Positions 1 to 64,000 of a stretch of 64,000 nucleotides of DNA are shown here, one piece after another. The stretch spans positions 186,001 through 250,000 of the forward strand of contig LNEB01000012.1 of NCBI GenBank assembly GCA_001464795.1. Direction: 5' to 3'. Source of the DNA: Bdellovibrionales bacterium Ga0074139 (GTDB taxonomy: Bacteria > Bdellovibrionota > Bdellovibrionia > Bdellovibrionales > Bdellovibrionaceae). The position numbers and the translations under genes are program-made. Position 1 is the first letter of the stretch, and the number at the start of each line of letters is the position of its first letter. The notes under the pieces were generated by a model. The model saw only the letters and a list, made by a program, of their open reading frames with translations. It made no database searches and had not been told where the DNA came from.

Positions 1-183
1 CTGGCTGAAAAACCTCAAAAGATGTTCCTTACCTGATTGGGCACTGATTATAGTGAAGCCAATTAGTCCTGAGTTTACAAAATAAAGTCCCTGAGGGGTT
101 TCACCCTGGCTATAGACTTTTTCACTACGATTGAGTTTTATTTTTTTAGATTGAGACTGAAAAAATAATTTTATTTCATTCAT
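1..183 (-). CDS. Crp/Fnr family transcriptional regulator (partial)
   Basis: Only the first 61 codons are in the window; the gene runs off the left edge. The visible part is the first half of a cyclic-nucleotide-binding type effector domain. It has the beta-roll pattern EKVYSQGETPQGLYFV at about residues 22-37, followed by NSGLIGFTII. The DNA-binding helix-turn-helix would lie outside the window. Proteins of this family are transcription regulators that sense cAMP, oxygen or related signals; the signal cannot be told from this fragment. The ATG at 183 is the first usable start, because an in-frame TGA lies a few codons upstream. Seen: domain pattern. Inferred: regulator function. Confidence 0.75.
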   Translation of the reverse strand, partial: MNEIKLFFQSQSKKIKLNRSEKVYSQGETPQGLYFVNSGLIGFTIISAQSGKEHLLRFFSQ

Positions 184-204
184 TGACTGACGATATCAAG
201 GTGA

Positions 205-252
205 AACAAAGAAAACAATCGAGACAACTAAAATAACTCTTTGCCTCGATTG
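205..252 (-). terminator. Intrinsic terminator after the small Lys-rich gene
   Basis: Arms CAATCGAG (216-223) and CTCGATTG (245-252) pair, with one further pair possible. On the minus strand the stem is followed by a T-rich run (ttttcttt). It lies 7 bases beyond the stop of the small gene at 259-390. Confidence 0.6.
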
Positions 253-258
253 TATCGT

Positions 259-390
259 CTACTTTCGGTCGGCTTTTGCAGACTTACCGTTTTTATTTGC
301 CTGACTTGAAGATTTCTTTCCTGATTTTTTCTCTGTGTCTTTTTCTTTGTCTTCTTGTTTGTTTTTTGAGCTTTGGTTGGAATCAGCCAC
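259..390 (-). CDS. Small Lys/Ser-rich hydrophilic protein
   Basis: A 43-residue frame starts at a GTG (390) preceded by AAAGGGG at good spacing and ends at a TAG just before an intrinsic terminator. The product begins VADSNQSSKNKQEDKEKDTE and is almost entirely Lys, Ser, Asp, Glu, Gln and Asn, so it is very basic and probably disordered. No domain is recognisable. It could be a nucleic-acid-associated or stress-type small protein, but composition is the only support. The ribosome site plus terminator argue that it is a real transcription unit rather than chance. Confidence 0.5.
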   Translation of the reverse strand: MADSNQSSKNKQEDKEKDTEKKSGKKSSSQANKNGKSAKADRK

Positions 391-516
391 TTTTTTTCCC
401 CTTTAAAGGGTCGAATAATTTCAACTGATCAACACAAGCTGCAATTGTTAATCCAGGACTAAATGATATAAGTCAGAGTTCAGTTTCTTTGTTGTCCCAC
501 TCTTACCTATTGGGGT

Positions 517-2694
517 TCAAAAAAGGAACTGAATTTCGCTCTCTTGAATACGAAAAGTTTCTATGACAAAAAGAGCTTCCCGTAAATCCTCAGACCTTGA
601 AGAGTGTCCCGTATAAGGATCTTCATAAAGAAGAATCTTATGTTTAGAGTCTGCAAACTTTTTCTGCATGGCTTCAGTCAAGAACCGAGCTTGGGCTTCC
701 CCCACCCGGTCATCATTGCTGCCTGAAGAAATCAAAATTGGCTTCAAATCTATTTCTGCCAATTGATCCAGCTGAGCCAGTGGGCTTAGTCTTCGCATTT
801 TTTCTCTAAATTCTGGTGAGTCTTGGATCGAGCCCTTTTGATTTCTTGGAATATCAAAATCATCTCCAGCCATTCGACCAAACAGTTCTCGGGATAAAAA
901 TTCATTCAGATCAGTCACTGGAACGGTAGAACTATAAGCATCAAACAAATTAAGCTTTGAAGCTCGAATCATCAATTGAGCCGTCAAAAGTCCACCAAAA
1001 GATCTTCCGGAAGCCATAATGGGCGCTTCAGGAAATAGCTCTTTTACGCTCCTTCCGCCAGCAATAACGTCGTCAATTCTTGCCGTTTCACTTTCTTTTC
1101 CTGCCAGCTGCCAGTCACGCCCTTTGAGTCCTCCACCTCTGGGACTTACAATGACAACGGCTCCTCCTAGGTCCAGCATATGCTGAAACTTTTTATTCCA
1201 CTGGGGCTGTTGAACAGTGCCGATAAAGCCATAATAAAAATAATATACAAAACGAGGTTTTGCCTGATCAAGCCTTTGATACACTTTCATAGGTACTAGG
1301 GTTCCATCTAAGCTTTTCGCATTGATAAGTTTGTAGCTCACTTTGTGACTTGCAAAATCCACGGGCTTAGAAGCTGTCATTGATAAATCTAAAGATTTTT
1401 TGTTAAGCTTAAATGTCACGTGGGGAAGTAAGGTGTCATGATAAACGAAATAAAGATTTTCACTTTGATGAGTTCCTACCATGGGTGAAAAAGTTCCTGT
1501 TTTTGGAATCTTAAACTCATTAAAGTCAAAACGAGCCAGCAAAGCACCTTTAATATCCACCACAGTCAAAAAGTTCTCATGGGTTTCTGAATTCAAATAC
1601 TGATTATAAAGTCTGTCATTAATAAGCTGTGAATTCAGTAGCACTGAACCCTTAATTTCTTTTACAACTTTTCGTTTTTGACCCGTTAAAGGATTTAAGG
1701 CCTCAATTTCAAAAAAGTTGGCAAACTCTGAGGTTCTGATTAACACCTCACCATTTCTTATGCCTAAAACTTTTCCTAATCTATCTCGCTTTGATATCAC
1801 AAGTGTTTTCCATTTGTAATGGCCCACTTGAAATTCACCCAACGATGGATCAGCAGTGCCTATGGATCCCAAATGAAAGGACAATGGAATTTCCGCAGCC
1901 CCTTGAGTCCGCGAAGCCAAAAACATAGGCTTACCATCAGAAGCTACAAATGTTTCCATGGAATAAATTTCTCTGGCATCTTTGGCTGGTGGAACAAAAA
2001 TGATGTTTTGCTTTAAAGTTACAAGATCTACTTTATAATTATTGGCATATAAAACACCAGCGTTGGCATCGGCCAATGATGGCCATCTTGTATAAAACAC
2101 CGAAGCTGAGTCATGACTAAAACTAAAATCATTAAGTCTAACTTCAAAAGGGCCTGCTACTTTTTCACCGGAAGATAAATTATAAACCGACCAAAAGTTT
2201 TGATCATTTCCATTTCTAACAAGTGAAGCTGCCACTAAATTTCCATCAGGACTCACTTTAAACTCTGCCACCACAGACTTTTCTTTTGCATTATGAACAA
2301 CAGATGAAACTAGTGTTTTTTCGGCTCCGTCAGCTGCTTTTAAGATTAGGCTACCACCTTTGGTTAACAACTCACCAAAGGCTGTTTCAACAACAGGTGC
2401 TGGGTTACTGGGACTTCTCGAAGCCAAGCGGTCTTGAAGCTTTTTTAACAATGATAAATTTCGACCCGCTTCATTAATTCCTAACGACTTTAAAGTCGCT
2501 TGATTTTGCTCGGCCACCCATTTTTTTGTGCTAGCTGAACTCGAATCTCTTAAAGCTTGCAGACCCAAAGTTTCCACTGCCGAATAAGAATCCATGGGAA
2601 ATTTTTTGCTTTTCACAGTTTCTTTGCAAGTGGTGCTTGCCAGTGCAGTTCCAGCTAAAGCGATAAAGGCTATAAGAAATGGATTCAATTTCAT
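517..2694 (-). CDS. Secreted prolyl oligopeptidase (S9) family serine peptidase
   Basis: The 725-residue product has an N-terminal signal peptide (MKLNPFLIAFIALAGTALA), a long beta-propeller-like region, and a C-terminal alpha/beta-hydrolase domain. The nucleophile elbow is GRSFGG with Ser at about 565. The acidic residue is probably in SGSNDDRVG (about 660) and the His in GHSSRSED (about 696), the order and spacing of the S9 family. GAGGA lies upstream of the ATG. Family members cleave short peptides; the signal peptide puts this one in the periplasm or outside, which would suit peptide scavenging. Subfamily (prolyl oligopeptidase or oligopeptidase B-like) is not certain. It is monocistronic or grouped with the lipoprotein gene upstream (84-base gap). 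Confidence 0.88.
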   Translation of the reverse strand: MKLNPFLIAFIALAGTALASTTCKETVKSKKFPMDSYSAVETLGLQALRDSSSASTKKWVAEQNQATLKSLGINEAGRNLSLLKKLQDRLASRSPSNPAPVVETAFGELLTKGGSLILKAADGAEKTLVSSVVHNAKEKSVVAEFKVSPDGNLVAASLVRNGNDQNFWSVYNLSSGEKVAGPFEVRLNDFSFSHDSASVFYTRWPSLADANAGVLYANNYKVDLVTLKQNIIFVPPAKDAREIYSMETFVASDGKPMFLASRTQGAAEIPLSFHLGSIGTADPSLGEFQVGHYKWKTLVISKRDRLGKVLGIRNGEVLIRTSEFANFFEIEALNPLTGQKRKVVKEIKGSVLLNSQLINDRLYNQYLNSETHENFLTVVDIKGALLARFDFNEFKIPKTGTFSPMVGTHQSENLYFVYHDTLLPHVTFKLNKKSLDLSMTASKPVDFASHKVSYKLINAKSLDGTLVPMKVYQRLDQAKPRFVYYFYYGFIGTVQQPQWNKKFQHMLDLGGAVVIVSPRGGGLKGRDWQLAGKESETARIDDVIAGGRSVKELFPEAPIMASGRSFGGLLTAQLMIRASKLNLFDAYSSTVPVTDLNEFLSRELFGRMAGDDFDIPRNQKGSIQDSPEFREKMRRLSPLAQLDQLAEIDLKPILISSGSNDDRVGEAQARFLTEAMQKKFADSKHKILLYEDPYTGHSSRSEDLREALFVIETFRIQESEIQFLF

Positions 2695-2777
2695 AGGGTC
2701 CTCGAGTGTTGACTGTTAAGTTGCAACCTGAGGACCATTCATAATGAAATCAGTTTGGTTTCACACCCTTCAAGTGT

Positions 2778-3527
2778 CTAATCTTTTGATAGGGTTTCAA
2801 AAAAGGGCTGGATTTGAGTTGTGCAACCACCACTCCACTTAAGTATGGTCGTTGTTCCATCCTCATCAGAAAATTGAATAGGCTTTAATAAAATTAAATT
2901 CTCTATCCGAGAAGTTTCTGATTCTGCTAATTCTGTCACAAGATTTTCGTTATAATTAATGGTAAATCCATTTGTTGTATCTTGAATCAGAAATCTTTTA
3001 TTACCCTTTACTCTCTCTAAGGTAGTGCTCAAAACACTACGATTTTCAGGCTGATTCAGCTCTGACTGATCTTGATCTGTTGTTTCAATAAGGGTGATGG
3101 TCATTGCCCCTTCAGTGAATTCTTGCCTGATTCCGTTAGCTTGATTTGTTGATCTTACAATCACATCTGAACTCATTTTCAATTTATCAGATGACCAAGT
3201 TTGGTTGCAATGATCCTGATAGGAGAAACAGGTGGATCTTTGAGTTTGCGAATCAGTGATTTGCCTTTTTACGTTATTTTCATAATAACTCACTTTTCTT
3301 ACCACTTGATGTGAAGATCGTGAAAACATATAGTAGCTATCACCGTCGTTATCTTTAAGAAAATCTGTCCCCTCAAAAGAGCAGGTCTCAATTTCTTTTG
3401 TAACTTTCAAAGCAGGTTTTTGAATTTCAGGATTTTTTACATCTCCTGTGTTCCTATTTCCTGATGATCCTCCACTGCAAGCCGTGAGTATTAAAGTTGA
3501 TACACTGAAAAGCATAAGTTTTTTCAT
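2778..3527 (-). CDS. Lipoprotein of unknown function
   Basis: The protein starts MKKLMLFSVSTLILTACSGG, a signal peptide ending in a lipobox (LTAC), so it should be a lipoprotein of about 249 residues. I choose the ATG at 3527, which follows GGGGGA, over a TTG four codons upstream. The mature part is Thr/Ser/Asn-rich with several Cys (for example the pair around TCFSYQDHC) and no domain I recognise. Spacing to the oligopeptidase gene downstream would allow co-transcription. Function unknown. Confidence 0.75.
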   Translation of the reverse strand: MKKLMLFSVSTLILTACSGGSSGNRNTGDVKNPEIQKPALKVTKEIETCSFEGTDFLKDNDGDSYYMFSRSSHQVVRKVSYYENNVKRQITDSQTQRSTCFSYQDHCNQTWSSDKLKMSSDVIVRSTNQANGIRQEFTEGAMTITLIETTDQDQSELNQPENRSVLSTTLERVKGNKRFLIQDTTNGFTINYNENLVTELAESETSRIENLILLKPIQFSDEDGTTTILKWSGGCTTQIQPFFETLSKD

Positions 3528-3579
3528 TTGTTCCCCCAAATGTTTGTTTATGTTACTTTTTAATATTTTTACTTTTATT

Positions 3580-5268
3580 TTATTTTAATTCTTTAGCTCT
3601 TTTGGCCCCAAGTGCTCTTAAGAAATTAAAAGCCTCTTTGTTTTGGGGTCTGTCTTTCAAATGAAGTTCCACAACATCCAAAGCTGTTTGCGGCGGATGA
3701 TCAAGACTTTGATCCTTCACTTGGTTTAAAGGTGCTCCAGCTTTAATCAGTTCTCCAAGAATTTCAATATCACCAATTCGTGCATGGCCGTGCAAAGCCG
3801 TTATCCCTGAAGGTGATATGTATTCTGCCCTTGCACCTTTAGATAAAAGCAACTTCACCATGGGAAGTGTTTTGGCATTCATTAATGGCCCATTCGTACC
3901 CCACTGATCAATGATCACTTCATTGGGATTAGCTTCTTGATTCAATAATTCTAAAGCAATTGGGAAATTCGCTAAATGAGCAGCGCAAGTCAGAGGATTC
4001 CAGCAACCCCAAAACCTTTGATTTTTTCTTGCTCCGCTTGCTAAAAATAAGCGGACAAATGCTAAATTTTCCTGATTAACAGCATGACCCAATGGACTGT
4101 CGATTTGATCAGCCCTATGCTGATTCGAAAAATTAGCATAATCAAGTTTTGCACCTAATTCGATTAATGTTTGAGCCGCTTCATATGCAGATGATCGAAC
4201 TGTCGCCAACAGTGGTGTGGGCTGGTTCGGTGTTCCTGGTGGTGTTCGCTTCCAACCGCCTTGGTTAGGAATATAAATTCGCCCAGCAATTTCCATATCA
4301 GCACCTTTAGAAACCAGGTATCTGATGGAACTGACTCGGTTAAAAACTGCCGCTCGGTGCAAAGCGGTCTGCGAAAAATCATCGATGAAATTAATATCTG
4401 CACCAGATTTTAAAAGAATTTCTAAGCTTTTATTATTTCCAAGCATAGCCGCATAAGCCAAAGGATTTAACATCTCATAGGAGCGATAACTTGGGCCCGA
4501 TCCGATATAAAGCACGTTATTAATTTTAAAACCCATGGCTAATGCTTTTTTAATTCCGCTACTGTCAGCTTTTTCTATACTTACTTTCATCAACAGCTCA
4601 GGTGTTTCTGCCACCTCTACATTCTGATTCCTTGGTGCATAACTTGTCGGAGCTAAACTTAATTGGATAATGGAAATGCGGTAGGCTTCATCATTACAAT
4701 CAGGTGCTGCTGCCCGGCAGAGCTCATGAAAAATATGATGATCCATGTTTTTATTCGTCCGAAAGGCCTCTTCCCAGTCTTGAGTTTTAAGCTGCACAAG
4801 ACCCGGCAATCCAAAGGCAATAAGACCTTCTTGGTGAGGAATGGGATGGCCAGTGACGATATCAATCAACTTTTCAACTGGCAGAATTCGAAGTCCACTG
4901 CCTGACAATAACTTTTTAAGTACAGAAATTTCAGTATTTTTAGGATAGGTGACTTCTAAGCGGTTTAATAATCCGTGGGCTTGAATGACAAATTCAGCCA
5001 CGATGTCACTTCCACCACCACCATCCACACCTGTTCCACCGCGAAAGTATTTTCGCTGAAGTTCAAATTTTTGTTCATCTGTTAAAGGTTGTAACGGATA
5101 GTTTTTAATATCTAATTTAAGATCGAAAGGCTTATTAGGCTTCAAAGGTTTGGGTGAATTTATAGTCTGTGATTTTGTTGTTTTATTTTGAGACAATGAC
5201 AAAACTGGTACCAATGCTGTCAAAAGCACGACACCTATTAATTGACTGAAGCGATTTAAACATTTCAT
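3580..5268 (-). CDS. Secreted ankyrin-repeat protein
   Basis: I choose the ATG at 5268, which gives about 562 residues, because AAGGAG lies 7 bases before it; longer readings lack a ribosome site. The product begins with a signal peptide (MKCLNRFSQLIGVVLLTALV), followed by a Gly-rich VDGGGGSD stretch and an N-terminal region containing HHIFHELC. From about residue 250 there are several ankyrin repeats with the typical TPL/TAL..AA..G......L...GAD pattern, for example NPLAYAAMLGNNKSLEILLK and ALHGHARIGDIEILGELIKA. Ankyrin repeats mediate protein binding, and secreted ones occur in bacteria that interact with other cells. The gene is divergent from the TIGR02147 regulator at 5401, which may control it. 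Confidence 0.82.
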   Translation of the reverse strand: MKCLNRFSQLIGVVLLTALVPVLSLSQNKTTKSQTINSPKPLKPNKPFDLKLDIKNYPLQPLTDEQKFELQRKYFRGGTGVDGGGGSDIVAEFVIQAHGLLNRLEVTYPKNTEISVLKKLLSGSGLRILPVEKLIDIVTGHPIPHQEGLIAFGLPGLVQLKTQDWEEAFRTNKNMDHHIFHELCRAAAPDCNDEAYRISIIQLSLAPTSYAPRNQNVEVAETPELLMKVSIEKADSSGIKKALAMGFKINNVLYIGSGPSYRSYEMLNPLAYAAMLGNNKSLEILLKSGADINFIDDFSQTALHRAAVFNRVSSIRYLVSKGADMEIAGRIYIPNQGGWKRTPPGTPNQPTPLLATVRSSAYEAAQTLIELGAKLDYANFSNQHRADQIDSPLGHAVNQENLAFVRLFLASGARKNQRFWGCWNPLTCAAHLANFPIALELLNQEANPNEVIIDQWGTNGPLMNAKTLPMVKLLLSKGARAEYISPSGITALHGHARIGDIEILGELIKAGAPLNQVKDQSLDHPPQTALDVVELHLKDRPQNKEAFNFLRALGAKRAKELK

Positions 5269-5400
5269 TTTCATACTCCTTAATTCTATTTCAAGAACGT
5301 GGCCAAGATAACTCGGCGCAAAAACAGCTTCCAGATTTAAAATATCTATTATCAACTATAAAATTGGCAAATTTGTCATTTTTTATGATAAACTATTGAA

Positions 5401-6222
5401 ATGAATGATAAAAAATCTATCTTCTTTTTTTCAAACTATCGCTCTTTTTTAAAAAACTATCTCAAAGAACTACCTAAATCCCATGGAGTTTTAAAGGCCT
5501 GGGCTGAACATCTCAAAGTTCACAGCACTCTGGTCAGTCAGGTGATGATTGGTAAGCGCGACTTCACCGAAGAGCAAGCTCTTGAGTTAACTGATTTCAT
5601 CGGACTTGGTTCCTTAGAAAAAGATTATTTTCTAGAACTACTTCGCTTAGAAAGAGCAGGAACTCAAAATCTCAAAAAGTATTATCAAACTAAAATTAAA
5701 GACATAAGTACAAAAGCATTGAAACTATCAGAAAGAATCGAAGTCGAAAGAAAATTGACCGAGCAAGAAAGTGCCATATTTTATTCCTCCTGGATATATT
5801 CAGCCATTCGCTTGTGTTGCTCAATTGATGAAGGACTGACCATTGATGAAATTTCAGGTCTTCTTCAAGTGCCTAGGCCTCAAGTTCTAAGTGCGATTGA
5901 ATTTCTTCGTGAAAGTGGCTTTGTAAAACAAAATGGAGCCCGCTTTGAAATTGGCACTCAGTACACCCATTTAGGAAAAGGCTCACCTTTTCTGAATCGA
6001 CACCATGCCAACTGGAGAATTAAAGCTCTACAAAAATTGGATCATGTCACTGACCAAGAACTGATTTACACAGCCCCGTTTTCAGTTTCAGAAAAAGACT
6101 TTGCAGTCATCAGAGAACGAATGGTGAGTGTTATCCAAGAATTTTTGAAAACTGTTAAGGCCAGTCAAGGTGAAACAGTGGCTTGCTTTAATTTAGATTT
6201 ATTTAAAGTGATTGTTAAATAG
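5401..6222 (+). CDS. TIGR02147/DUF4423 family putative transcriptional regulator
   Basis: The 273-residue product matches the TIGR02147 family known from Bdellovibrio-like and Fibrobacter genomes. The N-terminal part (FFFSNYRSFLKNYLKELPKS, then KAWAEHLKVHSTLVSQVMIGKRDFT) resembles a helix-turn-helix. The middle carries the family's YSSWIYSAIR segment and a winged-helix-like stretch (ISGLLQVPRPQVLSAIEFL). The end is LDLFKVIVK. A paralogue lies at 15330 with the same C-terminal signature. Transcription is divergent from the ankyrin gene with a short shared AT-rich promoter. The family's biochemical role is not established; a regulator is inferred from the HTH-like parts. Confidence 0.8.
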   Translation: MNDKKSIFFFSNYRSFLKNYLKELPKSHGVLKAWAEHLKVHSTLVSQVMIGKRDFTEEQALELTDFIGLGSLEKDYFLELLRLERAGTQNLKKYYQTKIKDISTKALKLSERIEVERKLTEQESAIFYSSWIYSAIRLCCSIDEGLTIDEISGLLQVPRPQVLSAIEFLRESGFVKQNGARFEIGTQYTHLGKGSPFLNRHHANWRIKALQKLDHVTDQELIYTAPFSVSEKDFAVIRERMVSVIQEFLKTVKASQGETVACFNLDLFKVIVK

Positions 6223-6224
6223 GA

Positions 6225-6644
6225 TTACCGACCAGCCCCAGCTTCGATCCACAAGCGAATTGAATCCGCTTCCTCAAGGGTCACTGCAGGCACTCCACTT
6301 GAACGAGGGGGCATTCTTCGCCTAGCATCAGGCTGAATAACTTTGTAAAGTGGACTGTTAAATGGATCTCCCGGAATGACACTTATAAAAAAATCAGAGT
6401 TAAGAAGATCTTCATAGGTTTCTAATGGCACAAGCTCTGCTGATCCACCCGGTGAATGGCAGCTGATGCACTTAGGAATCAATACATTTTCTTGAATAGA
6501 AATAAAAGTGGGTTCAACTTTAGAAACTAGACTGCCGTCGGAAGCCGTCTCGAGATCCGGCAACACCACATCATCAAAAAATCGATAATTACATCCAGAA
6601 AACACCAACATGATTATAAAGAGGCTTAAAGCTTTTCTTTTCAC
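6225..6644 (-). CDS. Haem-binding cytochrome c-like lipoprotein
   Basis: The 139-residue product starts with a lipoprotein signal (LSLFIIMLVFSGC) and contains a single c-type haem motif CISCH (Cys59, Cys62, His63) with a plausible axial Met at RRRMPP (Met111). The segment from FISIQENVLIPKCISCH to the C-terminal LEEADSIRLWIEAGA follows the pattern of the planctomycete-type cytochrome C domain found in many secreted proteins. It should be attached to a membrane on the periplasmic side and bind haem covalently; an electron-transfer role is inferred. The start is a GTG without a clear ribosome site. It converges with the TIGR02147 gene, ending 3 bases from it. Confidence 0.8.
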   Translation of the reverse strand: MKRKALSLFIIMLVFSGCNYRFFDDVVLPDLETASDGSLVSKVEPTFISIQENVLIPKCISCHSPGGSAELVPLETYEDLLNSDFFISVIPGDPFNSPLYKVIQPDARRRMPPRSSGVPAVTLEEADSIRLWIEAGAGR

Positions 6645-6707
6645 TCATTTATAATATCCAAGCTTCTGTGTTTACAATAACTCAATTTTAGAATATTAAG
6701 TATTCCA

Positions 6708-7542
6708 ATGAAGAATATTAATCAGAGTCCGTTCAGGAAAGAGTTTTTAAGTTTTTTTGTGACAGCAGAAAACGGAAGTATTCTGAAAGCCTCGCAAATA
6801 TTAGGTCTTCAACAAGCAGGACTCTCTAAAATAATCATGAAACTCGAAGGCGAGCTCAATCAAAAATTATTCACGAGGTCTCAAAAAGGTGTCCAGCTGA
6901 CAGCGAATGGTCAGGTCATTTTTGATTCTTTGAAAAATACCTTTCAATTTTGGCAACAAAACTATAACCAAAATAGTTTTGATCACTTGCAGATCATGAG
7001 ATCCTTAAAAATTGGATCTCATCCTTCCATCTCTGCTTTGTATTTTGGATATTTTATGACTCCACTTTTGAATCAATACCCAGATATGGAAATAAAAACA
7101 CATTTTTCCACATCTCTTGAGGTCACCCGCCTGGTGGCAGAACTTCAATTAGACATGGGCTTTGTCATAAATCCTGTAAAAAATGCGGATCTGATTGTTA
7201 AAATCTTACGTGACGATCATGTCCGAGTCTGGGCTGTAAAAAATCAAAAAAACAAGATCCTTTATTACAAATCCAGAAATGTTTAAGGGCCAAAGCTTAA
7301 TAAAAAAACTAAAATCCTATCAGCTTGTTGCTATTCATGATTACGAAACCATTATAAGCCTCGTTAAAGCCGGCCAAGCCTGTGGATTACTTCCCAGTTC
7401 TTTGGCGGAAAAGAATGGTCTTTTGCCTCAGTCCGAAATTCTTATGTCAGTCAAGCTTGCCTTAATCTGGCATAAAGATCGTCAGCGAGTTTCTGCTTTC
7501 CGCGAATTAAGTCAGATCATTCTTAATTCATTTCGTGTGTGA
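6708..7542 (+). pseudogene. LysR family regulator, frameshifted
   Basis: The 5' frame (to 7286) encodes a LysR-type winged helix-turn-helix (FRKEFLSFFVTAENGSILKA) and the start of the effector domain. The remainder of the effector domain continues in another frame, readable from about 7240 and beginning in earnest near MFKGQSLIKKLKSYQLVAIH, and ends at 7542. Joining the frames gives about 278 residues, near the usual LysR length of 290-300. The switch falls in a run-rich stretch (taaaaaatcaaaaaaac), so either a real indel in an A-run or a sequencing error explains it. If real, the regulator is probably inactive. The target gene is not evident. Confidence 0.8.
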
Positions 7543-8049
7543 TTATTTTTTCTTCATCAAATTTTCAGTGTAAGCCAGCATGACAGAGCTTAAAAGAAAC
7601 ACCACATGTATAATCACTTGCCACATGACCTGATCATTGGACTTTTCTTTGATATTTATAAAAGCCTTCAATAAATGAATTCCTGAAATTCCCACCAGAG
7701 CTGTAGCAAGTTTAACTTTTAAAGTTCCTGCATCTACTTTATCCAGCCAATCGGGTTTGTCGGGGTGACCGTCTAAATTAATACGGCTAACAAAAGTGGC
7801 GTAACCTCCGATGATGACCATAATTAAAAGATTAGCCACCATGGTGATATCAACCAAGGTCAGAACACCAAGCATCAGTAGCTCTTCAGTGATTTCATTG
7901 ACTGTGATGACTAAATGCCAAAGCTCAACGATAAATTTGTAAGCGTAAAGGACACCAGCTACGATAAGACCTAAGTATAGAGGAGCCTGAAACCAACGAC
8001 TGGCAAAAATAACTTTTTCCATGACTGACTCAACTTTTTCATTGCTCAT
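7543..8049 (-). CDS. UPF0114 (YqhA-like) inner-membrane protein
   Basis: The 168-residue product matches the UPF0114/YqhA family throughout: VIFASRWFQAPLYLGLIVAGVLYAYKF near the N-terminus, then LMLGVLTLVDITMVANLLIMVIIGGYATFVS, and a final membrane segment near HVVFLLSSVMLAY. It has about four transmembrane helices, and length agrees with the family (about 165). GAAGGT precedes the ATG. The family has no proven function. It ends immediately next to the broken LysR gene, with which it converges. Confidence 0.88.
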   Translation of the reverse strand: MSNEKVESVMEKVIFASRWFQAPLYLGLIVAGVLYAYKFIVELWHLVITVNEITEELLMLGVLTLVDITMVANLLIMVIIGGYATFVSRINLDGHPDKPDWLDKVDAGTLKVKLATALVGISGIHLLKAFINIKEKSNDQVMWQVIIHVVFLLSSVMLAYTENLMKKK

Positions 8050-8079
8050 AAATGCACCTTCTAGCCTTTGACTATGAAT

Positions 8080-9213
8080 TTAAAATTTATACTTCAAATT
8101 ATTACGATTAAAAAAGTTTTTAAGCCAATTCAATTTGGCTTGCACCACTTTGTTTTGCACATGTACATCGGTTTCATAAATCACTCGCTTGTTACCATCC
8201 GTTAACACATAATTCATTGGGCGATCTGATTGTGATAAAACCCAAATCATGGCGGACTCGGCGAAGTCTTCCATCTCTGATGATGTCGAGTAACCCGTTA
8301 AAAATGGACTTTCATAAAGCTGTTGATAAGTTTGTGAAATTAAAGAGGGTGAAATGACTTTGCCATCACACCAATAGTAGCAAAGCCTCGACAACAACGG
8401 GTATTTGTCGACCCAAATTGGTGCTGGATAAGAAAACTGATAATCTTCTGGGGGCATATCAGTAAAGATTTGAGTTTCATCTCCCCAAGATAAAGTCGGA
8501 AAAGAATCAGCTGTATATTGGCAACGTGCTAAAAATTCTTGGCCTTCGATTGGATCACACGAATCAAATGAACGATTCACATCATTAAAGATATCAATCA
8601 AATGATTCATCTCATGAACAACAACTGCAAACAGCTTGGGTCTTGTAGAAGAGACAATCTCTTCAACAAAAGGTCCCTGAGGTGTGGGCTGTCGCTTGGG
8701 ATCGTTTAAATCTGTGAGACCAAAATTGAGCTGCTCTTTCCAACTCATGGACTGGTTATTGTTATCTGCCTCTAACATTTCGATTTTAAGTCCCATCATG
8801 CCACCGCTATAATCACCATCAGGACCGATAATAACAGAGACGTAGCCAATACTATAAATTTTAGGATGAATTTGAATACGGTTCAGATGACAAAAAACTT
8901 TTTTATGAAAATCTGGTAGTTCTAAATAAACTAGATTTAAGGATTCTAACATCGCAGGTGTCACGTTTTTTGATGAGCACTTAGAATCAAAACCAAGTTG
9001 ATCCGTTTCTGAAATACAGGTGATTTTTTGCAGATGCTGTTCACATGTGGAATAGGGGGTTTTTTCAAAACTAGAAAACTGATCAGAGTCGTTAGGTGAA
9101 AGATTTTCCACATAAACATCATGGGAAATTCTAAACTTTTGGCTTTTAGATGAATCTGAAACAGAGCATCCGGCTAACAAAGATGTGATGATGGCAAGAA
9201 CAAGTGTTTTCAT
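8080..9213 (-). CDS. Lipoprotein with a zinc-metallopeptidase motif
   Basis: The 377-residue product starts with a lipoprotein signal (MKTLVLAIITSLLAGCSVSD). Around residue 199 it has VVHEMNHLIDIFND, a HExxH motif that normally supplies two zinc ligands and the catalytic Glu. This suggests a membrane-anchored, periplasmic or surface metallopeptidase; a third ligand cannot be assigned with confidence. GGGAG precedes the ATG. The C-terminal half is rich in aromatic residues (YPAPIWVDKYPLLSRLCYYW). No named family recognised. It is the last gene before the ABC exporter operon, which is read in the same direction after a gap of 100 bases. Confidence 0.68.
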   Translation of the reverse strand: MKTLVLAIITSLLAGCSVSDSSKSQKFRISHDVYVENLSPNDSDQFSSFEKTPYSTCEQHLQKITCISETDQLGFDSKCSSKNVTPAMLESLNLVYLELPDFHKKVFCHLNRIQIHPKIYSIGYVSVIIGPDGDYSGGMMGLKIEMLEADNNNQSMSWKEQLNFGLTDLNDPKRQPTPQGPFVEEIVSSTRPKLFAVVVHEMNHLIDIFNDVNRSFDSCDPIEGQEFLARCQYTADSFPTLSWGDETQIFTDMPPEDYQFSYPAPIWVDKYPLLSRLCYYWCDGKVISPSLISQTYQQLYESPFLTGYSTSSEMEDFAESAMIWVLSQSDRPMNYVLTDGNKRVIYETDVHVQNKVVQAKLNWLKNFFNRNNLKYKF

Positions 9214-9313
9214 GGAAAAAGGCTCCCAATTCAGATGGGTGCTGTCAACGGCTTATTCTTACTTTTACCACGTTACCATTTCTGACATTGTGAGTAACAA
9301 AGGAAGTCGAAAC

Positions 9314-9979
9314 TTAATCTTTGGACACAATTTTTCCATCAACCAGATGAATTTGTCTGGAGGCCATTTGTGCAAACAATGAATCATGGGTGACATAAAT
9401 AATGGTGGTCGCCCGTTCTTTATTAATACGAAGAAATAAATTCATAACAAGCTGTCCGTTAGCAGAGTCTAAATTACCTGTTGGCTCATCAGCGAAAAGA
9501 AATTTTGGTTTCATAACAAGGGCACGTGCGATGGCGACTCGCTGTTGTTCACCCCCTGACAGCTGGCTTGGCAAACGATCTGCTTTGTCTAAAATACCAA
9601 ATTCATTTAGTAGCTCATGAGCAAAAATTTTTCTATTTTTATCATAAGGGCATTTAAGTGTGGGCATCATGACGTTTTCAAGAGCTGTCAATTCCGGTAG
9701 TAAATGATGGAATTGAAATACAAATCCCATTTTTTGATTGCGGAACCTGTGTAATTCTTTTTGATCAATTTTTGAAATCGAAACATCATCCACTATGACT
9801 TCACCTGAACTCGGTTGATCGAGACTGCTTATAATATAAAGAAGCGTACTTTTCCCAGATCCTGATCTTCCAACAATAGACACCATCTCACCGTCTTGAA
9901 TAGTGCCAGAAATATTTTTTAAAACATTCACTGGGGGTTCACCAAAACTTTTATTAATTTGTTTCATGATAATCGACAT
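9314..9979 (-). CDS. ABC transporter ATP-binding protein (LolD/MacB type)
   Basis: The 221-residue ATPase has every core motif: Walker [10 protein letters not shown] (37-45), Q-loop near FQFHH (89), signature LSGGEQQR (140-147), Walker B FLFADE (160-165) and the switch His in VTHD (198). Length and sequence ([18 protein letters not shown]) fit the LolD/MacB/FtsE branch, which powers lipoprotein release or MacB-like export. It overlaps the end of the upstream permease gene, and a periplasmic adaptor is the first gene, so the three form one transporter operon. This arrangement points to a MacAB-like exporter rather than to importers. Confidence 0.93.
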
Positions 9980-11229
9980 CAGGAATTTTCTCCCCGAATA
10001 ATATCAATGGGTTCCATTTTTCCAGCTGATCTGGCAGGAAAAAAACTAGCGAAAGCAGAAGACATGAGTGCAAGGAAAAATGCTTTTACATAAATAAGTT
10101 GATCGTAGGAAACCATCATTCGATTTCCTCCTAGACCTCGATCCGCGGAGACCTCTATTGTGGACATACCGTAGGTAGCTAGCAAACCTAAAATAAGACC
10201 GACGGCTCCCCCGACAAACCCAAGCATCAATCCTTGGATTAAAAATAAATTGGTAATATCTTGGGGTTCAAATCCAATGGACCTTAGAATGGCAATTTCT
10301 CTTCGCTTATGAGTGACCGCAAGACTTAAGATATTATAAATTCCAAAACCAGCGACGATTAGAATGGAAATCGTCATAGCATTTCGCACAATATCTTGAG
10401 TTTTAAAAACAGACATAATGCCTTCATTGGCTTGATCCCAACTTTCGACTTTTTCTTGACCGATCATGTTGTAAGTCGAGGCAACTTCTGATGCCCAACG
10501 AACATCCGACAACCGAACAGCTATTTCAGAGATGCGGCTAGGAGTTTGATTGAGTCTTTGTACATCACTGAGACTTGCAAAAATTCGTGATTCATCTATG
10601 GCTTTAATGCCTAAACTAAAAATGGCTACAATTCGGAAGGGTTGCGGTGAACCTTTTCCCACGGTAAGTAAAATGGTTTCACCTGTGGAGGCTCCAGTTC
10701 TTTTAAGAAAAGCATCACCTACGATAATTCGATTGCCACTGGTTCCAATATCTGAGAATTGACCTTTGAGCATAGCTTTTTCAATATTAGCGACTCTTAT
10801 TTGTTTTTCTGGGTCTATGCCAACAACTTGTATACCGATTGCAACATTTCCATAAGTGGCAATTCCCTGAGCCGATAGCTGAGGAGAAGCGGCAGAAACA
10901 CGATCATCGGCTTCGAGCCTGTCTAGCCATGTCCGTGGCGAAAGAATATAAGCATTATCCTTTCGTCCTGATGGTGGCTTAAGCCATTTAACAAGTATCT
11001 GTTCAGAAAAAAAAGCAGTGTCCAAACTACGATCCGTTAACATTTCTTCTCGAGCTTTAATTTTTAAGTGAGAGTCATTGTTGACAAGTTGATCGATAAT
11101 AAAAGTTTGAAAACCAAGCATCATACCCGATATAGCAATATAGGCTGCCGTTCCTAAAGTAATTCCAAACAAAGTCAGAAGTGTTTGCTTTTTTCGACTC
11201 ATCAAATGGCGTATGGCTAAAAAAAGCAT
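9979..11229 (-). CDS. ABC transporter permease (MacB/FtsX type)
   Basis: The 416-residue protein has the MacB_PCD/FtsX layout. One transmembrane helix lies near the N-terminus (TLLTLFGITLGTAAYIAISGMMLGF), followed by a large periplasmic domain (about residues 45-265). Three C-terminal helices follow, beginning AMTISILIVAGFGIYNILSLAV and continuing with the conserved THKRREIAILRSIGF coupling segment. These permeases pass mechanical force from the ATPase to periplasmic partners instead of forming a classical substrate channel. It is translationally coupled to the ATPase gene (9314) and 7 bases after the adaptor gene. Substrate unknown; lipoprotein, peptide or drug export are the candidates. Confidence 0.92.
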   Translation of the reverse strand: MLFLAIRHLMSRKKQTLLTLFGITLGTAAYIAISGMMLGFQTFIIDQLVNNDSHLKIKAREEMLTDRSLDTAFFSEQILVKWLKPPSGRKDNAYILSPRTWLDRLEADDRVSAASPQLSAQGIATYGNVAIGIQVVGIDPEKQIRVANIEKAMLKGQFSDIGTSGNRIIVGDAFLKRTGASTGETILLTVGKGSPQPFRIVAIFSLGIKAIDESRIFASLSDVQRLNQTPSRISEIAVRLSDVRWASEVASTYNMIGQEKVESWDQANEGIMSVFKTQDIVRNAMTISILIVAGFGIYNILSLAVTHKRREIAILRSIGFEPQDITNLFLIQGLMLGFVGGAVGLILGLLATYGMSTIEVSADRGLGGNRMMVSYDQLIYVKAFFLALMSSAFASFFPARSAGKMEPIDIIRGENS

Positions 11230-11236
11230 AGGTTAA

Positions 11237-12013
11237 TCACTTTCTACTGATGAGCTCATCGGTCTCAACAATATTATCAGAAATCACCTCGGCCCACTCG
11301 CCATCGATCACACCCAATTTCACTGGGATTCGTTCTTTTTTTCCATCACGTATCCTAGTAACTTGTCCTGCTACAAGAGTTTTCATTGGAATTAAAAGAA
11401 CATTTGTTTTTTTACCAACAAGTATTGCGGCATCAGCTGTCATGCCAGGTAGAACACCCTCAGGCCATTGTTCTAATTCAATGCGGATTATGAATTGATT
11501 GTCTCGTGGATAAATCGAATGCACGACACCATTGTACTTTTCACTCCTTAGGCTCTCAAAGGAAACCACGACAGATTGTCTATTTGTGATTCGCATGATG
11601 GACTGTTGCTCAAGACTTATTTCTAGATAAAGACTTTTGAGATTTGTAACAGTTATTGCAGACACAAGGGGTGAGACAAGTTCGCCCTCCTTGTAGTTAA
11701 CGTTCGTAATAGTTCCCTCAATGGGTGATTTCATTCGAGTTTCATCAAATTGAACTAAGTATTGACCTGGTTTAACAAGATCACCTTCTTGAACAAAAAG
11801 TTTTTGAACGGTGAGCGCAACACCTATTCTAAGATGAAAGACCTTTGATGCAGTGACTGTTCCTAAACCGTAGATGCTTTCGACCACATCTCCTATTTTA
11901 GGTTTAAGATAAGCTTGATGAGATTGGAGTTGATTCCAAGCAACGAATGCTAAAGCTAAGAATAGAATTCCGATTACAAGTATCTTGGCCCAGTTTTTTT
12001 TATGTGAAATCAT
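11237..12013 (-). CDS. Periplasmic adaptor (MacA/HlyD-like) of the ABC exporter
   Basis: The 258-residue protein has an N-terminal membrane anchor (KILVIGILFLALAFVAW). It then has a lipoyl/barrel-sandwich half-motif (VGVALTVQKLFVQEGDLVKPGQYLVQFD), a second half (MKSPIEGTITNVNYKEGELV), and beta-barrel segments ending with IPVKLGVIDGEWAEV. No long alpha-helical hairpin separates the lipoyl halves, so it is a short adaptor, smaller than MacA. It should link the inner-membrane permease to a periplasmic or outer-membrane partner. No TolC-like gene is adjacent. It is the first gene of the three-gene operon. Confidence 0.88.
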   Translation of the reverse strand: MISHKKNWAKILVIGILFLALAFVAWNQLQSHQAYLKPKIGDVVESIYGLGTVTASKVFHLRIGVALTVQKLFVQEGDLVKPGQYLVQFDETRMKSPIEGTITNVNYKEGELVSPLVSAITVTNLKSLYLEISLEQQSIMRITNRQSVVVSFESLRSEKYNGVVHSIYPRDNQFIIRIELEQWPEGVLPGMTADAAILVGKKTNVLLIPMKTLVAGQVTRIRDGKKERIPVKLGVIDGEWAEVISDNIVETDELISRK

Positions 12014-12293
12014 TTTTTACCACAAAGGCCTTTTTTGATGAGAGAAGTGTTTCAACTGAAACTAAGTGCAATATCAAACCCACGATTACATAGTTCCTAT
12101 AGCATTTGATGGTTGCACTTGAGACAAAATGGCCAAAAAACCATCATTGATGTGACATTCTGTCCATTTGATTTAACGAGGCGTTGTGTTGTGGGAATTT
12201 TATTACGGGCAATATTTTGGAGGTGACGTCGGGTTATGAACAATTACGCGAGGTTATGTTACGCATACCATTGAAATGCCAATACTTAAAAAC

Positions 12294-12527
12294 CTAAGCA
12301 GCCTTTAGCTTTTTAAGACCATCAGCAATCAATAACCGCATCAAGACCTGATAAGGAATACCCTTAGCTTCAGCGATTTCTTTAAGTTCTTTGAGCATCT
12401 CTTCTTCCAAAGCGATACTTGTAGGTTTACGTCGTGCCCCTTTGAGGCGACTCAAACCTGCAATGATTTCCTTAGTGTCAAACTCAATTCGATCATAAGT
12501 TTTTAATCGTTTTACTGATTTCTTCAT
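12294..12527 (-). CDS. brnA: BrnA/CopG-like antitoxin
   Basis: Starting at the ATG at 12527 (preceded by GAGAGG), the product is 77 residues. The N-terminal part is basic, followed by a segment KPTSIALEEEMLKELKEIAEAKGIPYQVLMRLLIADGLKK, the ribbon-helix-helix pattern of CopG-like antitoxins (beta strand, helix, turn, helix). The gene overlaps the 3' end of the toxin gene by 35 bases. Toxin-first order is typical of brnTA operons, in which the antitoxin neutralises the toxin and represses the promoter. A longer reading frame upstream exists but lacks a ribosome site. Confidence 0.78.
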   Translation of the reverse strand: MKKSVKRLKTYDRIEFDTKEIIAGLSRLKGARRKPTSIALEEEMLKELKEIAEAKGIPYQVLMRLLIADGLKKLKAA

Positions 12528-12852
12528 ATAAACCTCTCTCTCTTTTGCTGGCCTTTCGACCACTAATAGGACGGACTCGCCCATCTCTTAAAGTAAAAAC
12601 CACAGACAACAGTTTCCCTGAATCCGTTGGACCCACTAGACAAAGTCGCTCTTCATCAACTACTGGTGTAATTTGACGCCCTAGTGGAACAGCCATTTTC
12701 ATTTCAAACACAGCTTCAATTTCATCCAAACCAACATCATGCTTTTTTAAACTTTTCTGACTGTTGCCTGAATCCCACTCAAACTCGAATTTTTCAGTTT
12801 GCTGGTACCAATAAGCTAGCCATAAAATGAATTTAAACTGTGCCACATTCAT
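12493..12852 (-). CDS. brnT: BrnT family (DUF497) ribonuclease toxin
   Basis: The product contains the whole BrnT pattern: FEFEWDSGNSQKSLKKHDVG, then LDEIEAVFE, RLCLVGPTDSGKLLSVVFT and the C-terminal VRPISGRKASKRERGLYEE. BrnT toxins are small RelE-fold ribonucleases that block translation. The start is uncertain: the ATG at 12852 gives 119 residues with an unusual hydrophobic N-terminal extension, but no start codon lies nearer to FEWD. It overlaps the antitoxin gene. A promoter-like element sits right at this start (12854-12882), so the message may be leaderless or start further in. Confidence 0.82.
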   Translation of the reverse strand: MNVAQFKFILWLAYWYQQTEKFEFEWDSGNSQKSLKKHDVGLDEIEAVFEMKMAVPLGRQITPVVDEERLCLVGPTDSGKLLSVVFTLRDGRVRPISGRKASKRERGLYEEISKTIKNL

Positions 12853-12853
12853 T

Positions 12854-12882
12854 ACACTATAGAACACTATACTAAATGTCAA
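12854..12882 (-). promoter_or_regulatory. Promoter and repeat operator of the brnT-brnA operon
   Basis: On the minus strand TTGACA (12882-12877) is followed 15 bases later by TATAGT (12861-12856). The octamer TATAGTGT occurs twice, 10 bases apart, across the -10 region. Two equal half-sites one helical turn apart suit autorepression by a ribbon-helix-helix antitoxin. The spacing of 15 is short for a sigma-70 promoter. Confidence 0.5.
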
Positions 12883-13159
12883 GCGAACAATATTACTTGT
12901 GTCACCCAAGCTCGCCAGTCACATGGAGAACTGAAAATATGAATTCGTTTCTGAATGGAGCTATCCATTTGTGGAACAACTGGTAAAGAGAAGAAGTTAA
13001 GACTTGATCTGACACTTTCTATAAGTGGTTTCGATATCATCTGACAACTGGACATAATGGCCATTATCGCCATCAGAGTTCATCCTAATTTTTGTGAGTA
13101 TATCTCCGTAAAAGTCTAGATCGCGATAAATCGGCAAATGACATGCGCTAGTATTCGGT
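12883..13159. other. Stretch with no convincing gene
   Basis: Between the brnT promoter and the stop of the 104-residue gene, frames on the minus strand are open but have no ribosome sites and overlap the neighbouring gene. One of them (about 13000-13160, containing DLDFYGDILTKIRMNSDGDN) has protein-like composition and may be the relic of a decayed gene. I see no structured RNA. Confidence 0.4.
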
Positions 13160-13474
13160 TTACTGAGCTTGCGATTTACTTTCCAATTTAGCCAGAGCCT
13201 CATCGAGCCAAGTGGCCATTTCATTGCACGCAGAAGTTCTTCCAGGAAACACAACGGCTTCATTTCGTATGATTTGAGCAGCACTCTTTAACTCTTCCAT
13301 AAGCTGTAAAGGTACAGTCGTTTCCTTTTCAAAAAACAACATAGCCGCCTGAACCGCATCACGAAATCTGTTGAAGTATGACGGCCCAATTAATCTGTGT
13401 TCCTGAATTGAAAAAACGGCGCGCATTGATTCAGATTGAACTCTTTCAATTGCAATGTTGGTGTCAAAGTCCAT
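13160..13474 (-). CDS. Small hypothetical protein
   Basis: The 104-residue product (starting MDFDTNIAIERVQSESMRAV) has AAGGAA 6 bases before its ATG. It is Ala/Glu/Leu-rich and looks largely helical, for example FRDAVQAAMLFFEKE and MATWLDEALAKLESKS. There is no signal peptide or membrane segment, so it should be cytoplasmic. I recognise no family. It stands alone on the minus strand between the brnTA locus and a repeat-bearing intergenic region, in a stretch that otherwise looks like accessory DNA. Confidence 0.5.
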   Translation of the reverse strand: MDFDTNIAIERVQSESMRAVFSIQEHRLIGPSYFNRFRDAVQAAMLFFEKETTVPLQLMEELKSAAQIIRNEAVVFPGRTSACNEMATWLDEALAKLESKSQAQ

Positions 13475-13595
13475 TTAAATTCCTTTTTCAAATTCTTAAG
13501 TTGAAATGCCAATCGGTCAACATCGTAAGTCTTTCGATGCAGCCTGGCGCTACAAAAAGGTTGAGATAAACTGACCTAGAATCTAATTGGTATGA

Positions 13596-13705
13596 TCATA
13601 CCTTTGCAGACCTGGTTTGTGTCGGATCGAATTGCCATTCGCGGCACTCGCAGCTGAGAAATAATCAAATTTAATGGCCAATATTTATTAGAGTCAATTT
13701 TTTCC
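13596..13705. repeat. Degenerate intergenic repeat, copy 1
   Basis: This lies inside a gene-free stretch (13475-13800). The string CAGACCT...TCGGA..GAA.TGCCATTC.CGG, followed by AAATTTAATGGCCAATATTTA, recurs in the same order and spacing at 17877-17985. A shorter relative is at 19586-19640. No coding frame is conserved between the copies. The remainder of the gap shows nothing I can name. Confidence 0.6.
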
Positions 13706-13800
13706 AATGCCGGAGTTACTTCCGGCTTTGTCCAGTCGGTAAAGCTCAGGAAATCCCGATAGAGAAGCGAACATTAGGAAGTGGATTAAAAGAACGCTTG

Positions 13801-14259
13801 TTAAGGATTTCCCCAATTAAAGTTGCATTCCATTTCTCTAGCGGGTGGATAATCTGTGATCAAAGTACCTTTAATCGGATTAAGAAGCGTATTATTTTTG
13901 ATCTCTTTCACAAAGCTGAGCTGAATATCACTTATAAAGAAAGAGTTTTGATAGTTAAGCTCAGTGATTAGTCTCGATCCGTGAGCTTTGGTTTTTACAT
14001 TAAACAACCGACTCTTGGACTCTTTGTTCAATCTGAGGCCAACTGTGTGACCACTGATATGCCTAAAATCCATATTGGCAGGAAGTTCGAAAGTTAAATT
14101 GGTTCGAGAGCTATTTCTTGATTTGTAAGTACAGTAGATTTTCGTGATACGCCCGCAATATCCTTCTGGAAATTGGTAAAGACACAAATCGCTACCCGCA
14201 TGGGCCGTGCCCGATAGAACAGCTGCGATAGTAAATAGATAGATTCCTAATTTTTTCAT
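13801..14259 (-). CDS. Small secreted protein
   Basis: The 152-residue product starts with a signal peptide (MKKLGIYLFTIAAVLSGTAHA) and has GAGG before the ATG. The mature part has four Cys in the first third and near the end (LCLYQF, YCGRI, IYCTYK, MECNF), suggesting disulphides in the periplasm or outside. No domain recognised. It is 8 bases downstream of the 118-residue secreted gene, and both products are similar in size and Cys content, so the two form a small operon and may act together. Confidence 0.7.
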   Translation of the reverse strand: MKKLGIYLFTIAAVLSGTAHAGSDLCLYQFPEGYCGRITKIYCTYKSRNSSRTNLTFELPANMDFRHISGHTVGLRLNKESKSRLFNVKTKAHGSRLITELNYQNSFFISDIQLSFVKEIKNNTLLNPIKGTLITDYPPAREMECNFNWGNP

Positions 14260-14267
14260 ATTATGCC

Positions 14268-14624
14268 TCAGTTATGCTTTGTGCAGTTCACGATAATTTT
14301 TTGTCCGTTCAGACTATTTATAAGCTGTCCTTGCGGAACTCCCGGGTATAGGTACCATTTCTCCTGCATACTTTGTTCTCGACAATTTAGATACGGACTA
14401 CGATTGCATAAGTTTTTTTTCACGCTTAAAGAATCGCCAGCGAAGAAAGAGTTTGTAATCGTTGCTGATAGATACGTGTAGGTTTGCGCGTTTCCAGTAG
14501 CAGGCTGCGTGCAAATCCATCTAAGTACAGGGCATCTTTCGGGCTCATCTCGGCAACTTCTTCCCTCAGCAAATGCACTCGAAAATGCTATTCCTATAAC
14601 AGTTGATAAAATAATTTTCTTCAT
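14268..14624 (-). CDS. Small secreted Cys-rich protein
   Basis: The 118-residue product begins with a signal peptide (MKKIILSTVIGIAFSSAFA) after AAGGAG at 8 bases. The mature protein has six Cys (SCRDEPERC, WIC, NLCNRSPYLNC, NCTKHN), probably forming disulphides outside the cytoplasm. No family recognised. It is the first gene of a two-gene operon with 13801-14259. Confidence 0.7.
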   Translation of the reverse strand: MKKIILSTVIGIAFSSAFAEGRSCRDEPERCPVLRWICTQPATGNAQTYTYLSATITNSFFAGDSLSVKKNLCNRSPYLNCREQSMQEKWYLYPGVPQGQLINSLNGQKIIVNCTKHN

Positions 14625-14810
14625 GACTAGTTCTCCTTTTTAAACGCAAAAGCCTGGCCAGCAGATACAAAGGCCCTTCGCATTGATTGCGGCACAAGCT
14701 TAAGTGCTGATTTATGAATTAGAATATAAGTGGATGGATCACTTGCAAGGTTACATTAACTTCGTACAAAACTGAACTTATGGATAAAAAGCTAAAATAA
14801 GCTTCGTTAA

Positions 14811-15179
14811 TTATCGCTTTCTACAATTCACTACACGCTTGAGGCCGCCGCAAGCACTTACTAAGTCCCAATTTGAGTCTGAAATCTCCACTAGAGAGCG
14901 TGAGCAGTATGGATGTCGATCTAGAAGCTTAAGTATTCGCAGACCACTCTGTTTTTCAAGAAACTGAACAGGAATGTATTTCGCCTCATTACCTAAAGAT
15001 TGAACCCAAACATGAAAACTAGCCCGTCCTTTGTGCATCCAATTATCTAAGGTAACAACTGTGCGATCTTGACAGGTCAATGAAATGATCGGAGTCATGC
15101 CGCCACCGCTGGCTCCAGGGCCTGCAAACGTCTGCACAGAGATAAGACAAACAGATAAAATTTTTAAAAAAGTCTTCAT
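14811..15179 (-). CDS. Small secreted protein
   Basis: I choose the ATG at 15179, preceded by AGGGG, over a longer frame that lacks a ribosome site. The product is about 122 residues with a signal peptide (MKTFLKILSVCLISVQTFA). It continues GPGASGGGMTPIISLTCQDR, with further Cys near the end (YCSRS, SACGG, VNCRKR). The Gly-rich N-terminus of the mature part resembles other secreted proteins of predatory bacteria only in composition. The gene is divergent from the TIGR02147 paralogue at 15330, repeating the arrangement seen at 3580/5401. Confidence 0.7.
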   Translation of the reverse strand: MKTFLKILSVCLISVQTFAGPGASGGGMTPIISLTCQDRTVVTLDNWMHKGRASFHVWVQSLGNEAKYIPVQFLEKQSGLRILKLLDRHPYCSRSLVEISDSNWDLVSACGGLKRVVNCRKR

Positions 15180-15329
15180 AAGATCCCCTAAATAAGAGTG
15201 CAAGCCAGCTCCAATGAGAGAGCAAGTTCCGCACCGGCTTTGAATTGAAAATGTATTTACTGCAAACTTTTTCAAATGACTAGATTCTTATTGTTAAAAT
15301 ATGACGACTTCCGTTACATTTTATTACGC

Positions 15330-16133
15330 ATGAATAATTTACTGACATTTACCGATTATAAAGCTTTCTTACGCAAGCAAATGAATAGCACAGAAGAGAC
15401 TTTAACTGACTTGGCCGCAGCTGCCGGTTGCCAGCGTTCCTATTTTTCAAGAGTTCTTAATTCAGAGATTCACCTTACCCCGGAGCATGCTTTTAATTTA
15501 GCCGAGCACTGGCGATTGCAAAACCCGCAAGATATATATTTTCTTACGTTAGTGGATTACTCTCGTGCTGGAACATCTGCTTTAAAAAAACATCTTCTGC
15601 AGAAGCTCAATCAAATTAAAAATGAACAGGAAAGTCTCGATCGGCTCGTGAATCGACCACGTGTTGAAAATACGATTGATCTCAATCTTTATTATTCAGC
15701 TTGGTACTGGAGCGCTATTCATATAGCTACAAGCATTCCTCATCTGCAAACGGAAGAGGCCTTAAGCCAAAAATTAGGTCTACCTCTAGCAGTCGTTAAT
15801 AAATGCCTGACTGTCTTAAAAGATGCAGGTTACGTGAAGTCATCTGGAAAAAAATGGGTCTACGCAAATGGTGCGGCACACGCCCCAGCAGGATCGACTT
15901 TTGTGGTGAATCATCATAACAATTGGCGAAGCCGTGCTGTTCTTTCTTCTCAAGAAAATCATCAAGAGTCTGTGCATTTTACGGTTGTTCAATCAATCAG
16001 CGAAAGCTCTTATCAAAAGATGAGGCAAATGCTGCTATCCTTTATCCAGGAGACTGCGGCCATCGCGGGTCCGTCGAAAGAAGAAGAGCTTATTGTATTA
16101 AACTGCGATTTTTTTAAAGTGATTAGAAAGTAA
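15330..16133 (+). CDS. TIGR02147/DUF4423 family putative regulator, second copy
   Basis: The 267-residue reading from the ATG at 15330 starts MNNLLTFTDYKAFLRKQMNS, matching the start of the paralogue at 5401 (SNYRSFLKNYL). It contains an HTH-like AAAAGCQRSYFSRVLNSEIHL, the SAWYWSAIHIATSI segment, a winged-helix-like LSQKLGLPLAVVNKCLTVL and the C-terminal CDFFKVIRK. A longer frame upstream has no ribosome site. Function is inferred to be transcription regulation; the divergent secreted gene at 14811 is the obvious candidate target. Confidence 0.8.
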   Translation: MNNLLTFTDYKAFLRKQMNSTEETLTDLAAAAGCQRSYFSRVLNSEIHLTPEHAFNLAEHWRLQNPQDIYFLTLVDYSRAGTSALKKHLLQKLNQIKNEQESLDRLVNRPRVENTIDLNLYYSAWYWSAIHIATSIPHLQTEEALSQKLGLPLAVVNKCLTVLKDAGYVKSSGKKWVYANGAAHAPAGSTFVVNHHNNWRSRAVLSSQENHQESVHFTVVQSISESSYQKMRQMLLSFIQETAAIAGPSKEEELIVLNCDFFKVIRK

Positions 16134-16212
16134 TGAATAGCGACTTTTGGATAATTTCTTCGGGCCCAGGTCCTTACCTTGAAAACTATCTTCGAATGTT
16201 CGTTAATATTTT

Positions 16213-17076
16213 TTAAGTCGATTTAAGCAGTTTCGGAGCTTCCAATTTAATGTCTTTGATCACCCTCATTTGAAGAGAGGTATAAAAAGCTTGCTGATAG
16301 TAACAAAGAAACACCGGGGTTTTCATTGAACGAAAATTCTTGCTAACGACCAATCCCTTTTTTTGATTCGCTATATGAAGTGGAATCACGGCTCGGCCCG
16401 CACCAAGGAGAACCCCATCTACAATTGAATAAATCTCATCGAAGTACGAACGCCGCCATGATTTAGGTAGCCGTTTTTGGTAATTTAAAAAATCGATTGT
16501 TGTTGAATCCTCTGAATCGTGGTCAAGGAATACATTTTCACGAAAAACACGATTTCTTGGTTCAACCATTACATTTTCTTCGAAGCCAAGTTCAACATTC
16601 TCCACGCCTTGTTTTTCGTAGGGCTTATTCAATAAAATAAAATCAGCCTCTCCGGTCTCGAGAAGTCGAGGAAGATCCCGAATTTCTTTGGTAAAGAACT
16701 CGACTTGAACCTCTGGATTTTCGTGAAGGATGGGAGTCACAGATGGAATTAATATCGAGCGAACGACGGTAGAGAATCCTCCCAGCCTAATTAGGCCACT
16801 AAGCGATTTGCTTCTTAGAGTTCCTATTTCACCTAAGAACTCACCCTCAAGCGAGTCTTTCATTTGACAATAGCGAAGTAGCTTTTGACCTAACTCTGTC
16901 AATCTAATACCAGAAGACTCCCGTATGAATAAAGTAGAGCCCAGCTCTTGCTCAAGATTCAAAATCCGCTGGGAAAGTGCAGACTGCGTAATATGAAGGG
17001 CTTTGGCGCCCGCCGAAAAACTTCGCGCTTTCGAAACCGCAACAAATGCATCAAGTTGAATTGAGGACAAACTCAT
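16213..17076 (-). CDS. LysR family transcriptional regulator
   Basis: The 287-residue product is a complete LysR protein. An N-terminal winged helix-turn-helix (residues 1-60, QLDAFVAVSKARSFSAGAKA then LHITQSALSQRILNLEQELG) is followed by a linker helix and a periplasmic-binding-like effector domain. The gene is divergent from the secreted gene at 17188 and the shared 111-base region has a two-part ATCGAT site, so that gene is the likely target as well as the regulator itself. Effector unknown. Confidence 0.92.
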   Translation of the reverse strand: MSLSSIQLDAFVAVSKARSFSAGAKALHITQSALSQRILNLEQELGSTLFIRESSGIRLTELGQKLLRYCQMKDSLEGEFLGEIGTLRSKSLSGLIRLGGFSTVVRSILIPSVTPILHENPEVQVEFFTKEIRDLPRLLETGEADFILLNKPYEKQGVENVELGFEENVMVEPRNRVFRENVFLDHDSEDSTTIDFLNYQKRLPKSWRRSYFDEIYSIVDGVLLGAGRAVIPLHIANQKKGLVVSKNFRSMKTPVFLCYYQQAFYTSLQMRVIKDIKLEAPKLLKST

Positions 17077-17089
17077 AACTATTAATTAT

Positions 17090-17116
17090 ATCGATAGGTA
17101 TATTAAATCAATCGAT
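17090..17116. promoter_or_regulatory. Candidate LysR operator
   Basis: ATCGAT at 17090-17095 and again at 17111-17116 are separated by 15 bases, 14 bases upstream of the LysR start and about 72 upstream of the divergent gene. Two palindromic hexamers two helical turns apart are a plausible LysR-tetramer site. Confidence 0.4.
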
Positions 17117-17187
17117 TTTACTTTAAATAGCGTGATTGTTATTTCTCTTTCTGCGGTTAATTAACTAAAAAACAAAGGAGAAATAAC

Positions 17188-17619
17188 ATGAATAAAATTT
17201 TTGGCTTTCTAGTCATTGCGCTAGCCCTGTCAAATCAAGCAATAGCAGGCATAGGCTCTACAGCAAAAACGACATGCACAGCCCTATATGGTGAAGGTTA
17301 TAGCTGGTTAGTGGTTGAAATTTTAGATACGGAATACTGCTTGAGATGTGACCCGAGCCACCCACAGCATCGAATGAGTGCCAAAGTGTCTGTTCCATAT
17401 GGTCCAAGAGGAAACTATATAACACAAAGCTACAATCATCTAAACACTCAACACTATCGACTGAGTCAGAGCTCATTTAAAAAAGTAGGGGTTCCTTCCG
17501 GCCCTAATTCCGATGGATGGGGTAACTGGTTCCCTGAAAGAATAACGATTTATAGCGGAACTATTCGACCACTTTACATTGATTTTAAGGGTGAATCTCT
17601 TGAACTAAAATGTAAATAG
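17188..17619 (+). CDS. Small secreted protein under LysR neighbour
   Basis: The 143-residue product starts with a signal peptide (MNKIFGFLVIALALSNQAIAG) after AAAGGAG at 7 bases, a strong ribosome site. The mature part contains a Cys pair (YCLRC) and a further early Cys (TTCTALYG) and is rich in aromatic and Gly residues. No domain recognised. Divergence from the LysR gene at 16213 suggests controlled expression. It is probably periplasmic or exported. Confidence 0.7.
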   Translation: MNKIFGFLVIALALSNQAIAGIGSTAKTTCTALYGEGYSWLVVEILDTEYCLRCDPSHPQHRMSAKVSVPYGPRGNYITQSYNHLNTQHYRLSQSSFKKVGVPSGPNSDGWGNWFPERITIYSGTIRPLYIDFKGESLELKCK

Positions 17620-18069
17620 CTTGTATATAAAGTGATTACTGGATGGATAGTTATACTTTGACCAGCGAAAATATCCCTCTGAAATCTGAAATATAGATCT
17701 TCTAGTTCGAGAAAAGAAAAAACTTAGCGCCATAAAAAGCTCATCTATAAATAAATCATTGCGGGAAAATCGAATTCTGCAGTAGCGAACCCGAACAAAA
17801 CCCAAGGTTTGCGGTGGGCTGCAGCGATTCGAAAGGCTCATAACTTCTGCCCTCGATCAAGTCAGAATAATTCTGAAACTCCAGACCTCGCCCCTCTCGG
17901 AAAGAAGTGCCATTCTCGGTGTTGCGCCCCGAGGATATAATTAAATTTAATGGCCAATATTTAATAGCGTCGTTTAAAATTAGATAAATTCTTTCCGCCA
18001 GATCCTAGTCAAGAAAGCCGAGATCATGCGATCAGCAAAGGACAAAAAACTAGAGGTTCAATACAATCT
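17620..18069. repeat. Gene-free stretch with degenerate repeat, copy 2
   Basis: No supported gene. From 17797 it carries a block (gaacaaaacccaaggtttgc) that recurs at about 19510. From 17877 to 17985 it carries the block shared with 13596-13705, ending in AAATTTAATGGCCAATATTTA. Copies keep order and spacing but not reading frames. A minus-strand frame of 78 codons here has no ribosome site and I regard it as chance. Confidence 0.55.
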
Positions 18070-19017
18070 TTATTCTACAATATAGTGTGTTGAAATGTTT
18101 TTGAGTAATTCGAATTTAGAAACTACAGGGTCGCCATTATCACAGCTTCCGATAAATTGATTAGGAGCGCAGGAATCTTTTCCCCATGAATTTCTAAGAA
18201 TGTAATCACATTGCTGCATTTTTTCATTCCATTGTCTCCCAGCAATAATCATCGCATGTTGTCCTCTCGGCGATCCCAAGATTTTTGAGTCAATTGAAAT
18301 GAGTGCTGGTCCTGAATTTGATAAATTATTTTCAATATCTTTAAAAACAGAGTTTCGGGATTTAAGGGAAGAGCCTGAATAGGATTTAACTTTCATTGCG
18401 AGATTCTGTGGCAACTTAATTCGAGGTTTACAAGCTTCTTCAAAAAGATCTGTTAGGTAATTGTAGTAATTGGACTCGGAATATATCTTCAATGCTTTCG
18501 AAATATCGATTAACGGAAATAGGCTCTGAATTGATTCTTTTACTTCACTTAAGTTACACTTTTTATCTAGCTTTTGTTGTTCAATTTGATCTAGTCTTGC
18601 CTTCAATCTAACGACGTTAGAATCACTCTCATCAACACTTTGTTGATTGCAGACACCATCTGTTTTGGCAAATTCAAAAAGCCAATCTGGCATTCCGCCC
18701 GAAAACTCAGAGTCTTTCTTTTTTGTAACTCTTTTTACAATCCATCGGTCATCCGATGGAGAGTTTTTCTGAGAAGTTAATGCCAAATCAGGGGCTGAAA
18801 CAGTTTTTCCGATTTTGAAGCTCAGAATTTCTGCCAATCCGTAGGCATAACACCATCCTAGTTCTTGCTGGTTACGAATCGACCCCATCTTACTCCTATG
18901 GTCAACTTTCTGACAGCTCGCCTTTTCATTTTTTATAGTTTTTAAATTCGATTGAGTCCACTTTTCGATGTTCTCTAGATCCGCATCTTTAAACCATTTA
19001 TTTTTCAATTCTCGCAA
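18070..19017 (-). CDS. Papain-like (C1) cysteine peptidase
   Basis: The 315-residue product carries the papain signature in order. Oxyanion Gln and nucleophile Cys are in RNQQELGWCYAYG (Cys56), His254 is in GQHAMIIAG, and Asn276 is in ILRNSWGK. Long insertions between Cys and His make it larger than a minimal papain domain. The start is a TTG at 19017 without its own signal peptide; the gene directly upstream (8 bases) encodes a secreted protein. This suggests translational coupling, or that the exported form needs that partner. An upstream in-frame stop excludes a simple fusion. It may act in protein digestion. Confidence 0.8.
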   Translation of the reverse strand: MRELKNKWFKDADLENIEKWTQSNLKTIKNEKASCQKVDHRSKMGSIRNQQELGWCYAYGLAEILSFKIGKTVSAPDLALTSQKNSPSDDRWIVKRVTKKKDSEFSGGMPDWLFEFAKTDGVCNQQSVDESDSNVVRLKARLDQIEQQKLDKKCNLSEVKESIQSLFPLIDISKALKIYSESNYYNYLTDLFEEACKPRIKLPQNLAMKVKSYSGSSLKSRNSVFKDIENNLSNSGPALISIDSKILGSPRGQHAMIIAGRQWNEKMQQCDYILRNSWGKDSCAPNQFIGSCDNGDPVVSKFELLKNISTHYIVE

Positions 19018-19025
19018 GTCCTGAG

Positions 19026-19385
19026 TTATTTACTTATATCATGAATTTCGACTTGCTCTTGAATATCAGTTTCCAATTTACCCATTTTTATATAAGCATT
19101 TCTTTTTTCAAGGCGATTTAGGTTGGTTTCTGTCCCGATCACCTCTTCCGAAGGAACAGAGCAATTATTAAATTTATTTTTTAATAGCTCTATTGCTCGA
19201 TCCGCGTTTCCATCATTCGATTTTTTTTTGATGTCCGAAAAAAGCTTGCGGGAAGTTTCAAGGTCTACCTTAGCGGAGACACACTCTACATAAGGACTTT
19301 TCCCCATTCCTGCGAATAAATACTCATCAAATAAATTCACTTGAGCAAATAGAGGTGTGGAGAAAAATATTATTAGATAGGACAC
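19026..19385 (-). CDS. Secreted partner protein of the papain-like peptidase
   Basis: The 119-residue product starts with a hydrophobic signal-like segment (MSYLIIFFSTPLFAQVNLFD). The rest is charged and helical (ETSRKLFSDIKKKSNDGNADRAIELLKNKF), with Cys at VECVSA and NNCSVP. It precedes the peptidase gene by 8 bases, so the two are almost certainly one transcript. It may be a propeptide-like inhibitor, a chaperone or the detached N-terminal part of the peptidase. The last would need a frameshift, but the peptidase frame has a stop just upstream. No family recognised. Confidence 0.6.
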   Translation of the reverse strand: MSYLIIFFSTPLFAQVNLFDEYLFAGMGKSPYVECVSAKVDLETSRKLFSDIKKKSNDGNADRAIELLKNKFNNCSVPSEEVIGTETNLNRLEKRNAYIKMGKLETDIQEQVEIHDISK

Positions 19386-19504
19386 GTTATAATGATAGTA
19401 CGGATTGAATCATTATCCAACCCCTCTACCGAGTCTGGGTTCAACTATCGGCAAGTATCCAAGACTTTCATCAGTATAGAGGCCGCAGTTCAGCCAACAT
19501 GGAG

Positions 19505-19640
19505 TTTGAACAAACCCAAGGATTGCGGTGCAGCTGGGCGATCTGAAGTGAATATACAAGCCGATCAACCGTACACGAAATAACTCCGCCCGCCAGACCT
19601 CGCCCGTCATTTCAATAAGTGCCATTATTTCAATATTTGT
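19505..19640. repeat. Degenerate intergenic repeat, copy 3
   Basis: Within the gene-free stretch 19386-19720. GAACAAACCCAAGG.TTGCGGTG, then about 85 bases later CCAGACCTCGCCC, then AAGTGCCATT, recur in the same order as in copy 2 (17797 onwards). The AATGGCCAATATT tail is missing here. Confidence 0.5.
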
Positions 19641-19650
19641 CAGGCTAATT

Positions 19651-19692
19651 AGAATTCCTCATCTGATTTTGTAAGATCAGATGAGGAATTCT
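19651..19692. terminator. Perfect 17-bp hairpin
   Basis: Arms 19651-19667 and 19676-19692 are perfectly complementary (AGAATTCCTCATCTGAT and its reverse complement) around an 8-base loop. It lies 29 bases beyond the stop of the small gene at 19721, so it may end that transcript, but no T-run follows. It could equally be a mobile-element relic. Confidence 0.5.
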
Positions 19693-19720
19693 ACAGGTAA
19701 AGACACACAATTATCCTCCT

Positions 19721-19897
19721 TCAAAAATCATGCGACATCGGCAACAGCAACCCCCGCCCCCAATGCTTCGACTGCGACTCCTTCAAGAGTTGCAACTGCA
19801 CCACTCGAACAGCGTGAACAAGCTTCGGCAGCACACCAACGGCAGCAGCTGAAAGAACGACGACAAGTGCCGCTTCGATTAATTTGTTGAGTCCCAT
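19721..19897 (-). CDS. Very small membrane/secreted protein
   Basis: A 58-residue frame has an excellent ribosome site: AGGAGG 4 bases before the ATG at 19897. It begins MGLNKLIEAALVVVLSAAAV, a hydrophobic segment that is either a signal or a membrane anchor, followed by a polar tail (VVQLQLLKESQSKHWGRG). A gene of the same size class with the same upstream string (GGAGGTnCTATG) and a similar plan lies at 48779 near the second integrase. Function unknown; small membrane peptides near mobile elements can be toxins, but nothing proves that here. Confidence 0.5.
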   Translation of the reverse strand: MGLNKLIEAALVVVLSAAAVGVLPKLVHAVRVVQLQLLKESQSKHWGRGLLLPMSHDF

Positions 19898-20279
19898 AGG
19901 ACCTCCTTTAAAATTTTAGAATGTTTTGTTTGTGATCGTTGCGTTTGCCACCACGATTGAAGAGCGAGACCTCGCGCGCACGTAGAGCGGCGAAGGCTTA
20001 AGTGTTGAAATTAGCAGTGAAAATAGCAAAAGAATGGCACTTCAAAGTTGCCACCTAGTTGCCACCAAAATGCCACCAAGAGTGGTTATTTGCGGTTATT
20101 TGGAGTGATGTTTCAAACGATCCGACCTAGCTAAGTCGTTGAATCCATTTGTTTTTGATTTTCGATACTTACGAATTTTTGGAGACTATCCCACGGGGAA
20201 TATTGGAGGTTTCACTATGAAACCTCGACTTATCAATAACTTATAGCAAATATTAGACCTTAAAAGCAAGCCTTCTACT
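19898..20279. other. Left edge of mobile element A, probable att region
   Basis: This stretch has no gene. It has three copies of TGCCACC within about 30 bases (near 20052-20080), a GGTTATTTG doublet, and the hairpin GAGGTTTCA/TGAAACCTC at 20206-20226. TTGGAGGT at 20203-20210 recurs at the same place relative to integrase B (49982-49989). A similar string (ACGGGcAATATTttGGAGGT) lies at about 12207. Short repeats beside an integrase are typical arm and core sites of attachment regions; the exact crossover point cannot be fixed from one end. Confidence 0.4.
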
Positions 20280-21509
20280 TTACAGCGAAACATTCTTGTT
20301 AGCCTCCCGATAATCATAAAGACTGACCACTTTTTCCATGATCCCTTGATCGTTCGGGATGAAATCAAGCCCCTCAGTTGCTCCTCTCTCATCCACGCCA
20401 GCCAGCCGAATATAACGTTCAGCCGTCTTTAAATCTCTCCAACCACATATCTTCATAACAGTTGTAGAAGGAATCCCGCGCGAAATAAGATGAGTTGCAA
20501 AACAAGCTCTTAACGTATGAAAGCGAACTGGTGGAATTCCGATTTCTCGGCAAAATGCTCGAAGAACTTTTGCCTGATAACCTTCTTTCCAATGACTAAA
20601 ATGCGGCAGAACAAATTGTCCATGCTCATCCGAGCCAAAATTGTGCTGCTTCATTTCCATCAAGATCATGTAAAGCTCGCTTGAAACAGGAACATTGCGC
20701 CAGTATCTGGCCTTCAATGGTCCATATTTCTTCAGCTTCTTATTCCATGATCGCGTGAGTCTGATCAGCCCAAAGTTTCTTTCATGCGGCGGCAGAGCCT
20801 TTTGGCGTTGCGCTTCTTCTAAAGAAACCAAATCCATATCCTCGTGTCTTAAGCCGTACACTTCACCGTTTCGACAACCTGTTAAGATTGTGACCGCCCA
20901 GATCGGATACCATGGATGCTTTCGATCTTTTGCTTCACGAAGCAAAGTTTTAATTTGTTCGTGAGTCAAAATCTCTGGCAACTTTTCCGGTTCCTTTTTC
21001 GCCGTATCCAGTCCAAACACAGGACTATGATGAGGACCGATAATCAGCCTTTCATCAATACCCCAAAGATAGATCAGATTGATCACACTTTTTAGTTTTC
21101 GCTGATAAGACGAATTCTGACCAAGTTCAGCCGCTTGATTTAACAACAAGCGACCATCGCCACGAGTAATCTCTGAGGCTGGTCGCTTGAGCCAACTTTG
21201 CGTCCACTTTCGAGCAAGCTTAGCGTAATCCCAGACAGTTGATTTCGAGTAACGGTGTGAACCGTAAAGCTCGTGAAAATCAGACCATCGCTGAATGATG
21301 CTTTCCCAAGTAAAGCCTTGATTTTCAAGTCGAGCAATTTCAGAGGTGACTTGCACAAACTGAGTTCGCTCTTCTTTCTCGGCTTCTTTTTGAGATTTAA
21401 ACCCACCACGCATTCTTTGTAATCGAATCTGTGGATTTTTCTTGCTGCGGATATTGATATAATAGCGCCAAAATGTTTGACCATTTTCATAATAGGAAAA
21501 GACAGACAT
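20280..21509 (-). CDS. Tyrosine recombinase (integrase) of element A
   Basis: Starting at the ATG at 21509 (AAGGAGG 5 bases upstream), the protein has 409 residues. The catalytic domain carries Arg213 (TGCRNGEVYGLR), His331-x-x-Arg334 (FHTLRACFATHL), a Trp at the second-His position (GWRDLK, about 357) and the Tyr366 nucleophile (TAERYIRLAG). An Arm/SAM-like N-terminal part precedes it. It would insert and excise element A by site-specific recombination. It follows the excisionase-like gene by 11 bases and is related to integrase B at 50052 (shared RACFAT, TAERYIRLAG/TMQRYIRLAG, PIWA...TG.RNGE). Confidence 0.95.
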   Translation of the reverse strand: MSVFSYYENGQTFWRYYINIRSKKNPQIRLQRMRGGFKSQKEAEKEERTQFVQVTSEIARLENQGFTWESIIQRWSDFHELYGSHRYSKSTVWDYAKLARKWTQSWLKRPASEITRGDGRLLLNQAAELGQNSSYQRKLKSVINLIYLWGIDERLIIGPHHSPVFGLDTAKKEPEKLPEILTHEQIKTLLREAKDRKHPWYPIWAVTILTGCRNGEVYGLRHEDMDLVSLEEAQRQKALPPHERNFGLIRLTRSWNKKLKKYGPLKARYWRNVPVSSELYMILMEMKQHNFGSDEHGQFVLPHFSHWKEGYQAKVLRAFCREIGIPPVRFHTLRACFATHLISRGIPSTTVMKICGWRDLKTAERYIRLAGVDERGATEGLDFIPNDQGIMEKVVSLYDYREANKNVSL

Positions 21510-21520
21510 TGCTACCTCCT

Positions 21521-21799
21521 TTATGCCTCTGAGCACTCGATGAGATAGGAAAGTTCTTTTCGCTTGAAATACAGTTTACCTGAAAATTTACGTCTACGAA
21601 TTTTACCTTGAGAAACTAATTTGTGAATTGCATTCACTGAAGGAATTCCATTCGGACCAAATTTTCGCAAATAAACCGCTGCTTCCGCTGTAGATAACCA
21701 CTCCAAATTTTCAAAGAACAAATTACTTCTTGCCTCTGAATTTACCTCGTTTTCCTGGCTGTTTCCATTCCCTTTTCTCTCTCTTCTTACCTGTGTCAT
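21521..21799 (-). CDS. Excisionase-like helix-turn-helix protein of element A
   Basis: The 92-residue product has a charged N-terminal extension followed by a MerR/Xis-type HTH: WLSTAEAAVYLRKFGPNGIPSV, then HKLVSQGKIRRRKFSGKLYFKRKELSYLI. Such proteins bind att DNA and steer the integrase towards excision. Position just before the integrase gene supports that role. Element B has the same pair (51188 and 50052). The gene faces the candidate oriT region at its upstream end. Confidence 0.85.
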   Translation of the reverse strand: MTQVRRERKGNGNSQENEVNSEARSNLFFENLEWLSTAEAAVYLRKFGPNGIPSVNAIHKLVSQGKIRRRKFSGKLYFKRKELSYLIECSEA

Positions 21800-21828
21800 A
21801 TATATACCTATTCTTATAACACCTATCC

Positions 21829-21936
21829 CGCCCGCCGCCGTTGTACCGTCTTCCTGACCACTTACTACCGTTAAACATCTTTAGATGTAGGGAGTGAGTG
21901 GTCAGGAAGCTTCAGAGGGACAACCAGCGGCGGGCG
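21829..21936. other. Nested palindrome, candidate origin of transfer (oriT) of element A
   Basis: Three nested inverted repeats share one centre. The outer arms are CGCCCGCCGC...TTGT (21829-21844) and its near complement at 21920-21936. The middle arms are a perfect 13-bp CTTCCTGACCACT (21850-21862) with 21897-21909. The inner arms are ACATCT (21875-21880) with AGATGT (21883-21888). It lies in the only sizeable non-coding gap of the module, between the relaxase gene and the integration genes, where origins of transfer are usual. A role in attachment or as a regulatory RNA is also possible. Confidence 0.55.
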
Positions 21937-22016
21937 CATGGGGTTAATTGCTGAATTTGCTTGAGGAAAAATCAAAAAGTTGAAAGCAAATGTGTTTAAG
22001 TTAAAAACTGGTATAG

Positions 22017-22868
22017 CTACCAGTTTTTTAAGTCTTCGCTTCTGCGTTTTGGCCATTCCGTTGAGCCAAGATATCCACACCAATTTTTAAATGAAGTGGG
22101 TTTTCCACAAGAGTTAAAGAGTCGATTGAAATCCTCACCGCCACCATCCAACGAATCAGAAAACAGAAAAAAATTTTCTCCAAATCGTTTTTGTTTTTCA
22201 GAATCTGGCAGCAATTTATTTTGATAGAGCAGTCTTATCGTTTCTGATAACCGGCCTGAATCGCAAATATAAATAAGTCCATCTAATTGGGTTCGATCCA
22301 TATATTTACCTAGCTTTCGCAAAATTCTTTCGTCGCTCTTTCTAGTTCGTTCAATTTCGAAGGCGACGCACACAGTATGAGTCGATTCCGTTTTCGGAAT
22401 AGTCAGAATAAAGTCTGGTCGAAGATCGTAGTCTGCGTAAGCCAGATTCAAAACATTTTTAGCAAAAGAGTCGTTCCCAATTTCAATTTCCCTAGTGATG
22501 ATTGCCTCTGGAAACAATCTTTTGATTGTCACAATCCAATACTCACACCATTGATTGTGAAATAAATCTTGTTTCCGAATAAGTGGTTGCTTAAGAACAT
22601 CAGGCTGCTGATTCGAAAACTCAGCAGCCTTTAAGCGATCTGGCAAACTCTGTGAGACCATGTAGTAGGTCCCTTGGCTTGAATAATGAAACGATTCAAT
22701 AAATCCTTTTTTTGCAAGCAGCTGTAAACATTTTCGCAAGTTTCTCTTCGACATTTGCGACTTTATAATTCTAAAGAGCACATCAATCGTTAGTGGACCA
22801 GACTGCTGAACGGCCTTAAATACATCTTTTCCTTTTTGAGGTCGCTTCAAGGTCACAGACATCATCAC
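22017..22868 (-). CDS. MOBC-type relaxase (replication-relaxation family), element A
   Basis: The 283-residue product fits the Replic_Relax (PF13814) family that includes MOBC relaxases such as CloDF13 MobC. The N-terminal part is a winged helix (PLTIDVLFRIIKSQMSKRNL, then CLQLLAKKGFIES). The C-terminal part has a restriction-enzyme-like core: LRPDFIL (Asp152), then VAFEIERTRKSDERI (Glu171, Glu173). Relaxases nick oriT and lead the strand into the secretion channel. It overlaps the downstream end of the accessory gene (22865) by 4 bases. The homologue in element B is at 52194, with the same D...ExE spacing. Family assignment is by pattern; nicking is inferred. Confidence 0.75.
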   Translation of the reverse strand: MMMSVTLKRPQKGKDVFKAVQQSGPLTIDVLFRIIKSQMSKRNLRKCLQLLAKKGFIESFHYSSQGTYYMVSQSLPDRLKAAEFSNQQPDVLKQPLIRKQDLFHNQWCEYWIVTIKRLFPEAIITREIEIGNDSFAKNVLNLAYADYDLRPDFILTIPKTESTHTVCVAFEIERTRKSDERILRKLGKYMDRTQLDGLIYICDSGRLSETIRLLYQNKLLPDSEKQKRFGENFFLFSDSLDGGGEDFNRLFNSCGKPTSFKNWCGYLGSTEWPKRRSEDLKNW

Positions 22869-23179
22869 TCCATATTCTCCAACTGCATCTGACTTCGACT
22901 TGTCTTTTTAACTCCTTTGGATTTTAGATCCATCAATGCCTTAATTGCTGACTCAATATCGATCTCTTTTTGTGAAGCCATCAGTCTTAATGATTTTCTA
23001 ATATTTGTGTGCTTTGCCTGTAAGCCACGAATATCAATTTTTCCCGTGGAGATCAGTTCATTTGCCACATCAGAGTAGTTTATGGTTCCGTTTAAAAAAC
23101 CATCATTGGCTTCTTTAGTTAAATTCTCTAACGCCGTCCATGCTTCATCACTGAGGACGATCTGAATTTTCTTTTTCAT
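22865..23179 (-). CDS. Putative relaxosome accessory protein, element A
   Basis: The 104-residue product begins KKKIQIVLSDEAWTALENLTK, and continues DVANELISTGKIDIRGLQAKHTNIRKSLR. It resembles the product at 51504 in element B: both have a strand followed by DEAW/NSLIAVQ.L, a DV.NEL/DVVNFVL segment, and a helix LQAKHTNIRKSLR/LKLKHFDLVKALR. Both sit directly between a lipoprotein gene and the relaxase or its neighbours. The strand-helix-helix start suggests ribbon-helix-helix DNA binding, which suits an oriT-binding partner. It overlaps both neighbours by short ATGA-type junctions. Confidence 0.55.
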   Translation of the reverse strand: MKKKIQIVLSDEAWTALENLTKEANDGFLNGTINYSDVANELISTGKIDIRGLQAKHTNIRKSLRLMASQKEIDIESAIKALMDLKSKGVKKTSRSQMQLENME

Positions 23180-23517
23180 TATCGAACACCTTTCTTAAGT
23201 TTTGGCTGAGGAATCATAAACGGACTTGGTGGCAAATCACCGAAGTAAATTTCAGTTTGCTTTGCCATCTCTTCACGGTCCTCAACAACTTTTTGGTGAA
23301 CAAAATAAGAAGTGATAAGTCCAAGACCCAATCCAATGGTTGCGCCAAGCCCCACTTCTTCAAGCGAGGGATTCCTCCCGTTTGGGCTATGGGCTGCATA
23401 CGTTGCGGCCGCTCCGGTCAAGGCACCCGTCGCTGCTCCAAGCCTGAAGGATTGATCTAGCGTCGTACATGACGCAGTCAAAGCCACGATGTGGCCAATT
23501 AATAATATGCGTTTCAT
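23179..23517 (-). CDS. Small lipoprotein with glycine-zipper segment, element A
   Basis: The 112-residue product has a lipoprotein signal (MKRILLIGHIVALTASC) followed by a Gly/Ala-rich stretch (LGAATGALTGAAATYAA, GATIGLGLGLITSY) typical of glycine-zipper membrane segments, then a polar tail with PPSPFMIPQPKLKKG. Small lipoproteins in transfer operons act as VirB7-like stabilisers of the outer channel or as entry-exclusion factors. Element B has a lipoprotein gene in the same place (51938) with a different mature sequence. It is separated by 62 bases from the PIN gene upstream. Confidence 0.6.
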   Translation of the reverse strand: MKRILLIGHIVALTASCTTLDQSFRLGAATGALTGAAATYAAHSPNGRNPSLEEVGLGATIGLGLGLITSYFVHQKVVEDREEMAKQTEIYFGDLPPSPFMIPQPKLKKGVR

Positions 23518-23579
23518 TTCGCATTCCTCCTGTTTTTACAAGTGGAGGAGTGGATAAAGTGGTATGGGTTAAGACGTGT

Positions 23580-24317
23580 TTACTGTAATATCAAAATGGC
23601 TTTATCAATCTCGGAGAAGTCCGATTTTGAAAAACATAATTCAAAGTCACTGTCACTAGTTATCAAAAGTTTAAACTTACTCTTAAGGAATAGATTTAGA
23701 ATCATAGCATCAGGGCCTCGTTGTCCGTATTCAGACATGACTCCAACCATATCCTTCCAAAGTAATGGAGAATTAAAAAGTGGTGAAACTTGACCTTCTA
23801 GAACTTCAATAAAGTTTAATCCGAATTCCTGCTCCAGAATTGACCATTCAGTTTCAAGCATTGTTCCAATGTATCTCGAGCAGAACCCTCGCCATCCATT
23901 AATGCCGTTAACCGCGCTTATGTTTTGTCGGATAGTTTTGAGCCGTCGCTCATCAACTTTATAGGACCCACGCTTTCTCTTGGCTTCGGTGTCTTTATCT
24001 CGAATATATTTCAAAGCATTAAATATCTCAGCGTTTTCAATTGAGCTTTTCATTCCATTAAAAACTTGAAGACAGCCACTCGTTACCTGCTTTCGAAATA
24101 TTAAATCGATCAACTCGAGCCGACTTACAACATTTGAATAAATTGGAATGGTCGCTTCAGCAAGCGTCTCGTGAACATCGTTTGACTGCGAAAACAATCT
24201 GTCATCTTCATAAGCCAACCCGTACAAGAATCCAGTATCTGCCAAGCAGCCAACTTGGCAGTCAGATTCTTTCAAAAACTGATTGAGCTCTGAAATGTTT
24301 CTTAGAATTATCATCAA
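23580..24317 (-). CDS. PIN-domain protein, putative ribonuclease
   Basis: The 245-residue product has the PIN-like acidic set in order: Asp27 (CLADTGFLYGL), Glu68 (SRLELID), Asp203 (GPDAMIL) and Asp222/Asp224 (TSDSDFEL). PIN domains are metal-dependent RNases, most often toxins. It is longer than ordinary VapC (about 130 residues) because of a helical insertion between Glu68 and Asp203. The upstream gene (24314) overlaps it by 4 bases and could encode an antitoxin. The pair sits inside the transfer operon and has no counterpart in element B. It may stabilise the element; that is inferred. Confidence 0.7.
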   Translation of the reverse strand: MMIILRNISELNQFLKESDCQVGCLADTGFLYGLAYEDDRLFSQSNDVHETLAEATIPIYSNVVSRLELIDLIFRKQVTSGCLQVFNGMKSSIENAEIFNALKYIRDKDTEAKRKRGSYKVDERRLKTIRQNISAVNGINGWRGFCSRYIGTMLETEWSILEQEFGLNFIEVLEGQVSPLFNSPLLWKDMVGVMSEYGQRGPDAMILNLFLKSKFKLLITSDSDFELCFSKSDFSEIDKAILILQ

Positions 24318-24487
24318 ACATCCAAGTCTGTGTTTTTGTCTTTAGGAACAGCGACCTTTTTGTTCTCTTCACCATTTATTTTTCTCATCAAATCTTCTGG
24401 AGGCGGCTGATTACCAAGCTCTTTAAGTCGTTTAGACCACTTTCGAGCGGCTCCTTTTTTAGGGTAATTAATCTTCTTTTGTTCCAT
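24314..24487 (-). CDS. Small hydrophilic protein coupled to the PIN gene
   Basis: Starting at the ATG at 24487 (AAGGAGG 5 bases upstream), the product is 57 residues: MEQKKINYPKKGAARKWSKR, then ELGNQPPPEDLMRKING and an acidic end. It is highly charged with no signal peptide. Its stop overlaps the start of the PIN gene, the usual layout of an antitoxin before its toxin. No antitoxin family is recognisable by sequence. Confidence 0.55.
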   Translation of the reverse strand: MEQKKINYPKKGAARKWSKRLKELGNQPPPEDLMRKINGEENKKVAVPKDKNTDLDV

Positions 24488-24557
24488 AAAGTCCTCCTTT
24501 TCTATTAGTTTTAACATATGCAAATTCGCCGTCTAACCACCCGTAACTGCTATACAA

Positions 24558-26039
24558 TTACACTTTGCGTAGTTCCGGAAATCGGATCTTAAAGACGCTA
24601 GAAGCCCCATGGGGTGTCTCTTGCCCGTGGGCTACAAGGACTGCACCTACACCTGTAGGCAAAGTCTTCAGCAAGTCAGGAGACGCTCTAAACTGGTGGG
24701 CATCCCGAGTGGTTCCTTCACCGACGATTTCAGCCGAATCAATTTCTTTAGCGTTCGTGATCCTTTGGGTTGTTTTCTGAATTTCTTTGGTTCCAAAGCA
24801 GCGCGAAAAAAATTCTGCCGAATCTGGATCGTTAATGCGCAAAACAATTTTTGTAGCTGCGTTGTCCGTGATTCGATTTAAGAACCCCTGTGATACCTCC
24901 ATAACATCTCCGATACTTTGATGCGAAAAATGCAATGCAAATTTCGCAGAACGAGCTTTTGAAATAAGATCCGCAAATTCAGGACAGGCAAAAGTCGCAA
25001 ACTCGTCAAGATAGACTGGAACGAGTTCTCTTGGTTTAGCCTGTCCTCGTTCCCTATGCGCCGTTCCGGCCAAAAAATTTAAATGGTTAATAATAAGTTT
25101 TCCAACAATCCCGACAATTTGTGGTGACATCAAGCTCTGCAATCTAAAATAGATCACTTTGCCCTCGGTAGCAGTTCCAAGATCAATACTCGGTTTTTCA
25201 TTAGGTGAGAGAATTTGGCTGAGATGTCCTAACGACAGTGATTTGACCTGATCTCTAAGGCCAGATAGATCTTGATAATCTTTAATTGCCAATGCCTGAG
25301 GAAAGTCTTTGCTATTCACAAATGATGAATATGATTCTGGGGTTTCTAAGATTTTTGAAATTTGTGCGAGATTCGGATTTTTTTCATTCAGATCAAAATA
25401 ATTCTGAAAGATTCTTTGAAGCGACGAGAGCGCTTTTGATTTGTAATACTCTTCACTCCAAGTCAAAGATGAAAAAAGTCTCTGCGCCGATTCCAGTGCA
25501 GATCCGGCAGCAAGTGGGTCATAAGCTTCAGATCCTGAATCCGTCAGATCAAAAACATGAAGTCTATCGTTTGGCACCCAAGTCTGAAGAGCTTCTAAAA
25601 ACGAATTATCACCTTTGGCGTCTAAAATAATGCTACCCAAACCTCGGGCAACATCTTGTCGTAGAAAATTGAGAATGACACTTTCCGTTTTTCCAGATCC
25701 AGTCGCTCCAAGGATGTGTACGTGACGAGTTCGAATCGAATCTGGCAAATAAATCATTTCATCAAGTTCCGTATCTAGTCCCATTTGGACAGCGTCTTGA
25801 GAAACACTTCTCAAGCTTAGTGGGACTTCTTGAACTCGCTCGATACGCTTTAAATCTTCTTTTCCCCATGCAGAAAAGTATCGAACCACAAGAAGTAAAC
25901 CTAATACTAAAAAACCAGACAGAACCAAGACGAACATAACCAAATCAATGCCGCGAAGTTCAGAAATAGTTTTATAGACCCACAGTCCGACAAGTCCAAA
26001 TGGAAGAAGCAACAAAGTAGAATAGTTTTGATCTTTCAT
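24558..26039 (-). CDS. VirD4/TraG-type coupling ATPase, element A
   Basis: The 493-residue product has two N-terminal membrane helices (LLLLPFGLVGLWVY; VMFVLVLSGFLVLGLLLVV). Walker A is GATGSGKTE (111-119), followed by SIILDAKGD and Walker B VYLDEFATF (Asp345-Glu346); a downstream HFSHQSIGDV segment is typical of the TraD/TraG/VirD4 group. It would bring the relaxase-DNA complex to the channel at the inner membrane. In element B the same position is taken by an FtsK/SpoIIIE-type ATPase (53080). The start directly follows the VirB10 stop with a one-base overlap. Confidence 0.92.
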   Translation of the reverse strand: MKDQNYSTLLLLPFGLVGLWVYKTISELRGIDLVMFVLVLSGFLVLGLLLVVRYFSAWGKEDLKRIERVQEVPLSLRSVSQDAVQMGLDTELDEMIYLPDSIRTRHVHILGATGSGKTESVILNFLRQDVARGLGSIILDAKGDNSFLEALQTWVPNDRLHVFDLTDSGSEAYDPLAAGSALESAQRLFSSLTWSEEYYKSKALSSLQRIFQNYFDLNEKNPNLAQISKILETPESYSSFVNSKDFPQALAIKDYQDLSGLRDQVKSLSLGHLSQILSPNEKPSIDLGTATEGKVIYFRLQSLMSPQIVGIVGKLIINHLNFLAGTAHRERGQAKPRELVPVYLDEFATFACPEFADLISKARSAKFALHFSHQSIGDVMEVSQGFLNRITDNAATKIVLRINDPDSAEFFSRCFGTKEIQKTTQRITNAKEIDSAEIVGEGTTRDAHQFRASPDLLKTLPTGVGAVLVAHGQETPHGASSVFKIRFPELRKV

Positions 26040-26863
26040 TATCTTTGTCCTGGAAAAAAATCAGTGAGTTCAACGAAAAATTCGGTCATTGGATTTAAAG
26101 ATAATACCTGGGCGCGATTGTGTGCCACACTGGCATCCGATTGCAGTTCTTGCATCAATCCAGCAGCAACAGCTCGAGCCACTAATGTTTTGAAGTCGCC
26201 ACTATCAGCACCTCCATCAACTATATTTGGATTGTTAGCCGCAGATCTAATTGCTGCTCTGGCAAACATTCCTTCCTTTTTGGTTCCGATAACACCGTAA
26301 GTTCCATCTAAGCTGAGTGCTCGAGCTGAAATTGGTACGGCCATATCTGACTTTTTGGGATGTCTGACAAATTTGAAATTCATGGTGATTCGTCCAGTTC
26401 CACTTTCAGGGCTGGCATCGCCAATAATAGTTGCGCCAACAAACTCACGACCAAGTCCGGTATTAACAACCTGGACGTGAACTGGAGCATTCGAAAATGT
26501 TTCAACAACATTCATTAGGCGAACTTTTACAAGTGTTCCTGGTGACTTTCTTGGAAAATTGTAATTTGATTTCCCGCCCGTAGAGCCACCATGCTGAACA
26601 AAGTGAATAATCTGAGATTGTTTTTGAATCCTATCACCGTTGTCTTCAATTCGTTTTCTGGCCATCGGCTTAGAAGGAGCATTTAGCGAGTTCTCTACAA
26701 TTTTGAAGAAAACAATGGCGCACACAGGGATAAGAAAAAAAACGGCAATATCCTTTGCCAAAAGTCCAATTTGAAAACGAGGTGTTCCCCCAGGATAATC
26801 TTCTTCAAACCAACGCTTAAATAATTTTTCTTTCTGTTTTTGAAAAGCTTGAGAAGAACTCAT
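26039..26863 (-). CDS. VirB10/TrbI/TraB-like channel protein, element A
   Basis: The 274-residue product has a short cytoplasmic N-terminus, one membrane helix (AVFFLIPVCAIVFFKIV), a Pro/Ser-rich linker and a periplasmic region. The latter contains PGTLVKVRLMNVVETFSNAP and GREFVGATIIGDASPESGTGRI, the start and middle of a VirB10/TrbI beta-barrel domain, including the P.GT...V.L pattern. It is shorter than typical VirB10 (380-480). VirB10 spans both membranes and senses coupling-protein ATP use. It overlaps VirD4 and VirB9 genes on either side. Counterpart in element B: 54509. Confidence 0.8.
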   Translation of the reverse strand: MSSSQAFQKQKEKLFKRWFEEDYPGGTPRFQIGLLAKDIAVFFLIPVCAIVFFKIVENSLNAPSKPMARKRIEDNGDRIQKQSQIIHFVQHGGSTGGKSNYNFPRKSPGTLVKVRLMNVVETFSNAPVHVQVVNTGLGREFVGATIIGDASPESGTGRITMNFKFVRHPKKSDMAVPISARALSLDGTYGVIGTKKEGMFARAAIRSAANNPNIVDGGADSGDFKTLVARAVAAGLMQELQSDASVAHNRAQVLSLNPMTEFFVELTDFFPGQR

Positions 26864-27558
26864 TATCGACCTGCCTTCAATTTTTCAACAAAAGGTTTAG
26901 ATTCCGTTTTAGTGGGAACAACTACACTCACTTCTTTTAGGTCGGCGGGGACATTTGGTTTTGCGAATATCAATCGAGCTTTGATTTGTGAATCACGCTG
27001 GGCCTCGCGTCTTTCTGACCAAAGCTTTGTTGGAGAAATCATTCTTTCTTTGTATTTTAGTCGAATCAAATCCCAATTCGGTGAAACCTTATTTGTGGAA
27101 TCAGCAGAAACTACAAAATCGACAGTCAGATAGTCCTTCTTGCCATCGTATTGAGAAGAAACAATCTTGATGCCCTTTACGAACTTTCGAGGTTCGCGAT
27201 TCTGAATTGGCGGCGCAGCTTTAGTCGTTACTGAGTCATTAACTGGTGCAGATTCAAATTTTTTGTAAAAAGTCGGATCAGCTTCTTCTGAAGCTGTCAG
27301 GATAAAGAGTTTTGTTGCCTTTTCCTTGAAGTAGACAAACAAATTTGTCGTGGCGTAAGCCGTTAGGGGCTTTATCACGACTGATTTACCTAATCGCTCG
27401 ACCAAAAACAGATTCTGATCTCCTAAAACGACTTGGGTTGGACTCTCTTCGAATTCTAGAATTGAACTAAATCCCTCTTTTAAAAATACAGGAAAAGTTG
27501 TCGGAGCTGAATTTGTCGCAAATGTCATTTGCGAAAACAAGATAACTATCCATTTCAT
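26863..27558 (-). CDS. VirB9/TraK-like secretin-ring protein, element A
   Basis: From the ATG at 27558 (AAGGAAAA upstream) the product has 231 residues with a signal peptide (MKWIVILFSQMTFATNS). The N-terminal domain reads TQVVLGDQNLFLVERLGKSV, then TTNLFVYFKEKATKLFIL, which aligns with the product at 55393 in element B (NVVLGGQKQFGIEYIK; NTNLFVYLLGRRCGFRLI). A C-terminal domain with GKKDYLTVDFVVSAD follows here but is missing in element B. VirB9/TraK-type proteins form the outer-membrane core with VirB10. A longer frame overlaps the VirB6 gene and lacks a ribosome site. Confidence 0.72.
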   Translation of the reverse strand: MKWIVILFSQMTFATNSAPTTFPVFLKEGFSSILEFEESPTQVVLGDQNLFLVERLGKSVVIKPLTAYATTNLFVYFKEKATKLFILTASEEADPTFYKKFESAPVNDSVTTKAAPPIQNREPRKFVKGIKIVSSQYDGKKDYLTVDFVVSADSTNKVSPNWDLIRLKYKERMISPTKLWSERREAQRDSQIKARLIFAKPNVPADLKEVSVVVPTKTESKPFVEKLKAGR

Positions 27559-27589
27559 AAATTTTCCTTTGTTAAAAGTTTCCAACAAC

Positions 27590-28486
27590 CTAGTACCTAA
27601 CCGCATTTCGAGCCGCCTCTTTGCCAGCCTTGTATTTGGCATAAGCACCAGATGCCTTTGATACAGTTTTTGAAGTAGCTGACATGGCAAGACCTTTTGG
27701 ATTTGTCATTGCAACAGCTTTTAGGGCTCCGTTTTTAATAGTGTCACCAACGCTGAGGCTAACCCCTTCGGCTAATTGAGAAACAATAAAGGGTGAAAAT
27801 AGAAGCGCTATCGAAATTATTAAGTTTAAAGTAACTATCGTTACTAGATTACCCTCGACCGAGTAGGACGCAGCGAAGGGAAGTGCTTTTAAAAAAGCTG
27901 ATAGCACAGACCAAACCACGGGCCAGCAGGCCACTTGAAACATCGACTTAAAAAGTCCTTTTGTAATTCCACTCGATGCTTCAAATAAAGTTCCTAATAT
28001 TAAAAATGGTCCTAACGCGACCAATAGAAACCAATAAAAATGTTGGAATGCTAAAAGAAAGAATCTCGCCACAATCAGTATTACAAAACTTATGATGACA
28101 AGTGATCCGACCAGTAAATCACTCCCTAAATTCAATAGTCCTTGTAAATCGAATGAATAGGCTTCAGCTCTCTTGGATGCAGCATCTAAAACCATGTCGA
28201 TCCCAGTCATGTCATCAATGGATCTGGCCACTTCAACACCCAAAATCTGACTGAATTCTGCAATGGTGGGAAAGGAAACTAACAACAGGGCCACCAAAAT
28301 AAGCCGTTTTAATCTAACAAGAACTGCTCCGCTGAGTCCAAGATCTGAAGTATATCCCAATGCCACCGAAACCAAAAAAAGAGGTAGCAGCATTTGCCAG
28401 CTTAAATGACTGGTGTGTTCGTAAATCTGTCTCGCGATGGGCAGTAGCTTTTCGTACTCTTCAATCGCTGGAATTGAATAGCTCAT
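27590..28486 (-). CDS. VirB6/TrbL-like polytopic channel protein, element A
   Basis: The 298-residue product has at least five hydrophobic segments, including LPLFLVSVALGYTSDLGLSG, LILVALLLVSFPTI, SLVIISFVILIVARFFLLAF, FYWFLLVALGPFLILGTLF and IISIALLFSPFIVSQLAEG. The motif VACWPVVWSVLSA is shared with the product at 56333 in element B (VACWKIVWSVIAT). VirB6/TrbL proteins form part of the inner-membrane channel. Its start overlaps the VirB5 gene by 4 bases. Confidence 0.82.
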   Translation of the reverse strand: MSYSIPAIEEYEKLLPIARQIYEHTSHLSWQMLLPLFLVSVALGYTSDLGLSGAVLVRLKRLILVALLLVSFPTIAEFSQILGVEVARSIDDMTGIDMVLDAASKRAEAYSFDLQGLLNLGSDLLVGSLVIISFVILIVARFFLLAFQHFYWFLLVALGPFLILGTLFEASSGITKGLFKSMFQVACWPVVWSVLSAFLKALPFAASYSVEGNLVTIVTLNLIISIALLFSPFIVSQLAEGVSLSVGDTIKNGALKAVAMTNPKGLAMSATSKTVSKASGAYAKYKAGKEAARNAVRY

Positions 28487-29157
28487 CGAACTGTTCCTTT
28501 TCTTAAAACGACATCTGAAAACTGCGAATCTTTCTGACTTAGGTTGACCGAAAACGACTTAAAGGATGATCCACGTGTAACTACAGACCGAGTCTCACGT
28601 TCGTTCCCCTCAGCAAGCATTTGTGCGAGTAAACTTGTAATATGACTTTGAATAACCTGGGATTGGGATTCTAGTGCGATCAATGTTCCCACACCAGACG
28701 CTGTCAATTTCTGTGCAACCCCTGGCGAGGCATCGGCACCTCGACGTTCCATTTCTTTACCAGATTTAAAGGTTGTAGCTGTTTCTGGCCCGACACGAGC
28801 AACTAAATTCATTGCTTTGGCGAGTTCACTTTCGATTTGGTCATATTTTTCGGAACGATACTCTTTTGGCATTGTGTGATATACAATTCTCAACCGATTC
28901 ACAGCTTCACGAGGGTCTTTCCACTTATCCCACTCAGAAGGCTGAACAACCTCTGCAATTGTTCTTATACGATCAATGCGATCTTTGATCCCGCGCATTT
29001 CATCGTTCATAAGTTCACTTTGTCGTTGCAGCTCATACATTGTGTGCAGAGTGTTCGTTACGATTTGGGCCAGTAATGGAAGATCACCACCAAATAAGTC
29101 AGCCTTAGCTGAAAATGGCAATAAACTAAAAGAGCAAATCAAAAATAAATTTTTCAC
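28483..29157 (-). CDS. VirB5/TrbJ-like pilus-tip protein, element A
   Basis: The 224-residue product has a signal peptide (MKNLFLICSFSLLPFSAKA) followed by DLFGGDLPLLAQIVTNTLHT and a long helical body (ELQRQSELMNDEMRGIKDRI). The DLFGGD start, helical body and SPGVAQKLTASGVGTLIALESQS segment are shared with the product at 57265 in element B (SPGGAQKLTAQTLGVMLQVMNQS). The type fits TrbJ/VirB5, a minor pilin. It lies directly after virB4 in both elements. Confidence 0.8.
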   Translation of the reverse strand: MKNLFLICSFSLLPFSAKADLFGGDLPLLAQIVTNTLHTMYELQRQSELMNDEMRGIKDRIDRIRTIAEVVQPSEWDKWKDPREAVNRLRIVYHTMPKEYRSEKYDQIESELAKAMNLVARVGPETATTFKSGKEMERRGADASPGVAQKLTASGVGTLIALESQSQVIQSHITSLLAQMLAEGNERETRSVVTRGSSFKSFSVNLSQKDSQFSDVVLRKGTVR

Positions 29158-31217
29158 GCCGTTTCCTTTCTGATTGATATGTTTTCTGTGTTTGCAAGCT
29201 TGTAAAACTCAGGAGTTGGATAAAGTCGAAAAATTTGACTCATCGTAGGGCTCAGCGCAAAAAACTCTGAGTAAAGTGGCTTTTTAGAAGTCACTGACAA
29301 AGCCCTAGAAATATCTGAATCAGGTAAATCAAAGGTTTGCTTTAAGAACTCAGCGGCTGCTCCATTTTGCAAAAATATTTTTGTAAAGCTGTTTGTAAAG
29401 ATCATCTTTGCAAAAGCTTCGTCGCCGTAGTCAGCTAAGTTTTGTGTGATTGATACAATCCCAGCTTTGTATTTTCTAAGCGTTCGATACATCTCTTCCA
29501 AAAAACTTTTACTTTGAGCGAAGAATCTCCAAACTTCGTCAAAGACGATTAAAGTTCTTGGATAAGTACCCTTGAGTAAATCCCCCCATAGCAACTCGGA
29601 TAATAGTAATATTGTTGTTCTTTGTAGGACTGGGTCCGAATCCAATTCCTTGAAGTCAAATGCAGTCACTTGTGCACCAATGACTGACTGCAAGTCTTCA
29701 CGGATGGGCACTTGGTCCAGCTTTAAATGGGGCTTCAACCAATGGGCTACGTCTTGATAAAACCTCTCGGGCTTTTCACTCGCAAGCCGAATGAGTTCGC
29801 CAAGCTTCAGCTCTGTGCCTTCGACATGGCGAAGAAGATCGTCGATGGCCACTCTATGCGAATGAGTAATATGACTTCCAGATCCGCACAAGGTTTCAAT
29901 AAAGGTTCTGTAAAAACCCGAACCATTCACTGGCCGTAAACGGAGAAAGCTAGCAAGCAGACCATGAGCCTCTTCAACAGTTAAGAGCTGGCTTTTACCT
30001 CCGTTAGTTTCAATAATCCTTCGATAAGATCCACCAATATCAAAAATGCAGAGACGTGTTTTAGGCTCATCTTTTAGCATCGATGAAAGAATCGCATTCA
30101 TCAAAAAGCTCTTCCCAGAACCTGAGGCTCCACAAATGAACGAATTAAAATTCAAGTTCTCTTTTGAGAACAAATTCAAATGCGAAACCTCGTTACTTCG
30201 GGATTTTAAAGCTAAATGTGATTCATCATTTGATCTGGAATAGTCGTGAATTAAGGGAAGGATATGGGCTAGATTCTCTGAAAGGATCGGAAGTTTTCTG
30301 ATTCCTAGAATCTTACCCCCAGGAAGATGGCTTGCCATAACTGGTAAAGATCCTAATCCTTCAGGATACAGTCCGGCATTACCAATACCAGAAACAACTC
30401 TTTCAAAATCATTAGCTTGATCTAAGGTTTCTTGGTCAGAACCTGATACAGTCAAACCAACTGAAATTTCGAAAAGCGTTTCCTTATCGACAAGAATACG
30501 CTCAAGAGTTTCCTCCGAAGAACTCAAAACTGAATTCGATTCAATATTTTTAACTTCAAGTGAACTCGTCACCGATAAGGCATGACTGACCCTGCGTTTG
30601 GTTTCGAGCTGGTTTTTAATTTTCTTTCGATCTGGAATTTGAATCTTAATACTTAAAGTAAACGAAGCTTCACTTTCAAATACTGGCTGCAAACATCCTT
30701 TCCAAGTCACTTGAGGTAGCTCAGTCAAAGACAAAATCCTAACGACCTTGCCATTTGCTTTGATTGAATCTTTGTCCCAAACAATATCTGGCAATCCATT
30801 TTTTAAGATTGGCTCGCCAAAAATAGCAGAAAGATAGAGTTTCCAAGTACTTTCTGTAAGGGGCGTGGACACAATTTTTAATTCACTCAATACCGCTTGT
30901 AAGTGCGAATAGCTTTCTTCTTTTTTCACCTTCTCAAAAATTAAAATCTTGGACTTGAGACCAGAAATTTCATGTTCAATTGAATGGCGAAAGACTATGA
31001 TTTGCCCGTCAAAATAATTTGGCAGCCTAGATAGCAACTCGGATAATTTCTGAAAGAATCCATCGGCCAACGGACCTTCTAAGTTTTCTTCAAAGAGCCC
31101 CGTTGATAGAGGTTCCATTTCAAAAGCTTTGTAAATAGAACCTTCATTGGATTCGATAATTCCTTCAGAAATCCACTTTGATTGAATTATCGTCTTACTT
31201 AAAGAGTATTTTCTCAC
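29154..31217 (-). CDS. VirB4/TraC/TrbE-type secretion ATPase, element A
   Basis: The 687-residue product has a long N-terminal domain and a C-terminal AAA-type motor with Walker A GASGSGKSF (about 362-370) followed by MNAILSSML, CIFDIGGSYRRI, and Walker B TLIVFDEVWRFF (about 557). The segment IVSITQNLADY is typical of VirB4. It powers channel and pilus assembly at the inner membrane. Shorter than the element B copy (802) because the N-terminal domain is reduced. Overlaps virB5 and virB3 genes by 4 bases each. Confidence 0.93.
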   Translation of the reverse strand: MRKYSLSKTIIQSKWISEGIIESNEGSIYKAFEMEPLSTGLFEENLEGPLADGFFQKLSELLSRLPNYFDGQIIVFRHSIEHEISGLKSKILIFEKVKKEESYSHLQAVLSELKIVSTPLTESTWKLYLSAIFGEPILKNGLPDIVWDKDSIKANGKVVRILSLTELPQVTWKGCLQPVFESEASFTLSIKIQIPDRKKIKNQLETKRRVSHALSVTSSLEVKNIESNSVLSSSEETLERILVDKETLFEISVGLTVSGSDQETLDQANDFERVVSGIGNAGLYPEGLGSLPVMASHLPGGKILGIRKLPILSENLAHILPLIHDYSRSNDESHLALKSRSNEVSHLNLFSKENLNFNSFICGASGSGKSFLMNAILSSMLKDEPKTRLCIFDIGGSYRRIIETNGGKSQLLTVEEAHGLLASFLRLRPVNGSGFYRTFIETLCGSGSHITHSHRVAIDDLLRHVEGTELKLGELIRLASEKPERFYQDVAHWLKPHLKLDQVPIREDLQSVIGAQVTAFDFKELDSDPVLQRTTILLLSELLWGDLLKGTYPRTLIVFDEVWRFFAQSKSFLEEMYRTLRKYKAGIVSITQNLADYGDEAFAKMIFTNSFTKIFLQNGAAAEFLKQTFDLPDSDISRALSVTSKKPLYSEFFALSPTMSQIFRLYPTPEFYKLANTENISIRKETA

Positions 31218-31507
31218 TTTTTTACCTCAGTTAGTTTTCGATCTCTTCCAGCGTGTCCCAAATAAATGTGGGGCTCGATGACAAATCGAGCGAGCAGTTC
31301 TAGATGACCATTCTTCTGGCCGTGCGAAATGATCCTTAAAATTGCAAGCGCACCAAGACCAAGCCCCCACGAAATGAACAGCGGGGCTTGCAGGATATTC
31401 AAAAGAACATTTGATCCAGCCAAGATTGAAAATGCAGTCACAATGTGACTGACTTCAAATCCCCAAAGCTGGGATCGATTCATGTTGCTAGTAGGACAGT
31501 TCTTCAT
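31214..31507 (-). CDS. VirB3/TraL-like protein, element A
   Basis: The 97-residue product has two adjacent membrane segments (SHIVTAFSILAGSNVLLNIL; LFISWGLGLGALAILRIIS) followed by HGQKNGHLELLARFVIEPHI. This matches the plan of the element B product at 60350, where the tail is RGKPDNYLIHWLRFQIKPGV, a TraL-like ending. VirB3/TraL anchors VirB4 to the inner membrane. Gene order virB2-virB3-virB4 supports the call, and both junctions are overlapping. Confidence 0.75.
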   Translation of the reverse strand: MKNCPTSNMNRSQLWGFEVSHIVTAFSILAGSNVLLNILQAPLFISWGLGLGALAILRIISHGQKNGHLELLARFVIEPHIYLGHAGRDRKLTEVKK

Positions 31508-31776
31508 CGAACTGTCCTTTGAATTAGATCAACGATACTCTGTGCACCAAATAGAATGGTTGCCCCGGTCACCGCGTAGACCAGATGCTGTTTGGCATTT
31601 GGATTTCCAGTAAAAAAGCTGAATGCCGCGAAACCCAATCCTAAAACTGCAAAAATTGGCAGAATTGATCCGAGCAATACATTCTTTAGCCCCATTAAAG
31701 ATGATTCAACTGATGCTTGAGCGAATGGTGCGATTGCGAACAATGCGATAATTAAAAAGATTTGTTTTTTACTCAT
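31504..31776 (-). CDS. VirB2/TrbC-like pilin, element A
   Basis: From the ATG at 31776 the product has 90 residues with a signal peptide (MSKKQIFLIIALFAIAPFAQA) and then SVESSLMGLKNVLLGSILPI followed by two membrane helices. The mature start is nearly the same as in the product at 60720 (SVESSLMAVQSKLIGTILPL). These are the features of VirB2/TrbC pilins: signal peptide, short mature protein and two hydrophobic helices. An upstream extension of the frame lacks a ribosome site. Confidence 0.85.
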   Translation of the reverse strand: MSKKQIFLIIALFAIAPFAQASVESSLMGLKNVLLGSILPIFAVLGLGFAAFSFFTGNPNAKQHLVYAVTGATILFGAQSIVDLIQRTVR

Positions 31777-31978
31777 GGTTTTTCTCCTCGTTATTGTTTT
31801 GAAGCTGAATGACGTATCTTTGGCTTGGCAGCATATACAATTCAAAGCTCAGCGATCCGCCGGACTTTGAAGCCCATGCTCGGCCAACTCGGTTCCATGC
31901 CGTCTTTTTTTCGGGCGTACCGTTTTGTTTTGTTTCATACTCTTTTGCGACTAGGATATCGAAGAATCCCAAACTCAT
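31769..31978 (-). CDS. Small protein heading the transfer operon, element A
   Basis: The 69-residue product (MSLGFFDILVAKEYETKQNG and onward) contains WNRVGRAWASKSGGSLSFELYMLPSQRYVI. A comparable stretch occurs in the 114-residue product at 61018 in element B (LVGAAFKDEGLSYYKIRLMMFPGYTYYLV), at the same place just before the pilin gene. The pattern VG.A....G.L.....ML.P resembles DUF736-type proteins of other conjugative elements, but I would not assign that family firmly. It overlaps the pilin gene by 8 bases. Role unknown. Confidence 0.6.
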   Translation of the reverse strand: MSLGFFDILVAKEYETKQNGTPEKKTAWNRVGRAWASKSGGSLSFELYMLPSQRYVIQLQNNNEEKNHE

Positions 31979-32075
31979 AATTCCTCCTGAGCTAAAAATA
32001 GCTCTGCTAAATCGGGTTCATTTTTTAGTGAAAGCTTGCCTATGGACCACAAGTAAAAGTCGTAGCAATCGAGTC

Positions 32076-32282
32076 TCATGCATTAAGATCAGATCGAAAA
32101 TTGATCTGACCCAAATTTAATTTTGGTTTTGATCTTGGGTGCTCATAGGGAAATTCTAATTTATGCCAGGCCCGGTAGCGGTGATCAGAATCAGGCGAAT
32201 AACTGCATTCCCAGCAGTGAGAATGCGTCGATAGATGCTCTAGTGATGGCGAACCACACCGAGGACAATGACTGAAATACAT
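32076..32282 (-). CDS. Small zinc-ribbon protein, first gene of the element A operon
   Basis: The 68-residue product has a four-Cys zinc-ribbon pattern (Cys6, Cys9, Cys23, Cys26 in HCPRCG...HCWECS) and a short basic C-terminal part. AAGGAG lies 5 bases before the ATG. It is the first gene downstream of the regulatory region with the sigma-54-like promoter. It could regulate transcription or bind nucleic acid; nothing more specific is visible. No counterpart in element B was seen. Confidence 0.65.
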   Translation of the reverse strand: MYFSHCPRCGSPSLEHLSTHSHCWECSYSPDSDHRYRAWHKLEFPYEHPRSKPKLNLGQINFRSDLNA

Positions 32283-32314
32283 AACTACTCCTTTTGGCGC
32301 TGATCCATTCAGCG

Positions 32315-32506
32315 GTGAGACTCATGCGGTCTCGAGGAGATTAGATTGCAAGACAGTGCCAGTTTGTTTTTGATGATGGGAAAATATTAAGTAGTTAAAA
32401 TTTGATGGTATTTATAAAATTTGCTGAGTCTCAAGTGATTGATTTAGTCTCATGAGTATCAATTAAAGTCTCACGACAAGTTGCAGTGCTGAGATTCAAA
32501 TCTCAG
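32315..32506. promoter_or_regulatory. Cluster of GAGACT/AGTCTC operator-like sites
   Basis: A perfect palindrome CTGAGATT-ca-AATCTCAG lies at 32489-32506. Related single sites are at 32467 (AGTCTCA), 32446 (AGTCTCATGAG), 32425 (TGAGTCTCA) and 32315 (TGAGACTCA), and a weaker GGTCTCGAG at about 32329. The same architecture recurs at 41839-41856. Upstream placement relative to the sigma-54-like promoter fits enhancer sites for an NtrC-type protein; the site nearest the gene overlaps the leader. Confidence 0.6.
32347..32361 (-). promoter_or_regulatory. Near-consensus sigma-54 promoter of the element A operon
   Basis: On the minus strand TGGCAC (32361-32356) and TTGCA (32351-32347) match the -24 and -12 boxes exactly. 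The distance between the GG and GC pairs is 9 bases instead of the usual 10. It would start a transcript about 54 bases before the zinc-ribbon gene. An NtrC-type activator gene lies at 37554. Confidence 0.5.
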
Positions 32507-32528
32507 GGTAAATCGGCAGCAACTATTT

Positions 32529-32567
32529 GGATGAAAGCAGCAAAAAGGCAAAATGCTGCTTTCATCC
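32529..32567. terminator. Perfect 13-bp hairpin between element A operon control region and doxX
   Basis: GGATGAAAGCAGC (32529-32541) and its exact complement (32555-32567) flank a 13-base loop. It lies 10 bases beyond the stop of the DoxX gene, so it may end that minus-strand transcript and insulate the operon control region. There is no T-run. Confidence 0.5.
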
Positions 32568-32576
32568 ATAGAATTT

Positions 32577-32927
32577 CTATGTTTGTCGTTTTTGAAACGT
32601 ATGTATTCCATAACAGACTGCGGTTAGACCCAAACAGACTAGCGCGGGAACAGCACCAGCCAACCCATCTCCATGCCCTAAGTGTGATCCGATCGCGCCA
32701 CTAAATATTCCAAATAGCAGAAGTATTGATGTTGACCTGGTTTTTTCAGACCATAACCCTGCGGCGAAAGCTATTTCACCAAGTCCGAGTAGCCTAGTAA
32801 ACCACTCTGGATAGTGGAGGTTGCCCATATTCTGTAGCATTTGTTCTGCGCCGATAATTTTCATTCCACCAAAAAGAATAAGTGCTAAAGTTACAAGTGC
32901 AAAAGGTGCGTTTTTAAAGTATTTCAT
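32577..32927 (-). CDS. DoxX family membrane protein
   Basis: The 116-residue product has four hydrophobic helices and the DoxX pattern: LVTLALILFGGMKIIGAEQM, then FTRLLGLGEIAFAAGLW, STSILLLFGIFSGAI and VPALVCLGLTAVCYG. DoxX-type proteins are small integral membrane proteins often tied to redox stress. It lies 34 bases downstream of the SDR gene and is probably co-transcribed with it under the neighbouring Rrf2 regulator. Exact function unknown. Confidence 0.8.
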   Translation of the reverse strand: MKYFKNAPFALVTLALILFGGMKIIGAEQMLQNMGNLHYPEWFTRLLGLGEIAFAAGLWSEKTRSTSILLLFGIFSGAIGSHLGHGDGLAGAVPALVCLGLTAVCYGIHTFQKRQT

Positions 32928-32961
32928 TCTAATCCTCCATTAATATTAAAAAATTTAATCC

Positions 32962-33720
32962 TCAGGCTAGAAGAGGGTTAATGTTGATTCCACCGTCAAT
33001 ATTGTATTCGCCACCGGTAATAAATGAAGCTTTCTCAGAAGCTAAAAACACAACTAAGTTAGCGACGTCCTCCGGCTGACCAAAACGTTTCAGTGGGACT
33101 CTGTTCTGCATGGCTTGGGCAAACCCCTTTAGCTGTTCCTCTGGAAATCCAGCTTTTCCAAAAATAGGGGTATAGATCGGTCCTGGGTTAACAGAATTTA
33201 TTCTGATCTTGCGTGGTGCCAGTTCTGTGGCTGCTGTTCTTGTATATGAATTCAATGCAGCCTTAGATGCAGCGTAAACTGCTGTGTTTGGCATTCCGGT
33301 ATACGCATTAACCGAGGATAGGTTAATAACTGAAGCACCTTCGTTCAAAATAGGAAGAAACTTTTCAATCGTAAATACGGCACCTTTAAAATTGATCCCC
33401 ATTTGGTGATCAAACATTTCTTCGGTTATTTGTCCTACCGGGGCTGGCGCAAATATTCCAGCATTCACAAAAAGGATATCAATTTTGCCAAACTCTTTCT
33501 TAACAAACTCAACAAGTTGGTTGGTTTCATTGATGTTTGCAGCGTCTGCTTTGAAGCCAAGGACACCTAATTCGTTAGCCGCGATCTTTACCTTGGATTC
33601 GTCTCTACCTGTTATGATAACCCGAGCTCCGGCATCCTTCATTTGTTTTGCTGATTGATAGCCAATGCCACTGTTTCCACCTGTTACAACAGCCACTTTT
33701 CCTTTTAATAAATCTTTCAT
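32962..33720 (-). CDS. Short-chain dehydrogenase/reductase (SDR)
   Basis: From the ATG at 33720 (AAAGGAG upstream) the product has 252 residues. It has the NAD(P) motif TGGNSGIG (about 13-20), the NAG segment (VNAGIF), the active-site Ser (NLSSVNAYTG), the YxxxK pair (YAASK) and the PG segment (VNPGPIYTPIF). These are the classical SDR features. It is an oxidoreductase with unknown substrate. The divergent Rrf2 gene (33866) and the DoxX gene downstream suggest a small redox-response unit. Confidence 0.93.
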   Translation of the reverse strand: MKDLLKGKVAVVTGGNSGIGYQSAKQMKDAGARVIITGRDESKVKIAANELGVLGFKADAANINETNQLVEFVKKEFGKIDILFVNAGIFAPAPVGQITEEMFDHQMGINFKGAVFTIEKFLPILNEGASVINLSSVNAYTGMPNTAVYAASKAALNSYTRTAATELAPRKIRINSVNPGPIYTPIFGKAGFPEEQLKGFAQAMQNRVPLKRFGQPEDVANLVVFLASEKASFITGGEYNIDGGININPLLA

Positions 33721-33770
33721 TAGGTTCTCCTTTGTTATTGGTTGATTCATTATATATTCACTATAGATAC

Positions 33771-33800
33771 ATAATAAACCAATTAACTTGCAAATTGCAA
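33771..33800 (-). promoter_or_regulatory. Promoter of the SDR-DoxX operon with TTGCAA repeats
   Basis: On the minus strand TTGCAA (33800-33795) and TATTAT (33776-33771) are 18 bases apart. A second TTGCAA lies one base beyond the first (33788-33793), so TTGCAA-a-TTGCAA forms a palindrome suited to a dimeric regulator such as the divergent Rrf2 protein. Confidence 0.45.
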
Positions 33801-33865
33801 CTACTTTTGATACAATTAAAAAAGTGAGTTGAATTCAGCCTGTAAGTCATTGAAAGGACTTGATT

Positions 33866-34291
33866 ATGGTCGATACAAAATTTTCCGTTTCGGTACACCT
33901 CTTGACTTCTTTGGCATACAATTCTGATCGCCTGATGAGCTCTGATGAGCTCGCACTTGGAATGAAGACAAACCCCAGTTTTGTCCGAAAGCTCATTGTT
34001 AATCTATCAAATGCAGGTCTCGTTGAATCTGTTAGAGGGAAAACAGGTGGTGTCCGTCTGGCTACTTCCCCAGAACAAATCACGTTAGATCGAGTTTATG
34101 AAGCTGTTGCTGAGCACAAAGTTATTTGCGTTCCCGAAAAATCGGCCTACAAGCCTTGTCCAGTGAGTTGCGCCATGGGCGGCATATTAACAAAAATATC
34201 CGACGATATAGAGAGAAATACCAGAGAACGATTGTCAAAAACCAATCTTAAAGACTTAGTTCAAAGTGTAACAAAGATTGACATTTCCTGA
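33866..34291 (+). CDS. Rrf2 family transcriptional regulator
   Basis: The 141-residue reading from the ATG at 33866 (AAAGGA upstream) has the Rrf2 winged helix (MSSDELALGMKTNPSFVRKLI, then LVESVRGKTGGVRLA) and LDRVYEAV. It has a Cys-bearing segment (VICVPE...KPCPVSC) where IscR/NsrR members bind Fe-S clusters; the spacing here differs from the canonical set, so a redox-sensing Cys is as likely. It probably controls the divergent SDR and DoxX genes. A few extra upstream codons exist without support. Confidence 0.88.
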   Translation: MVDTKFSVSVHLLTSLAYNSDRLMSSDELALGMKTNPSFVRKLIVNLSNAGLVESVRGKTGGVRLATSPEQITLDRVYEAVAEHKVICVPEKSAYKPCPVSCAMGGILTKISDDIERNTRERLSKTNLKDLVQSVTKIDIS

Positions 34292-34512
34292 ATATAACAT
34301 GCCGTTGATTACTCCCGAAAATACAAATTGAGCTCTGGTTTTTGTAATTCAAAAAATTAAATTTTTTAACTTGTTCAAAGCTGATTAAACGTGTCCGGTA
34401 CAAAATGAAAGAGCACAGGAATGGCGCACTGATGAGCAAATTATCGAGAATGTCTGGCAGGCTTTAACAATCTCGGGAGGTGATTTTATGCAAGCGTTTT
34501 TAAGTCTAACCA

Positions 34513-34911
34513 CTAGCTCAAACCTTCTTGAAGTCTACGACTTAATATTGCCTTCTTTGCCACAGGCTGAAGTCTCTTAAAAATTTTTGACTTTGGTGAA
34601 ACCACTCGCCAGAACGGGAATGTAAATCTTGCTTTACCTTTTGCAACTTCATTTTCGATTGCAACCTTAAGAAACATCGAGGTCGTAACAGGGCAAGCAA
34701 CATGAGCTTTTAGAGTTTTTGCCAGCTCTTTCCTTATATCATTTAAAGACCGCTCGGAGCCTCTTGGTATTATTTTAATAATTTTGGCTATTATTTCCGG
34801 AGTTCCAATAGCCATTTTTTGCCCCGGTTGCATGTCGGCAAACTTGGTAGAAAGAATTTTGACTTTGGGCTCATAAATTTTCGTTGGTTTTAACTTTTCT
34901 AGTTTTTTCAT
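34513..34911 (-). CDS. MGMT-like (methylated-DNA-protein alkyltransferase fold) protein without PCHR
   Basis: The 132-residue product has an MGMT-like layout: IAKIIKIIPRGSERSLNDIR, then LAKTLKAHVACPVTTSMFLK and FPFWRVVSP. The active alkyltransferase motif PCHRV is replaced by PFWRVV, and Cys occurs instead in HVACPVTT, so it cannot be an ordinary alkyltransferase. Alkyltransferase-like proteins that bind DNA are known, but this family's role is unclear to me. It overlaps the SRPBCC gene by 4 bases, so both are translated together. Confidence 0.6.
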   Translation of the reverse strand: MKKLEKLKPTKIYEPKVKILSTKFADMQPGQKMAIGTPEIIAKIIKIIPRGSERSLNDIRKELAKTLKAHVACPVTTSMFLKVAIENEVAKGKARFTFPFWRVVSPKSKIFKRLQPVAKKAILSRRLQEGLS

Positions 34912-35396
34912 TCTACCGCTTTCTTTAAGTCATTGATGTATGTATTGACCGAGTCTTCGACATTAAAGAATGTGTAGGATAGAAGCTTAGCCATAACCTT
35001 GGTTACAATTACTCTTTCTGTGAATGCAACTTCAGTTTTTCCGTCGGATGTTTCGGCAAAAGTTCCAACCCAGTTTCCACCAAAATCTTCACTGTCGATT
35101 ATTTCAATCTCAAACCTGGTAGGTGAAATCTTAACTTTAGTTCTAAATTTGATGGCTGGACCTTTATTTGGCTGTTCAATCCAAACCTCTCGTCCCTCAG
35201 TGCTATCTAAGACATCGACTTTTCCGACTTGGCTTCGCCAATTCTGGTGCGAGATATTAGTCACGGTCTTGAACACTTTTTCAGGATTCGAATTTATAAT
35301 TGTTTTGGCGGTAAATGAGCGCTCGTTCGGAAGAACAAGACCCACGATAGCTACAATTAAGATTATAATTAGAAGAATAACTAAACCAATTTTCAC
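34908..35396 (-). CDS. SRPBCC/polyketide-cyclase-like protein with N-terminal membrane helix
   Basis: The 162-residue product begins with a single hydrophobic helix (VILLIIILIVAIVGLVL), followed by an SRPBCC ligand-binding fold: FTAKTIINSNPEKVFKTVTN, the GREVWIEQPNKGPAIKFRT strand set, and a C-terminal helix (VNTYINDLKKAVE). Such domains bind hydrophobic ligands. It is co-transcribed with the MGMT-like gene and follows the AraC-type gene by only 2 bases, so the three probably form one operon. Confidence 0.8.
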   Translation of the reverse strand: MKIGLVILLIIILIVAIVGLVLPNERSFTAKTIINSNPEKVFKTVTNISHQNWRSQVGKVDVLDSTEGREVWIEQPNKGPAIKFRTKVKISPTRFEIEIIDSEDFGGNWVGTFAETSDGKTEVAFTERVIVTKVMAKLLSYTFFNVEDSVNTYINDLKKAVE

Positions 35397-35398
35397 AA

Positions 35399-36283
35399 TT
35401 ACCTCACTTCGATAGGGATATAGATTTCTGTAATTAGATCTCGCTCTTGGCGTACGGTTCTAGGGTCATTAATATAAATTTCAAACGGAAATGCATCTCC
35501 AAGTCTATAACCAGAATTTGGAAGCCAGTTTCTGTACGCTACATTCCAACTTTGCCAAAGATTTTTGTAGCTTCCGTTATGGATAAATACCGCATACGTG
35601 CCTGGCTTAACGGTCAATGTTTCTAAGCCTTCGCATGCGATAGCATCAGACCCAAGTAGTTCAAACCCACCAAAATATTTCACTTCGGTTGGGTTAACTA
35701 GGTCAGGATCTTCAAACATAACAGCACAAGCTCGTCCCATTCTCGCATTTAGATTGTTGGCGTCAGCCAATTTGATTGCCTGCTTGAACGTCGCCTCTGC
35801 AACTTTTTGAAAACTTCTGTTTTGATATCCTTTTCCCATGATTCCAAAAATGATTTGGTGCACCCTAAGTTCAATTCGGCTGGGCTCAGCAACAATTTTT
35901 TTAGTTTCTGCTTTTTGGGTTAGCCAGAGGGAAAGCGTATTGTCATTAAATTCGGTTGAGGATGCTGGTGTAAAACCAAAACGTTTGCGAAAGGATCGGA
36001 TATATGAAGAAACTGAATCGTATCCAGCCGCAACGGCGATTTCGATTATGGATGATTTTTTGCCTTTTTGAACTCTATAAAACCCAGAAGCAAGTCGAAT
36101 TCGACGAATAAATCCCGAAATTGGTTCGCCGGTATAAATTAAAAACAATCGATGGAGGTGAAAAGGAGAAATTCCTGCATGACCGGCTAATATTTCAAGA
36201 GTCAGTTTGGAGTCTGAGTTCTCTTCAATAAACTCGACGACTTTATTAATTCTGTTTCTGTATTCTGATTCAAACATACTCAT
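35399..36283 (-). CDS. AraC family regulator with GyrI-like effector domain
   Basis: The product has a two-HTH AraC DNA-binding domain at the N-terminus (LEILAGHAGISPFHLHRLFL; IIEIAVAAGYDSVSSYIRSF, then RKRFGFTPASS). A GyrI-like effector-binding domain follows (RIELRVHQIIFGIMGKGYQN, TVKPGTYAVFIHNGSYK, WLPNSGYRLGDAFPFEIYI). This is the Rob/SoxS-type architecture that senses small hydrophobic compounds. The start at 36283 (MSMFESEYRN) is chosen; longer forms are possible. It probably controls its own operon with the SRPBCC and MGMT-like genes. Confidence 0.9.
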   Translation of the reverse strand: MSMFESEYRNRINKVVEFIEENSDSKLTLEILAGHAGISPFHLHRLFLIYTGEPISGFIRRIRLASGFYRVQKGKKSSIIEIAVAAGYDSVSSYIRSFRKRFGFTPASSTEFNDNTLSLWLTQKAETKKIVAEPSRIELRVHQIIFGIMGKGYQNRSFQKVAEATFKQAIKLADANNLNARMGRACAVMFEDPDLVNPTEVKYFGGFELLGSDAIACEGLETLTVKPGTYAVFIHNGSYKNLWQSWNVAYRNWLPNSGYRLGDAFPFEIYINDPRTVRQERDLITEIYIPIEVR

Positions 36284-36390
36284 AAAACGATATCTTATCA
36301 AAAGACAGAACGATGTGCAGGTCTTGCTATGTCATTCAAAATGCTTAAATTTACCAGATCTGCCTTCCAAATAACTTAAATGTTGATGAC

Positions 36391-36780
36391 CTACTTTTCG
36401 GTCTTTCCCTTTTCCAAATAAAGCAGTCGTGAAACCATAGCCAAAAGACCGATTGATCCTCCCGCCAAAACCAATATGAACCATAAAACTGGATTCATCT
36501 TTTGGTCTTTCATACGATCTAGTAATGCTATAAATGCAGTTGCGATTCCGATAAGAAGATCAAACCAGATCTGGTTACCCCAAAAACCTCTGGTATGATG
36601 ATCCCAAAAGCCCAGTGGTCCTTCAATAGACATTGTAAATACTGAATAAATGAAAAGAGCTATCAAAAGTATAAACGGAAAAATCCAAGACTTTACCATT
36701 GGCTTTTTAAATATGACGAAAAAGATCACTACCAACAAAAAGGCCACTGCTATCAAAGGTAGAATTTGATTGACGTTCAT
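36391..36780 (-). CDS. Small membrane protein
   Basis: From the ATG at 36780 (AAGGAG 6 bases upstream) the product has about 129 residues with four predicted helices: LPLIAVAFLLVVIFFVIF, WIFPFILLIALFIYSVF, WFDLLIGIATAFIALLD and PVLWFILVLAGGSIGLLA. No family recognised. It is divergent from the TetR gene at 36873 and the operator-like palindrome lies between them, so it is the probable target of that repressor. Confidence 0.65.
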   Translation of the reverse strand: MNVNQILPLIAVAFLLVVIFFVIFKKPMVKSWIFPFILLIALFIYSVFTMSIEGPLGFWDHHTRGFWGNQIWFDLLIGIATAFIALLDRMKDQKMNPVLWFILVLAGGSIGLLAMVSRLLYLEKGKTEK

Positions 36781-36820
36781 AGTTAACTCCTTAAGCATGG
36801 TTCAAGAAAACAATCACTTT

Positions 36821-36847
36821 GTAGCATATGCTACACTATTGTAGCAC
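36821..36847. promoter_or_regulatory. TetR operator candidate
   Basis: The 14-base perfect palindrome GTAGCATATGCTAC (36821-36834) is followed by another half-site GTAGCAC (36841-36847). It lies between the membrane-protein gene and the TetR start, the usual place of a TetR-family operator. Confidence 0.55.
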
Positions 36848-36872
36848 CAATTACAATATCCAAAGGCAAGCG

Positions 36873-37427
36873 ATGAAAGATCAAATATTATCTGGTACAA
36901 TTGAATACCTCCTCGATTTTGGCTTAGCTGGGCTATCTCTTCGACCGCTGGCAAAAAGACTAGGAACGAGTGATCGAATGATTCTGTATTATTTCGAAAC
37001 AAAAGATGTTTTGATTCAAGAGGCTGTTAAAAAGCTTGCAGAACTAATGATTAGTCAGATTAAACAACGCTGCGACAAAGTGGTGATTAAAAAACCTGGG
37101 GACTTTATTGAATGTATTTGGGATGCTTTTGTTGCCCCGGCATCCCGCCCAATTGCTATGCTATTTCTAGAACTCGATCTATTGAGCCTACGAGAAGCAA
37201 AAACTTTTGGCGCTACGGGCAGATTTCTTATGGATGAGTGGAGCAAATTGGTGGTAGCTAGCTTAAGTCCTTTTGTAGTAGACAATAACGAATCAAATCA
37301 AAAAATAGATAGTTTGTCCGCTGAGTTGCTAGGATCAATTATTCATCACTTGGTCAGCCAAGGGAACTCTCCCAGAGGAACAGTAAAAAGAATTCGAAAC
37401 CGTGCAAACGCGATTGCACTCAAGTAA
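36873..37427 (+). CDS. TetR/AcrR family repressor
   Basis: From the ATG at 36873 the product has about 184 residues. The N-terminal HTH is clear: GTIEYLLDFGLAGLSLRPLA, then KRLGTSDRMILYYFETKDVL, the TetR motif ending in YYxF..K. The C-terminal ligand domain is helical. A palindrome lies just upstream. It likely represses the divergent membrane-protein gene and itself; ligand unknown. Confidence 0.9.
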   Translation: MKDQILSGTIEYLLDFGLAGLSLRPLAKRLGTSDRMILYYFETKDVLIQEAVKKLAELMISQIKQRCDKVVIKKPGDFIECIWDAFVAPASRPIAMLFLELDLLSLREAKTFGATGRFLMDEWSKLVVASLSPFVVDNNESNQKIDSLSAELLGSIIHHLVSQGNSPRGTVKRIRNRANAIALK

Positions 37428-37534
37428 GGATTAACAAAATTGATCCCAATAGCAAAGTGGCTGACTAAGTACGACGAGCCTCATTGATGAAAATTTATTT
37501 ATTGTATCTCTGCCTGCAAAGTAATTTTAACGGC

Positions 37535-37569
37535 AGATAAAGCTTTTGAAACATTATAAAGCTTTATCT
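37535..37569. other. 12-bp inverted repeat over the end of the NtrC-type gene
   Basis: AGATAAAGCTTT (37535-37546) and its complement (37558-37569) flank an 11-base loop. The second arm contains the last codons of the response-regulator gene. It could form a transcript-end hairpin, but no T-run follows on the minus strand. Confidence 0.4.
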
Positions 37570-38954
37570 CCTGCATGAAAAGCATGCTTACGTCTCTCGT
37601 TGACCAGCCCTAGTTCTTTGGCTCGCCGAAAGAACGTAGCTCTAGACATATTCAAAATCTGAGCAGCTTTAGTTCTATCACCCGACGAATCTACCAATGC
37701 TTTTTGAAATCGTTTACGTTCCTGTGAAATTGGCGTATGTCCGAATTTACCCATTACATGAAGGGCCTGCTTCGGGGTAAACAGTTTTGATAAATCTGGA
37801 ATTGCCTGACAAACATCTTTTTCTCGGATCACTTTGTTGTCACAACGATAAACCATCATTTCAATAACAGATTCAAGCTGCCTTACATTTCCTGGCCAAT
37901 GATATGAAAACAGAAGATCGATCGCTTGTGGAGTTATTGTGTATTCATTTTTGAATCGAGACGAAAGAAAAAAGACTACAAGCTCTGGGATGTCTTCCAA
38001 CCGTTCCCGCAGGGGAGGAATCCGAATCGAAAATTTTGCTATTCGGTAATACAGATCTTCACGGAACTTTTTGTCCATGACTGCATTTTCAAGATTTACA
38101 TGTGTCGCAGAAATACTTTTAAAACTAACATGTCGCTCTTCTGTTGATCCAACACGTTGAACTTTTCGCTCTTGAAGAACACGCAAAAGCTTTGCTTGTT
38201 GATGCATTGGCATATCACCAATTTCATCTAAGAAGACAAAACCACCTTGTGCTGCCTCAAAAGCACCAATTCGATCTCTATCGGCGCCGGTAAATGCGCC
38301 CTTAACGTGACCAAACAGTTCCGATTCTGCAATTCCGTCATTGATAGCTCCGCAATGAACTGGGAATAGTCTAGTCGCTGAATCAGCAAGTTCTGCGATT
38401 GACCTAGCAACAACCTCTTTACCAGTTCCAGTTTCGCCTTGAATCAAAATATCTTTAATTCCCATCTTAGCGGCCTGATGAATATCTGATTTCAATTTAA
38501 TAACCGAAGCGGATGATCCAACTAAAAGCGTTCCTTTTTTTGAGGTCGAAAGAATGGCATCTCTGCGCAGTTGTCTTTTCTTTAAAGTTGATAAAACAGC
38601 TTCTCTGATTTCACTTAAATTTGCAGGCTTAGGAATGAAATGAGTAATTCCTGAATTCATTATTTCAATAAGCCGCTTAGGGTCGGTCTCGCCACTGATG
38701 ATTATAACGTCAACCTCAGAGTCTTTAGCCATTATTCGTCGGAAAACATCAAGACCGGTTCTGCGATCACCGACAAAGTTTAAATCCAGCAATACGACAT
38801 CGTAAAAGATATTTTCAATTGCAATCAAACCTTGGTCGATGTTTGCATAGGAATGAATTTCGAATCCCAAATCTTCAAAAACAAGTGGGATCTGCTCGAG
38901 CCAAGTGGCATCGTCATCAAGGGCTAAAATCTTAGGAGTTCTATCTTTAATCAT
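37554..38954 (-). CDS. NtrC-family sigma-54-dependent response regulator
   Basis: The 466-residue product has three domains. The receiver has Asp57 as the probable phosphate acceptor (VVLLDLNF) and Lys109 (FIPKPAN). The AAA+ domain has Walker A GETGTGKE (173-180), GAFTGA (219-224) for contact with sigma-54, and Walker B VFLDEIGD (240-247). The C-terminal part is a Fis-type HTH (DRTKAAQILNMSRATFFRR). It activates sigma-54 promoters from upstream palindromes. It overlaps the kinase gene by 4 bases. Operator-like palindromes at 32489 and 41839 are the candidate binding sites. Confidence 0.95.
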   Translation of the reverse strand: MIKDRTPKILALDDDATWLEQIPLVFEDLGFEIHSYANIDQGLIAIENIFYDVVLLDLNFVGDRRTGLDVFRRIMAKDSEVDVIIISGETDPKRLIEIMNSGITHFIPKPANLSEIREAVLSTLKKRQLRRDAILSTSKKGTLLVGSSASVIKLKSDIHQAAKMGIKDILIQGETGTGKEVVARSIAELADSATRLFPVHCGAINDGIAESELFGHVKGAFTGADRDRIGAFEAAQGGFVFLDEIGDMPMHQQAKLLRVLQERKVQRVGSTEERHVSFKSISATHVNLENAVMDKKFREDLYYRIAKFSIRIPPLRERLEDIPELVVFFLSSRFKNEYTITPQAIDLLFSYHWPGNVRQLESVIEMMVYRCDNKVIREKDVCQAIPDLSKLFTPKQALHVMGKFGHTPISQERKRFQKALVDSSGDRTKAAQILNMSRATFFRRAKELGLVNERRKHAFHAGDKAL

Positions 38955-40237
38955 ATTAAAGCCTGCTTAGGAATTTTAACTTCAAACTTAGCTCCGCCTA
39001 GTTCAGAAGATCGGCTGATAGCAATTTCACCCTTATGAGCTTCTATAATTTTTTTTGAAACCAAAAGACCAAGCCCAGAACCATGTGGCTTACTACTTTT
39101 TAAAGGGCGTATAGTAGATTCCGAGTAAGAGGGAAGCCCTGCCCCTGAATCTTCAACGACAACACCAATAAAATCTTTGTTCTCTAGATTGAAAGAAACT
39201 TGAATACTTTTTTTATCAGAAGCATTTGATTCCACGGCCTCAAAAGCATTTTTAATAATATTTGTGAAGACACGTTCGACCTGAATTGGATCGTGATTCA
39301 CTAGAACTTCTTGATTCGGGTTTTGAAAGCTTAGTTGAATGTTTTTGGCAACCGGCAGACTCTGGCTAGTTTCAAGTGACTTCTTAAGCGTATCGACTAA
39401 GCTTAAATTCCTTTGTTGAACGGAAATCTCGCGACTACCGTCAAGCGCCGTCTGAACAATTGAAAGTAATGAGGGAAGCTTTTCGCTACTGACTTTAAGC
39501 AAATTTTTGTAACGAGTCTCAGTTGGAGCTTCCTTCGCTAAATCGGTTGCAATTTGTAGCGATTGCAGAATGGTTTTAATATCGTGGATAACGCCTCTTG
39601 CAATTTGGCTATAGACGGACTGTTCCCGCTCCTGGAATGAGGTATTTAGTTTCTGAGAGATTTCCTGAATTTCAATGGGCCAATCCGAAGAAATTGATTT
39701 TTCGCCGGTGGAGGTGTCGACTAAAGATTCAATGGGGCGAACCAAATATTTACGAAAGTATCGTGTTTGAAAATAAAGCCCACTTCCTGCAAATAGCCCT
39801 ATGAGACACACGCTTATAAGCAAGTTTCCTAATTTAAAATAATACCAAATATCGCGCTTTGGAGTTGCTATTAACACAGAATACTTATCTTCCAAAAACG
39901 GCATTTTCACTTGAGAATAAGCAAAGCTATTAAGTCTTGGGATTTTTCGAATATCTTCATCTGATCCAAACCGTACATCCGACAAATTCAATTCGATTTG
40001 CAATTGAGACGCAACTGCATCTGGTGAACCTCGCGGAGCCAAAAGCAGCTCACTAGAAAGTCGTCGAGCAACAATTAGAGTTTTTGAATCTAGCTCGCTT
40101 TGAATAAGATTAAGTTCGCTCCGGTAGTTGTAAAAAGCAAAAAGAGAAAACAAAAACAAGCTTGCAACCAATGCGGTCCCGCCGGACATCATCCAAGAGG
40201 CATTTATGATTTGTTGGAGCTTTCTTCTTTGTTTCAT
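38951..40237 (-). CDS. Membrane sensor histidine kinase
   Basis: The 428-residue product has two membrane helices (TALVASLFLFSLFAFYN; LLISVCLIGLFAGSGLYF) around a periplasmic loop of about 100 residues, then an HAMP-like linker. The dimerisation region has His217 (ARGVIHDIKTILQ) and the catalytic domain has the N-box (NAFEAV, about 330), DSGAGLP and GSGLGLLVS (about 386). It phosphorylates the co-encoded NtrC-type regulator. The adjacent periplasmic binding protein (40239) could present the signal. Confidence 0.92.
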   Translation of the reverse strand: MKQRRKLQQIINASWMMSGGTALVASLFLFSLFAFYNYRSELNLIQSELDSKTLIVARRLSSELLLAPRGSPDAVASQLQIELNLSDVRFGSDEDIRKIPRLNSFAYSQVKMPFLEDKYSVLIATPKRDIWYYFKLGNLLISVCLIGLFAGSGLYFQTRYFRKYLVRPIESLVDTSTGEKSISSDWPIEIQEISQKLNTSFQEREQSVYSQIARGVIHDIKTILQSLQIATDLAKEAPTETRYKNLLKVSSEKLPSLLSIVQTALDGSREISVQQRNLSLVDTLKKSLETSQSLPVAKNIQLSFQNPNQEVLVNHDPIQVERVFTNIIKNAFEAVESNASDKKSIQVSFNLENKDFIGVVVEDSGAGLPSYSESTIRPLKSSKPHGSGLGLLVSKKIIEAHKGEIAISRSSELGGAKFEVKIPKQALI

Positions 40238-40238
40238 A

Positions 40239-41363
40239 TTATTTTATTGTCTTATCAAAAACTAATTCGCCATCTGAAAGTTTGAAAACACTGATGCCCC
40301 ATGGGTTTTTAAATTCAGATTTCCCATGCTTTAGAAATGCTTGCTTAAATTGATTTTTATCTTTTGGTTTAAACGTGCACAATAGATCTACTGTGTCTTC
40401 TATCGCTTTGATCAAGGACTGGGCCGAGCCACTTGATGGAAATGCAGAAGCCATCGAAGGATTTTTAAGGATTTGCTTACCTAAATTGAAAAACGACAAA
40501 CCTTTGTCTGATGGTGGGAAACCTTTTACTGTCATTCCACTAGCTCCTTCGAGCTGTGGCGAGTTGTGAACGAATCCGTAATTGTTATCACCCCAACCGT
40601 CACTTCCGACAAAAAATGTGTCTGGATTCCATTTGCTAATTTTACCGATCAGAAATGAAGAAACTTTTGAATAATTAGGTAAAAGTACAACGTCAGGCTT
40701 TTGAGATTTGAAAAAGCTCTCAAGCTCGGCAACGTCAGGCTGTTCACCCGCTATCTTGTGTTCCAATAGTTTTTTAAAGCCTAGCTTTTTAGCCTCTGAG
40801 TTGTAGCTAGATGCAAAATCTAAACACGAAACGCAATCTTCACTGACAATTGAAGCGAAAGTAATTTCTTTTTTGCCTTTGAATTTTGCTTTGGTCTGAC
40901 TCGCTAAAACAGAAGCCATTTTTTGATTTGATTGAGCCAGTGTCAGGTGCATTGGATTTAATTCATAAACCTCTTTAGCCGAAGCCATGATACTTACACT
41001 TGGTGTCTCTGGAGCGCCTTTTACCGCTAAAAGATAATGGTTGCTTCGGCGAGGACCGACTATGAGCCATGCCCCAGATGATTCTGATTTTTTTGCCAGC
41101 TCTAAGGCTTGTAGTGTATCACTTGCATCGTACAGAACCTTTTCGTCATTAATTTCATAGCCGCAGGATCTTAGCTTTTCGCGGGTCAGGTCTTTTCCAG
41201 TTTGAACTGCGTATTCATACTCCTTCTGAAAACGCTCTGATGAAGTTGTATCTTTTGGAGCTAATGCTTCCATGAACGATATTTTAACTTTTATTGTTTC
41301 TTTTGGCGCAGAATGAACAAAAGAGGATGCGAGCAGAAGAAAACTTGATACTAAAAGTTTCAT
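40239..41363 (-). CDS. Periplasmic binding protein (type 1, Leu/Ile/Val-like)
   Basis: From the ATG at 41363 the product has 374 residues with a signal peptide (MKLLVSSFLLLASSFVHSA). The mature part has the ligand-binding fold of LivJ-type proteins: SSGAWLIVGPRRSNHYLLAV, then KAFKGKKEITFASIVS-like and KPDVVLLPNYSKVSSFLIG segments, and a KWNPDTFFVGSDGWGDN stretch. No transport permease or ATPase is adjacent; the histidine kinase gene follows after one base, so a role in signal detection is inferred. Confidence 0.8.
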   Translation of the reverse strand: MKLLVSSFLLLASSFVHSAPKETIKVKISFMEALAPKDTTSSERFQKEYEYAVQTGKDLTREKLRSCGYEINDEKVLYDASDTLQALELAKKSESSGAWLIVGPRRSNHYLLAVKGAPETPSVSIMASAKEVYELNPMHLTLAQSNQKMASVLASQTKAKFKGKKEITFASIVSEDCVSCLDFASSYNSEAKKLGFKKLLEHKIAGEQPDVAELESFFKSQKPDVVLLPNYSKVSSFLIGKISKWNPDTFFVGSDGWGDNNYGFVHNSPQLEGASGMTVKGFPPSDKGLSFFNLGKQILKNPSMASAFPSSGSAQSLIKAIEDTVDLLCTFKPKDKNQFKQAFLKHGKSEFKNPWGISVFKLSDGELVFDKTIK

Positions 41364-41743
41364 ATCACTTTCCCCCAAGTTAAAATTGCTTTGCCAAAAG
41401 ATTCTTTTGGAGAGGTCAGAGTTAAAACGTTACCGTCAAGTTTTGCATGACGAACCAGTTCTTTACCAATACGATTAGGATTCGAAGCGTTCTTTACCTG
41501 GTGTTTGATGATATCTTTGTCGACCGTGAAAGTTCCTGAATAAAAAAGAATTGAATCAAAATAATTTTGGGCTTCGACTGAAGATTTATTTTCAACTTCT
41601 CTGTTGATGCTGACGCTCATGTAGCCGTTTTCAGTGTAGATAAGTTGACCTTTAGAATTTCTTCCCCAATCACGAATCTCGCCGTCGATACTTTCAATTA
41701 AGAACCGCTCTAGAAGCCATGTTCCGACTAATCGATCCTTCAT
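41360..41743 (-). CDS. Lipocalin-like domain protein
   Basis: From the ATG at 41743 the 127-residue product begins MKDRLVGTWLLERFLIESID, the standard start of the lipocalin-like family. It continues GQLIYTENGYMSVSINREV, FYSGTFTVDKDIIKHQVKN and ends with LTWGKVI. There is no signal peptide. It may bind a small hydrophobic molecule in the cytoplasm. It is the first gene of the operon with the periplasmic binding protein and two-component genes, and its stop overlaps the next start. Confidence 0.8.
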   Translation of the reverse strand: MKDRLVGTWLLERFLIESIDGEIRDWGRNSKGQLIYTENGYMSVSINREVENKSSVEAQNYFDSILFYSGTFTVDKDIIKHQVKNASNPNRIGKELVRHAKLDGNVLTLTSPKESFGKAILTWGKVI

Positions 41744-42085
41744 ACTTACCCCCATCTGCTTGCACAGATAGCACCCTTAAATTATGAGACTTTATTTTTG
41801 TCAAACTATTGATATCAGTGACATTTTAACCCTGCCTTTTGAGACTTGAGTCTCAATCGGCACTAAGTTGTCGAAATACTTGTTTAAAATCTGATGTTAA
41901 AAATTTATAAAAAGAATTTATTAAGGCGCAGCGCAATGTAAAGTGATCTACTTGAAAGCCGCTTAGGAAAAGGGATTCACGAGGACCGCACTTCCGTATT
42001 GGTTTCATTTTGTATTGGCTTGTCATGGCTAGTCTCGAATGCTCTAATTTTATTGCTAAATCAAATCCTATGGAGGGGTTTTTTA
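41744..42085. promoter_or_regulatory. Shared control region with 18-bp palindrome
   Basis: The perfect palindrome TTGAGACT-tg-AGTCTCAA lies at 41839-41856 and a half-site TGAGACT at 41785-41791. Both match the sites at 32315-32506. A GG-N10-GC pair on the minus strand (41775 to 41762) resembles sigma-54, but its start point would fall only 7 bases before the gene. The rest of the stretch (41860-42085), leading to the HTH gene, is AT-rich with no other signal I can name. Confidence 0.5.
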
Positions 42086-42307
42086 ATGCTCACGCATGAC
42101 ACTGAACGATGGCTTTCTGTTGAAGAAATCGCGGCACATTTAGGAATCTCAAAAGAAACAATCTATCGCTGGGTTGAACGCGAAAAAATCCCTGGCCACA
42201 AAGTCGGTCGGCTTTGGAAATTTAAAGCGAGTGAGGTTGATCAATGGGTCATGACCGGCGGCGCTGATAATGTCGTTAATTTTCAGAAAAGTACATTTCA
42301 TAAATGA
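42086..42307 (+). CDS. Excisionase-type helix-turn-helix regulator of the defence-like operon
   Basis: From the ATG at 42086 (GGAGGGG upstream) the 73-residue product is a MerR/Xis-like HTH: WLSVEEIAAHLGISKETIYR, then WVEREKIPGHKVGRLWKFKA and SEVDQWVMTGG. Proteins of this type often precede restriction or defence genes and act as their regulator. It is 15 bases before the AAA gene. A longer frame upstream is hydrophobic and has no ribosome site. Confidence 0.8.
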   Translation: MLTHDTERWLSVEEIAAHLGISKETIYRWVEREKIPGHKVGRLWKFKASEVDQWVMTGGADNVVNFQKSTFHK

Positions 42308-42322
42308 CGGCGAGGGAGTAAA

Positions 42323-44974
42323 ATGTCCGTGAAACTTGCTTCACTAATTATTGAATACGCTAAAGAACTTCCTCCTTGGCAAAAAATATTGGCCAAGGCT
42401 GCTTTTGAGCATCTAGGTGATCTTAGCCATGCAAAAGAAATTGATATAGCGGTTTCTCGCTTTCTCAAAGATTCTGGAGTGCCTGTCTTAAATGAAAACG
42501 CTGGAGATAGTGAGATCTCGTATATCGACTCTCTTCAGACAGAAGCTACCGAAGGCCGTTCCGTAGTCCCGCGACTCATTGAAATTTCAGAGTATAAGAA
42601 CGTTAATGCTCTTTCGGATGGGCAGAAGATTACTTTTGCCCCGAAGCTTACAATTATCTATGGAGAAAATGGCGCAGGAAAATCTGGCTATAATCGTGTT
42701 TTGAATACGGCTTTCTACTCCAGAGGCGATAAAAACATTCTGCCCAATATTTTAAAACCAAAAAATGAACAAGGAACTCCAACTGCAAAATTTGAATTTG
42801 AGATCAATGGTGCAAAACAAGTAAGATCATATCCAAACGAAATATCTAAACCTGAGTTTAAACAATTCGCATGCTTTGACTCTAAAACTGTTCCTGCGCA
42901 TGTTGGCGAGTCAAATGAGTTGTATGTTCTTCCAAAGGAGATGGAATTCTTTGATAAGTTAGCCAAGCTTATTGAACTTGTGAAAACTCGTATTCAAAAT
43001 GCTATTAACGAAAGAAACAAGCCAAATGAGTTCCAAAGATTTTTTGATGGTGAAAGTTTATTAAAGGAAGAGATCAAAGCAATCAATGCAAGTTCTGAAT
43101 ATATCAAAATTTCTGCGGTAGGATTAAATCAAAATCAACTTAAAAGTGATTTAGAGAAGCAAGAGAAAGAACTCAATGCGCTCAGGGCAACTGATCCTAA
43201 AAAGAAAATAGCAGAGTTGAAACTGGCTATCTCTGAATGTGATGATTACGCCAAAACAATCGCGGAGGGGCTGACTAAATGCGGAGTTGATGCAAATCAA
43301 TCTATTCAACAAGCATTAGACGCGTGGAAAAAGGCAGAGGAAAACGTCAAGAAGTCTGGTGCAGAGTCCTTTAAGACAGAATTAATAAAAACCGTCGGTT
43401 CTAGCAAATGGCGACAATTCATAATTGCAACTTCTGAATTAGCTAAAGAAGAAGGAGCAGTTCTTAGTCGACAATTTCCTTCGAATGGTGACTCTTGCCC
43501 TTTATGTTTACAAAAGTTGGAGAAAGATGCTCTTGCCCTGTTCGGCAGATACTTTGAGTTTCTTGGTGGCCAAACGGAGAAAGACCTTACAGCAACAAAA
43601 ACAACCCTAAAGAGTTTGGCACAAAAATATGGTCTCGCGCCTACAACTATCGTTTCTAAGCAAAATCTTTCTAAATGGCTTGATGAAAATAATGCCCAAT
43701 TAAAGTCTGAACTTTCTAAAACAGAGGAAACCATTAAAGAATTTTTTACTTTGGCTAGGGAACGAATTGAGAAATTTGACTTAACTTCCTTAGCTCCAGT
43801 GCAAACAGAAGGCATCACAGAAAAGCTCGCCTTAATTAAAAGCAGTCTTGAGGAATCAATTAAAACATTTGATGAGGCTACATTTACTAAGAAACAACAA
43901 GACTTAGGCGAAGCTGTCTTGCTGCTCAAGCATCAGGTAAAATTTTTAGAACTTGCTTCTGAAATTGAGAAATATATCAAGATTCAAAAATGGATTTTAG
44001 GCGCATCTGCTGCAATCAAGACAATTAACCCTAGACCCGTCACAGACAAACAGAAAAAAATATTTAATGAATATTTCACCAAAGAATATCAACAGAAGTT
44101 CTTTCAAGAAGCTCAAAAACTGCATGTGAATTTTAAAATTGATATAAAAGCTGAGGGGCGAGCTGGAAAAAGCTTGAGAAAGCTGGATGTTTTTAATCAC
44201 TCGCCAGCGGATGTTTTGAGTGAGGGTGAACAACGAGCTATAGCTCTTGCCGACTTCTTAACGGAAATCGAGATATGCAATCTCAAAGGTGGGATCGTTT
44301 TCGATGATCCCGTAAACTCCCTGGATCACGAGCGAAAACTTTATATTGCTAGTCGCTTAGTCGAAGAATCAAAGCGCAGACAAGTTGTTATCTTCACTCA
44401 CGATGTTAGTTTCCTATTTGATTTAATAAATGAGGCTGAGAAGCAAAAGTTTAAAGCGAAAGACGATTATCTTTGCCATTGGATTTCAAAAATTGATGAT
44501 AGCATCGGCTTGGTACACCTAAATCACAGAAGAGATTTAGAATTGGATTATAAGACCCATGCTAGAGCTGAAGAACTTTGGCAGCAAGCTCGCAGTGAAA
44601 CCGTTCCCGATAAAAGAGAGCTTTTAAGCAAGCAAGGATTTGATTGCTTGCGCCGTACCTATGAGGCTTTTACTCTTATCGAGCTATTTGGAAATACTGT
44701 AAGAAGATTTGATCGTCAAATTGGACACGGAACTTTGAAAGATGTTTACTGCCCTAGAGATGTTGCTGATTTCGTCAGTAACAAACTCAAGACTTGTTCG
44801 GGGTATGTCACAGGGCATTTACAAGCCGATGGCTATTCAGGCCAGCTTGCTAGTCCTGAACTTTTAAAGCAAGAAATTGATGCTTACATCAAATTTTCAA
44901 AAGAATATAAAGAACGCAAAGAAGCAGATAAAAATCAGGCAGTAGCAACACAAGAGGTACGAATATTGTCGTAA
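42323..44974 (+). CDS. Coiled-coil AAA/ABC-type ATPase (RloC/PrrC-like), putative defence protein
   Basis: The 883-residue product has an ABC-type ATPase split by a long coiled coil. Walker A GENGAGKSG is at 114-122, helical arms are roughly 210-560, and a CPLC motif (about 391) is like a zinc hook. The second half has the signature LSEGEQR (about 631), Walker B GIVFDDPVNSLDH (about 656) and the switch His in FTHD (about 691). This is the SMC/Rad50/RloC plan. The C-terminal region has RRTYE, but a full anticodon-nuclease R-x3-E-x7-H motif is not present. GAGGGAG precedes the ATG. The next gene encodes a nuclease-like protein, so it may be the sensor-motor of a two-component defence system. 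Confidence 0.85.
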   Translation: MSVKLASLIIEYAKELPPWQKILAKAAFEHLGDLSHAKEIDIAVSRFLKDSGVPVLNENAGDSEISYIDSLQTEATEGRSVVPRLIEISEYKNVNALSDGQKITFAPKLTIIYGENGAGKSGYNRVLNTAFYSRGDKNILPNILKPKNEQGTPTAKFEFEINGAKQVRSYPNEISKPEFKQFACFDSKTVPAHVGESNELYVLPKEMEFFDKLAKLIELVKTRIQNAINERNKPNEFQRFFDGESLLKEEIKAINASSEYIKISAVGLNQNQLKSDLEKQEKELNALRATDPKKKIAELKLAISECDDYAKTIAEGLTKCGVDANQSIQQALDAWKKAEENVKKSGAESFKTELIKTVGSSKWRQFIIATSELAKEEGAVLSRQFPSNGDSCPLCLQKLEKDALALFGRYFEFLGGQTEKDLTATKTTLKSLAQKYGLAPTTIVSKQNLSKWLDENNAQLKSELSKTEETIKEFFTLARERIEKFDLTSLAPVQTEGITEKLALIKSSLEESIKTFDEATFTKKQQDLGEAVLLLKHQVKFLELASEIEKYIKIQKWILGASAAIKTINPRPVTDKQKKIFNEYFTKEYQQKFFQEAQKLHVNFKIDIKAEGRAGKSLRKLDVFNHSPADVLSEGEQRAIALADFLTEIEICNLKGGIVFDDPVNSLDHERKLYIASRLVEESKRRQVVIFTHDVSFLFDLINEAEKQKFKAKDDYLCHWISKIDDSIGLVHLNHRRDLELDYKTHARAEELWQQARSETVPDKRELLSKQGFDCLRRTYEAFTLIELFGNTVRRFDRQIGHGTLKDVYCPRDVADFVSNKLKTCSGYVTGHLQADGYSGQLASPELLKQEIDAYIKFSKEYKERKEADKNQAVATQEVRILS

Positions 44975-45042
44975 AGATACTTTGGTAATGGTCGAGCTAG
45001 TAAAATGGCTCTTTAAGCAATGTGAATATGAATCGAGGTAGT

Positions 45043-45843
45043 ATGAATTTGGTTGAGTACCACAAAAGTATTGGAAGAGAGCTTTTGGATGTCAAAAATC
45101 GTTTTAGGGACTTAATTGGGGACCAATACCACCGCTTAGCAGACGGTAAACATAAAGAGTCTATCCTGAAAACCATTTTGCAGCGCCACTTACCAAAAAA
45201 CATCAGCGCCAAAAATGGATTTATTAGATTCGATGACATTTCTATTTCAAGTGAGATAGACATTTTACTTTTCTCGAATGACAGGCCATTGCTTTTTGAA
45301 AACTCCGACCTGGTGATCTCTACGCCCCATGCTGTATTTGGTGGGATAGAAGTCAAAACAACATTAACAAGCAGCAATCTTACTGAATCACTAGAAAAAG
45401 TAGCGATTAATTTACAAAATACATCTGAACATTTAGACAAGGCATATTGGTCAGATCTCCATACAACAGTGCAGTCAATGTCAAAAGGGATATCTAGGAG
45501 TTACCCTTGGTTTTCCTTATTTGCATTCGAGAGCAATGTTTCTGATGAAATCGTTCTTAACCGGCTAAATGAAGTTGCAAAAGGAGATTATAGAAGAGCG
45601 ATACCATGCGTCTGTCTAGGCCCAAATAAATTTGTACGATTTTGGTCAGAGCATCGCAAATCTATTACAGATACAAACCCATTCACAGGTTGGAGAGTTT
45701 ATGATTTAAAGGGGCTTGCCTTTTCTTATTATATTTCAAATATGATTTGGCAAGACCACGTAAATTCAACTGAAACAAACCCCTGGTTTGCGCTTGAAAG
45801 TAAAGAAATAGAAATGGTGCAAGAATTACCTTTTAGCAAATGA
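45043..45843 (+). CDS. DUF6602 family protein, nuclease-like
   Basis: From the ATG at 45043 (GAGG upstream) the product has 266 residues and starts MNLVEYHKSIGRELLDVKNR, followed by IGDQYHRLADGKHKESILKT, both DUF6602 marks. A restriction-like core is visible: SSEIDILLF (Asp about residue 71), DLVISTPHAV and GGIEVKT (Glu-x-Lys, about 103-105), the D...ExK arrangement of PD-(D/E)xK nucleases. DUF6602 itself has no proven role. It follows the AAA gene by about 70 bases and is probably in the same transcript; nuclease function is inferred. Confidence 0.72.
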   Translation: MNLVEYHKSIGRELLDVKNRFRDLIGDQYHRLADGKHKESILKTILQRHLPKNISAKNGFIRFDDISISSEIDILLFSNDRPLLFENSDLVISTPHAVFGGIEVKTTLTSSNLTESLEKVAINLQNTSEHLDKAYWSDLHTTVQSMSKGISRSYPWFSLFAFESNVSDEIVLNRLNEVAKGDYRRAIPCVCLGPNKFVRFWSEHRKSITDTNPFTGWRVYDLKGLAFSYYISNMIWQDHVNSTETNPWFALESKEIEMVQELPFSK

Positions 45844-45917
45844 GAATATGTCGTTTGCTGTCTTTCCACAACTGCTGTAGCCGATTTCAAATTGTTCAAA
45901 TTTACTATAAAAGCCTT

Positions 45918-46949
45918 TCACTTTCCTCTAAATCCGTTGTATCCATCCGAAGAGAACTTGGATAACGACAATTCATTTTCAAATGCGATCTTGGCCGTAT
46001 CGCCGTCCGAGTATGTCCCCACCACAAAATGAATGAAGTATCCTTTTTCATTTAAGGTAATCGCACAAAGCGCGAAAGGCTTACTGCCGCTGCTTTCACA
46101 CAAAACTAAAATTGCCGGATGATTTATTGCCTTTGCTACGGAAAGAGCACTTAGCCGCGGACTTGAATCACCATGCGAAAATAGTTCTCCAATTTTAATA
46201 TTCTGAAAATACGAATCCAGAGCGCTAATACCAAATTCTTTTGGACACATCGGAAAATATGATCCAGGCCACATGTATTGCCCGCACATAGGCGTTTCTG
46301 CAAAATCAAGCCCGGGTTCGCCAGCAAGCCCGACTTCCCATTTATTTAAGGGCTTAAAAACTCTTTTATCAAATGCGCCTTTGCGATTCGTATAGCTTCT
46401 AGTCGGAATATTTTTTGAATTTGTCCAAATAGCCATGCGCAATTTGCAATTTTCAGCTTCTTCTGGAGTTACAGCTCTCATCCATGCCATATTAGATGAA
46501 AGGTTCATATTATTCAGCATTGATGGGTTCGCTAAAAAAGCCTCAACACTTCCACAAAGGAATTCAATCTTCTTTCTAGTCGCTGGATTCTTTAAAGTAT
46601 TTTCTAATCGAGTTAACCACCTTAAGTTTTCAGGTCGATTATTCCTGCAATTCGAATCAATATGGTCAACTACATACTTGGGATCTGGCGGATCTCCGTG
46701 AAATGCAATTGCAACAATGCGATGAACTCTAGCTCCTGCAATGTGCAAGTATGGGTTTGCGTGATTAGCATTCCCCAAAGTCCACTTATTGTCTGCTGAG
46801 CGTGTCCGCTTGCTTTCAGGAGAGTGTCGTAGGACAGCCCCATTATCACGGACAGAGTATTTCTCTCCTTCAAAAAAGCATTTCTTTTGAATTTTGAAGT
46901 CATCAAGGTTTATTAAAGGCTCATTAGTTTCTTCGTTATAACTTTTCAT
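45918..46949 (-). CDS. HNH endonuclease-like protein
   Basis: The product (343 residues from the ATG at 46949) contains an HNH homing-type core: VHRIVAIAFHG, then VDHIDSNCRNNRPENLRWLT (roughly residues 93-112), with the His-Asn-Asn pattern that binds a metal. The start of the protein also shows FFEGEKYSVRDNGAVLRHSP, as in phage HNH proteins with an NUMOD-like lead-in. The C-terminal half (about 170 residues) is unlike HNH enzymes I know. A TTG start 16 codons upstream is possible but falls in a palindrome. The gene converges with the DUF6602 gene. Confidence 0.75.
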   Translation of the reverse strand: MKSYNEETNEPLINLDDFKIQKKCFFEGEKYSVRDNGAVLRHSPESKRTRSADNKWTLGNANHANPYLHIAGARVHRIVAIAFHGDPPDPKYVVDHIDSNCRNNRPENLRWLTRLENTLKNPATRKKIEFLCGSVEAFLANPSMLNNMNLSSNMAWMRAVTPEEAENCKLRMAIWTNSKNIPTRSYTNRKGAFDKRVFKPLNKWEVGLAGEPGLDFAETPMCGQYMWPGSYFPMCPKEFGISALDSYFQNIKIGELFSHGDSSPRLSALSVAKAINHPAILVLCESSGSKPFALCAITLNEKGYFIHFVVGTYSDGDTAKIAFENELSLSKFSSDGYNGFRGK

Positions 46950-46987
46950 AAACGATGTCTCATTTCTTTTTAAAAATGTGCGAATAT

Positions 46988-47016
46988 CAATTTTCAATTT
47001 TATAAATTGAAAATTG
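46988..47016. promoter_or_regulatory. 13-bp AT-rich palindrome before the HNH gene
   Basis: CAATTTTCAATTT (46988-47000) and its exact complement (47004-47016) flank the bases tat. It sits about 40 bases upstream of the chosen ATG, where a repressor of the HNH gene would bind. Confidence 0.4.
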
Positions 47017-47076
47017 AAACACAGGGATCGGTGTTTGTTTTTTTTAGACTAGATATCGGAGTTAGATTCTTAAAAT

Positions 47077-47664
47077 CTAACTAGCAATTCTCATCGTCTG
47101 ACTGTTGGAAATACGATTGGGGCTCCAGATGCCGGTTTTCATTTTCAGCCATTTAACGACACGCTGGGCACGACCAAGCTTTGTATGGTCAAATTGCTGA
47201 TTGCTGCTTTCACCAAAGTCCTTAAGTTGTAGATCACGTTCTTCTTCGGTGTTTAGTTCTAGGCGAATATCTTTACCATTCTGAATTTCATAGTCATATG
47301 TCGCAGTACAAATTGAAGTCAGTGTACCTATATGACCAAGCTCAGTCAGTTTATACTCATTAAAAAGAACTTTCTTGCTTCTGTCGAAGCCTGAAAAAAA
47401 GTCGACAAACTCACCAGCAGTTTCAAGCTTAAAAGCAGGAGGCAATTCTTTCTTTGATTCTGACTTCTGCTTTTCTGCAGGAGCACCATGACTTTGCTGA
47501 GTTGAAGCTAGTGCTGAAGCTGTATTCCAGTCATTGAAGCCAAAAACTTTTGCCATGACTTCTAAAGCATGACCATGCGGCAGTTCAATATTGTGTTTTT
47601 CTTTTAAGATTTGGCGCAAATGTTTTGTGCGTTCTTTAATTTGATCACGAGACGGTTGATTCAT
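47077..47664 (-). CDS. Glyoxalase-superfamily-annotated small protein
   Basis: The 195-residue product starts MNQPSRDQIKERTKHLRQIL and continues KEKHNIELPHGHALEVMAKV, then FGFNDWNTASALASTQQ. This N-terminal pattern occurs in bacterial and plasmid proteins annotated as glyoxalase superfamily, often with a basic charged continuation. The C-terminal half (QRVVKWLKMKTGIWSPNRIS) is unrelated to catalytic glyoxalases. GGGAG precedes the ATG. Function unknown; common on mobile elements. Confidence 0.6.
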   Translation of the reverse strand: MNQPSRDQIKERTKHLRQILKEKHNIELPHGHALEVMAKVFGFNDWNTASALASTQQSHGAPAEKQKSESKKELPPAFKLETAGEFVDFFSGFDRSKKVLFNEYKLTELGHIGTLTSICTATYDYEIQNGKDIRLELNTEEERDLQLKDFGESSNQQFDHTKLGRAQRVVKWLKMKTGIWSPNRISNSQTMRIAS

Positions 47665-47932
47665 AGATACTCCCTTTTTGTTTCGGACTTTTTGTTCTCT
47701 TGATCGCCTTAAAGACAGTCCTTAAAAAGTTTGTATTTATAAAAACCTTTTATGAATTGTAGAAAAATTCACCGTAGCATTTCAGCCGCGATCGGCAGGC
47801 ATTTCTTGGGCCCTTGGTAAAGGGTTAGCAAATTAAGTAATCCCAGGTCAATTAAATTTTATTTGTGGAATAATCCTTCAAATCATAACGCAAGGGCTAG
47901 ACAACTTTAGACTAATGAAAAATACTTAGCTG

Positions 47933-48670
47933 ATGGCTACAGTTAATATAATTAATTTGCTCGAAACTACAGATTCTTCCAAATGTCCAAGTTGTGGAGT
48001 TGTGGCTACTTTCTCCTTTGAAAATGAATGGCCATACGAACCTCCAAAACGAAAAGCAATCACGTCCCTAGATGAAATCACAGGTCTAGATGAAAAGGTG
48101 CAAAGATTTAGACAATCTGCATTTCAAGTAAGAGTCGTGAAGTGTAATTCTTGTAAAGGCGTTTCGATTTTGGCATACCCAAATGGGGTTTTAAAGGACA
48201 AAGGGAAACTGATTTGGCCTCAAAATAGCTCTCGAAAATTAGACAGAGAGGATTTGATTCCAGAAATTGTAAAAAAAGATTTTTATGAAGCATCATCAAT
48301 TGAGACTTTGTCACCAGCTGCTTCTTCAGCAATTTCTAGAAGGTGTTTACAGCAGATTTTGAAAACAAAATATGAATCACTAATGCCTAAGTCAGATAAA
48401 CTCAAGGCACAAGTAAATGCTGTTCTAGCTGGAAATGTTTTACCGTCCTATATTTCAGATGAACTTCATTCGATTCGGTCAATAGGAAATAATGCCGCTC
48501 ATCCGAACTTTGACCCGGCTACAAACCAAATCATAGAAGTTGACTCTAACGAAGCCAGTGAATGCCTAGATGTTTTAGAATCGCTTATCGATTTTTGCTA
48601 TATTTCACCTGTGAAAGCTTTAGAAAGAAAGCAAAAGAGAGAGTCAAAGTTTGGTCCCGATACAAAATAG
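47933..48670 (+). CDS. DUF4145 domain protein
   Basis: The 245-residue product has an N-terminal zinc-ribbon-like segment (KCPSCGVVATF with a partner pair KCNSCKGVS). It then has the DUF4145 body (EASSIETLSPAASSAISRRC, YISDELHSIRSIGNNAAHPN and the SECLDVLESLIDF ending). DUF4145 is frequent beside restriction and other defence genes, and its R..GN.AAH segment resembles HEPN-like motifs; function is not established. It is read rightwards, converging with the small gene at 48779. Confidence 0.82.
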   Translation: MATVNIINLLETTDSSKCPSCGVVATFSFENEWPYEPPKRKAITSLDEITGLDEKVQRFRQSAFQVRVVKCNSCKGVSILAYPNGVLKDKGKLIWPQNSSRKLDREDLIPEIVKKDFYEASSIETLSPAASSAISRRCLQQILKTKYESLMPKSDKLKAQVNAVLAGNVLPSYISDELHSIRSIGNNAAHPNFDPATNQIIEVDSNEASECLDVLESLIDFCYISPVKALERKQKRESKFGPDTK

Positions 48671-48713
48671 TTTTGTGAATTATTTCTTAAAGTAAAAACT
48701 TAATAAGTAGCCT

Positions 48714-48751
48714 AAAAAAAAGGAGTCTTGAATCTGAAATTCAAAACTCCC
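48714..48751 (-). terminator. Intrinsic terminator after the small gene/HTH operon
   Basis: On the minus strand GGAGTTTTGAAT pairs with ATTCAAGACTCC around a short loop, with one mismatch, and is followed by eight T. It lies 28 bases beyond the stop of the gene at 48779. The same hairpin may serve the convergent DUF4145 gene. Confidence 0.8.
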
Positions 48752-48778
48752 TTAATGATTTTTCAAAGATATTTCAGA

Positions 48779-48967
48779 CTATCGAAAGCGTTCAGCCTCC
48801 TCCGGAAACACTGAAATTGGTTTCCAATCAATGTGGGTCGCTTTGTGTGAAGCCTTTTGAATTTGGGTCCAGCACTGCCTTGAAGAACAGTTTTCGAGTT
48901 GCGCGAAACTAATCCCAAAATCGATCAATGCGGCCGCGATAATTAGTTTGATAAGAATGTTGTACAT
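48779..48967 (-). CDS. Small secreted protein following the double-HTH gene
   Basis: The 62-residue product begins MYNILIKLIIAAALIDFGISFA, a signal or anchor segment, followed by a polar Cys-bearing tail (QLENCSSRQCWTQIQ). AGGAGG lies 4 bases before the ATG, and the stop of the double-HTH gene is 8 bases upstream, so both share one transcript that ends at the terminator at 48714. A similarly built gene with a nearly identical upstream string is at 19721, beside integrase A. Function unknown. Confidence 0.6.
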   Translation of the reverse strand: MYNILIKLIIAAALIDFGISFAQLENCSSRQCWTQIQKASHKATHIDWKPISVFPEEAERFR

Positions 48968-48975
48968 AGAACCTC

Positions 48976-49617
48976 CTACTTTTTGGCTAAAGCTTTGATC
49001 ATGGTTAAAATAGTATGAAGAGCGGAATCATCCAATAGATCAAGAAGTCTCGTGATTTCAGCGATGACTTCATCCGCGATGATATCGGCTTTAACGATTT
49101 TGTCGAAATCCGAACGCTTGTATCCGAGGGATCGTAAGATGTGGTCAATTTTTTTAGCTGAAAGATCTGATCTGCCAGCTTCGATCAGACCAAAAGTACA
49201 TTCTTTAAAACCGCAAAGTTCGGACGCCTGATATTGCGAAATGCCTCGGCGTTTTCGCAACACTCGAATGGCTCGAACTTCTTTTGTTACAATTTTATAA
49301 AGATTGCGCCGTGGCTTTCTGGAAAGCGTTCTTTCCATATTGTAAGCATCGATTTGGGCTAAGGCCTTTTCTGGAGAATCTTCGAACCTTTTAAATTCCT
49401 GCCAATACATTCCCATTTTTTCTATCAGTCGCTTGAGCCGATCTTCAGTATAGTTGCATCGGCCATTCTCAAGCTGCTCGAGGGCTCTGATTGAGCACGA
49501 GCATCGTTCGGCAGCTTGTCTGCGATTGAGTCCTAAAGACAGCCTTGCGGCCTTAAAGGCCACCAATGTCTTAGTGATTTTCTTAACGGACGAGCGTTTA
49601 AGTGGATCTTCTTGCAT
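48976..49617 (-). CDS. Double helix-turn-helix (XRE-type) regulator
   Basis: The 213-residue product carries two XRE-like HTH domains. The first is LGLNRRQAAERCSCSIRALEQLENGR (about 33-58, given in two parts: ...RRQAAERC and SIRALEQLENG). The second is RGISQYQASELCGFKECTFG followed by LIEAGRSDLS (about 121-150). A helical C-terminal part ends in MIKALAKK. Two DNA-binding domains in one chain suggest recognition of a repeated operator. It lies just outside element B's integrase and may control the small gene downstream or the element. Confidence 0.82.
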   Translation of the reverse strand: MQEDPLKRSSVKKITKTLVAFKAARLSLGLNRRQAAERCSCSIRALEQLENGRCNYTEDRLKRLIEKMGMYWQEFKRFEDSPEKALAQIDAYNMERTLSRKPRRNLYKIVTKEVRAIRVLRKRRGISQYQASELCGFKECTFGLIEAGRSDLSAKKIDHILRSLGYKRSDFDKIVKADIIADEVIAEITRLLDLLDDSALHTILTMIKALAKK

Positions 49618-50051
49618 GTGACTCTCCTTTCAAGAGTTTGATTACAAGAAGCAGTTTGTTTTTTATAAAAATCAGGAAGTGGATCTACAGCGAGCTGGCT
49701 AAATTGTTGCGCCCGAAGGGCAACAAATAGCCATTTTGCCAGCGACCTAGTATGTGTGAAATTCAATACTTAGTTATTCATCCTGCTATCTGAGATAGCG
49801 AAAAATAACACAAGCACCAAAAGCCAAACGCAAGCCATTCATAAGCCAATCAGAGGCTGTGAACGGCAGTACCAGGCAGGTTTCAAAAGAAAAGCTTTAC
49901 CTATTTCGGTGTCTCTAAGGCTTTAATTTGTTTTTATTTTTTCGATTTTTTTCGTTTACGACATTTCCAAGGGTCGGAAATTTGGAGGTAGTGGCGAAAT
50001 TAGCCACTTTTCAAGTATTTAGATAACGTAAGAGCCTAAAAGTAGCCAGCC
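49618..50051. other. Left edge of mobile element B, probable att region
   Basis: No gene. It contains TTGGAGGT (49982-49989), about 60 bases beyond the integrase stop as in element A. Immediately after it comes the hairpin AGTGGC...GCCACT followed by TTTT (about 49990-50012), and further left a poly-T/TTCGA stretch (49925-49965) similar to the one at 20150-20165. The rest shows a hairpin-like TTGTTGC..AACAA near 49707 and nothing else I can name. Confidence 0.4.
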
Positions 50052-51191
50052 TTAATTTTGATTGGCTGGAGCGAAGAGATTTACCACCTCGCCCATTACA
50101 ATTCGATCTGGCAGAATCTTCAAATTTTCGGTTGCCCCCGAAATTTCGATACCTGCTAAACGAATATAACGCTGCATTGTTTCCAAGTCCTTCCACCCGC
50201 AGATCTTTTGAATCTGGATGGCTGGAATTCCCTGACGGATCAGTTGGGTGGCAAAGCAAGCTCGTAAGGCATGAAACCTGATGCTCGGTATTCCAATACT
50301 GGCACAAAATGCCCTCAGTTCTCTAGCTTGATAGCCCTTATTCCAATCTCGAATTCTAGGTAAAACAAATGGGCTTCCATTTGATTTCAACTTTAATTCT
50401 TTCAGAAGGTTCTCAAGCTCTGAAGAAACCGGAATATGTCGCCAGTAACCAGCTTTCGTGCACTTTGTGGTTTTGGTTCGCTTGTTATACGACTTTGACA
50501 AGACAATAACTTTATTCTCCAAATCAACATCGTCCCAAAGTAGCGCATAGATCTCGCCATTACGCATACCTGTTAAAAGTGCAAACGCCCAAATTGGATA
50601 CCACTTGTGGTCCATCTCTTTTGCTGCATACAGAAGCTTTCTAATTTCCGAAATCGTTAAGATCTCAGGAGGTTTTTCTTCTTCCTTTTGAAACTTAAGT
50701 CCTGCCGTAGGCAAAATCGGCATGCCCTTAATAAGATGTGCTTCGATTCCGTACTGAAATATCTTCGTCAATATAGACTTAATTTTAATTTGATGGGGAA
50801 CTCCCACTACCGAAGAAATCTCAATAAATGCTTCTCTCACATCGACAGGGGTAATACCTGAAGCTTCGCGTTTCATCCAACCTTGAGTATGCTTACGAAT
50901 CGTAGCTACATAATCAGCTTTAGTTTGCGCAGTCATTTTGTTGGATAAATCCATTCGCTGATGCATTTCAAACTTTTCAAGTAGCTCGTTCCAACTAATC
51001 CCTTTCGACTCTTTTATAAGTAGTTCGCGTTCACATTCTCGAATAAGCTGAAGCTCCATTTTCTTTGCTTGGGCTTCAGTCTTTACACCTTTAGATCTTT
51101 TCTGAATGCGCAATCCAGTTTGCTGGCTTCTAACATTGACATAGATTTTCCAGCATTCTTCGCCATTCGAATCTAGATATTTTTCAATCAT
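50052..51191 (-). CDS. Tyrosine recombinase (integrase) of element B
   Basis: From the ATG at 51191 (GGAGG upstream) the product has 379 residues. Catalytic residues: Arg210 (TGMRNGEIYALL), His307-x-x-Arg310 (FHALRACFATQL), a Trp at the second-His position (GWKDLE, about 333) and Tyr342 (TMQRYIRLAG). It is clearly related to the integrase of element A, with the same unusual GW in place of the second His and the same C-terminal spacing, but the two are diverged. It would mediate insertion of element B. It overlaps the excisionase-like gene by 4 bases. Confidence 0.95.
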   Translation of the reverse strand: MIEKYLDSNGEECWKIYVNVRSQQTGLRIQKRSKGVKTEAQAKKMELQLIRECERELLIKESKGISWNELLEKFEMHQRMDLSNKMTAQTKADYVATIRKHTQGWMKREASGITPVDVREAFIEISSVVGVPHQIKIKSILTKIFQYGIEAHLIKGMPILPTAGLKFQKEEEKPPEILTISEIRKLLYAAKEMDHKWYPIWAFALLTGMRNGEIYALLWDDVDLENKVIVLSKSYNKRTKTTKCTKAGYWRHIPVSSELENLLKELKLKSNGSPFVLPRIRDWNKGYQARELRAFCASIGIPSIRFHALRACFATQLIRQGIPAIQIQKICGWKDLETMQRYIRLAGIEISGATENLKILPDRIVMGEVVNLFAPANQN

Positions 51192-51424
51192 GATGACCTC
51201 CAATTGTTTGAAGGCTTCACAATTTTATCTAAATCAGATCTTAAAAATCGCAATCTGTTGTTCACTCGATAGCTGACGACTTGTCCTCGCCAAACCATGT
51301 TTCTTAATTGACCAACAGATACTCTCAAATATTGAGCGGCTTCCTTAGTCGTTATCCATTTTAACTTGTCAAAGAGCGAACCTGATATTTGTTCGTCAGG
51401 TATAGACTTATTTGTACTACTCAT
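51188..51424 (-). CDS. Excisionase-like helix-turn-helix protein of element B
   Basis: The 78-residue product has the MerR/Xis-type HTH: KWITTKEAAQYLRVSVGQLR, then NMVWRGQVVSYRVNNRLRFL and RSDLDKIV. Its place before and overlapping the integrase gene matches element A (21521). It would steer excision or regulate the integrase. Confidence 0.85.
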   Translation of the reverse strand: MSSTNKSIPDEQISGSLFDKLKWITTKEAAQYLRVSVGQLRNMVWRGQVVSYRVNNRLRFLRSDLDKIVKPSNNWRSS

Positions 51425-51503
51425 GGAAAAACTAATAAAGATAAAAAATCAAAGATAAGTGTCGAAAAAAAAGACTCTCCGCTACTGTGCCTTTGACTTA
51501 CCT

Positions 51504-51935
51504 TTATTCCTTCATGGTTTGAGTATCTTGAGCTAAATCAGCTTGATTCATCGAAACTGAATCTTGAGTCTTTCTTTTTCTTCTAGTCGCCTTTTTAGAC
51601 GCTGAATTTTGGATAACACCAGGTGTCTGAATAATTTTTAAGACATCATCTAATTGAATTTCAGATCCATTTTGTTTGGCTTTAATAACTTCGGACGTGG
51701 CTTTCCGTAAGGCTTTTACCAAGTCGAAATGTTTTAATTTTAATTTGGTTAAGTCCTCTTCAGTAAAAGAATAAGACCTCTCTTGAAGAACGAAATTAAC
51801 AACATCCTTTACGGAGATCTGAGCCAGATCTCCTAATTGTTCGTTTACTTGTTGTTGCAAAGTTTGAACTGCAATAAGTGAATTTGCATCCAAAACGACA
51901 CGATCTATTTTTTGAACTTTTTTCTTAAGATCCAT
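51504..51935 (-). CDS. Putative relaxosome accessory protein, element B
   Basis: From the ATG at 51935 the 143-residue product begins MDLKKKVQKIDRVVLDANSL, and continues DVVNFVLQERSYSFTEEDLT and LKLKHFDLVKALRKATSEVI. Similarity to the product at 22865 in element A (KKKIQIVLSDEAW; YSDVANELI; LQAKHTNIRKSLR) suggests a common family. The C-terminal part is basic (KKATRRKRKTQ). It probably binds oriT or the relaxase, which is inferred from position. It overlaps the lipoprotein gene by short codons. Confidence 0.55.
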   Translation of the reverse strand: MDLKKKVQKIDRVVLDANSLIAVQTLQQQVNEQLGDLAQISVKDVVNFVLQERSYSFTEEDLTKLKLKHFDLVKALRKATSEVIKAKQNGSEIQLDDVLKIIQTPGVIQNSASKKATRRKRKTQDSVSMNQADLAQDTQTMKE

Positions 51936-51937
51936 AC

Positions 51938-52168
51938 CTACTGACTCCAAGTCGTTGTCCTTTCCAAAACCCACATCCAATGTCCTTCAATATATTTATC
52001 GCCCTCAATTTTTTCAGGCACCCAAACTTTACGTACTTTTGGCGTTGTTAACGAAGGAGATTTAATATCTGATTTGTTACTGTTAGATGCTTGATTCTGG
52101 TTAGATTTGTTCATAGACGAACAACCACTTATTACTATTACCGCTAAAACTGTCATTACTACGGTCAT
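51938..52168 (-). CDS. Small lipoprotein, element B
   Basis: From the ATG at 52168 (GAGG upstream) the 76-residue product starts MTVVMTVLAVIVISGCSSMN, a lipoprotein signal. A linker rich in Asn and Ser and a KVWVPEKIEGDKYIEGHWMW segment follow. The last resembles the W/Y-P-x-x-G-H-W pattern of small conjugation-linked lipoproteins, but I cannot name a family. It may be a VirB7-like partner of the outer channel. Position matches the lipoprotein at 23179 in element A. Confidence 0.6.
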   Translation of the reverse strand: MTVVMTVLAVIVISGCSSMNKSNQNQASNSNKSDIKSPSLTTPKVRKVWVPEKIEGDKYIEGHWMWVLERTTTWSQ

Positions 52169-52193
52169 CAAAATACACCTCTGATGAAAATTG

Positions 52194-53087
52194 TTATAAA
52201 TCACGACTGAATCGCACTTGCTTAGTTCGCACGATTTTGTGACTAGTTGAATTTATTGGACATTTACGAGTATCGAGAGGAAAGACACTGGAAAGTTCTT
52301 TCGGGTCTCTTTCTGGGGACTTTCCCAAAATTTCTAAAAGGGTTTTTCCTTGGTTTTTACCTTTTTCAATTTTACTTTGCCATTGATTCTGAATGTATTG
52401 GTCAATTGTAAGAAAGCTTTGCTCCTCTCCACGCGTAAGGGATACAGATTTAATAGCTTCATCAATGCAGTCTGAATCCTTGCTAGTGCCAACAACCCAA
52501 ATTACTTGATAAGGCTTCACTGTATTTGAGTAATAGGTAGCAGCCTTATGGTAGCGCATAGGAGTTTTTCTGGTAAGTTCTACTTCAAGAGCAACCAAAC
52601 TCTGACTTTGTGGTTTCCCGACATTGATATTCCACCAACCATCGGGCCGATGCGTGGATGTCTTCGGAGTCCAATCAGGATAATCAGACAACCTGTAACG
52701 ACGCAATTCTTGCTCTGATATAATCGCGCAATTTTCTGGAATGGCAGTCAACCACTCACCTAGGTGAATAGCTGTAACCCAAAAGTCATGATCTCGATTC
52801 TCGGATTTAAACCCTTTCGAATCTAGTTCTGGTAAATGACTTTCAAGAAAATTAAATCCCTTTTCTGAAAGACTCCACACATAGTGGTTTCCGTCCGTAG
52901 ACATCAATGCCGTAATTAAATCCAACCGCGCAAGGTCTCTAAGTCTACGATAGGTCCGATAATACGACTTCTGTTTATAAATGGCATGTTTCAAAAGTGC
53001 TGTGGTACAAAGCTTCCATTGCCAGATGAATTTCAAGCACTCATAATCATTTTGACTCAGTTTAAATTTTAATACCGCTTTACCCAT
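52194..53087 (-). CDS. MOBC-type relaxase (replication-relaxation family), element B
   Basis: The 297-residue product has an N-terminal winged helix (NDYECLKFIWQWKLCTTALL, KQKSYYRTYRRLRDLARLDL). A restriction-like core follows: RDHDFWVTAIHLG (His100), HRPDGWWNI (Asp149) and LVALEVELTRKTPMRYHKAA (Glu168, Glu170). The pattern matches PF13814 and the element A relaxase at 22017. It would nick the origin of transfer; that origin is not evident in this module. The start follows the motor gene by a short overlap. Confidence 0.78.
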   Translation of the reverse strand: MGKAVLKFKLSQNDYECLKFIWQWKLCTTALLKHAIYKQKSYYRTYRRLRDLARLDLITALMSTDGNHYVWSLSEKGFNFLESHLPELDSKGFKSENRDHDFWVTAIHLGEWLTAIPENCAIISEQELRRYRLSDYPDWTPKTSTHRPDGWWNINVGKPQSQSLVALEVELTRKTPMRYHKAATYYSNTVKPYQVIWVVGTSKDSDCIDEAIKSVSLTRGEEQSFLTIDQYIQNQWQSKIEKGKNQGKTLLEILGKSPERDPKELSSVFPLDTRKCPINSTSHKIVRTKQVRFSRDL

Positions 53088-54522
53088 TGGATGTATCCTT
53101 GGTGCTTCGATCCAATAACTTTTTCGTGTCTTGAGGATTCAGATACGGCGTCTGCACTTCAAACTGATCTAAACCATTTTTCCAAATAGCTCGCCCTGGA
53201 ATAGCTGGCAGTTCTTTAGCACGTCCATTTCCAAGAATGGAAAAACTTGCTCCAAGTGTTGCCATCGGAAATGAAATGATTCCAGTTAAATTGGCTTTGA
53301 TCTGGCTATTAACTGCTTTGGAATCCGGCTTTTGGGTTGCAACAATCAAATGCAAACCCACAGCGCGGCCCTGAGCGGCGACTCGAATGGCACGCCGAGT
53401 GAGCTCTTGAACCTCTCCAATATTTGATTTGGAACTGGAAAGAAATAATTCGGCCGCTTCATCAATAACAATAATCTGCCGCTGAATATCCATGCTCTCA
53501 TCCGACACATCTTTTGGCCGAGTCTTTTGCGAAATCGGAATTGCATCAAAAGCTTCGATATCTTTTGCATTGTTGTGTTTAAGGATTTTCATTCTTTCTG
53601 TTAGCATCTTATCCATTTCTTCAAACAGAGTCTTGGCGTCCTCAAACGTCGAATAGACCGCCATGCGTGGCAGACCTTCGAAAATTTGGAATTCCAGCCC
53701 TCCCTTCATATCAATCATGGAAAACTTGTAACTTTGGTTATTGAAGTAGAGAGTTGTTACCAATTGCCGTAAGAACGTAGATTTGCCGCCACCGGTCTGA
53801 CCACCAATCAACAAGTGAGGAGTTTCAGTCAAACTTGAATAAATTGGTTTCGCTCTGGTTTGGCCGACGAAAAATCTATTTGGTCCGAGAGATGAAATAT
53901 TGTTAGCTTCAACCATCTTGGCAATTTCAAAATGGGAATACAAAATGTCAACCGTGCCACCAGATCTATTCTCGGTGATCTCGTCGATGTAAACTTGCAA
54001 TGAACTTTCAAGACGTTCTCTTGCTTCTTCAAATTTAGCCTTTGGCATGAAAGCATTTGTCACTTTTAATTTCCTTACGAGTTCATCCACAGGGCGATCC
54101 GAGATAAAACTCGGAAGTTTACCCATTGGACTTTTTAGCCCACTTTCAACGAATACCTGAGTCAATCTTTCAATCATATTTACTTTACGTCTGGCTTGAA
54201 TGGCTCCCCAAATCCAAAATCCTAGTGTCACTCCAAAGAAAGCATAGAATGTGTAAGCAATTGGGTTTTTTGGATAAAGCCAATAAATTTTAAGCCATTT
54301 GAAAATAGTTTGATCCAAGCCACTTAGAATCAATACGTCGAAAACTATTCCCCATGTAATAAGAGGCCAGTAAAGAATCGTATCCTTTCTAATTCCATAA
54401 ATGACCTCAATTATGGGCTGGCTAATGCCAAAAATAATATTCTTGGCAAGTGCCCAAAGTCGATCCACCCACGCGTGGGAATTTGGATTCGTGTGATTTG
54501 GTTTCAAATCAGTCTCCTTCAA
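53080..54522 (-). CDS. FtsK/SpoIIIE-type coupling ATPase, element B
   Basis: The 480-residue product has membrane helices at the N-terminus (YWPLITWGIVFDVLILSG; AYTFYAFFGVTLGFWIW) and a motor domain of FtsK/SpoIIIE type. It shows LLIGGQTGGGKST (about 236-248), FSMIDMKGGLEF, IIVIDEAAELF (about 351), then AAQGRAVGLHLIVATQKPDS and AIPGRAIWKN. In Gram-positive and some other mobile elements such ATPases act as coupling proteins. Element A uses a VirD4-type ATPase at this place, so the modules differ in their motor. Confidence 0.88.
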   Translation of the reverse strand: MKETDLKPNHTNPNSHAWVDRLWALAKNIIFGISQPIIEVIYGIRKDTILYWPLITWGIVFDVLILSGLDQTIFKWLKIYWLYPKNPIAYTFYAFFGVTLGFWIWGAIQARRKVNMIERLTQVFVESGLKSPMGKLPSFISDRPVDELVRKLKVTNAFMPKAKFEEARERLESSLQVYIDEITENRSGGTVDILYSHFEIAKMVEANNISSLGPNRFFVGQTRAKPIYSSLTETPHLLIGGQTGGGKSTFLRQLVTTLYFNNQSYKFSMIDMKGGLEFQIFEGLPRMAVYSTFEDAKTLFEEMDKMLTERMKILKHNNAKDIEAFDAIPISQKTRPKDVSDESMDIQRQIIVIDEAAELFLSSSKSNIGEVQELTRRAIRVAAQGRAVGLHLIVATQKPDSKAVNSQIKANLTGIISFPMATLGASFSILGNGRAKELPAIPGRAIWKNGLDQFEVQTPYLNPQDTKKLLDRSTKDTSNG

Positions 54523-55396
54523 ATAAAATATAAAATTCTTTTCCGCTATCTACTTGGACAACGGATTTCTTATTGCGAAGTTCAGAAAGAACTTCTTGAG
54601 ACTGATCGAGCGCCGCTTTTGATGCTCCGTTAAGCGCTGCATTTTTCAAATCTGACTTCTTTGTAGCAACACCGTTTTGAACTTGAGTTTCTTGAAGCCC
54701 TTCGGCAACGCCACCTAAGAAGTTCAAACCGGCTCCGGTTGCTAGAAGCATGGCATACTTACTGACTTTCTTACCTTTAACCCCAACAGTTTGATCGGAA
54801 AGATCACAGGCCTGAGCTAGAATATTTTGCGACTTGCCATCACGGAATACTAACTTTGTAAATTGGACTGTGAGTCGGTCATCCCCAGAATTACCAATGC
54901 CAACTAGAATCGCACCTTCAGGCGCAATTTCCTCATTGTTGACGTTCAATGCTTCGAGCAGTGACGCTTTTAACGGGCCATTAGAAGCTCCTGTAATAAA
55001 TTTAGCCCTTACCATAGTGCCTGGAGGAATCTTTCCGAAGTTAGGTCGTTCAACGACCTGAAGGCCCGCATACGAAGTAGCGGGCCTTGGCCGAGTTCCA
55101 TTTGATCTTGGCTTTTCCATCTCAGAATTTCCCTTTGGCACTTGGATCTTTTCTTTCGAACTAACCTGTTCGTTGAATGCAATAGGACTGTTGCTTTCGC
55201 TCGGCGTTGGCTTAAAGAATTCAGCTAAAACTGAGTAAGCACTACCAGCAAGAATAAAGACGCCAAAGGTCCACGCTGTGACCTTGGCGTTGATACTGAT
55301 TTTGCGTCCTTCTTGTCGGTAAAGAATGTTAGAAAGACCCCAACGACGTTTATGTCCGTCATCCTGGCCTAATTTTACCTTTGCCTCTTCGCTCAT
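54509..55396 (-). CDS. VirB10/TraB-like channel protein, element B
   Basis: The 295-residue product has a cytoplasmic start, one membrane helix (TAWTFGVFILAGSAYSVLA), a linker, and a VirB10/TraB-like domain: IPPGTMVRAKFITGASNGPL, then APEGAILVGIGNSGDDRLTV and a KYAMLLATGAGLNFLGGVAE segment that belongs to the outer-channel insertion in this family. It spans both membranes. Counterpart in element A: 26039. It overlaps the VirB9 and motor genes. Confidence 0.85.
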   Translation of the reverse strand: MSEEAKVKLGQDDGHKRRWGLSNILYRQEGRKISINAKVTAWTFGVFILAGSAYSVLAEFFKPTPSESNSPIAFNEQVSSKEKIQVPKGNSEMEKPRSNGTRPRPATSYAGLQVVERPNFGKIPPGTMVRAKFITGASNGPLKASLLEALNVNNEEIAPEGAILVGIGNSGDDRLTVQFTKLVFRDGKSQNILAQACDLSDQTVGVKGKKVSKYAMLLATGAGLNFLGGVAEGLQETQVQNGVATKKSDLKNAALNGASKAALDQSQEVLSELRNKKSVVQVDSGKEFYILFEGD

Positions 55397-55788
55397 TTGA
55401 ATGGCACTTTCATTTTGGAGTCTTCTGGGTCTCTAACTTGAACAAGATTGTCTTGCTGAGCTGCACTCGTTATAAGCCTAAATCCACAACGACGACCTAA
55501 TAGGTATACAAAAAGATTCGTGTTTGAATTGGAAGTCAAAGCGGTCAGTGCAATATCGTTTTTGATGTACTCAATCCCAAACTGCTTTTGACCACCCAGT
55601 ACAACATTATCGGGCTTTACCGGGAAATTGATGATCGTTCCAAAATTCGGCCTTACAAAAACATCAATCATTTTAGATTCGTCACACTTAACTACACGAA
55701 GTGAAGTTTTAGCTTCAGATTCACGAACTAACAGAAAGACCAACGCGGCTGCACCTAAGTAAACCATGAAGGCTTTGAAATATTTCAT
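55393..55788 (-). CDS. Short VirB9/TraK-like protein, element B
   Basis: The 131-residue product has a signal peptide (YLGAAALVFLLVRESEA) and one domain: RVVKCDESKMIDVFVRPNFG, then NVVLGGQKQFGIEYIKNDIA and NTNLFVYLLGRRCGFRLITS. This aligns with the N-terminal domain of the element A protein at 26863. The second domain present there is absent, so this protein is about half the usual VirB9/TraK size. It should help form the outer ring. It lies between VirB8 and VirB10 genes with overlapping ends. Confidence 0.7.
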   Translation of the reverse strand: MKYFKAFMVYLGAAALVFLLVRESEAKTSLRVVKCDESKMIDVFVRPNFGTIINFPVKPDNVVLGGQKQFGIEYIKNDIALTALTSNSNTNLFVYLLGRRCGFRLITSAAQQDNLVQVRDPEDSKMKVPFK

Positions 55789-56336
55789 TTCTTCTCCTTT
55801 GAATCGGTTGGCTTGTCGTCAATAGTCTTAATTGTGGTGACTAGAAGTCCGTAAGGGTTTGAGTAAGATCGTGGTTTTGATTCTAGCTTAACAAGAAGCG
55901 GAAATCTGAAAGCTGACCTAACATCACCGACGGAAATTAATCTATCGACATCAACCTTAAATCCTTCCGGAGTTTCGCTTACATTATTAATAATAATTTT
56001 CTGAGTCATTTTTCGTGAATCAAATTCTTTCTGTTCGACGAATCGAAGTCGTAATTCATCTGGTGATAGTAGCCCGTCAACAGGTTGGACCTCGGAATTA
56101 AACCGCTGAGAAAGTGATTCCTTTAAAAATGCATCGATTTCTTCTTTGGAATGTTCGTCTTTTACTGGATTGACTGTTTTTGAAAAGCAGCCACGTTCAA
56201 TGATAATTGAATCTCGAAATGTCAGCCGAAGCGTGATCATTCCAAGGACAATTGAAAGAACTCCTAAAGTAATTGAGACTACTTTTAAATTCAAATTCTG
56301 GGCGACAACGTTCGTCCATGCTTCTGTATATTTCAA
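55785..56336 (-). CDS. VirB8/TraE-like assembly factor, element B
   Basis: The 183-residue product has one N-terminal helix (VVSITLGVLSIVLGMITLRL) and a soluble domain of TraE/VirB8 type: EIDAFLKESLSQRFNSEVQP, LSPDELRLRFVEQKEFDSRK, MTQKIIINNVSETPEGFKVD and LISVGDVRSAFRFPLLVKLE. VirB8-type proteins sit in the inner membrane and organise the channel. I found no counterpart in element A. It overlaps the VirB6 and VirB9 genes. Confidence 0.75.
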   Translation of the reverse strand: MKYTEAWTNVVAQNLNLKVVSITLGVLSIVLGMITLRLTFRDSIIIERGCFSKTVNPVKDEHSKEEIDAFLKESLSQRFNSEVQPVDGLLSPDELRLRFVEQKEFDSRKMTQKIIINNVSETPEGFKVDVDRLISVGDVRSAFRFPLLVKLESKPRSYSNPYGLLVTTIKTIDDKPTDSKEKK

Positions 56337-57253
56337 TTTTTGCTCCCATTTTTTGCGTGATATTCGCGTGTCGGTTTTCGATTTTCTCGAATTTGGGACT
56401 GAGAAGGCTTAGCCTTTGCTTTGAATGGTCCTGGGCCGCCGGAAAAAGTCTTTGATGCAAAACTTTTAGTAAATCCGATGGCGCGTCCTGGAGAAAAAGT
56501 TGCGCCTCCGATTGCGAGCGAACTCAAATCTTTTCCCATTTGTGCTAAGCCACCACTTGCTAAGGCGTGGACTACAAAGGGTGTTAGCAAAAGGGACCCA
56601 GCCAGAATGATATTGAATCCAATAGCCGTTAGAAAACTAACTTGCGATCCATTTTCATTTATCTGACTAAGAGCACTGCTCCAAAGTAGAGTTGCAATCA
56701 CACTCCAGACGATTTTCCAGCAAGCCACTTCGATCAAAGATCTAAATAAAGCCGACGTAGCTGAAGCCGTTACTGGTAAAACGTAAAGCGCAATCAAAAG
56801 CGGAGAAAAAACATAAAGCATTACCCAAACATAAATGTAGAAGCTATCCGCAATATGAATCGAAAAATAGAGAATGAAAAATGTAAGAAAGCTAATCAAT
56901 AGCATGACAGTTTCTTTGAAACTGACCCATGACCACGATAGTTCACCAATTTTATCTCCCATTCGATCTAGGATGAGCTTGAAATTATTTAAATCTCCAA
57001 GTTTCGCCGCAATTGAGTCTGTGACGTCTGCAATAGTGTTCGTTATCTCGGGATAAGCATGAAGCAGGATAGCCGCGATTAAAACGCGGCCCACCATCGT
57101 TCCAAAGTTCGGGACTTGGCCAATAGGCCACTTAAAATATTCCATAGCAATTCCTAGAAGCAGAAGAACCGTCACGATGAGATAGAAGTATCCAGTAAAT
57201 ATCTCATGGATTTTTTTTGCTTCAGTTGCGAGCCAAGCAATATCTGAAATCAT
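56333..57253 (-). CDS. VirB6/TrbL-like polytopic channel protein, element B
   Basis: The 306-residue product has several membrane helices (YLIVTVLLLLGIAMEYF, TVMLLISFLTFFILYFSI, VWVMLYVFSPLLIALYVL, IGFNIILAGSLLLTPFVV), with VACWKIVWSVIATLLW matching the element A protein at 27590 (VACWPVVWSV). A basic C-terminal tail follows. It should form part of the inner-membrane channel. It lies between the VirB5 and VirB8 genes. Confidence 0.82.
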   Translation of the reverse strand: MISDIAWLATEAKKIHEIFTGYFYLIVTVLLLLGIAMEYFKWPIGQVPNFGTMVGRVLIAAILLHAYPEITNTIADVTDSIAAKLGDLNNFKLILDRMGDKIGELSWSWVSFKETVMLLISFLTFFILYFSIHIADSFYIYVWVMLYVFSPLLIALYVLPVTASATSALFRSLIEVACWKIVWSVIATLLWSSALSQINENGSQVSFLTAIGFNIILAGSLLLTPFVVHALASGGLAQMGKDLSSLAIGGATFSPGRAIGFTKSFASKTFSGGPGPFKAKAKPSQSQIRENRKPTREYHAKNGSKN

Positions 57254-57264
57254 ATCGACACCTC

Positions 57265-57948
57265 TTAAAATCTAGGCGCTGTGAATTGAACTTTTTCGTT
57301 CTTCATAGCGACTCTGAGCGTGTTGGCTGTTTCGAGATATTGTTTGGTGGAATCTTTATCTCGTTTGTTTTGAATAGCCATTGTTTGTGCTTGTAGTTTT
57401 AGTCCAGTGGCTTGTGTTCTGAGACTTTGATTCATTACTTGCAGCATGACTCCAAGAGTTTGGGCTGTAAGTTTTTGTGCTCCTCCTGGGGATACGTCAT
57501 GACTGTAGTCTTTAATCACTTCACCCAGTTCGTCGATACCTTGAGTGTACTTGTAAATATCGTTATTCAAGGTAACGGCTTCTGCAACTTGCTGATCTGT
57601 GTCCCGATAGATTCTTGCGTCCGGAGAGTTCGTGACAATACCGTAAATGGTTTCCAACTTTTGAATTGCATCGCTAACGTTCTGCCAATCCTTATAAAGT
57701 CCTGGATCAATATCGGGATAAATCGTTTTCGCCAATTGAAGCGAATCATTGACACCTCGATTGATGTTTCTCATTAAATCCAATTGGTCACTTCCGTTTT
57801 TGACAAGGTTTTGAAGCTCTACAAGTTGTTTAAGTGCATTCGCTAAAATCTGGATAAGCACGGCCACATCTCCACCAAACAAATCTGCTTTAGCTGGTGC
57901 CGAAAACATCATTGATACTGTAACAGCGATAGCTAAGAACTTTTTCAT
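57265..57948 (-). CDS. VirB5/TrbJ-like pilus-tip protein, element B
   Basis: From the ATG at 57948 (GGAG upstream) the 227-residue product has a signal peptide (MKKFLAIAVTVSMMFSAPAKA), the shared DLFGGDVAVLIQILANALKQ start, a helical body (ELQNLVKNGSDQLDLMRNIN) and the SPGGAQKLTAQTLG segment. Family TrbJ/VirB5 by pattern and place. A much longer frame lies upstream but overlaps the VirB4 gene and has no ribosome site. The stop of VirB4 and this start overlap by 4 bases. Confidence 0.8.
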   Translation of the reverse strand: MKKFLAIAVTVSMMFSAPAKADLFGGDVAVLIQILANALKQLVELQNLVKNGSDQLDLMRNINRGVNDSLQLAKTIYPDIDPGLYKDWQNVSDAIQKLETIYGIVTNSPDARIYRDTDQQVAEAVTLNNDIYKYTQGIDELGEVIKDYSHDVSPGGAQKLTAQTLGVMLQVMNQSLRTQATGLKLQAQTMAIQNKRDKDSTKQYLETANTLRVAMKNEKVQFTAPRF

Positions 57949-60353
57949 TTCAAAACTCCATTCGCAGCGATACCTTTCGGATATTTGGCAGCTAGTGTTT
58001 TTAAAATCTCTAGCGTTCCTAATTCTGGATTTGAGGCTTTCAATTGTTCGATCATTCCTAAATCCCGTCCATCTGTTGTAGCTAGCCAATACTCTAAAGG
58101 CGTCGATTCAATCGCGACGACGGCTCTCGCATCTTCCGCCATCAAGAAAGCTTCGGAAAATGAACCACGTTCTTGTTGCAGTGAAGAAATCAGATCGACT
58201 TCAGTCGGATTGAGACTTAAAACTTCTTTGAGTCTTTCTTTGTCAGCACCTTTTTGTTTGAGAACCCATTTGATACTGCTATTAGGTAAAATCGCGTTTG
58301 CAATTTTACTTCGAGCAAAGTCATCAATAGTTTGAGAAATCGCTATGGCGCTTGCCATGTATTTCCGAAATGTCCTGAAAACTTCGGCGATGAAAAGTGA
58401 CGCAGAATCATTCTCCATCAGCTTCCAACATTCATCCAGAATCAAAAATTTCATTTGGGATCTGTCGGCTTGGACCTCTCGCCAGACAAAGTCAGTGATA
58501 ATGAACAAGCATACCGATTGAAGATCTGGGTAAGACTCCATTCCCTTTAAATCGAAGCAAACGATGGGCCTTTTAAGCGCCAAAGTTGTTTCCTGATCGA
58601 CGAACTTTCCATAAGGTGAGTTTCCACACCAACTTGTAAGAATTTTGCCAATTCGCTGAATGGAAGCCTCTGGATGTTTTAACAAAATATTTCTTAAGTC
58701 TGACAGCTTAGGATGCTTAGAATTTTCGTAGACTTGCTCTATAGCGGATTCGATTTCAGACTTTTCCAACTTCCCCAGTTGAATTTGGTCTGAATCCTTG
58801 GTCATGATCTCGACAAGGCTCAAAATGAATTTGATTTTTTGGCTGGTAGGTTTTGTTTCACCGGAAGCCAAATCAAAAGGATTCATCGAAAGAGCCGTAT
58901 CAACGCCAAGCTGAATGTATTGCCCATTAAGATTTTCGCAGATTTTCTTATACGATCCACCGATATCAACGATGAAAACTTTGGGATTTTCCTTCAACAT
59001 TTGCATCAAAAGAATATTTGTCATGAACGACTTACCACTGCCTGAACCACCGCTTACAATTTGGTTTGAGTTAGTTAGTTCGCTGGTAAAAGGATTGAAA
59101 CTGACAAGACTGCCGAGCCTTGACCTTAAAAGAATTTTCGGATCGTTATGCCCACTCCAGGGTCCAAACACCGGAAGCATATCGCACAAGTTTGAAGTCT
59201 TAACCGGCTTATTCCTTTCCTTGCTTCGGCTATTGGGAACTGAAGACTCGCAAAAAATATCGAACGCAGCTAAGGTTTCCTCCATCGCTTCTGCTCCAGA
59301 CATTTCTCGGACCTTCGCCAAGGTTTCTGAGACCTTATTCTCAAGATCTTCTTGGTATTTAGATCGCAAAGTGACTTGAAGGCTCATGTAGAACACTTTT
59401 TCGCCAGCAGCGACCATCTGCTCAAGTAGGGTTTCAAGATCTCTGAATTTTGCTTCAGATTCTAGGTCAGTAACGCCGGTTTTTTTTCCTGCAACCATTG
59501 AAAAGGCAATGCGTCGCTGGGTTTGAAGAGACTCTAATTCCTTCTGTTGATCAGGCACACGAACGGTTAAGCTCAAGCGAGAATCAAAAGGTAGTTCTCT
59601 CAACTTTGCGGCCATAGATGCAAAAGTTTGGTCTGGCAAAAGCTTTAACGAAATAATTCGGTAAAAATACTCTCCCATCGAAAACCCTGTATTATCAATT
59701 CCAACATCCGTGAATAAAATTGAAGAACGCAAAAATGATGGGTCTACTTCCCCCAATTCGACGTTTCGGCTGGGATTCCACTGCTTATAGATAATCTCCA
59801 TGATTTCACTCGCTTTCAGGCGAGTCGGAAAAAATCCCAGAGCAGACAGTGAGGCTTCAAGATCATGTGCAAGACGCTGACTTGCTGCTAATTCCTGCCT
59901 GAGCCTGTCTTCTGCAAGAGGCTCAAAATTTTTGTGCTTTGAAAACCAAGACGGTTTCTTTAAAAGCGGTCCATTTGGTTTACGGCGTGCAAAGAACATC
60001 AGACTATGGCGTGGTAAGTATCCATCCGAGTCTAGCTTTTGAAACTTATCAATTCGAACTTTTGTCAGCTCTTGAATAACGTCTTGGTCTGATTTATCGC
60101 TTTTTAGGTGCTCATTAATTAGTCGGGCGTTTCCAGCCTTGATATCTTGAACAAACTGAAACTCAAATTCGGAAGGCAATCCATTTAGAAACTGAACCAA
60201 TTGTTCTGCGTAGTCATTTCTTTGCTGAGTTGACCAACAACTGCAATCGACCGGTTTTAATTCAAAGCCCAATCCGAAAGAACCATCGGAAAAAATAATA
60301 TTATCATTCTCAAGTCCCCAAATTTGAAGACAGTCTGCTAGTCGTCCACTCAT
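57945..60353 (-). CDS. VirB4/TraC-type secretion ATPase, element B
   Basis: The 802-residue product has a large TraC-like N-terminal domain (IIFSDGSFGLGFELKPVDCS, then LVQFLNGLPSEFEFQFVQDI) and the motor with GGSGSGKSF (about 432-440), VFIVDIGGSYKKI, LILDECWKLM (about 639) and AIAISQTIDDFA. It drives pilus and channel assembly. Longer than the element A enzyme, mainly in the N-terminal domain. It overlaps the VirB3 and VirB5 genes. Confidence 0.93.
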   Translation of the reverse strand: MSGRLADCLQIWGLENDNIIFSDGSFGLGFELKPVDCSCWSTQQRNDYAEQLVQFLNGLPSEFEFQFVQDIKAGNARLINEHLKSDKSDQDVIQELTKVRIDKFQKLDSDGYLPRHSLMFFARRKPNGPLLKKPSWFSKHKNFEPLAEDRLRQELAASQRLAHDLEASLSALGFFPTRLKASEIMEIIYKQWNPSRNVELGEVDPSFLRSSILFTDVGIDNTGFSMGEYFYRIISLKLLPDQTFASMAAKLRELPFDSRLSLTVRVPDQQKELESLQTQRRIAFSMVAGKKTGVTDLESEAKFRDLETLLEQMVAAGEKVFYMSLQVTLRSKYQEDLENKVSETLAKVREMSGAEAMEETLAAFDIFCESSVPNSRSKERNKPVKTSNLCDMLPVFGPWSGHNDPKILLRSRLGSLVSFNPFTSELTNSNQIVSGGSGSGKSFMTNILLMQMLKENPKVFIVDIGGSYKKICENLNGQYIQLGVDTALSMNPFDLASGETKPTSQKIKFILSLVEIMTKDSDQIQLGKLEKSEIESAIEQVYENSKHPKLSDLRNILLKHPEASIQRIGKILTSWCGNSPYGKFVDQETTLALKRPIVCFDLKGMESYPDLQSVCLFIITDFVWREVQADRSQMKFLILDECWKLMENDSASLFIAEVFRTFRKYMASAIAISQTIDDFARSKIANAILPNSSIKWVLKQKGADKERLKEVLSLNPTEVDLISSLQQERGSFSEAFLMAEDARAVVAIESTPLEYWLATTDGRDLGMIEQLKASNPELGTLEILKTLAAKYPKGIAANGVLK

Positions 60354-60673
60354 GCGACCTTCTTCACTTTAAGTTTTGGAGACGGAATATCTTGGCTTGG
60401 GTCTGAAAATGCAGCCAGAACTCCAGGCTTTATTTGGAATCTTAACCAGTGAATCAAATAGTTGTCTGGCTTACCTCTTTTCGTAAATCGAATGGTCATT
60501 GCAAGGCTGAGTGAAGGCAACCATACGAAAAGCCATTTGAGACTAGTTGAACCGAACAGGAAATTAAGAACTGACATCATCAAGAAAATAAAAAGCAAAT
60601 CTGGAATTTCAAAACCCAGAATCATCATCTTCTTGTCCAAACATTTACTGACTGACGTAACTTTTAAATCCAT
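60350..60673 (-). CDS. VirB3/TraL-like protein, element B
   Basis: The 107-residue product contains two close membrane segments (GFEIPDLLFIFLMMSVLNFL; LKWLFVWLPSLSLAMTIRF) and the ending KRGKPDNYLIHWLRFQIKPG, the TraL-type tail. It is the counterpart of 31214. TraL/VirB3 binds VirB4 at the inner membrane. It is directly coupled to the VirB4 gene. Confidence 0.78.
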   Translation of the reverse strand: MDLKVTSVSKCLDKKMMILGFEIPDLLFIFLMMSVLNFLFGSTSLKWLFVWLPSLSLAMTIRFTKRGKPDNYLIHWLRFQIKPGVLAAFSDPSQDIPSPKLKVKKVA

Positions 60674-60719
60674 AAACTCCTCTTAAAAGTGAGGACCTTC
60701 ATAAGAAGGTCCGATTGCA

Positions 60720-61001
60720 TTAGTGAATGAGCGATTGAATCCAACCCACGATACTTGGGGCACCAAAGCCGATAGCGGCTCCAATGATCGCTAAAACCAA
60801 ATGGCTTCTTGCATTGGCACTACCAGCCACGAACGAAAGGCCCGCAAAAACCAAACCGATAATCGCGGCTAACGGAAGAATCGTGCCGATCAATTTGCTT
60901 TGGACAGCCATCAAGCTGGACTCAACACTGCAATAACCCATCATGGGAAATGCGATTGCGACTAAAACAGTAGCGATAGAAACGAAATTATTTAATTTCA
61001 C
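60720..61001 (-). CDS. VirB2/TrbC-like pilin, element B
   Basis: The 93-residue product has a signal peptide (MKLNNFVSIATVLVAIAFPM), a mature start SVESSLMAVQSKLIGTILPL and two hydrophobic helices (AIIGLVFAGLSFVAG, LVLAIIGAAIGFGAPSIVG). This is nearly the same plan as the pilin of element A (SVESSLMGLKNVLLGSILPI). It is probably the major pilus subunit. Confidence 0.86.
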   Translation of the reverse strand: MKLNNFVSIATVLVAIAFPMMGYCSVESSLMAVQSKLIGTILPLAAIIGLVFAGLSFVAGSANARSHLVLAIIGAAIGFGAPSIVGWIQSLIH

Positions 61002-61017
61002 TTACTTTTCCTTTCAT

Positions 61018-61362
61018 TTACTGATTAACCGGATAAAGCGACATGTACATATATGCACGAAGCAGAGGGAATTTGATTTCCAAATAACTTTGAAGTTTTG
61101 TGTCTAAGATTCCGCTTCCAACAGGGTTTAAGAATCTGACTTCTTTGCCCTCAGTCTTCATCCGTGCGTAAACGGTATAGCGGTCAACAGCGTCTCTGTT
61201 TTTCACTAGGTAATATGTGTACCCAGGAAACATCATGAGTCTGATTTTATAGTAGGACAAACCTTCATCTTTGAACGCAGCTCCGACGAGGAGCTTGGCT
61301 TCGATTGTTGCTTCTTTACGAAATCCGCTAAAGATTTCATGTTTTTCACTTACTGGTTTCAT
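61018..61362 (-). CDS. Protein of unknown function before the pilin gene, element B
   Basis: The 114-residue product contains EATIEAKLLVGAAFKDEGLS and YYKIRLMMFPGYTYYLVKNR, then a C-terminal KSYLEIKFPLLRAYMYMSLY-like stretch. The VG.A....GLS......MFP segment parallels the element A product at 31769 (VGRAWASKSGGSL; YMLPSQRYVI). Position just before the pilin is the same. No family assigned. It overlaps the gene at 61346. Confidence 0.6.
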   Translation of the reverse strand: MKPVSEKHEIFSGFRKEATIEAKLLVGAAFKDEGLSYYKIRLMMFPGYTYYLVKNRDAVDRYTVYARMKTEGKEVRFLNPVGSGILDTKLQSYLEIKFPLLRAYMYMSLYPVNQ

Positions 61363-61543
61363 TTTTCAAATCCCTTTCGATTTTCAAATTCACTTTTCTT
61401 ACTCTTGTTTGAATATTCAGAAATTTTTCAAACAAATGCCGTTTTTGTTGTAGTTCTGGCGACAGTGAGTCCCAGACATGGCTTAGGCATTGCTCAAGCC
61501 GTTCGAGTTTTTTCTTTTGTATTTCAAGGAGTGTCTTCGACAT
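61346..61543 (-). CDS. Small helical protein, element B
   Basis: The 65-residue product (MSKTLLEIQKKKLERLEQCL and onward) is highly charged and probably one or two helices, with no signal peptide. AAGGAG lies 8 bases before the ATG. It overlaps the genes on both sides (61018 and 61524) by short stretches, so it is part of the same transcript. No family recognised. Confidence 0.55.
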   Translation of the reverse strand: MSKTLLEIQKKKLERLEQCLSHVWDSLSPELQQKRHLFEKFLNIQTRVRKVNLKIERDLKNETSK

Positions 61544-61694
61544 CGAGTAAACTCCTTAATTGATTCTCAAGTTCTTCAATCTGTTTGATCAGGGGCCGAT
61601 TTCGAGAAAGTTCCAGGACTGGTAGTAGTCCGTAAAATTCTCGAAATGTTCTTCTAATCTTTTGCAGCTCAAAATTTACAAAAACCTGTTCCAT
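61524..61694 (-). CDS. Very small helical protein, element B
   Basis: A 56-residue frame starts at the ATG at 61694 (GAGGG 4 bases upstream): MEQVFVNFELQKIRRTFREF, then YGLLPVLELSRNRPLIKQIE and ELENQLRSLL. It overlaps the 3' end of the gene at 61676 by 19 bases and the next gene by 20. The charged helical composition resembles its neighbour. Overlapping in a chain of small genes supports translation; function unknown. Confidence 0.5.
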   Translation of the reverse strand: MEQVFVNFELQKIRRTFREFYGLLPVLELSRNRPLIKQIEELENQLRSLLDVEDTP

Positions 61695-61903
61695 AGATCC
61701 CTCATGCGCTCACATTCCAAGCTTTGGTTGATGTCCTTGAATTCCTTCGGCAGAATTTCGGGCGGAGTGAGTTCTTTATTAAACCAACTACGAACCCGTC
61801 TCATCGCCTCTGAAACTCGTCGTCGAGCCAAGCGGCACTGACAGCATTCAGTGTGGACTTGATCAAACAATCGTTTTTCATCTTTGTTTGCTTGTTTTTC
61901 CAT
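61676..61903 (-). CDS. Small Cys-bearing protein, first gene of the element B operon
   Basis: From the ATG at 61903 the product has 75 residues: MEKQANKDEKRLFDQVHTEC, then CQCRLARRRVSEAMRRVRSW and FNKELTPPEILPKEF. The HTECCQC motif could bind a metal, as in small zinc-binding regulators. An AAGGAG lies 14 bases upstream, rather far; a longer start at 61987 gives 103 residues. It is the first gene of the long leftward operon. Function unknown. Confidence 0.5.
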   Translation of the reverse strand: MEKQANKDEKRLFDQVHTECCQCRLARRRVSEAMRRVRSWFNKELTPPEILPKEFKDINQSLECERMRDLWNRFL

Positions 61904-62234
61904 TTGTCGTTTTTTATCTCCTTCATTTTTTATGAGTGCGCGCCACTCAAAGAGATATATTTCAACGATGGTGCCAGACCTTTGCATTTGGCGTAACGTA
62001 GGGAAATTCTTTAGATAATTTCAATTTTTTGAAATCTGCGAATTCGATTGAAAAAGCGATTCGTTCAAGGTTACGAACAGAAAATTAGCTCGCGATGATT
62101 AAATTCGATTTAAGCTAAATGAGTTGTCCGTGATACTGAATTACGGTTGCATTGTTAATAAATGGACCTACTTTGCGGCGACTATGTAAATCGCCTAGAT
62201 TTTAAAAATGATGTGCTTGTAGTCGTGAAAAACG
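61904..62234. other. Control region of the element B operon
   Basis: It contains the palindrome TTTCAA-tttt-TTGAAA near 62020-62035 and the short stem GGCGA/TCGCC near 62176-62196. No GAGACT-type sites like those of element A and no sigma-54-type boxes were seen. The minus-strand promoter of the operon should lie here. Confidence 0.35.
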
Positions 62235-63101
62235 TTACGAAATTAAAGTTCCAAACTTGAAAACCTCTGGATTCAGCGCTGTACGTGCATTCGGATTCAA
62301 CAAAATCTTTATGTCACTTCCCGAATCAATCATGTCAACCAGATGTCTCGTAGATGTGAATACACCACTAACAGAAGGATTGTTCAATAATCCCTCTGTC
62401 GAAATTGAAGCTAGGTGGCTTTTCTGAACTGATTTTTGCTCTGGGAAAACTACTTCAACCTCATCACTTCGTTCAACTGCGTCACCAAGTTGAACTGAAA
62501 TCTTAAAAGCCATTGCACCTACGCCCAATAAGGCTCTCACTGCTAAAGGCGGATATTGATCAGCTAGATCCGAATCTCGCATTTCTCCAGTATTGATTGC
62601 AATTACAACTGCATCTTCAGGTGCAATTATTTTCTGCTCGATATACTTATCAATTTTTCTGACTTTATCTGCAAATGCACTAGTAACACGAAGAACCATT
62701 TTATCAACAGGAAGTGCTCCAGCATGTCCATTGGGCGGACGTGTAACTTCGTTTTCATTAGTACCAACTTTTACTGCAATTGCTTCAATCCAAAGTTTTT
62801 TTCCATCCGGAAGAAAGATGCAAAAGTCTGGCCCCTCTCCCGTAACTTTCTGACCTTTAAATTCTGCAACCTTGTACAAAACCCAAGAAAGATACATTTC
62901 CCACCAACGTTGTTGTGGATTTTCGACTGCATCTTGCTGGAAATGAGTATCTCCGCAATAATCCCAATGATGCTCAAGCAATTTAGAGCAATAGTCGCGC
63001 ACTTCTTGGCGATTAACATGTGCTTTATTGAAAGCATAGACATCGTTTTTTCCAGCCTTTTCCTCAAAGAAATTATTTGTTCTCTTTCGTTGGCTCATCA
63101 T
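62235..63101 (-). CDS. Unknown protein with PD-(D/E)xK-like motif
   Basis: The 288-residue product contains RWWEMYLSWVLYKV, then GEGPDFCIFLPDGKKLWIEA and IAVKVG: an Asp92 after Pro, a Glu106 and Lys111, reminiscent of restriction-type nucleases, although the E-x4-K spacing is not classical. No family name is justified. Its ATG directly follows the TGA of the upstream HEPN-like gene, so they are translated together. This could be a nuclease partner in a toxin or defence pair. Confidence 0.55.
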   Translation of the reverse strand: MMSQRKRTNNFFEEKAGKNDVYAFNKAHVNRQEVRDYCSKLLEHHWDYCGDTHFQQDAVENPQQRWWEMYLSWVLYKVAEFKGQKVTGEGPDFCIFLPDGKKLWIEAIAVKVGTNENEVTRPPNGHAGALPVDKMVLRVTSAFADKVRKIDKYIEQKIIAPEDAVVIAINTGEMRDSDLADQYPPLAVRALLGVGAMAFKISVQLGDAVERSDEVEVVFPEQKSVQKSHLASISTEGLLNNPSVSGVFTSTRHLVDMIDSGSDIKILLNPNARTALNPEVFKFGTLIS

Positions 63102-63878
63102 TCAATCCTGCGTTTTAGAGTTAAGCTGTTCTAAGTTAGGCTTCATTAAGCATAGAATTCTGTGAGCTTGATAATAGCCTGCAAGGATTTTCGATGACTC
63201 AGTTTCCTCAGGTGCGAACCAGGACAGCGCCGAACGAAACGAAGATATAAAACAGAGGAAATCAACGGTAGCCATCGCCTTATAGAAATTTATGGGTTCG
63301 CCATAATCTTCATCTGCATAAGCCCCGTGTAAAATTCCATGCCGATTCGTTTTATCTGTATGTGGATATTTGTTAGATTCAATGTAGAGATGGTGATCTG
63401 CGTACTCTTTGAACGAGTCCATCATAGATATAATTTCGCCAACAGCGCCTATATTGTACTTCTGGGCATCATCCTTACAATGTTCAGCTAAACTGATAAA
63501 AATCTTACGAGTGGATACTTTTTCACAATTTATCGAGCGACTTTTTGCCAAGTTGATCCCAGCTCCTTCGATTACTGGCATCAAACCCGTCACTGCAACG
63601 TGGTCTAATCCCAAAAAATGTGCGCGTATGGATTCTGCAATGATCTGTTTGTATTCATTTATGAATGGCACAATTGGATAACGACTAACAACCATCGCGG
63701 ATATATTTTCAGGCGAGTAAATAAGCGACAATAAAGACTCCAGATCTTTCTGTGTGAAGGCACCGCTAGAGTCGATAATTCTCTTATACATCATATTTAA
63801 AAAGCCCATAGAGACAAATGGTGGAATGAACCAACCAACACCATTAAAAGCAGTTTTAAAGTGATTTAGATCATGCAT
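63102..63878 (-). CDS. Unknown protein with HEPN-like R-x4-H motif
   Basis: The 258-residue product is helical and contains NRHGILHGAYADED (Arg179 and His184, an R-x4-H spacing like HEPN ribonucleases), followed by INFYKAMATVDFLCF. Upstream LGLDHVAVTGLMPVIEGAGI resembles the helix pairs of HEPN-like proteins. HEPN nucleases are common toxins and defence effectors. It overlaps the partial gene upstream and is coupled to 62235 downstream. Function is inferred from the motif only. Confidence 0.5.
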   Translation of the reverse strand: MHDLNHFKTAFNGVGWFIPPFVSMGFLNMMYKRIIDSSGAFTQKDLESLLSLIYSPENISAMVVSRYPIVPFINEYKQIIAESIRAHFLGLDHVAVTGLMPVIEGAGINLAKSRSINCEKVSTRKIFISLAEHCKDDAQKYNIGAVGEIISMMDSFKEYADHHLYIESNKYPHTDKTNRHGILHGAYADEDYGEPINFYKAMATVDFLCFISSFRSALSWFAPEETESSKILAGYYQAHRILCLMKPNLEQLNSKTQD

Positions 63879-64000
63879 ACAGTTTTGGACTTAACTTGTA
63901 TTGGTGTGGATCAGGAATCATTTCGTATATTTTAACTTCAGGATTTCTCTTAAGCGCGAGACCGGCAATCGCTTCCTTAATTTCCGTAGACATCTTACAA
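63871..64000 (-). CDS. Partial gene at the right edge
   Basis: A minus-strand frame stays open to the window edge and ends with a TGA that overlaps the start of the HEPN-like gene (ATGCATGA). If it starts at the ATG at 63993 the product is only 40 residues (MSTEIKEAIAGLALKRNPEV, then KIYEMIPDPHQYKLSPKLYA); the start may lie outside. The overlap indicates one operon with 63102 and 62235. Product unknown. Confidence 0.5.
   Translation of the reverse strand, partial: CKMSTEIKEAIAGLALKRNPEVKIYEMIPDPHQYKLSPKLYA

Follow-up and report, generated by a model that had tools for sequence, protein, structure and literature searches.

Is the long palindrome beside a predicted MOBC relaxase gene in this 64,000-nucleotide stretch of DNA (the window) the origin of transfer (oriT) of an integrative and conjugative element (ICE)? 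Few classes of relaxase are as poorly understood as MOBC. The first-pass annotation had proposed an oriT from three nested levels of pairing, one of them a perfect 13-bp arm pair. All three levels were found at 21829-21936, read in the minus-strand sense, which is that of mobC, and the 13-bp core is indeed perfect (CTTCCTGACCACT at 21850-21862 with AGTGGTCAGGAAG at 21897-21909). We consider it very probable that this site is the oriT of an ICE with a MOBC-family relaxase. Its parts and the evidence for each are as follows.

21829-21936, minus strand: putative oriT hairpin, a three-level palindrome (fold z-scores, score with covariance model R1, relatives)
21829-21851: outer arm on the xis side, partner of 21914-21936 (complementarity)
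21914-21936: outer arm on the mobC side (complementarity)
21850-21869: inner core arm with the predicted nic, minus 5'-GTAAGTG/GTCAGGAAG-3' (near-invariant columns, CloDF13 alignment)
21890-21909: inner core arm pairing with 21850-21869 (complementarity)
21858-21859, minus strand: predicted nick between 21859 and 21858, AAGTG/GTCAGG (CloDF13 alignment, ICEKp1 nic, presumed CloDF13 nic)
21863 and 21896: conserved mispair, C.A on the minus (sense) strand and T.G on the plus strand
21875-21888: apical hairpin ACATC-TTTA-GATGT (fold)
21910-21919, minus strand: asymmetric internal loop, minus CCCTCTGAAG, between the outer and inner stems (fold, relatives)
22003-22028, minus strand: separate terminator-like inverted repeat of 11 bp at the mobC 3' end (repeat search)

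The inner arms (21850-21869 and 21890-21909) are 90% complementary across 20 nt and the GC-rich outer arms 74% complementary when ungapped, a value improved by a bulge. Folded as RNA, the plus strand reached -74 kcal/mol compared with -38.9 +/- 3.7 for shuffled sequences (z -9.6, 0/200), and no other 120-nt segment of the 64-kb window folded with lower energy. The minus strand also folded better than its shuffles (z -7.0). The plus strand is thus the better folder, which leaves room for an antisense RNA or for the other strand as substrate. With R1, a covariance model described below, the site scored 138.4 bits on the minus strand (21822-21944) and 53.4 bits on the plus strand.

The palindrome occupies part of the 217 bp that separate a MobC-like gene from an HTH_17/tyrosine integrase pair (20280-21799), all of these genes reading leftwards. 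This stretch had been called the only sizeable non-coding gap of the transfer module; the gap is real but the claim slightly overstated, as about 240 bp also lie between called ORFs at 24318-24557. The genes that bear on the oriT reading, all on the minus strand, are listed here.

20280-21536, minus strand: tyrosine integrase (PF00589, E 6.9e-17)
21521-21799, minus strand: excisionase-like gene separated from the hairpin by 30 bp (HTH_17 domain)
22017-22868, minus strand: MobC-like (MOBC) relaxase with a MarR-like winged helix and a PD-(D/E)XK-like nuclease domain (motif, predicted fold)
22865-23179, minus strand: small protein with no assigned function (homologues in relaxase-less elements)
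24558-26039, minus strand: VirD4/TraD-type coupling protein (PF12696, TIGR03743)
29154-31217, minus strand: VirB4/TraC-type T4SS ATPase (TIGR02746, E 7.7e-38)

The MOBC assignment of the 22017-22868 protein stands on its motif and predicted fold, even though curated models scored below cut-off. Its sole NCBIfam match was NF041423 (E 6.6e-4, below cut-off), and curated MOBC models gave 19 bits against a cut-off of 200 and 12.4 against 25.3. Relatives matched NF041423 in 14 of 17 cases, the best at 1.4e-10, and the relative at locus L017 matched PF13814 at 4.7e-4, again below cut-off. P151, D152, A169, E171, E173, K177 and R181 are invariant, giving a PD-(D/E)XK motif with ExE-x3-K-x3-R spacing; the conserved Arg is followed by Ile182 in the window protein and by Tyr in most relatives. 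TraX, the MOBC protein of pAD1 (Enterococcus), reportedly combines a MarR-like N-domain with a PD-(D/E)XK C-domain and is said to conserve D152, E170, E172, K176 and R180. This architecture is that of the predicted window relaxase and, compared by description, its E-E-K-R spacing equals E171/E173/K177/R181. The AlphaFold model (pLDDT 86.4) likewise predicts a winged-helix N-domain, close to MarR (Z 10.5, rmsd 2.6, 75 aligned), and a restriction-endonuclease-like C-domain which, modelled alone, resembled BsaWI (Z 8.9, rmsd 3.8, 152 aligned), BstEII (Z 8.6), PaqCI, FokI and BamHI. MOBC relaxases are members of the PD-(D/E)XK superfamily (PMC12857230). Searches of viral_contigs for relatives of the window MobC, and of plasmids for relatives of the MobC at locus L062, returned none.

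Across related genomes the hairpin was linked to this gene. A MobC-like ORF lay directly 5' of the hairpin in 51 of the 67 loci examined, on the same strand in all 51, with a gap of 19-388 nt from the MobC 3' end in 50 loci and an overlap in one. At loci L070, L075 and L077 the distance was about 380 nt instead of below 100 nt. In class-wide lists, 60 of 101 matches lay just 3' of a same-strand MobC gene and none just 3' of one on the opposite strand. Conversely, the class held 63 MobC-like genes with E<1e-40: a listed hairpin lay downstream of 45, another 13 gained one with filters off, four were cut by a contig end and one, a partial MobC match, lacked it. The hairpin was hence present at 58 of 59 testable genes, a reverse test that is not fully independent because the MobC profile was trained partly on hairpin-adjacent genes. 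When another collection, with some contigs in common, was searched from MobC alone, 6 of 13 loci had a complete hairpin and two more a partial one. The order upstream was conserved as VirB6-VirB8-VirB9-T4CP (coupling protein)-MobC-hairpin. As expected of a MOBC-type oriT, 21829-21936 is non-coding DNA beside a relaxase gene in a transfer region.

We then considered what is conserved in the hairpin itself. By DNA search, 7 of 60 related genomes proved to carry similar sites, and R1 was built from 8 sites aligned in the mobC sense, two of which have outer arms of wholly different sequence that still pair. R1 matched 51 of 141 genomes at order level, 54 of 144 at class level and 83 of 369 at phylum level (Bdellovibrionota), compared with 0 of 115 gammaproteobacterial controls. 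Named records with the hairpin family belong to Bdellovibrionota (Bdellovibrionaceae, Bdellovibrionales, Oligoflexia). One further record, L112 (CALQIT020000006.1), is titled Streptomyces griseus; its contig gives the same match as one from a genome placed in the window's family, and the label looks wrong. Among 51 non-redundant sequences (<80% alike), standard pairs filled 93.5% of cells, compared with 36-47% when the pairing was slid, and two-sided changes occurred at 31 of 36 pairs, compared with 14-20 when slid. Outer-stem positions showed up to four pair types in these relatives. By contrast, the inner core AAGTG/GTCA was nearly fixed, and the mispair at 21863/21896 stayed C.A on the sense strand in 48 of the 51. 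The internal loop (21910-21919) kept CCCTC together with a variable insert. The arms are thus maintained through pairing and not through sequence, so that the compensatory change in related elements that the first-pass annotation proposed to look for came out in favour of an oriT. Paired outer arms, a fixed core and the C.A mispair together point to a folded molecule with strand identity, and linkage to the relaxase leads us to take that molecule to be DNA rather than RNA.

A role as RNA between the transfer and xis-int operons (terminator, attenuator or antisense) would also fit strong covariation, and the mispair reads T.G on the plus strand (G.U in RNA), where wobble pairs number 49 compared with 19 on the other strand. 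Such a role is nonetheless extremely unlikely. An Rfam scan of the window gave no match to a known structured RNA, no U-run follows the hairpin and the terminator-like repeat at 22003-22028 is a separate element. The hairpin is also kept where mobC is missing upstream, where the downstream genes vary and, at L017, where xis-int is missing, and the sequence identity of the core far exceeds what pairing needs.

The remaining 16 of the 67 loci carried the hairpin with no MobC neighbour, 'relaxase-less' here meaning lacking a MobC-like ORF. All 16 hairpins were followed by an integrase on the same strand, which NCBIfam models assigned to 4 tyrosine integrases and 12 large serine recombinases. Between the relaxase-less locus L099 and the ICE at L072, similarity was limited to some 222 bp surrounding the hairpin (85%; about 97% for the hairpins alone), so the cis signal that they share must be within this stretch. 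In other pairs, for example L065 and L057, identity was confined to the 47-bp inner core. Contig 8 of the window genome holds a second hairpin, in 2.3 kb that matches a sister-species ICE at 98% and lacks its transfer genes. Judged from their sequences, these carriers look as mobilizable islands imitating a helper oriT would be expected to look. Integrative mobilizable elements that have an oriT and no relaxase and are moved by a helper have been described as iOriT (PMC11389934); the 16 loci fit that concept, and would presumably depend on helpers in the same way. Homologues of the small 22865-23179 protein adjoin the hairpin in some relaxase-less elements, which makes it a candidate oriT accessory protein. 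At locus L107 three hairpins of the family lie within about 6 kb (6095-6203, 9481-9586 and 12194-12306). Serine recombinase sequences are found near them; these are perhaps tandem relaxase-less islands.

The same loci bear on whether the palindrome is instead an attachment or excision-control site read by the integrase and excisionase, a reading suggested by its position 30 bp upstream of xis and by the integrase gene that follows nearly all hairpins. An attachment site would go with a single integrase class and, on integration, be divided between the element ends. Near-identical hairpins, however, were found with a tyrosine integrase (L089, L090, L095) or a large serine recombinase (L091, L098), and this switch of integrase class while the hairpin stays argues against an att site. 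The distance from hairpin to integrase varied from 225 to about 2600 nt, and at L017 the hairpin lies beside MobC with no adjacent integrase. In integrated elements the hairpin is intact, flanked by mobC and int, and so is not the crossover site. We therefore give this reading next to no probability. Conservation restricted to an att function, which the first-pass annotation had named as evidence against an oriT, was not what we saw: the hairpin follows a relaxase gene or stands alone whilst integrase class changes. Conservation beyond an att function thus joins the compensatory arm changes in support of the oriT reading.

Comparison with known MOBC origins provided a candidate nick site. The annotation had described MOBC origins as poorly described, which is partly right, although nic sites have been described for CloDF13, pAD1 and ICEKp1. 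With filters off, R1 gave one clear match in CloDF13 (9957 bp), the MOBC prototype and a mobilizable plasmid of E. coli/Klebsiella, at 9643-9789 (28.7 bits, E 3.5e-6), in non-coding DNA upstream of the mobilization genes. The model aligned GGGTGGTCGGG of CloDF13, which we take to be its nic, with AAGTGGTCAGG of the window, whose partner in the CloDF13 alignment reads GGGTGGTCGG; the inner core arm 21850-21869 was aligned with GTGGGTGGTCGG. The string GGGTG/GTCGGG, presumably the CloDF13 nic, occurs once in that plasmid, within the inner arm of the hairpin. Both sites have outer arms and an asymmetric left insert with a mini-hairpin, share the inner stem TGACCACCC.../...GGGTGGTC, and are non-coding sites in a mobilization region with mob genes 5' of the hairpin. 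They differ in gene orientation, the CloDF13 mob genes being directed away from the hairpin and mobC of the window into it, and there is no relatedness in sequence outside the core. In ICEKp1 (MOB class C1) the nic listed in OriTDB is GGTTG/GTCGCG (PMC7755788 Table A3); comparison with this MOBC oriT is of the nic sequence alone. Together, the CloDF13 alignment and the ICEKp1 nic predict cleavage of the minus strand between 21859 and 21858, and AAGTG/GTCAGG is, on sequence grounds, the most likely nick position.

The window thus has a nic-like TG/GTC core in a large inverted repeat. In oriT2 of pAD1, nic is likewise said to lie within a large inverted repeat. Structural homology to established MOBC mobilization regions was found for CloDF13 and for the relative pXHKP6-2, a plasmid typed MOBC by PLSDB (32.4 bits), with 0 of 115 controls matching. 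The pAD1 site differs in having direct repeats, 70-120 bp away from nic, to which TraX binds (PMC12857230); none stood out at the window site in an unsystematic look. Another relative, pYR8, scored 33.1 bits, with a similar score on both strands; an ORF of pYR8 first taken as a MobC candidate proved to be DotA/TraY-like. The plasmid pSTEC2018_166-d has a layout like that of the CloDF13 hairpin and a weak R1 score (12.9). In this 5.6-kb E. coli plasmid (L181), 2370-2610 is a diverged CloDF13-type hairpin whose core, GGTTGGTCACG, is near the ICEKp1 nic.

Single-strand origins (sso), as in ICEBs1, are likewise strong hairpins near relaxase genes. The hairpin of the window lies 3' of the relaxase gene and could be such an sso, or a termination or second-strand signal, with the oriT proper elsewhere in the element. 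We judge this to be very unlikely, as the core can be aligned with the nic of MOBC origins and an sso read by host enzymes would need no near-invariant 10-nt core. Furthermore, if L099 is mobilized by such an ICE, its oriT must lie in the roughly 222 bp that it shares with L072.

Taking 21829-21936 as the oriT, a mechanism can be proposed. The 22017-22868 relaxase would recognise the inner hairpin core and nick the minus strand within the core arm, at 5'-AAGTG/GTCAGG-3'. Entry into the recipient would then begin with the 3' side (xis-int) and end with the mobC/tra genes, a proposed polarity that resembles CloDF13, where mob genes are likewise on the 5' side. The long outer arms may allow a cruciform to form, or a hairpin in the single strand that is transferred, and folding could serve recognition or the re-joining of ends after transfer. 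Relaxase-less elements with the same site would be mobilized in trans.

MOBC oriT as a kind is already known. The phylum-wide family, its relaxase-less carriers and its structure-based conservation appear undescribed in the literature searched. On balance we lean towards a wider view, in which MOBC origins would belong to a single ancient superfamily, found both in chromosomal elements of Bdellovibrionota and in enterobacterial plasmids. It would be defined mainly by folded shape, with a near-invariant nic-bearing inner hairpin and outer arms that vary freely and always pair. The relaxase would read the site in folded form, as a cruciform or single-stranded, and relaxase-less islands of predatory bacteria would make up a large hidden network whose members move by copying this site. 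About 100 covarying sites, together with the predicted nick and a mispair that marks the strand, make DNA recognition by MOBC relaxases directly testable. R1 may also serve as a search tool for transfer origins and dependent relaxase-less elements in a predatory phylum whose gene exchange is little described.

Some other features of the window were also noted. A second transfer module lies downstream at 50052-63878, with its own integrase, FtsK-like coupling protein, VirB4 and a PF13814-like relaxase (52194-53087). No hairpin of the R1 family was found in the region of this relaxase with filters off, so the oriT of the second module should be of another type. A comparison of 19.0-20.4 kb with 48.6-52.2 kb for direct repeats of at least 14 nt, as att sites of tandem elements, gave none. 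Near the first transfer module, 37554-40237 encodes a sigma-54-dependent response regulator and a histidine kinase, which may be cargo of the element. At 42323-45843, a large AAA_13 ATPase gene and, just after it in the same orientation, a gene of 273 aa lie on the strand opposite to that of the transfer genes; this pair is possibly defence cargo of the element.
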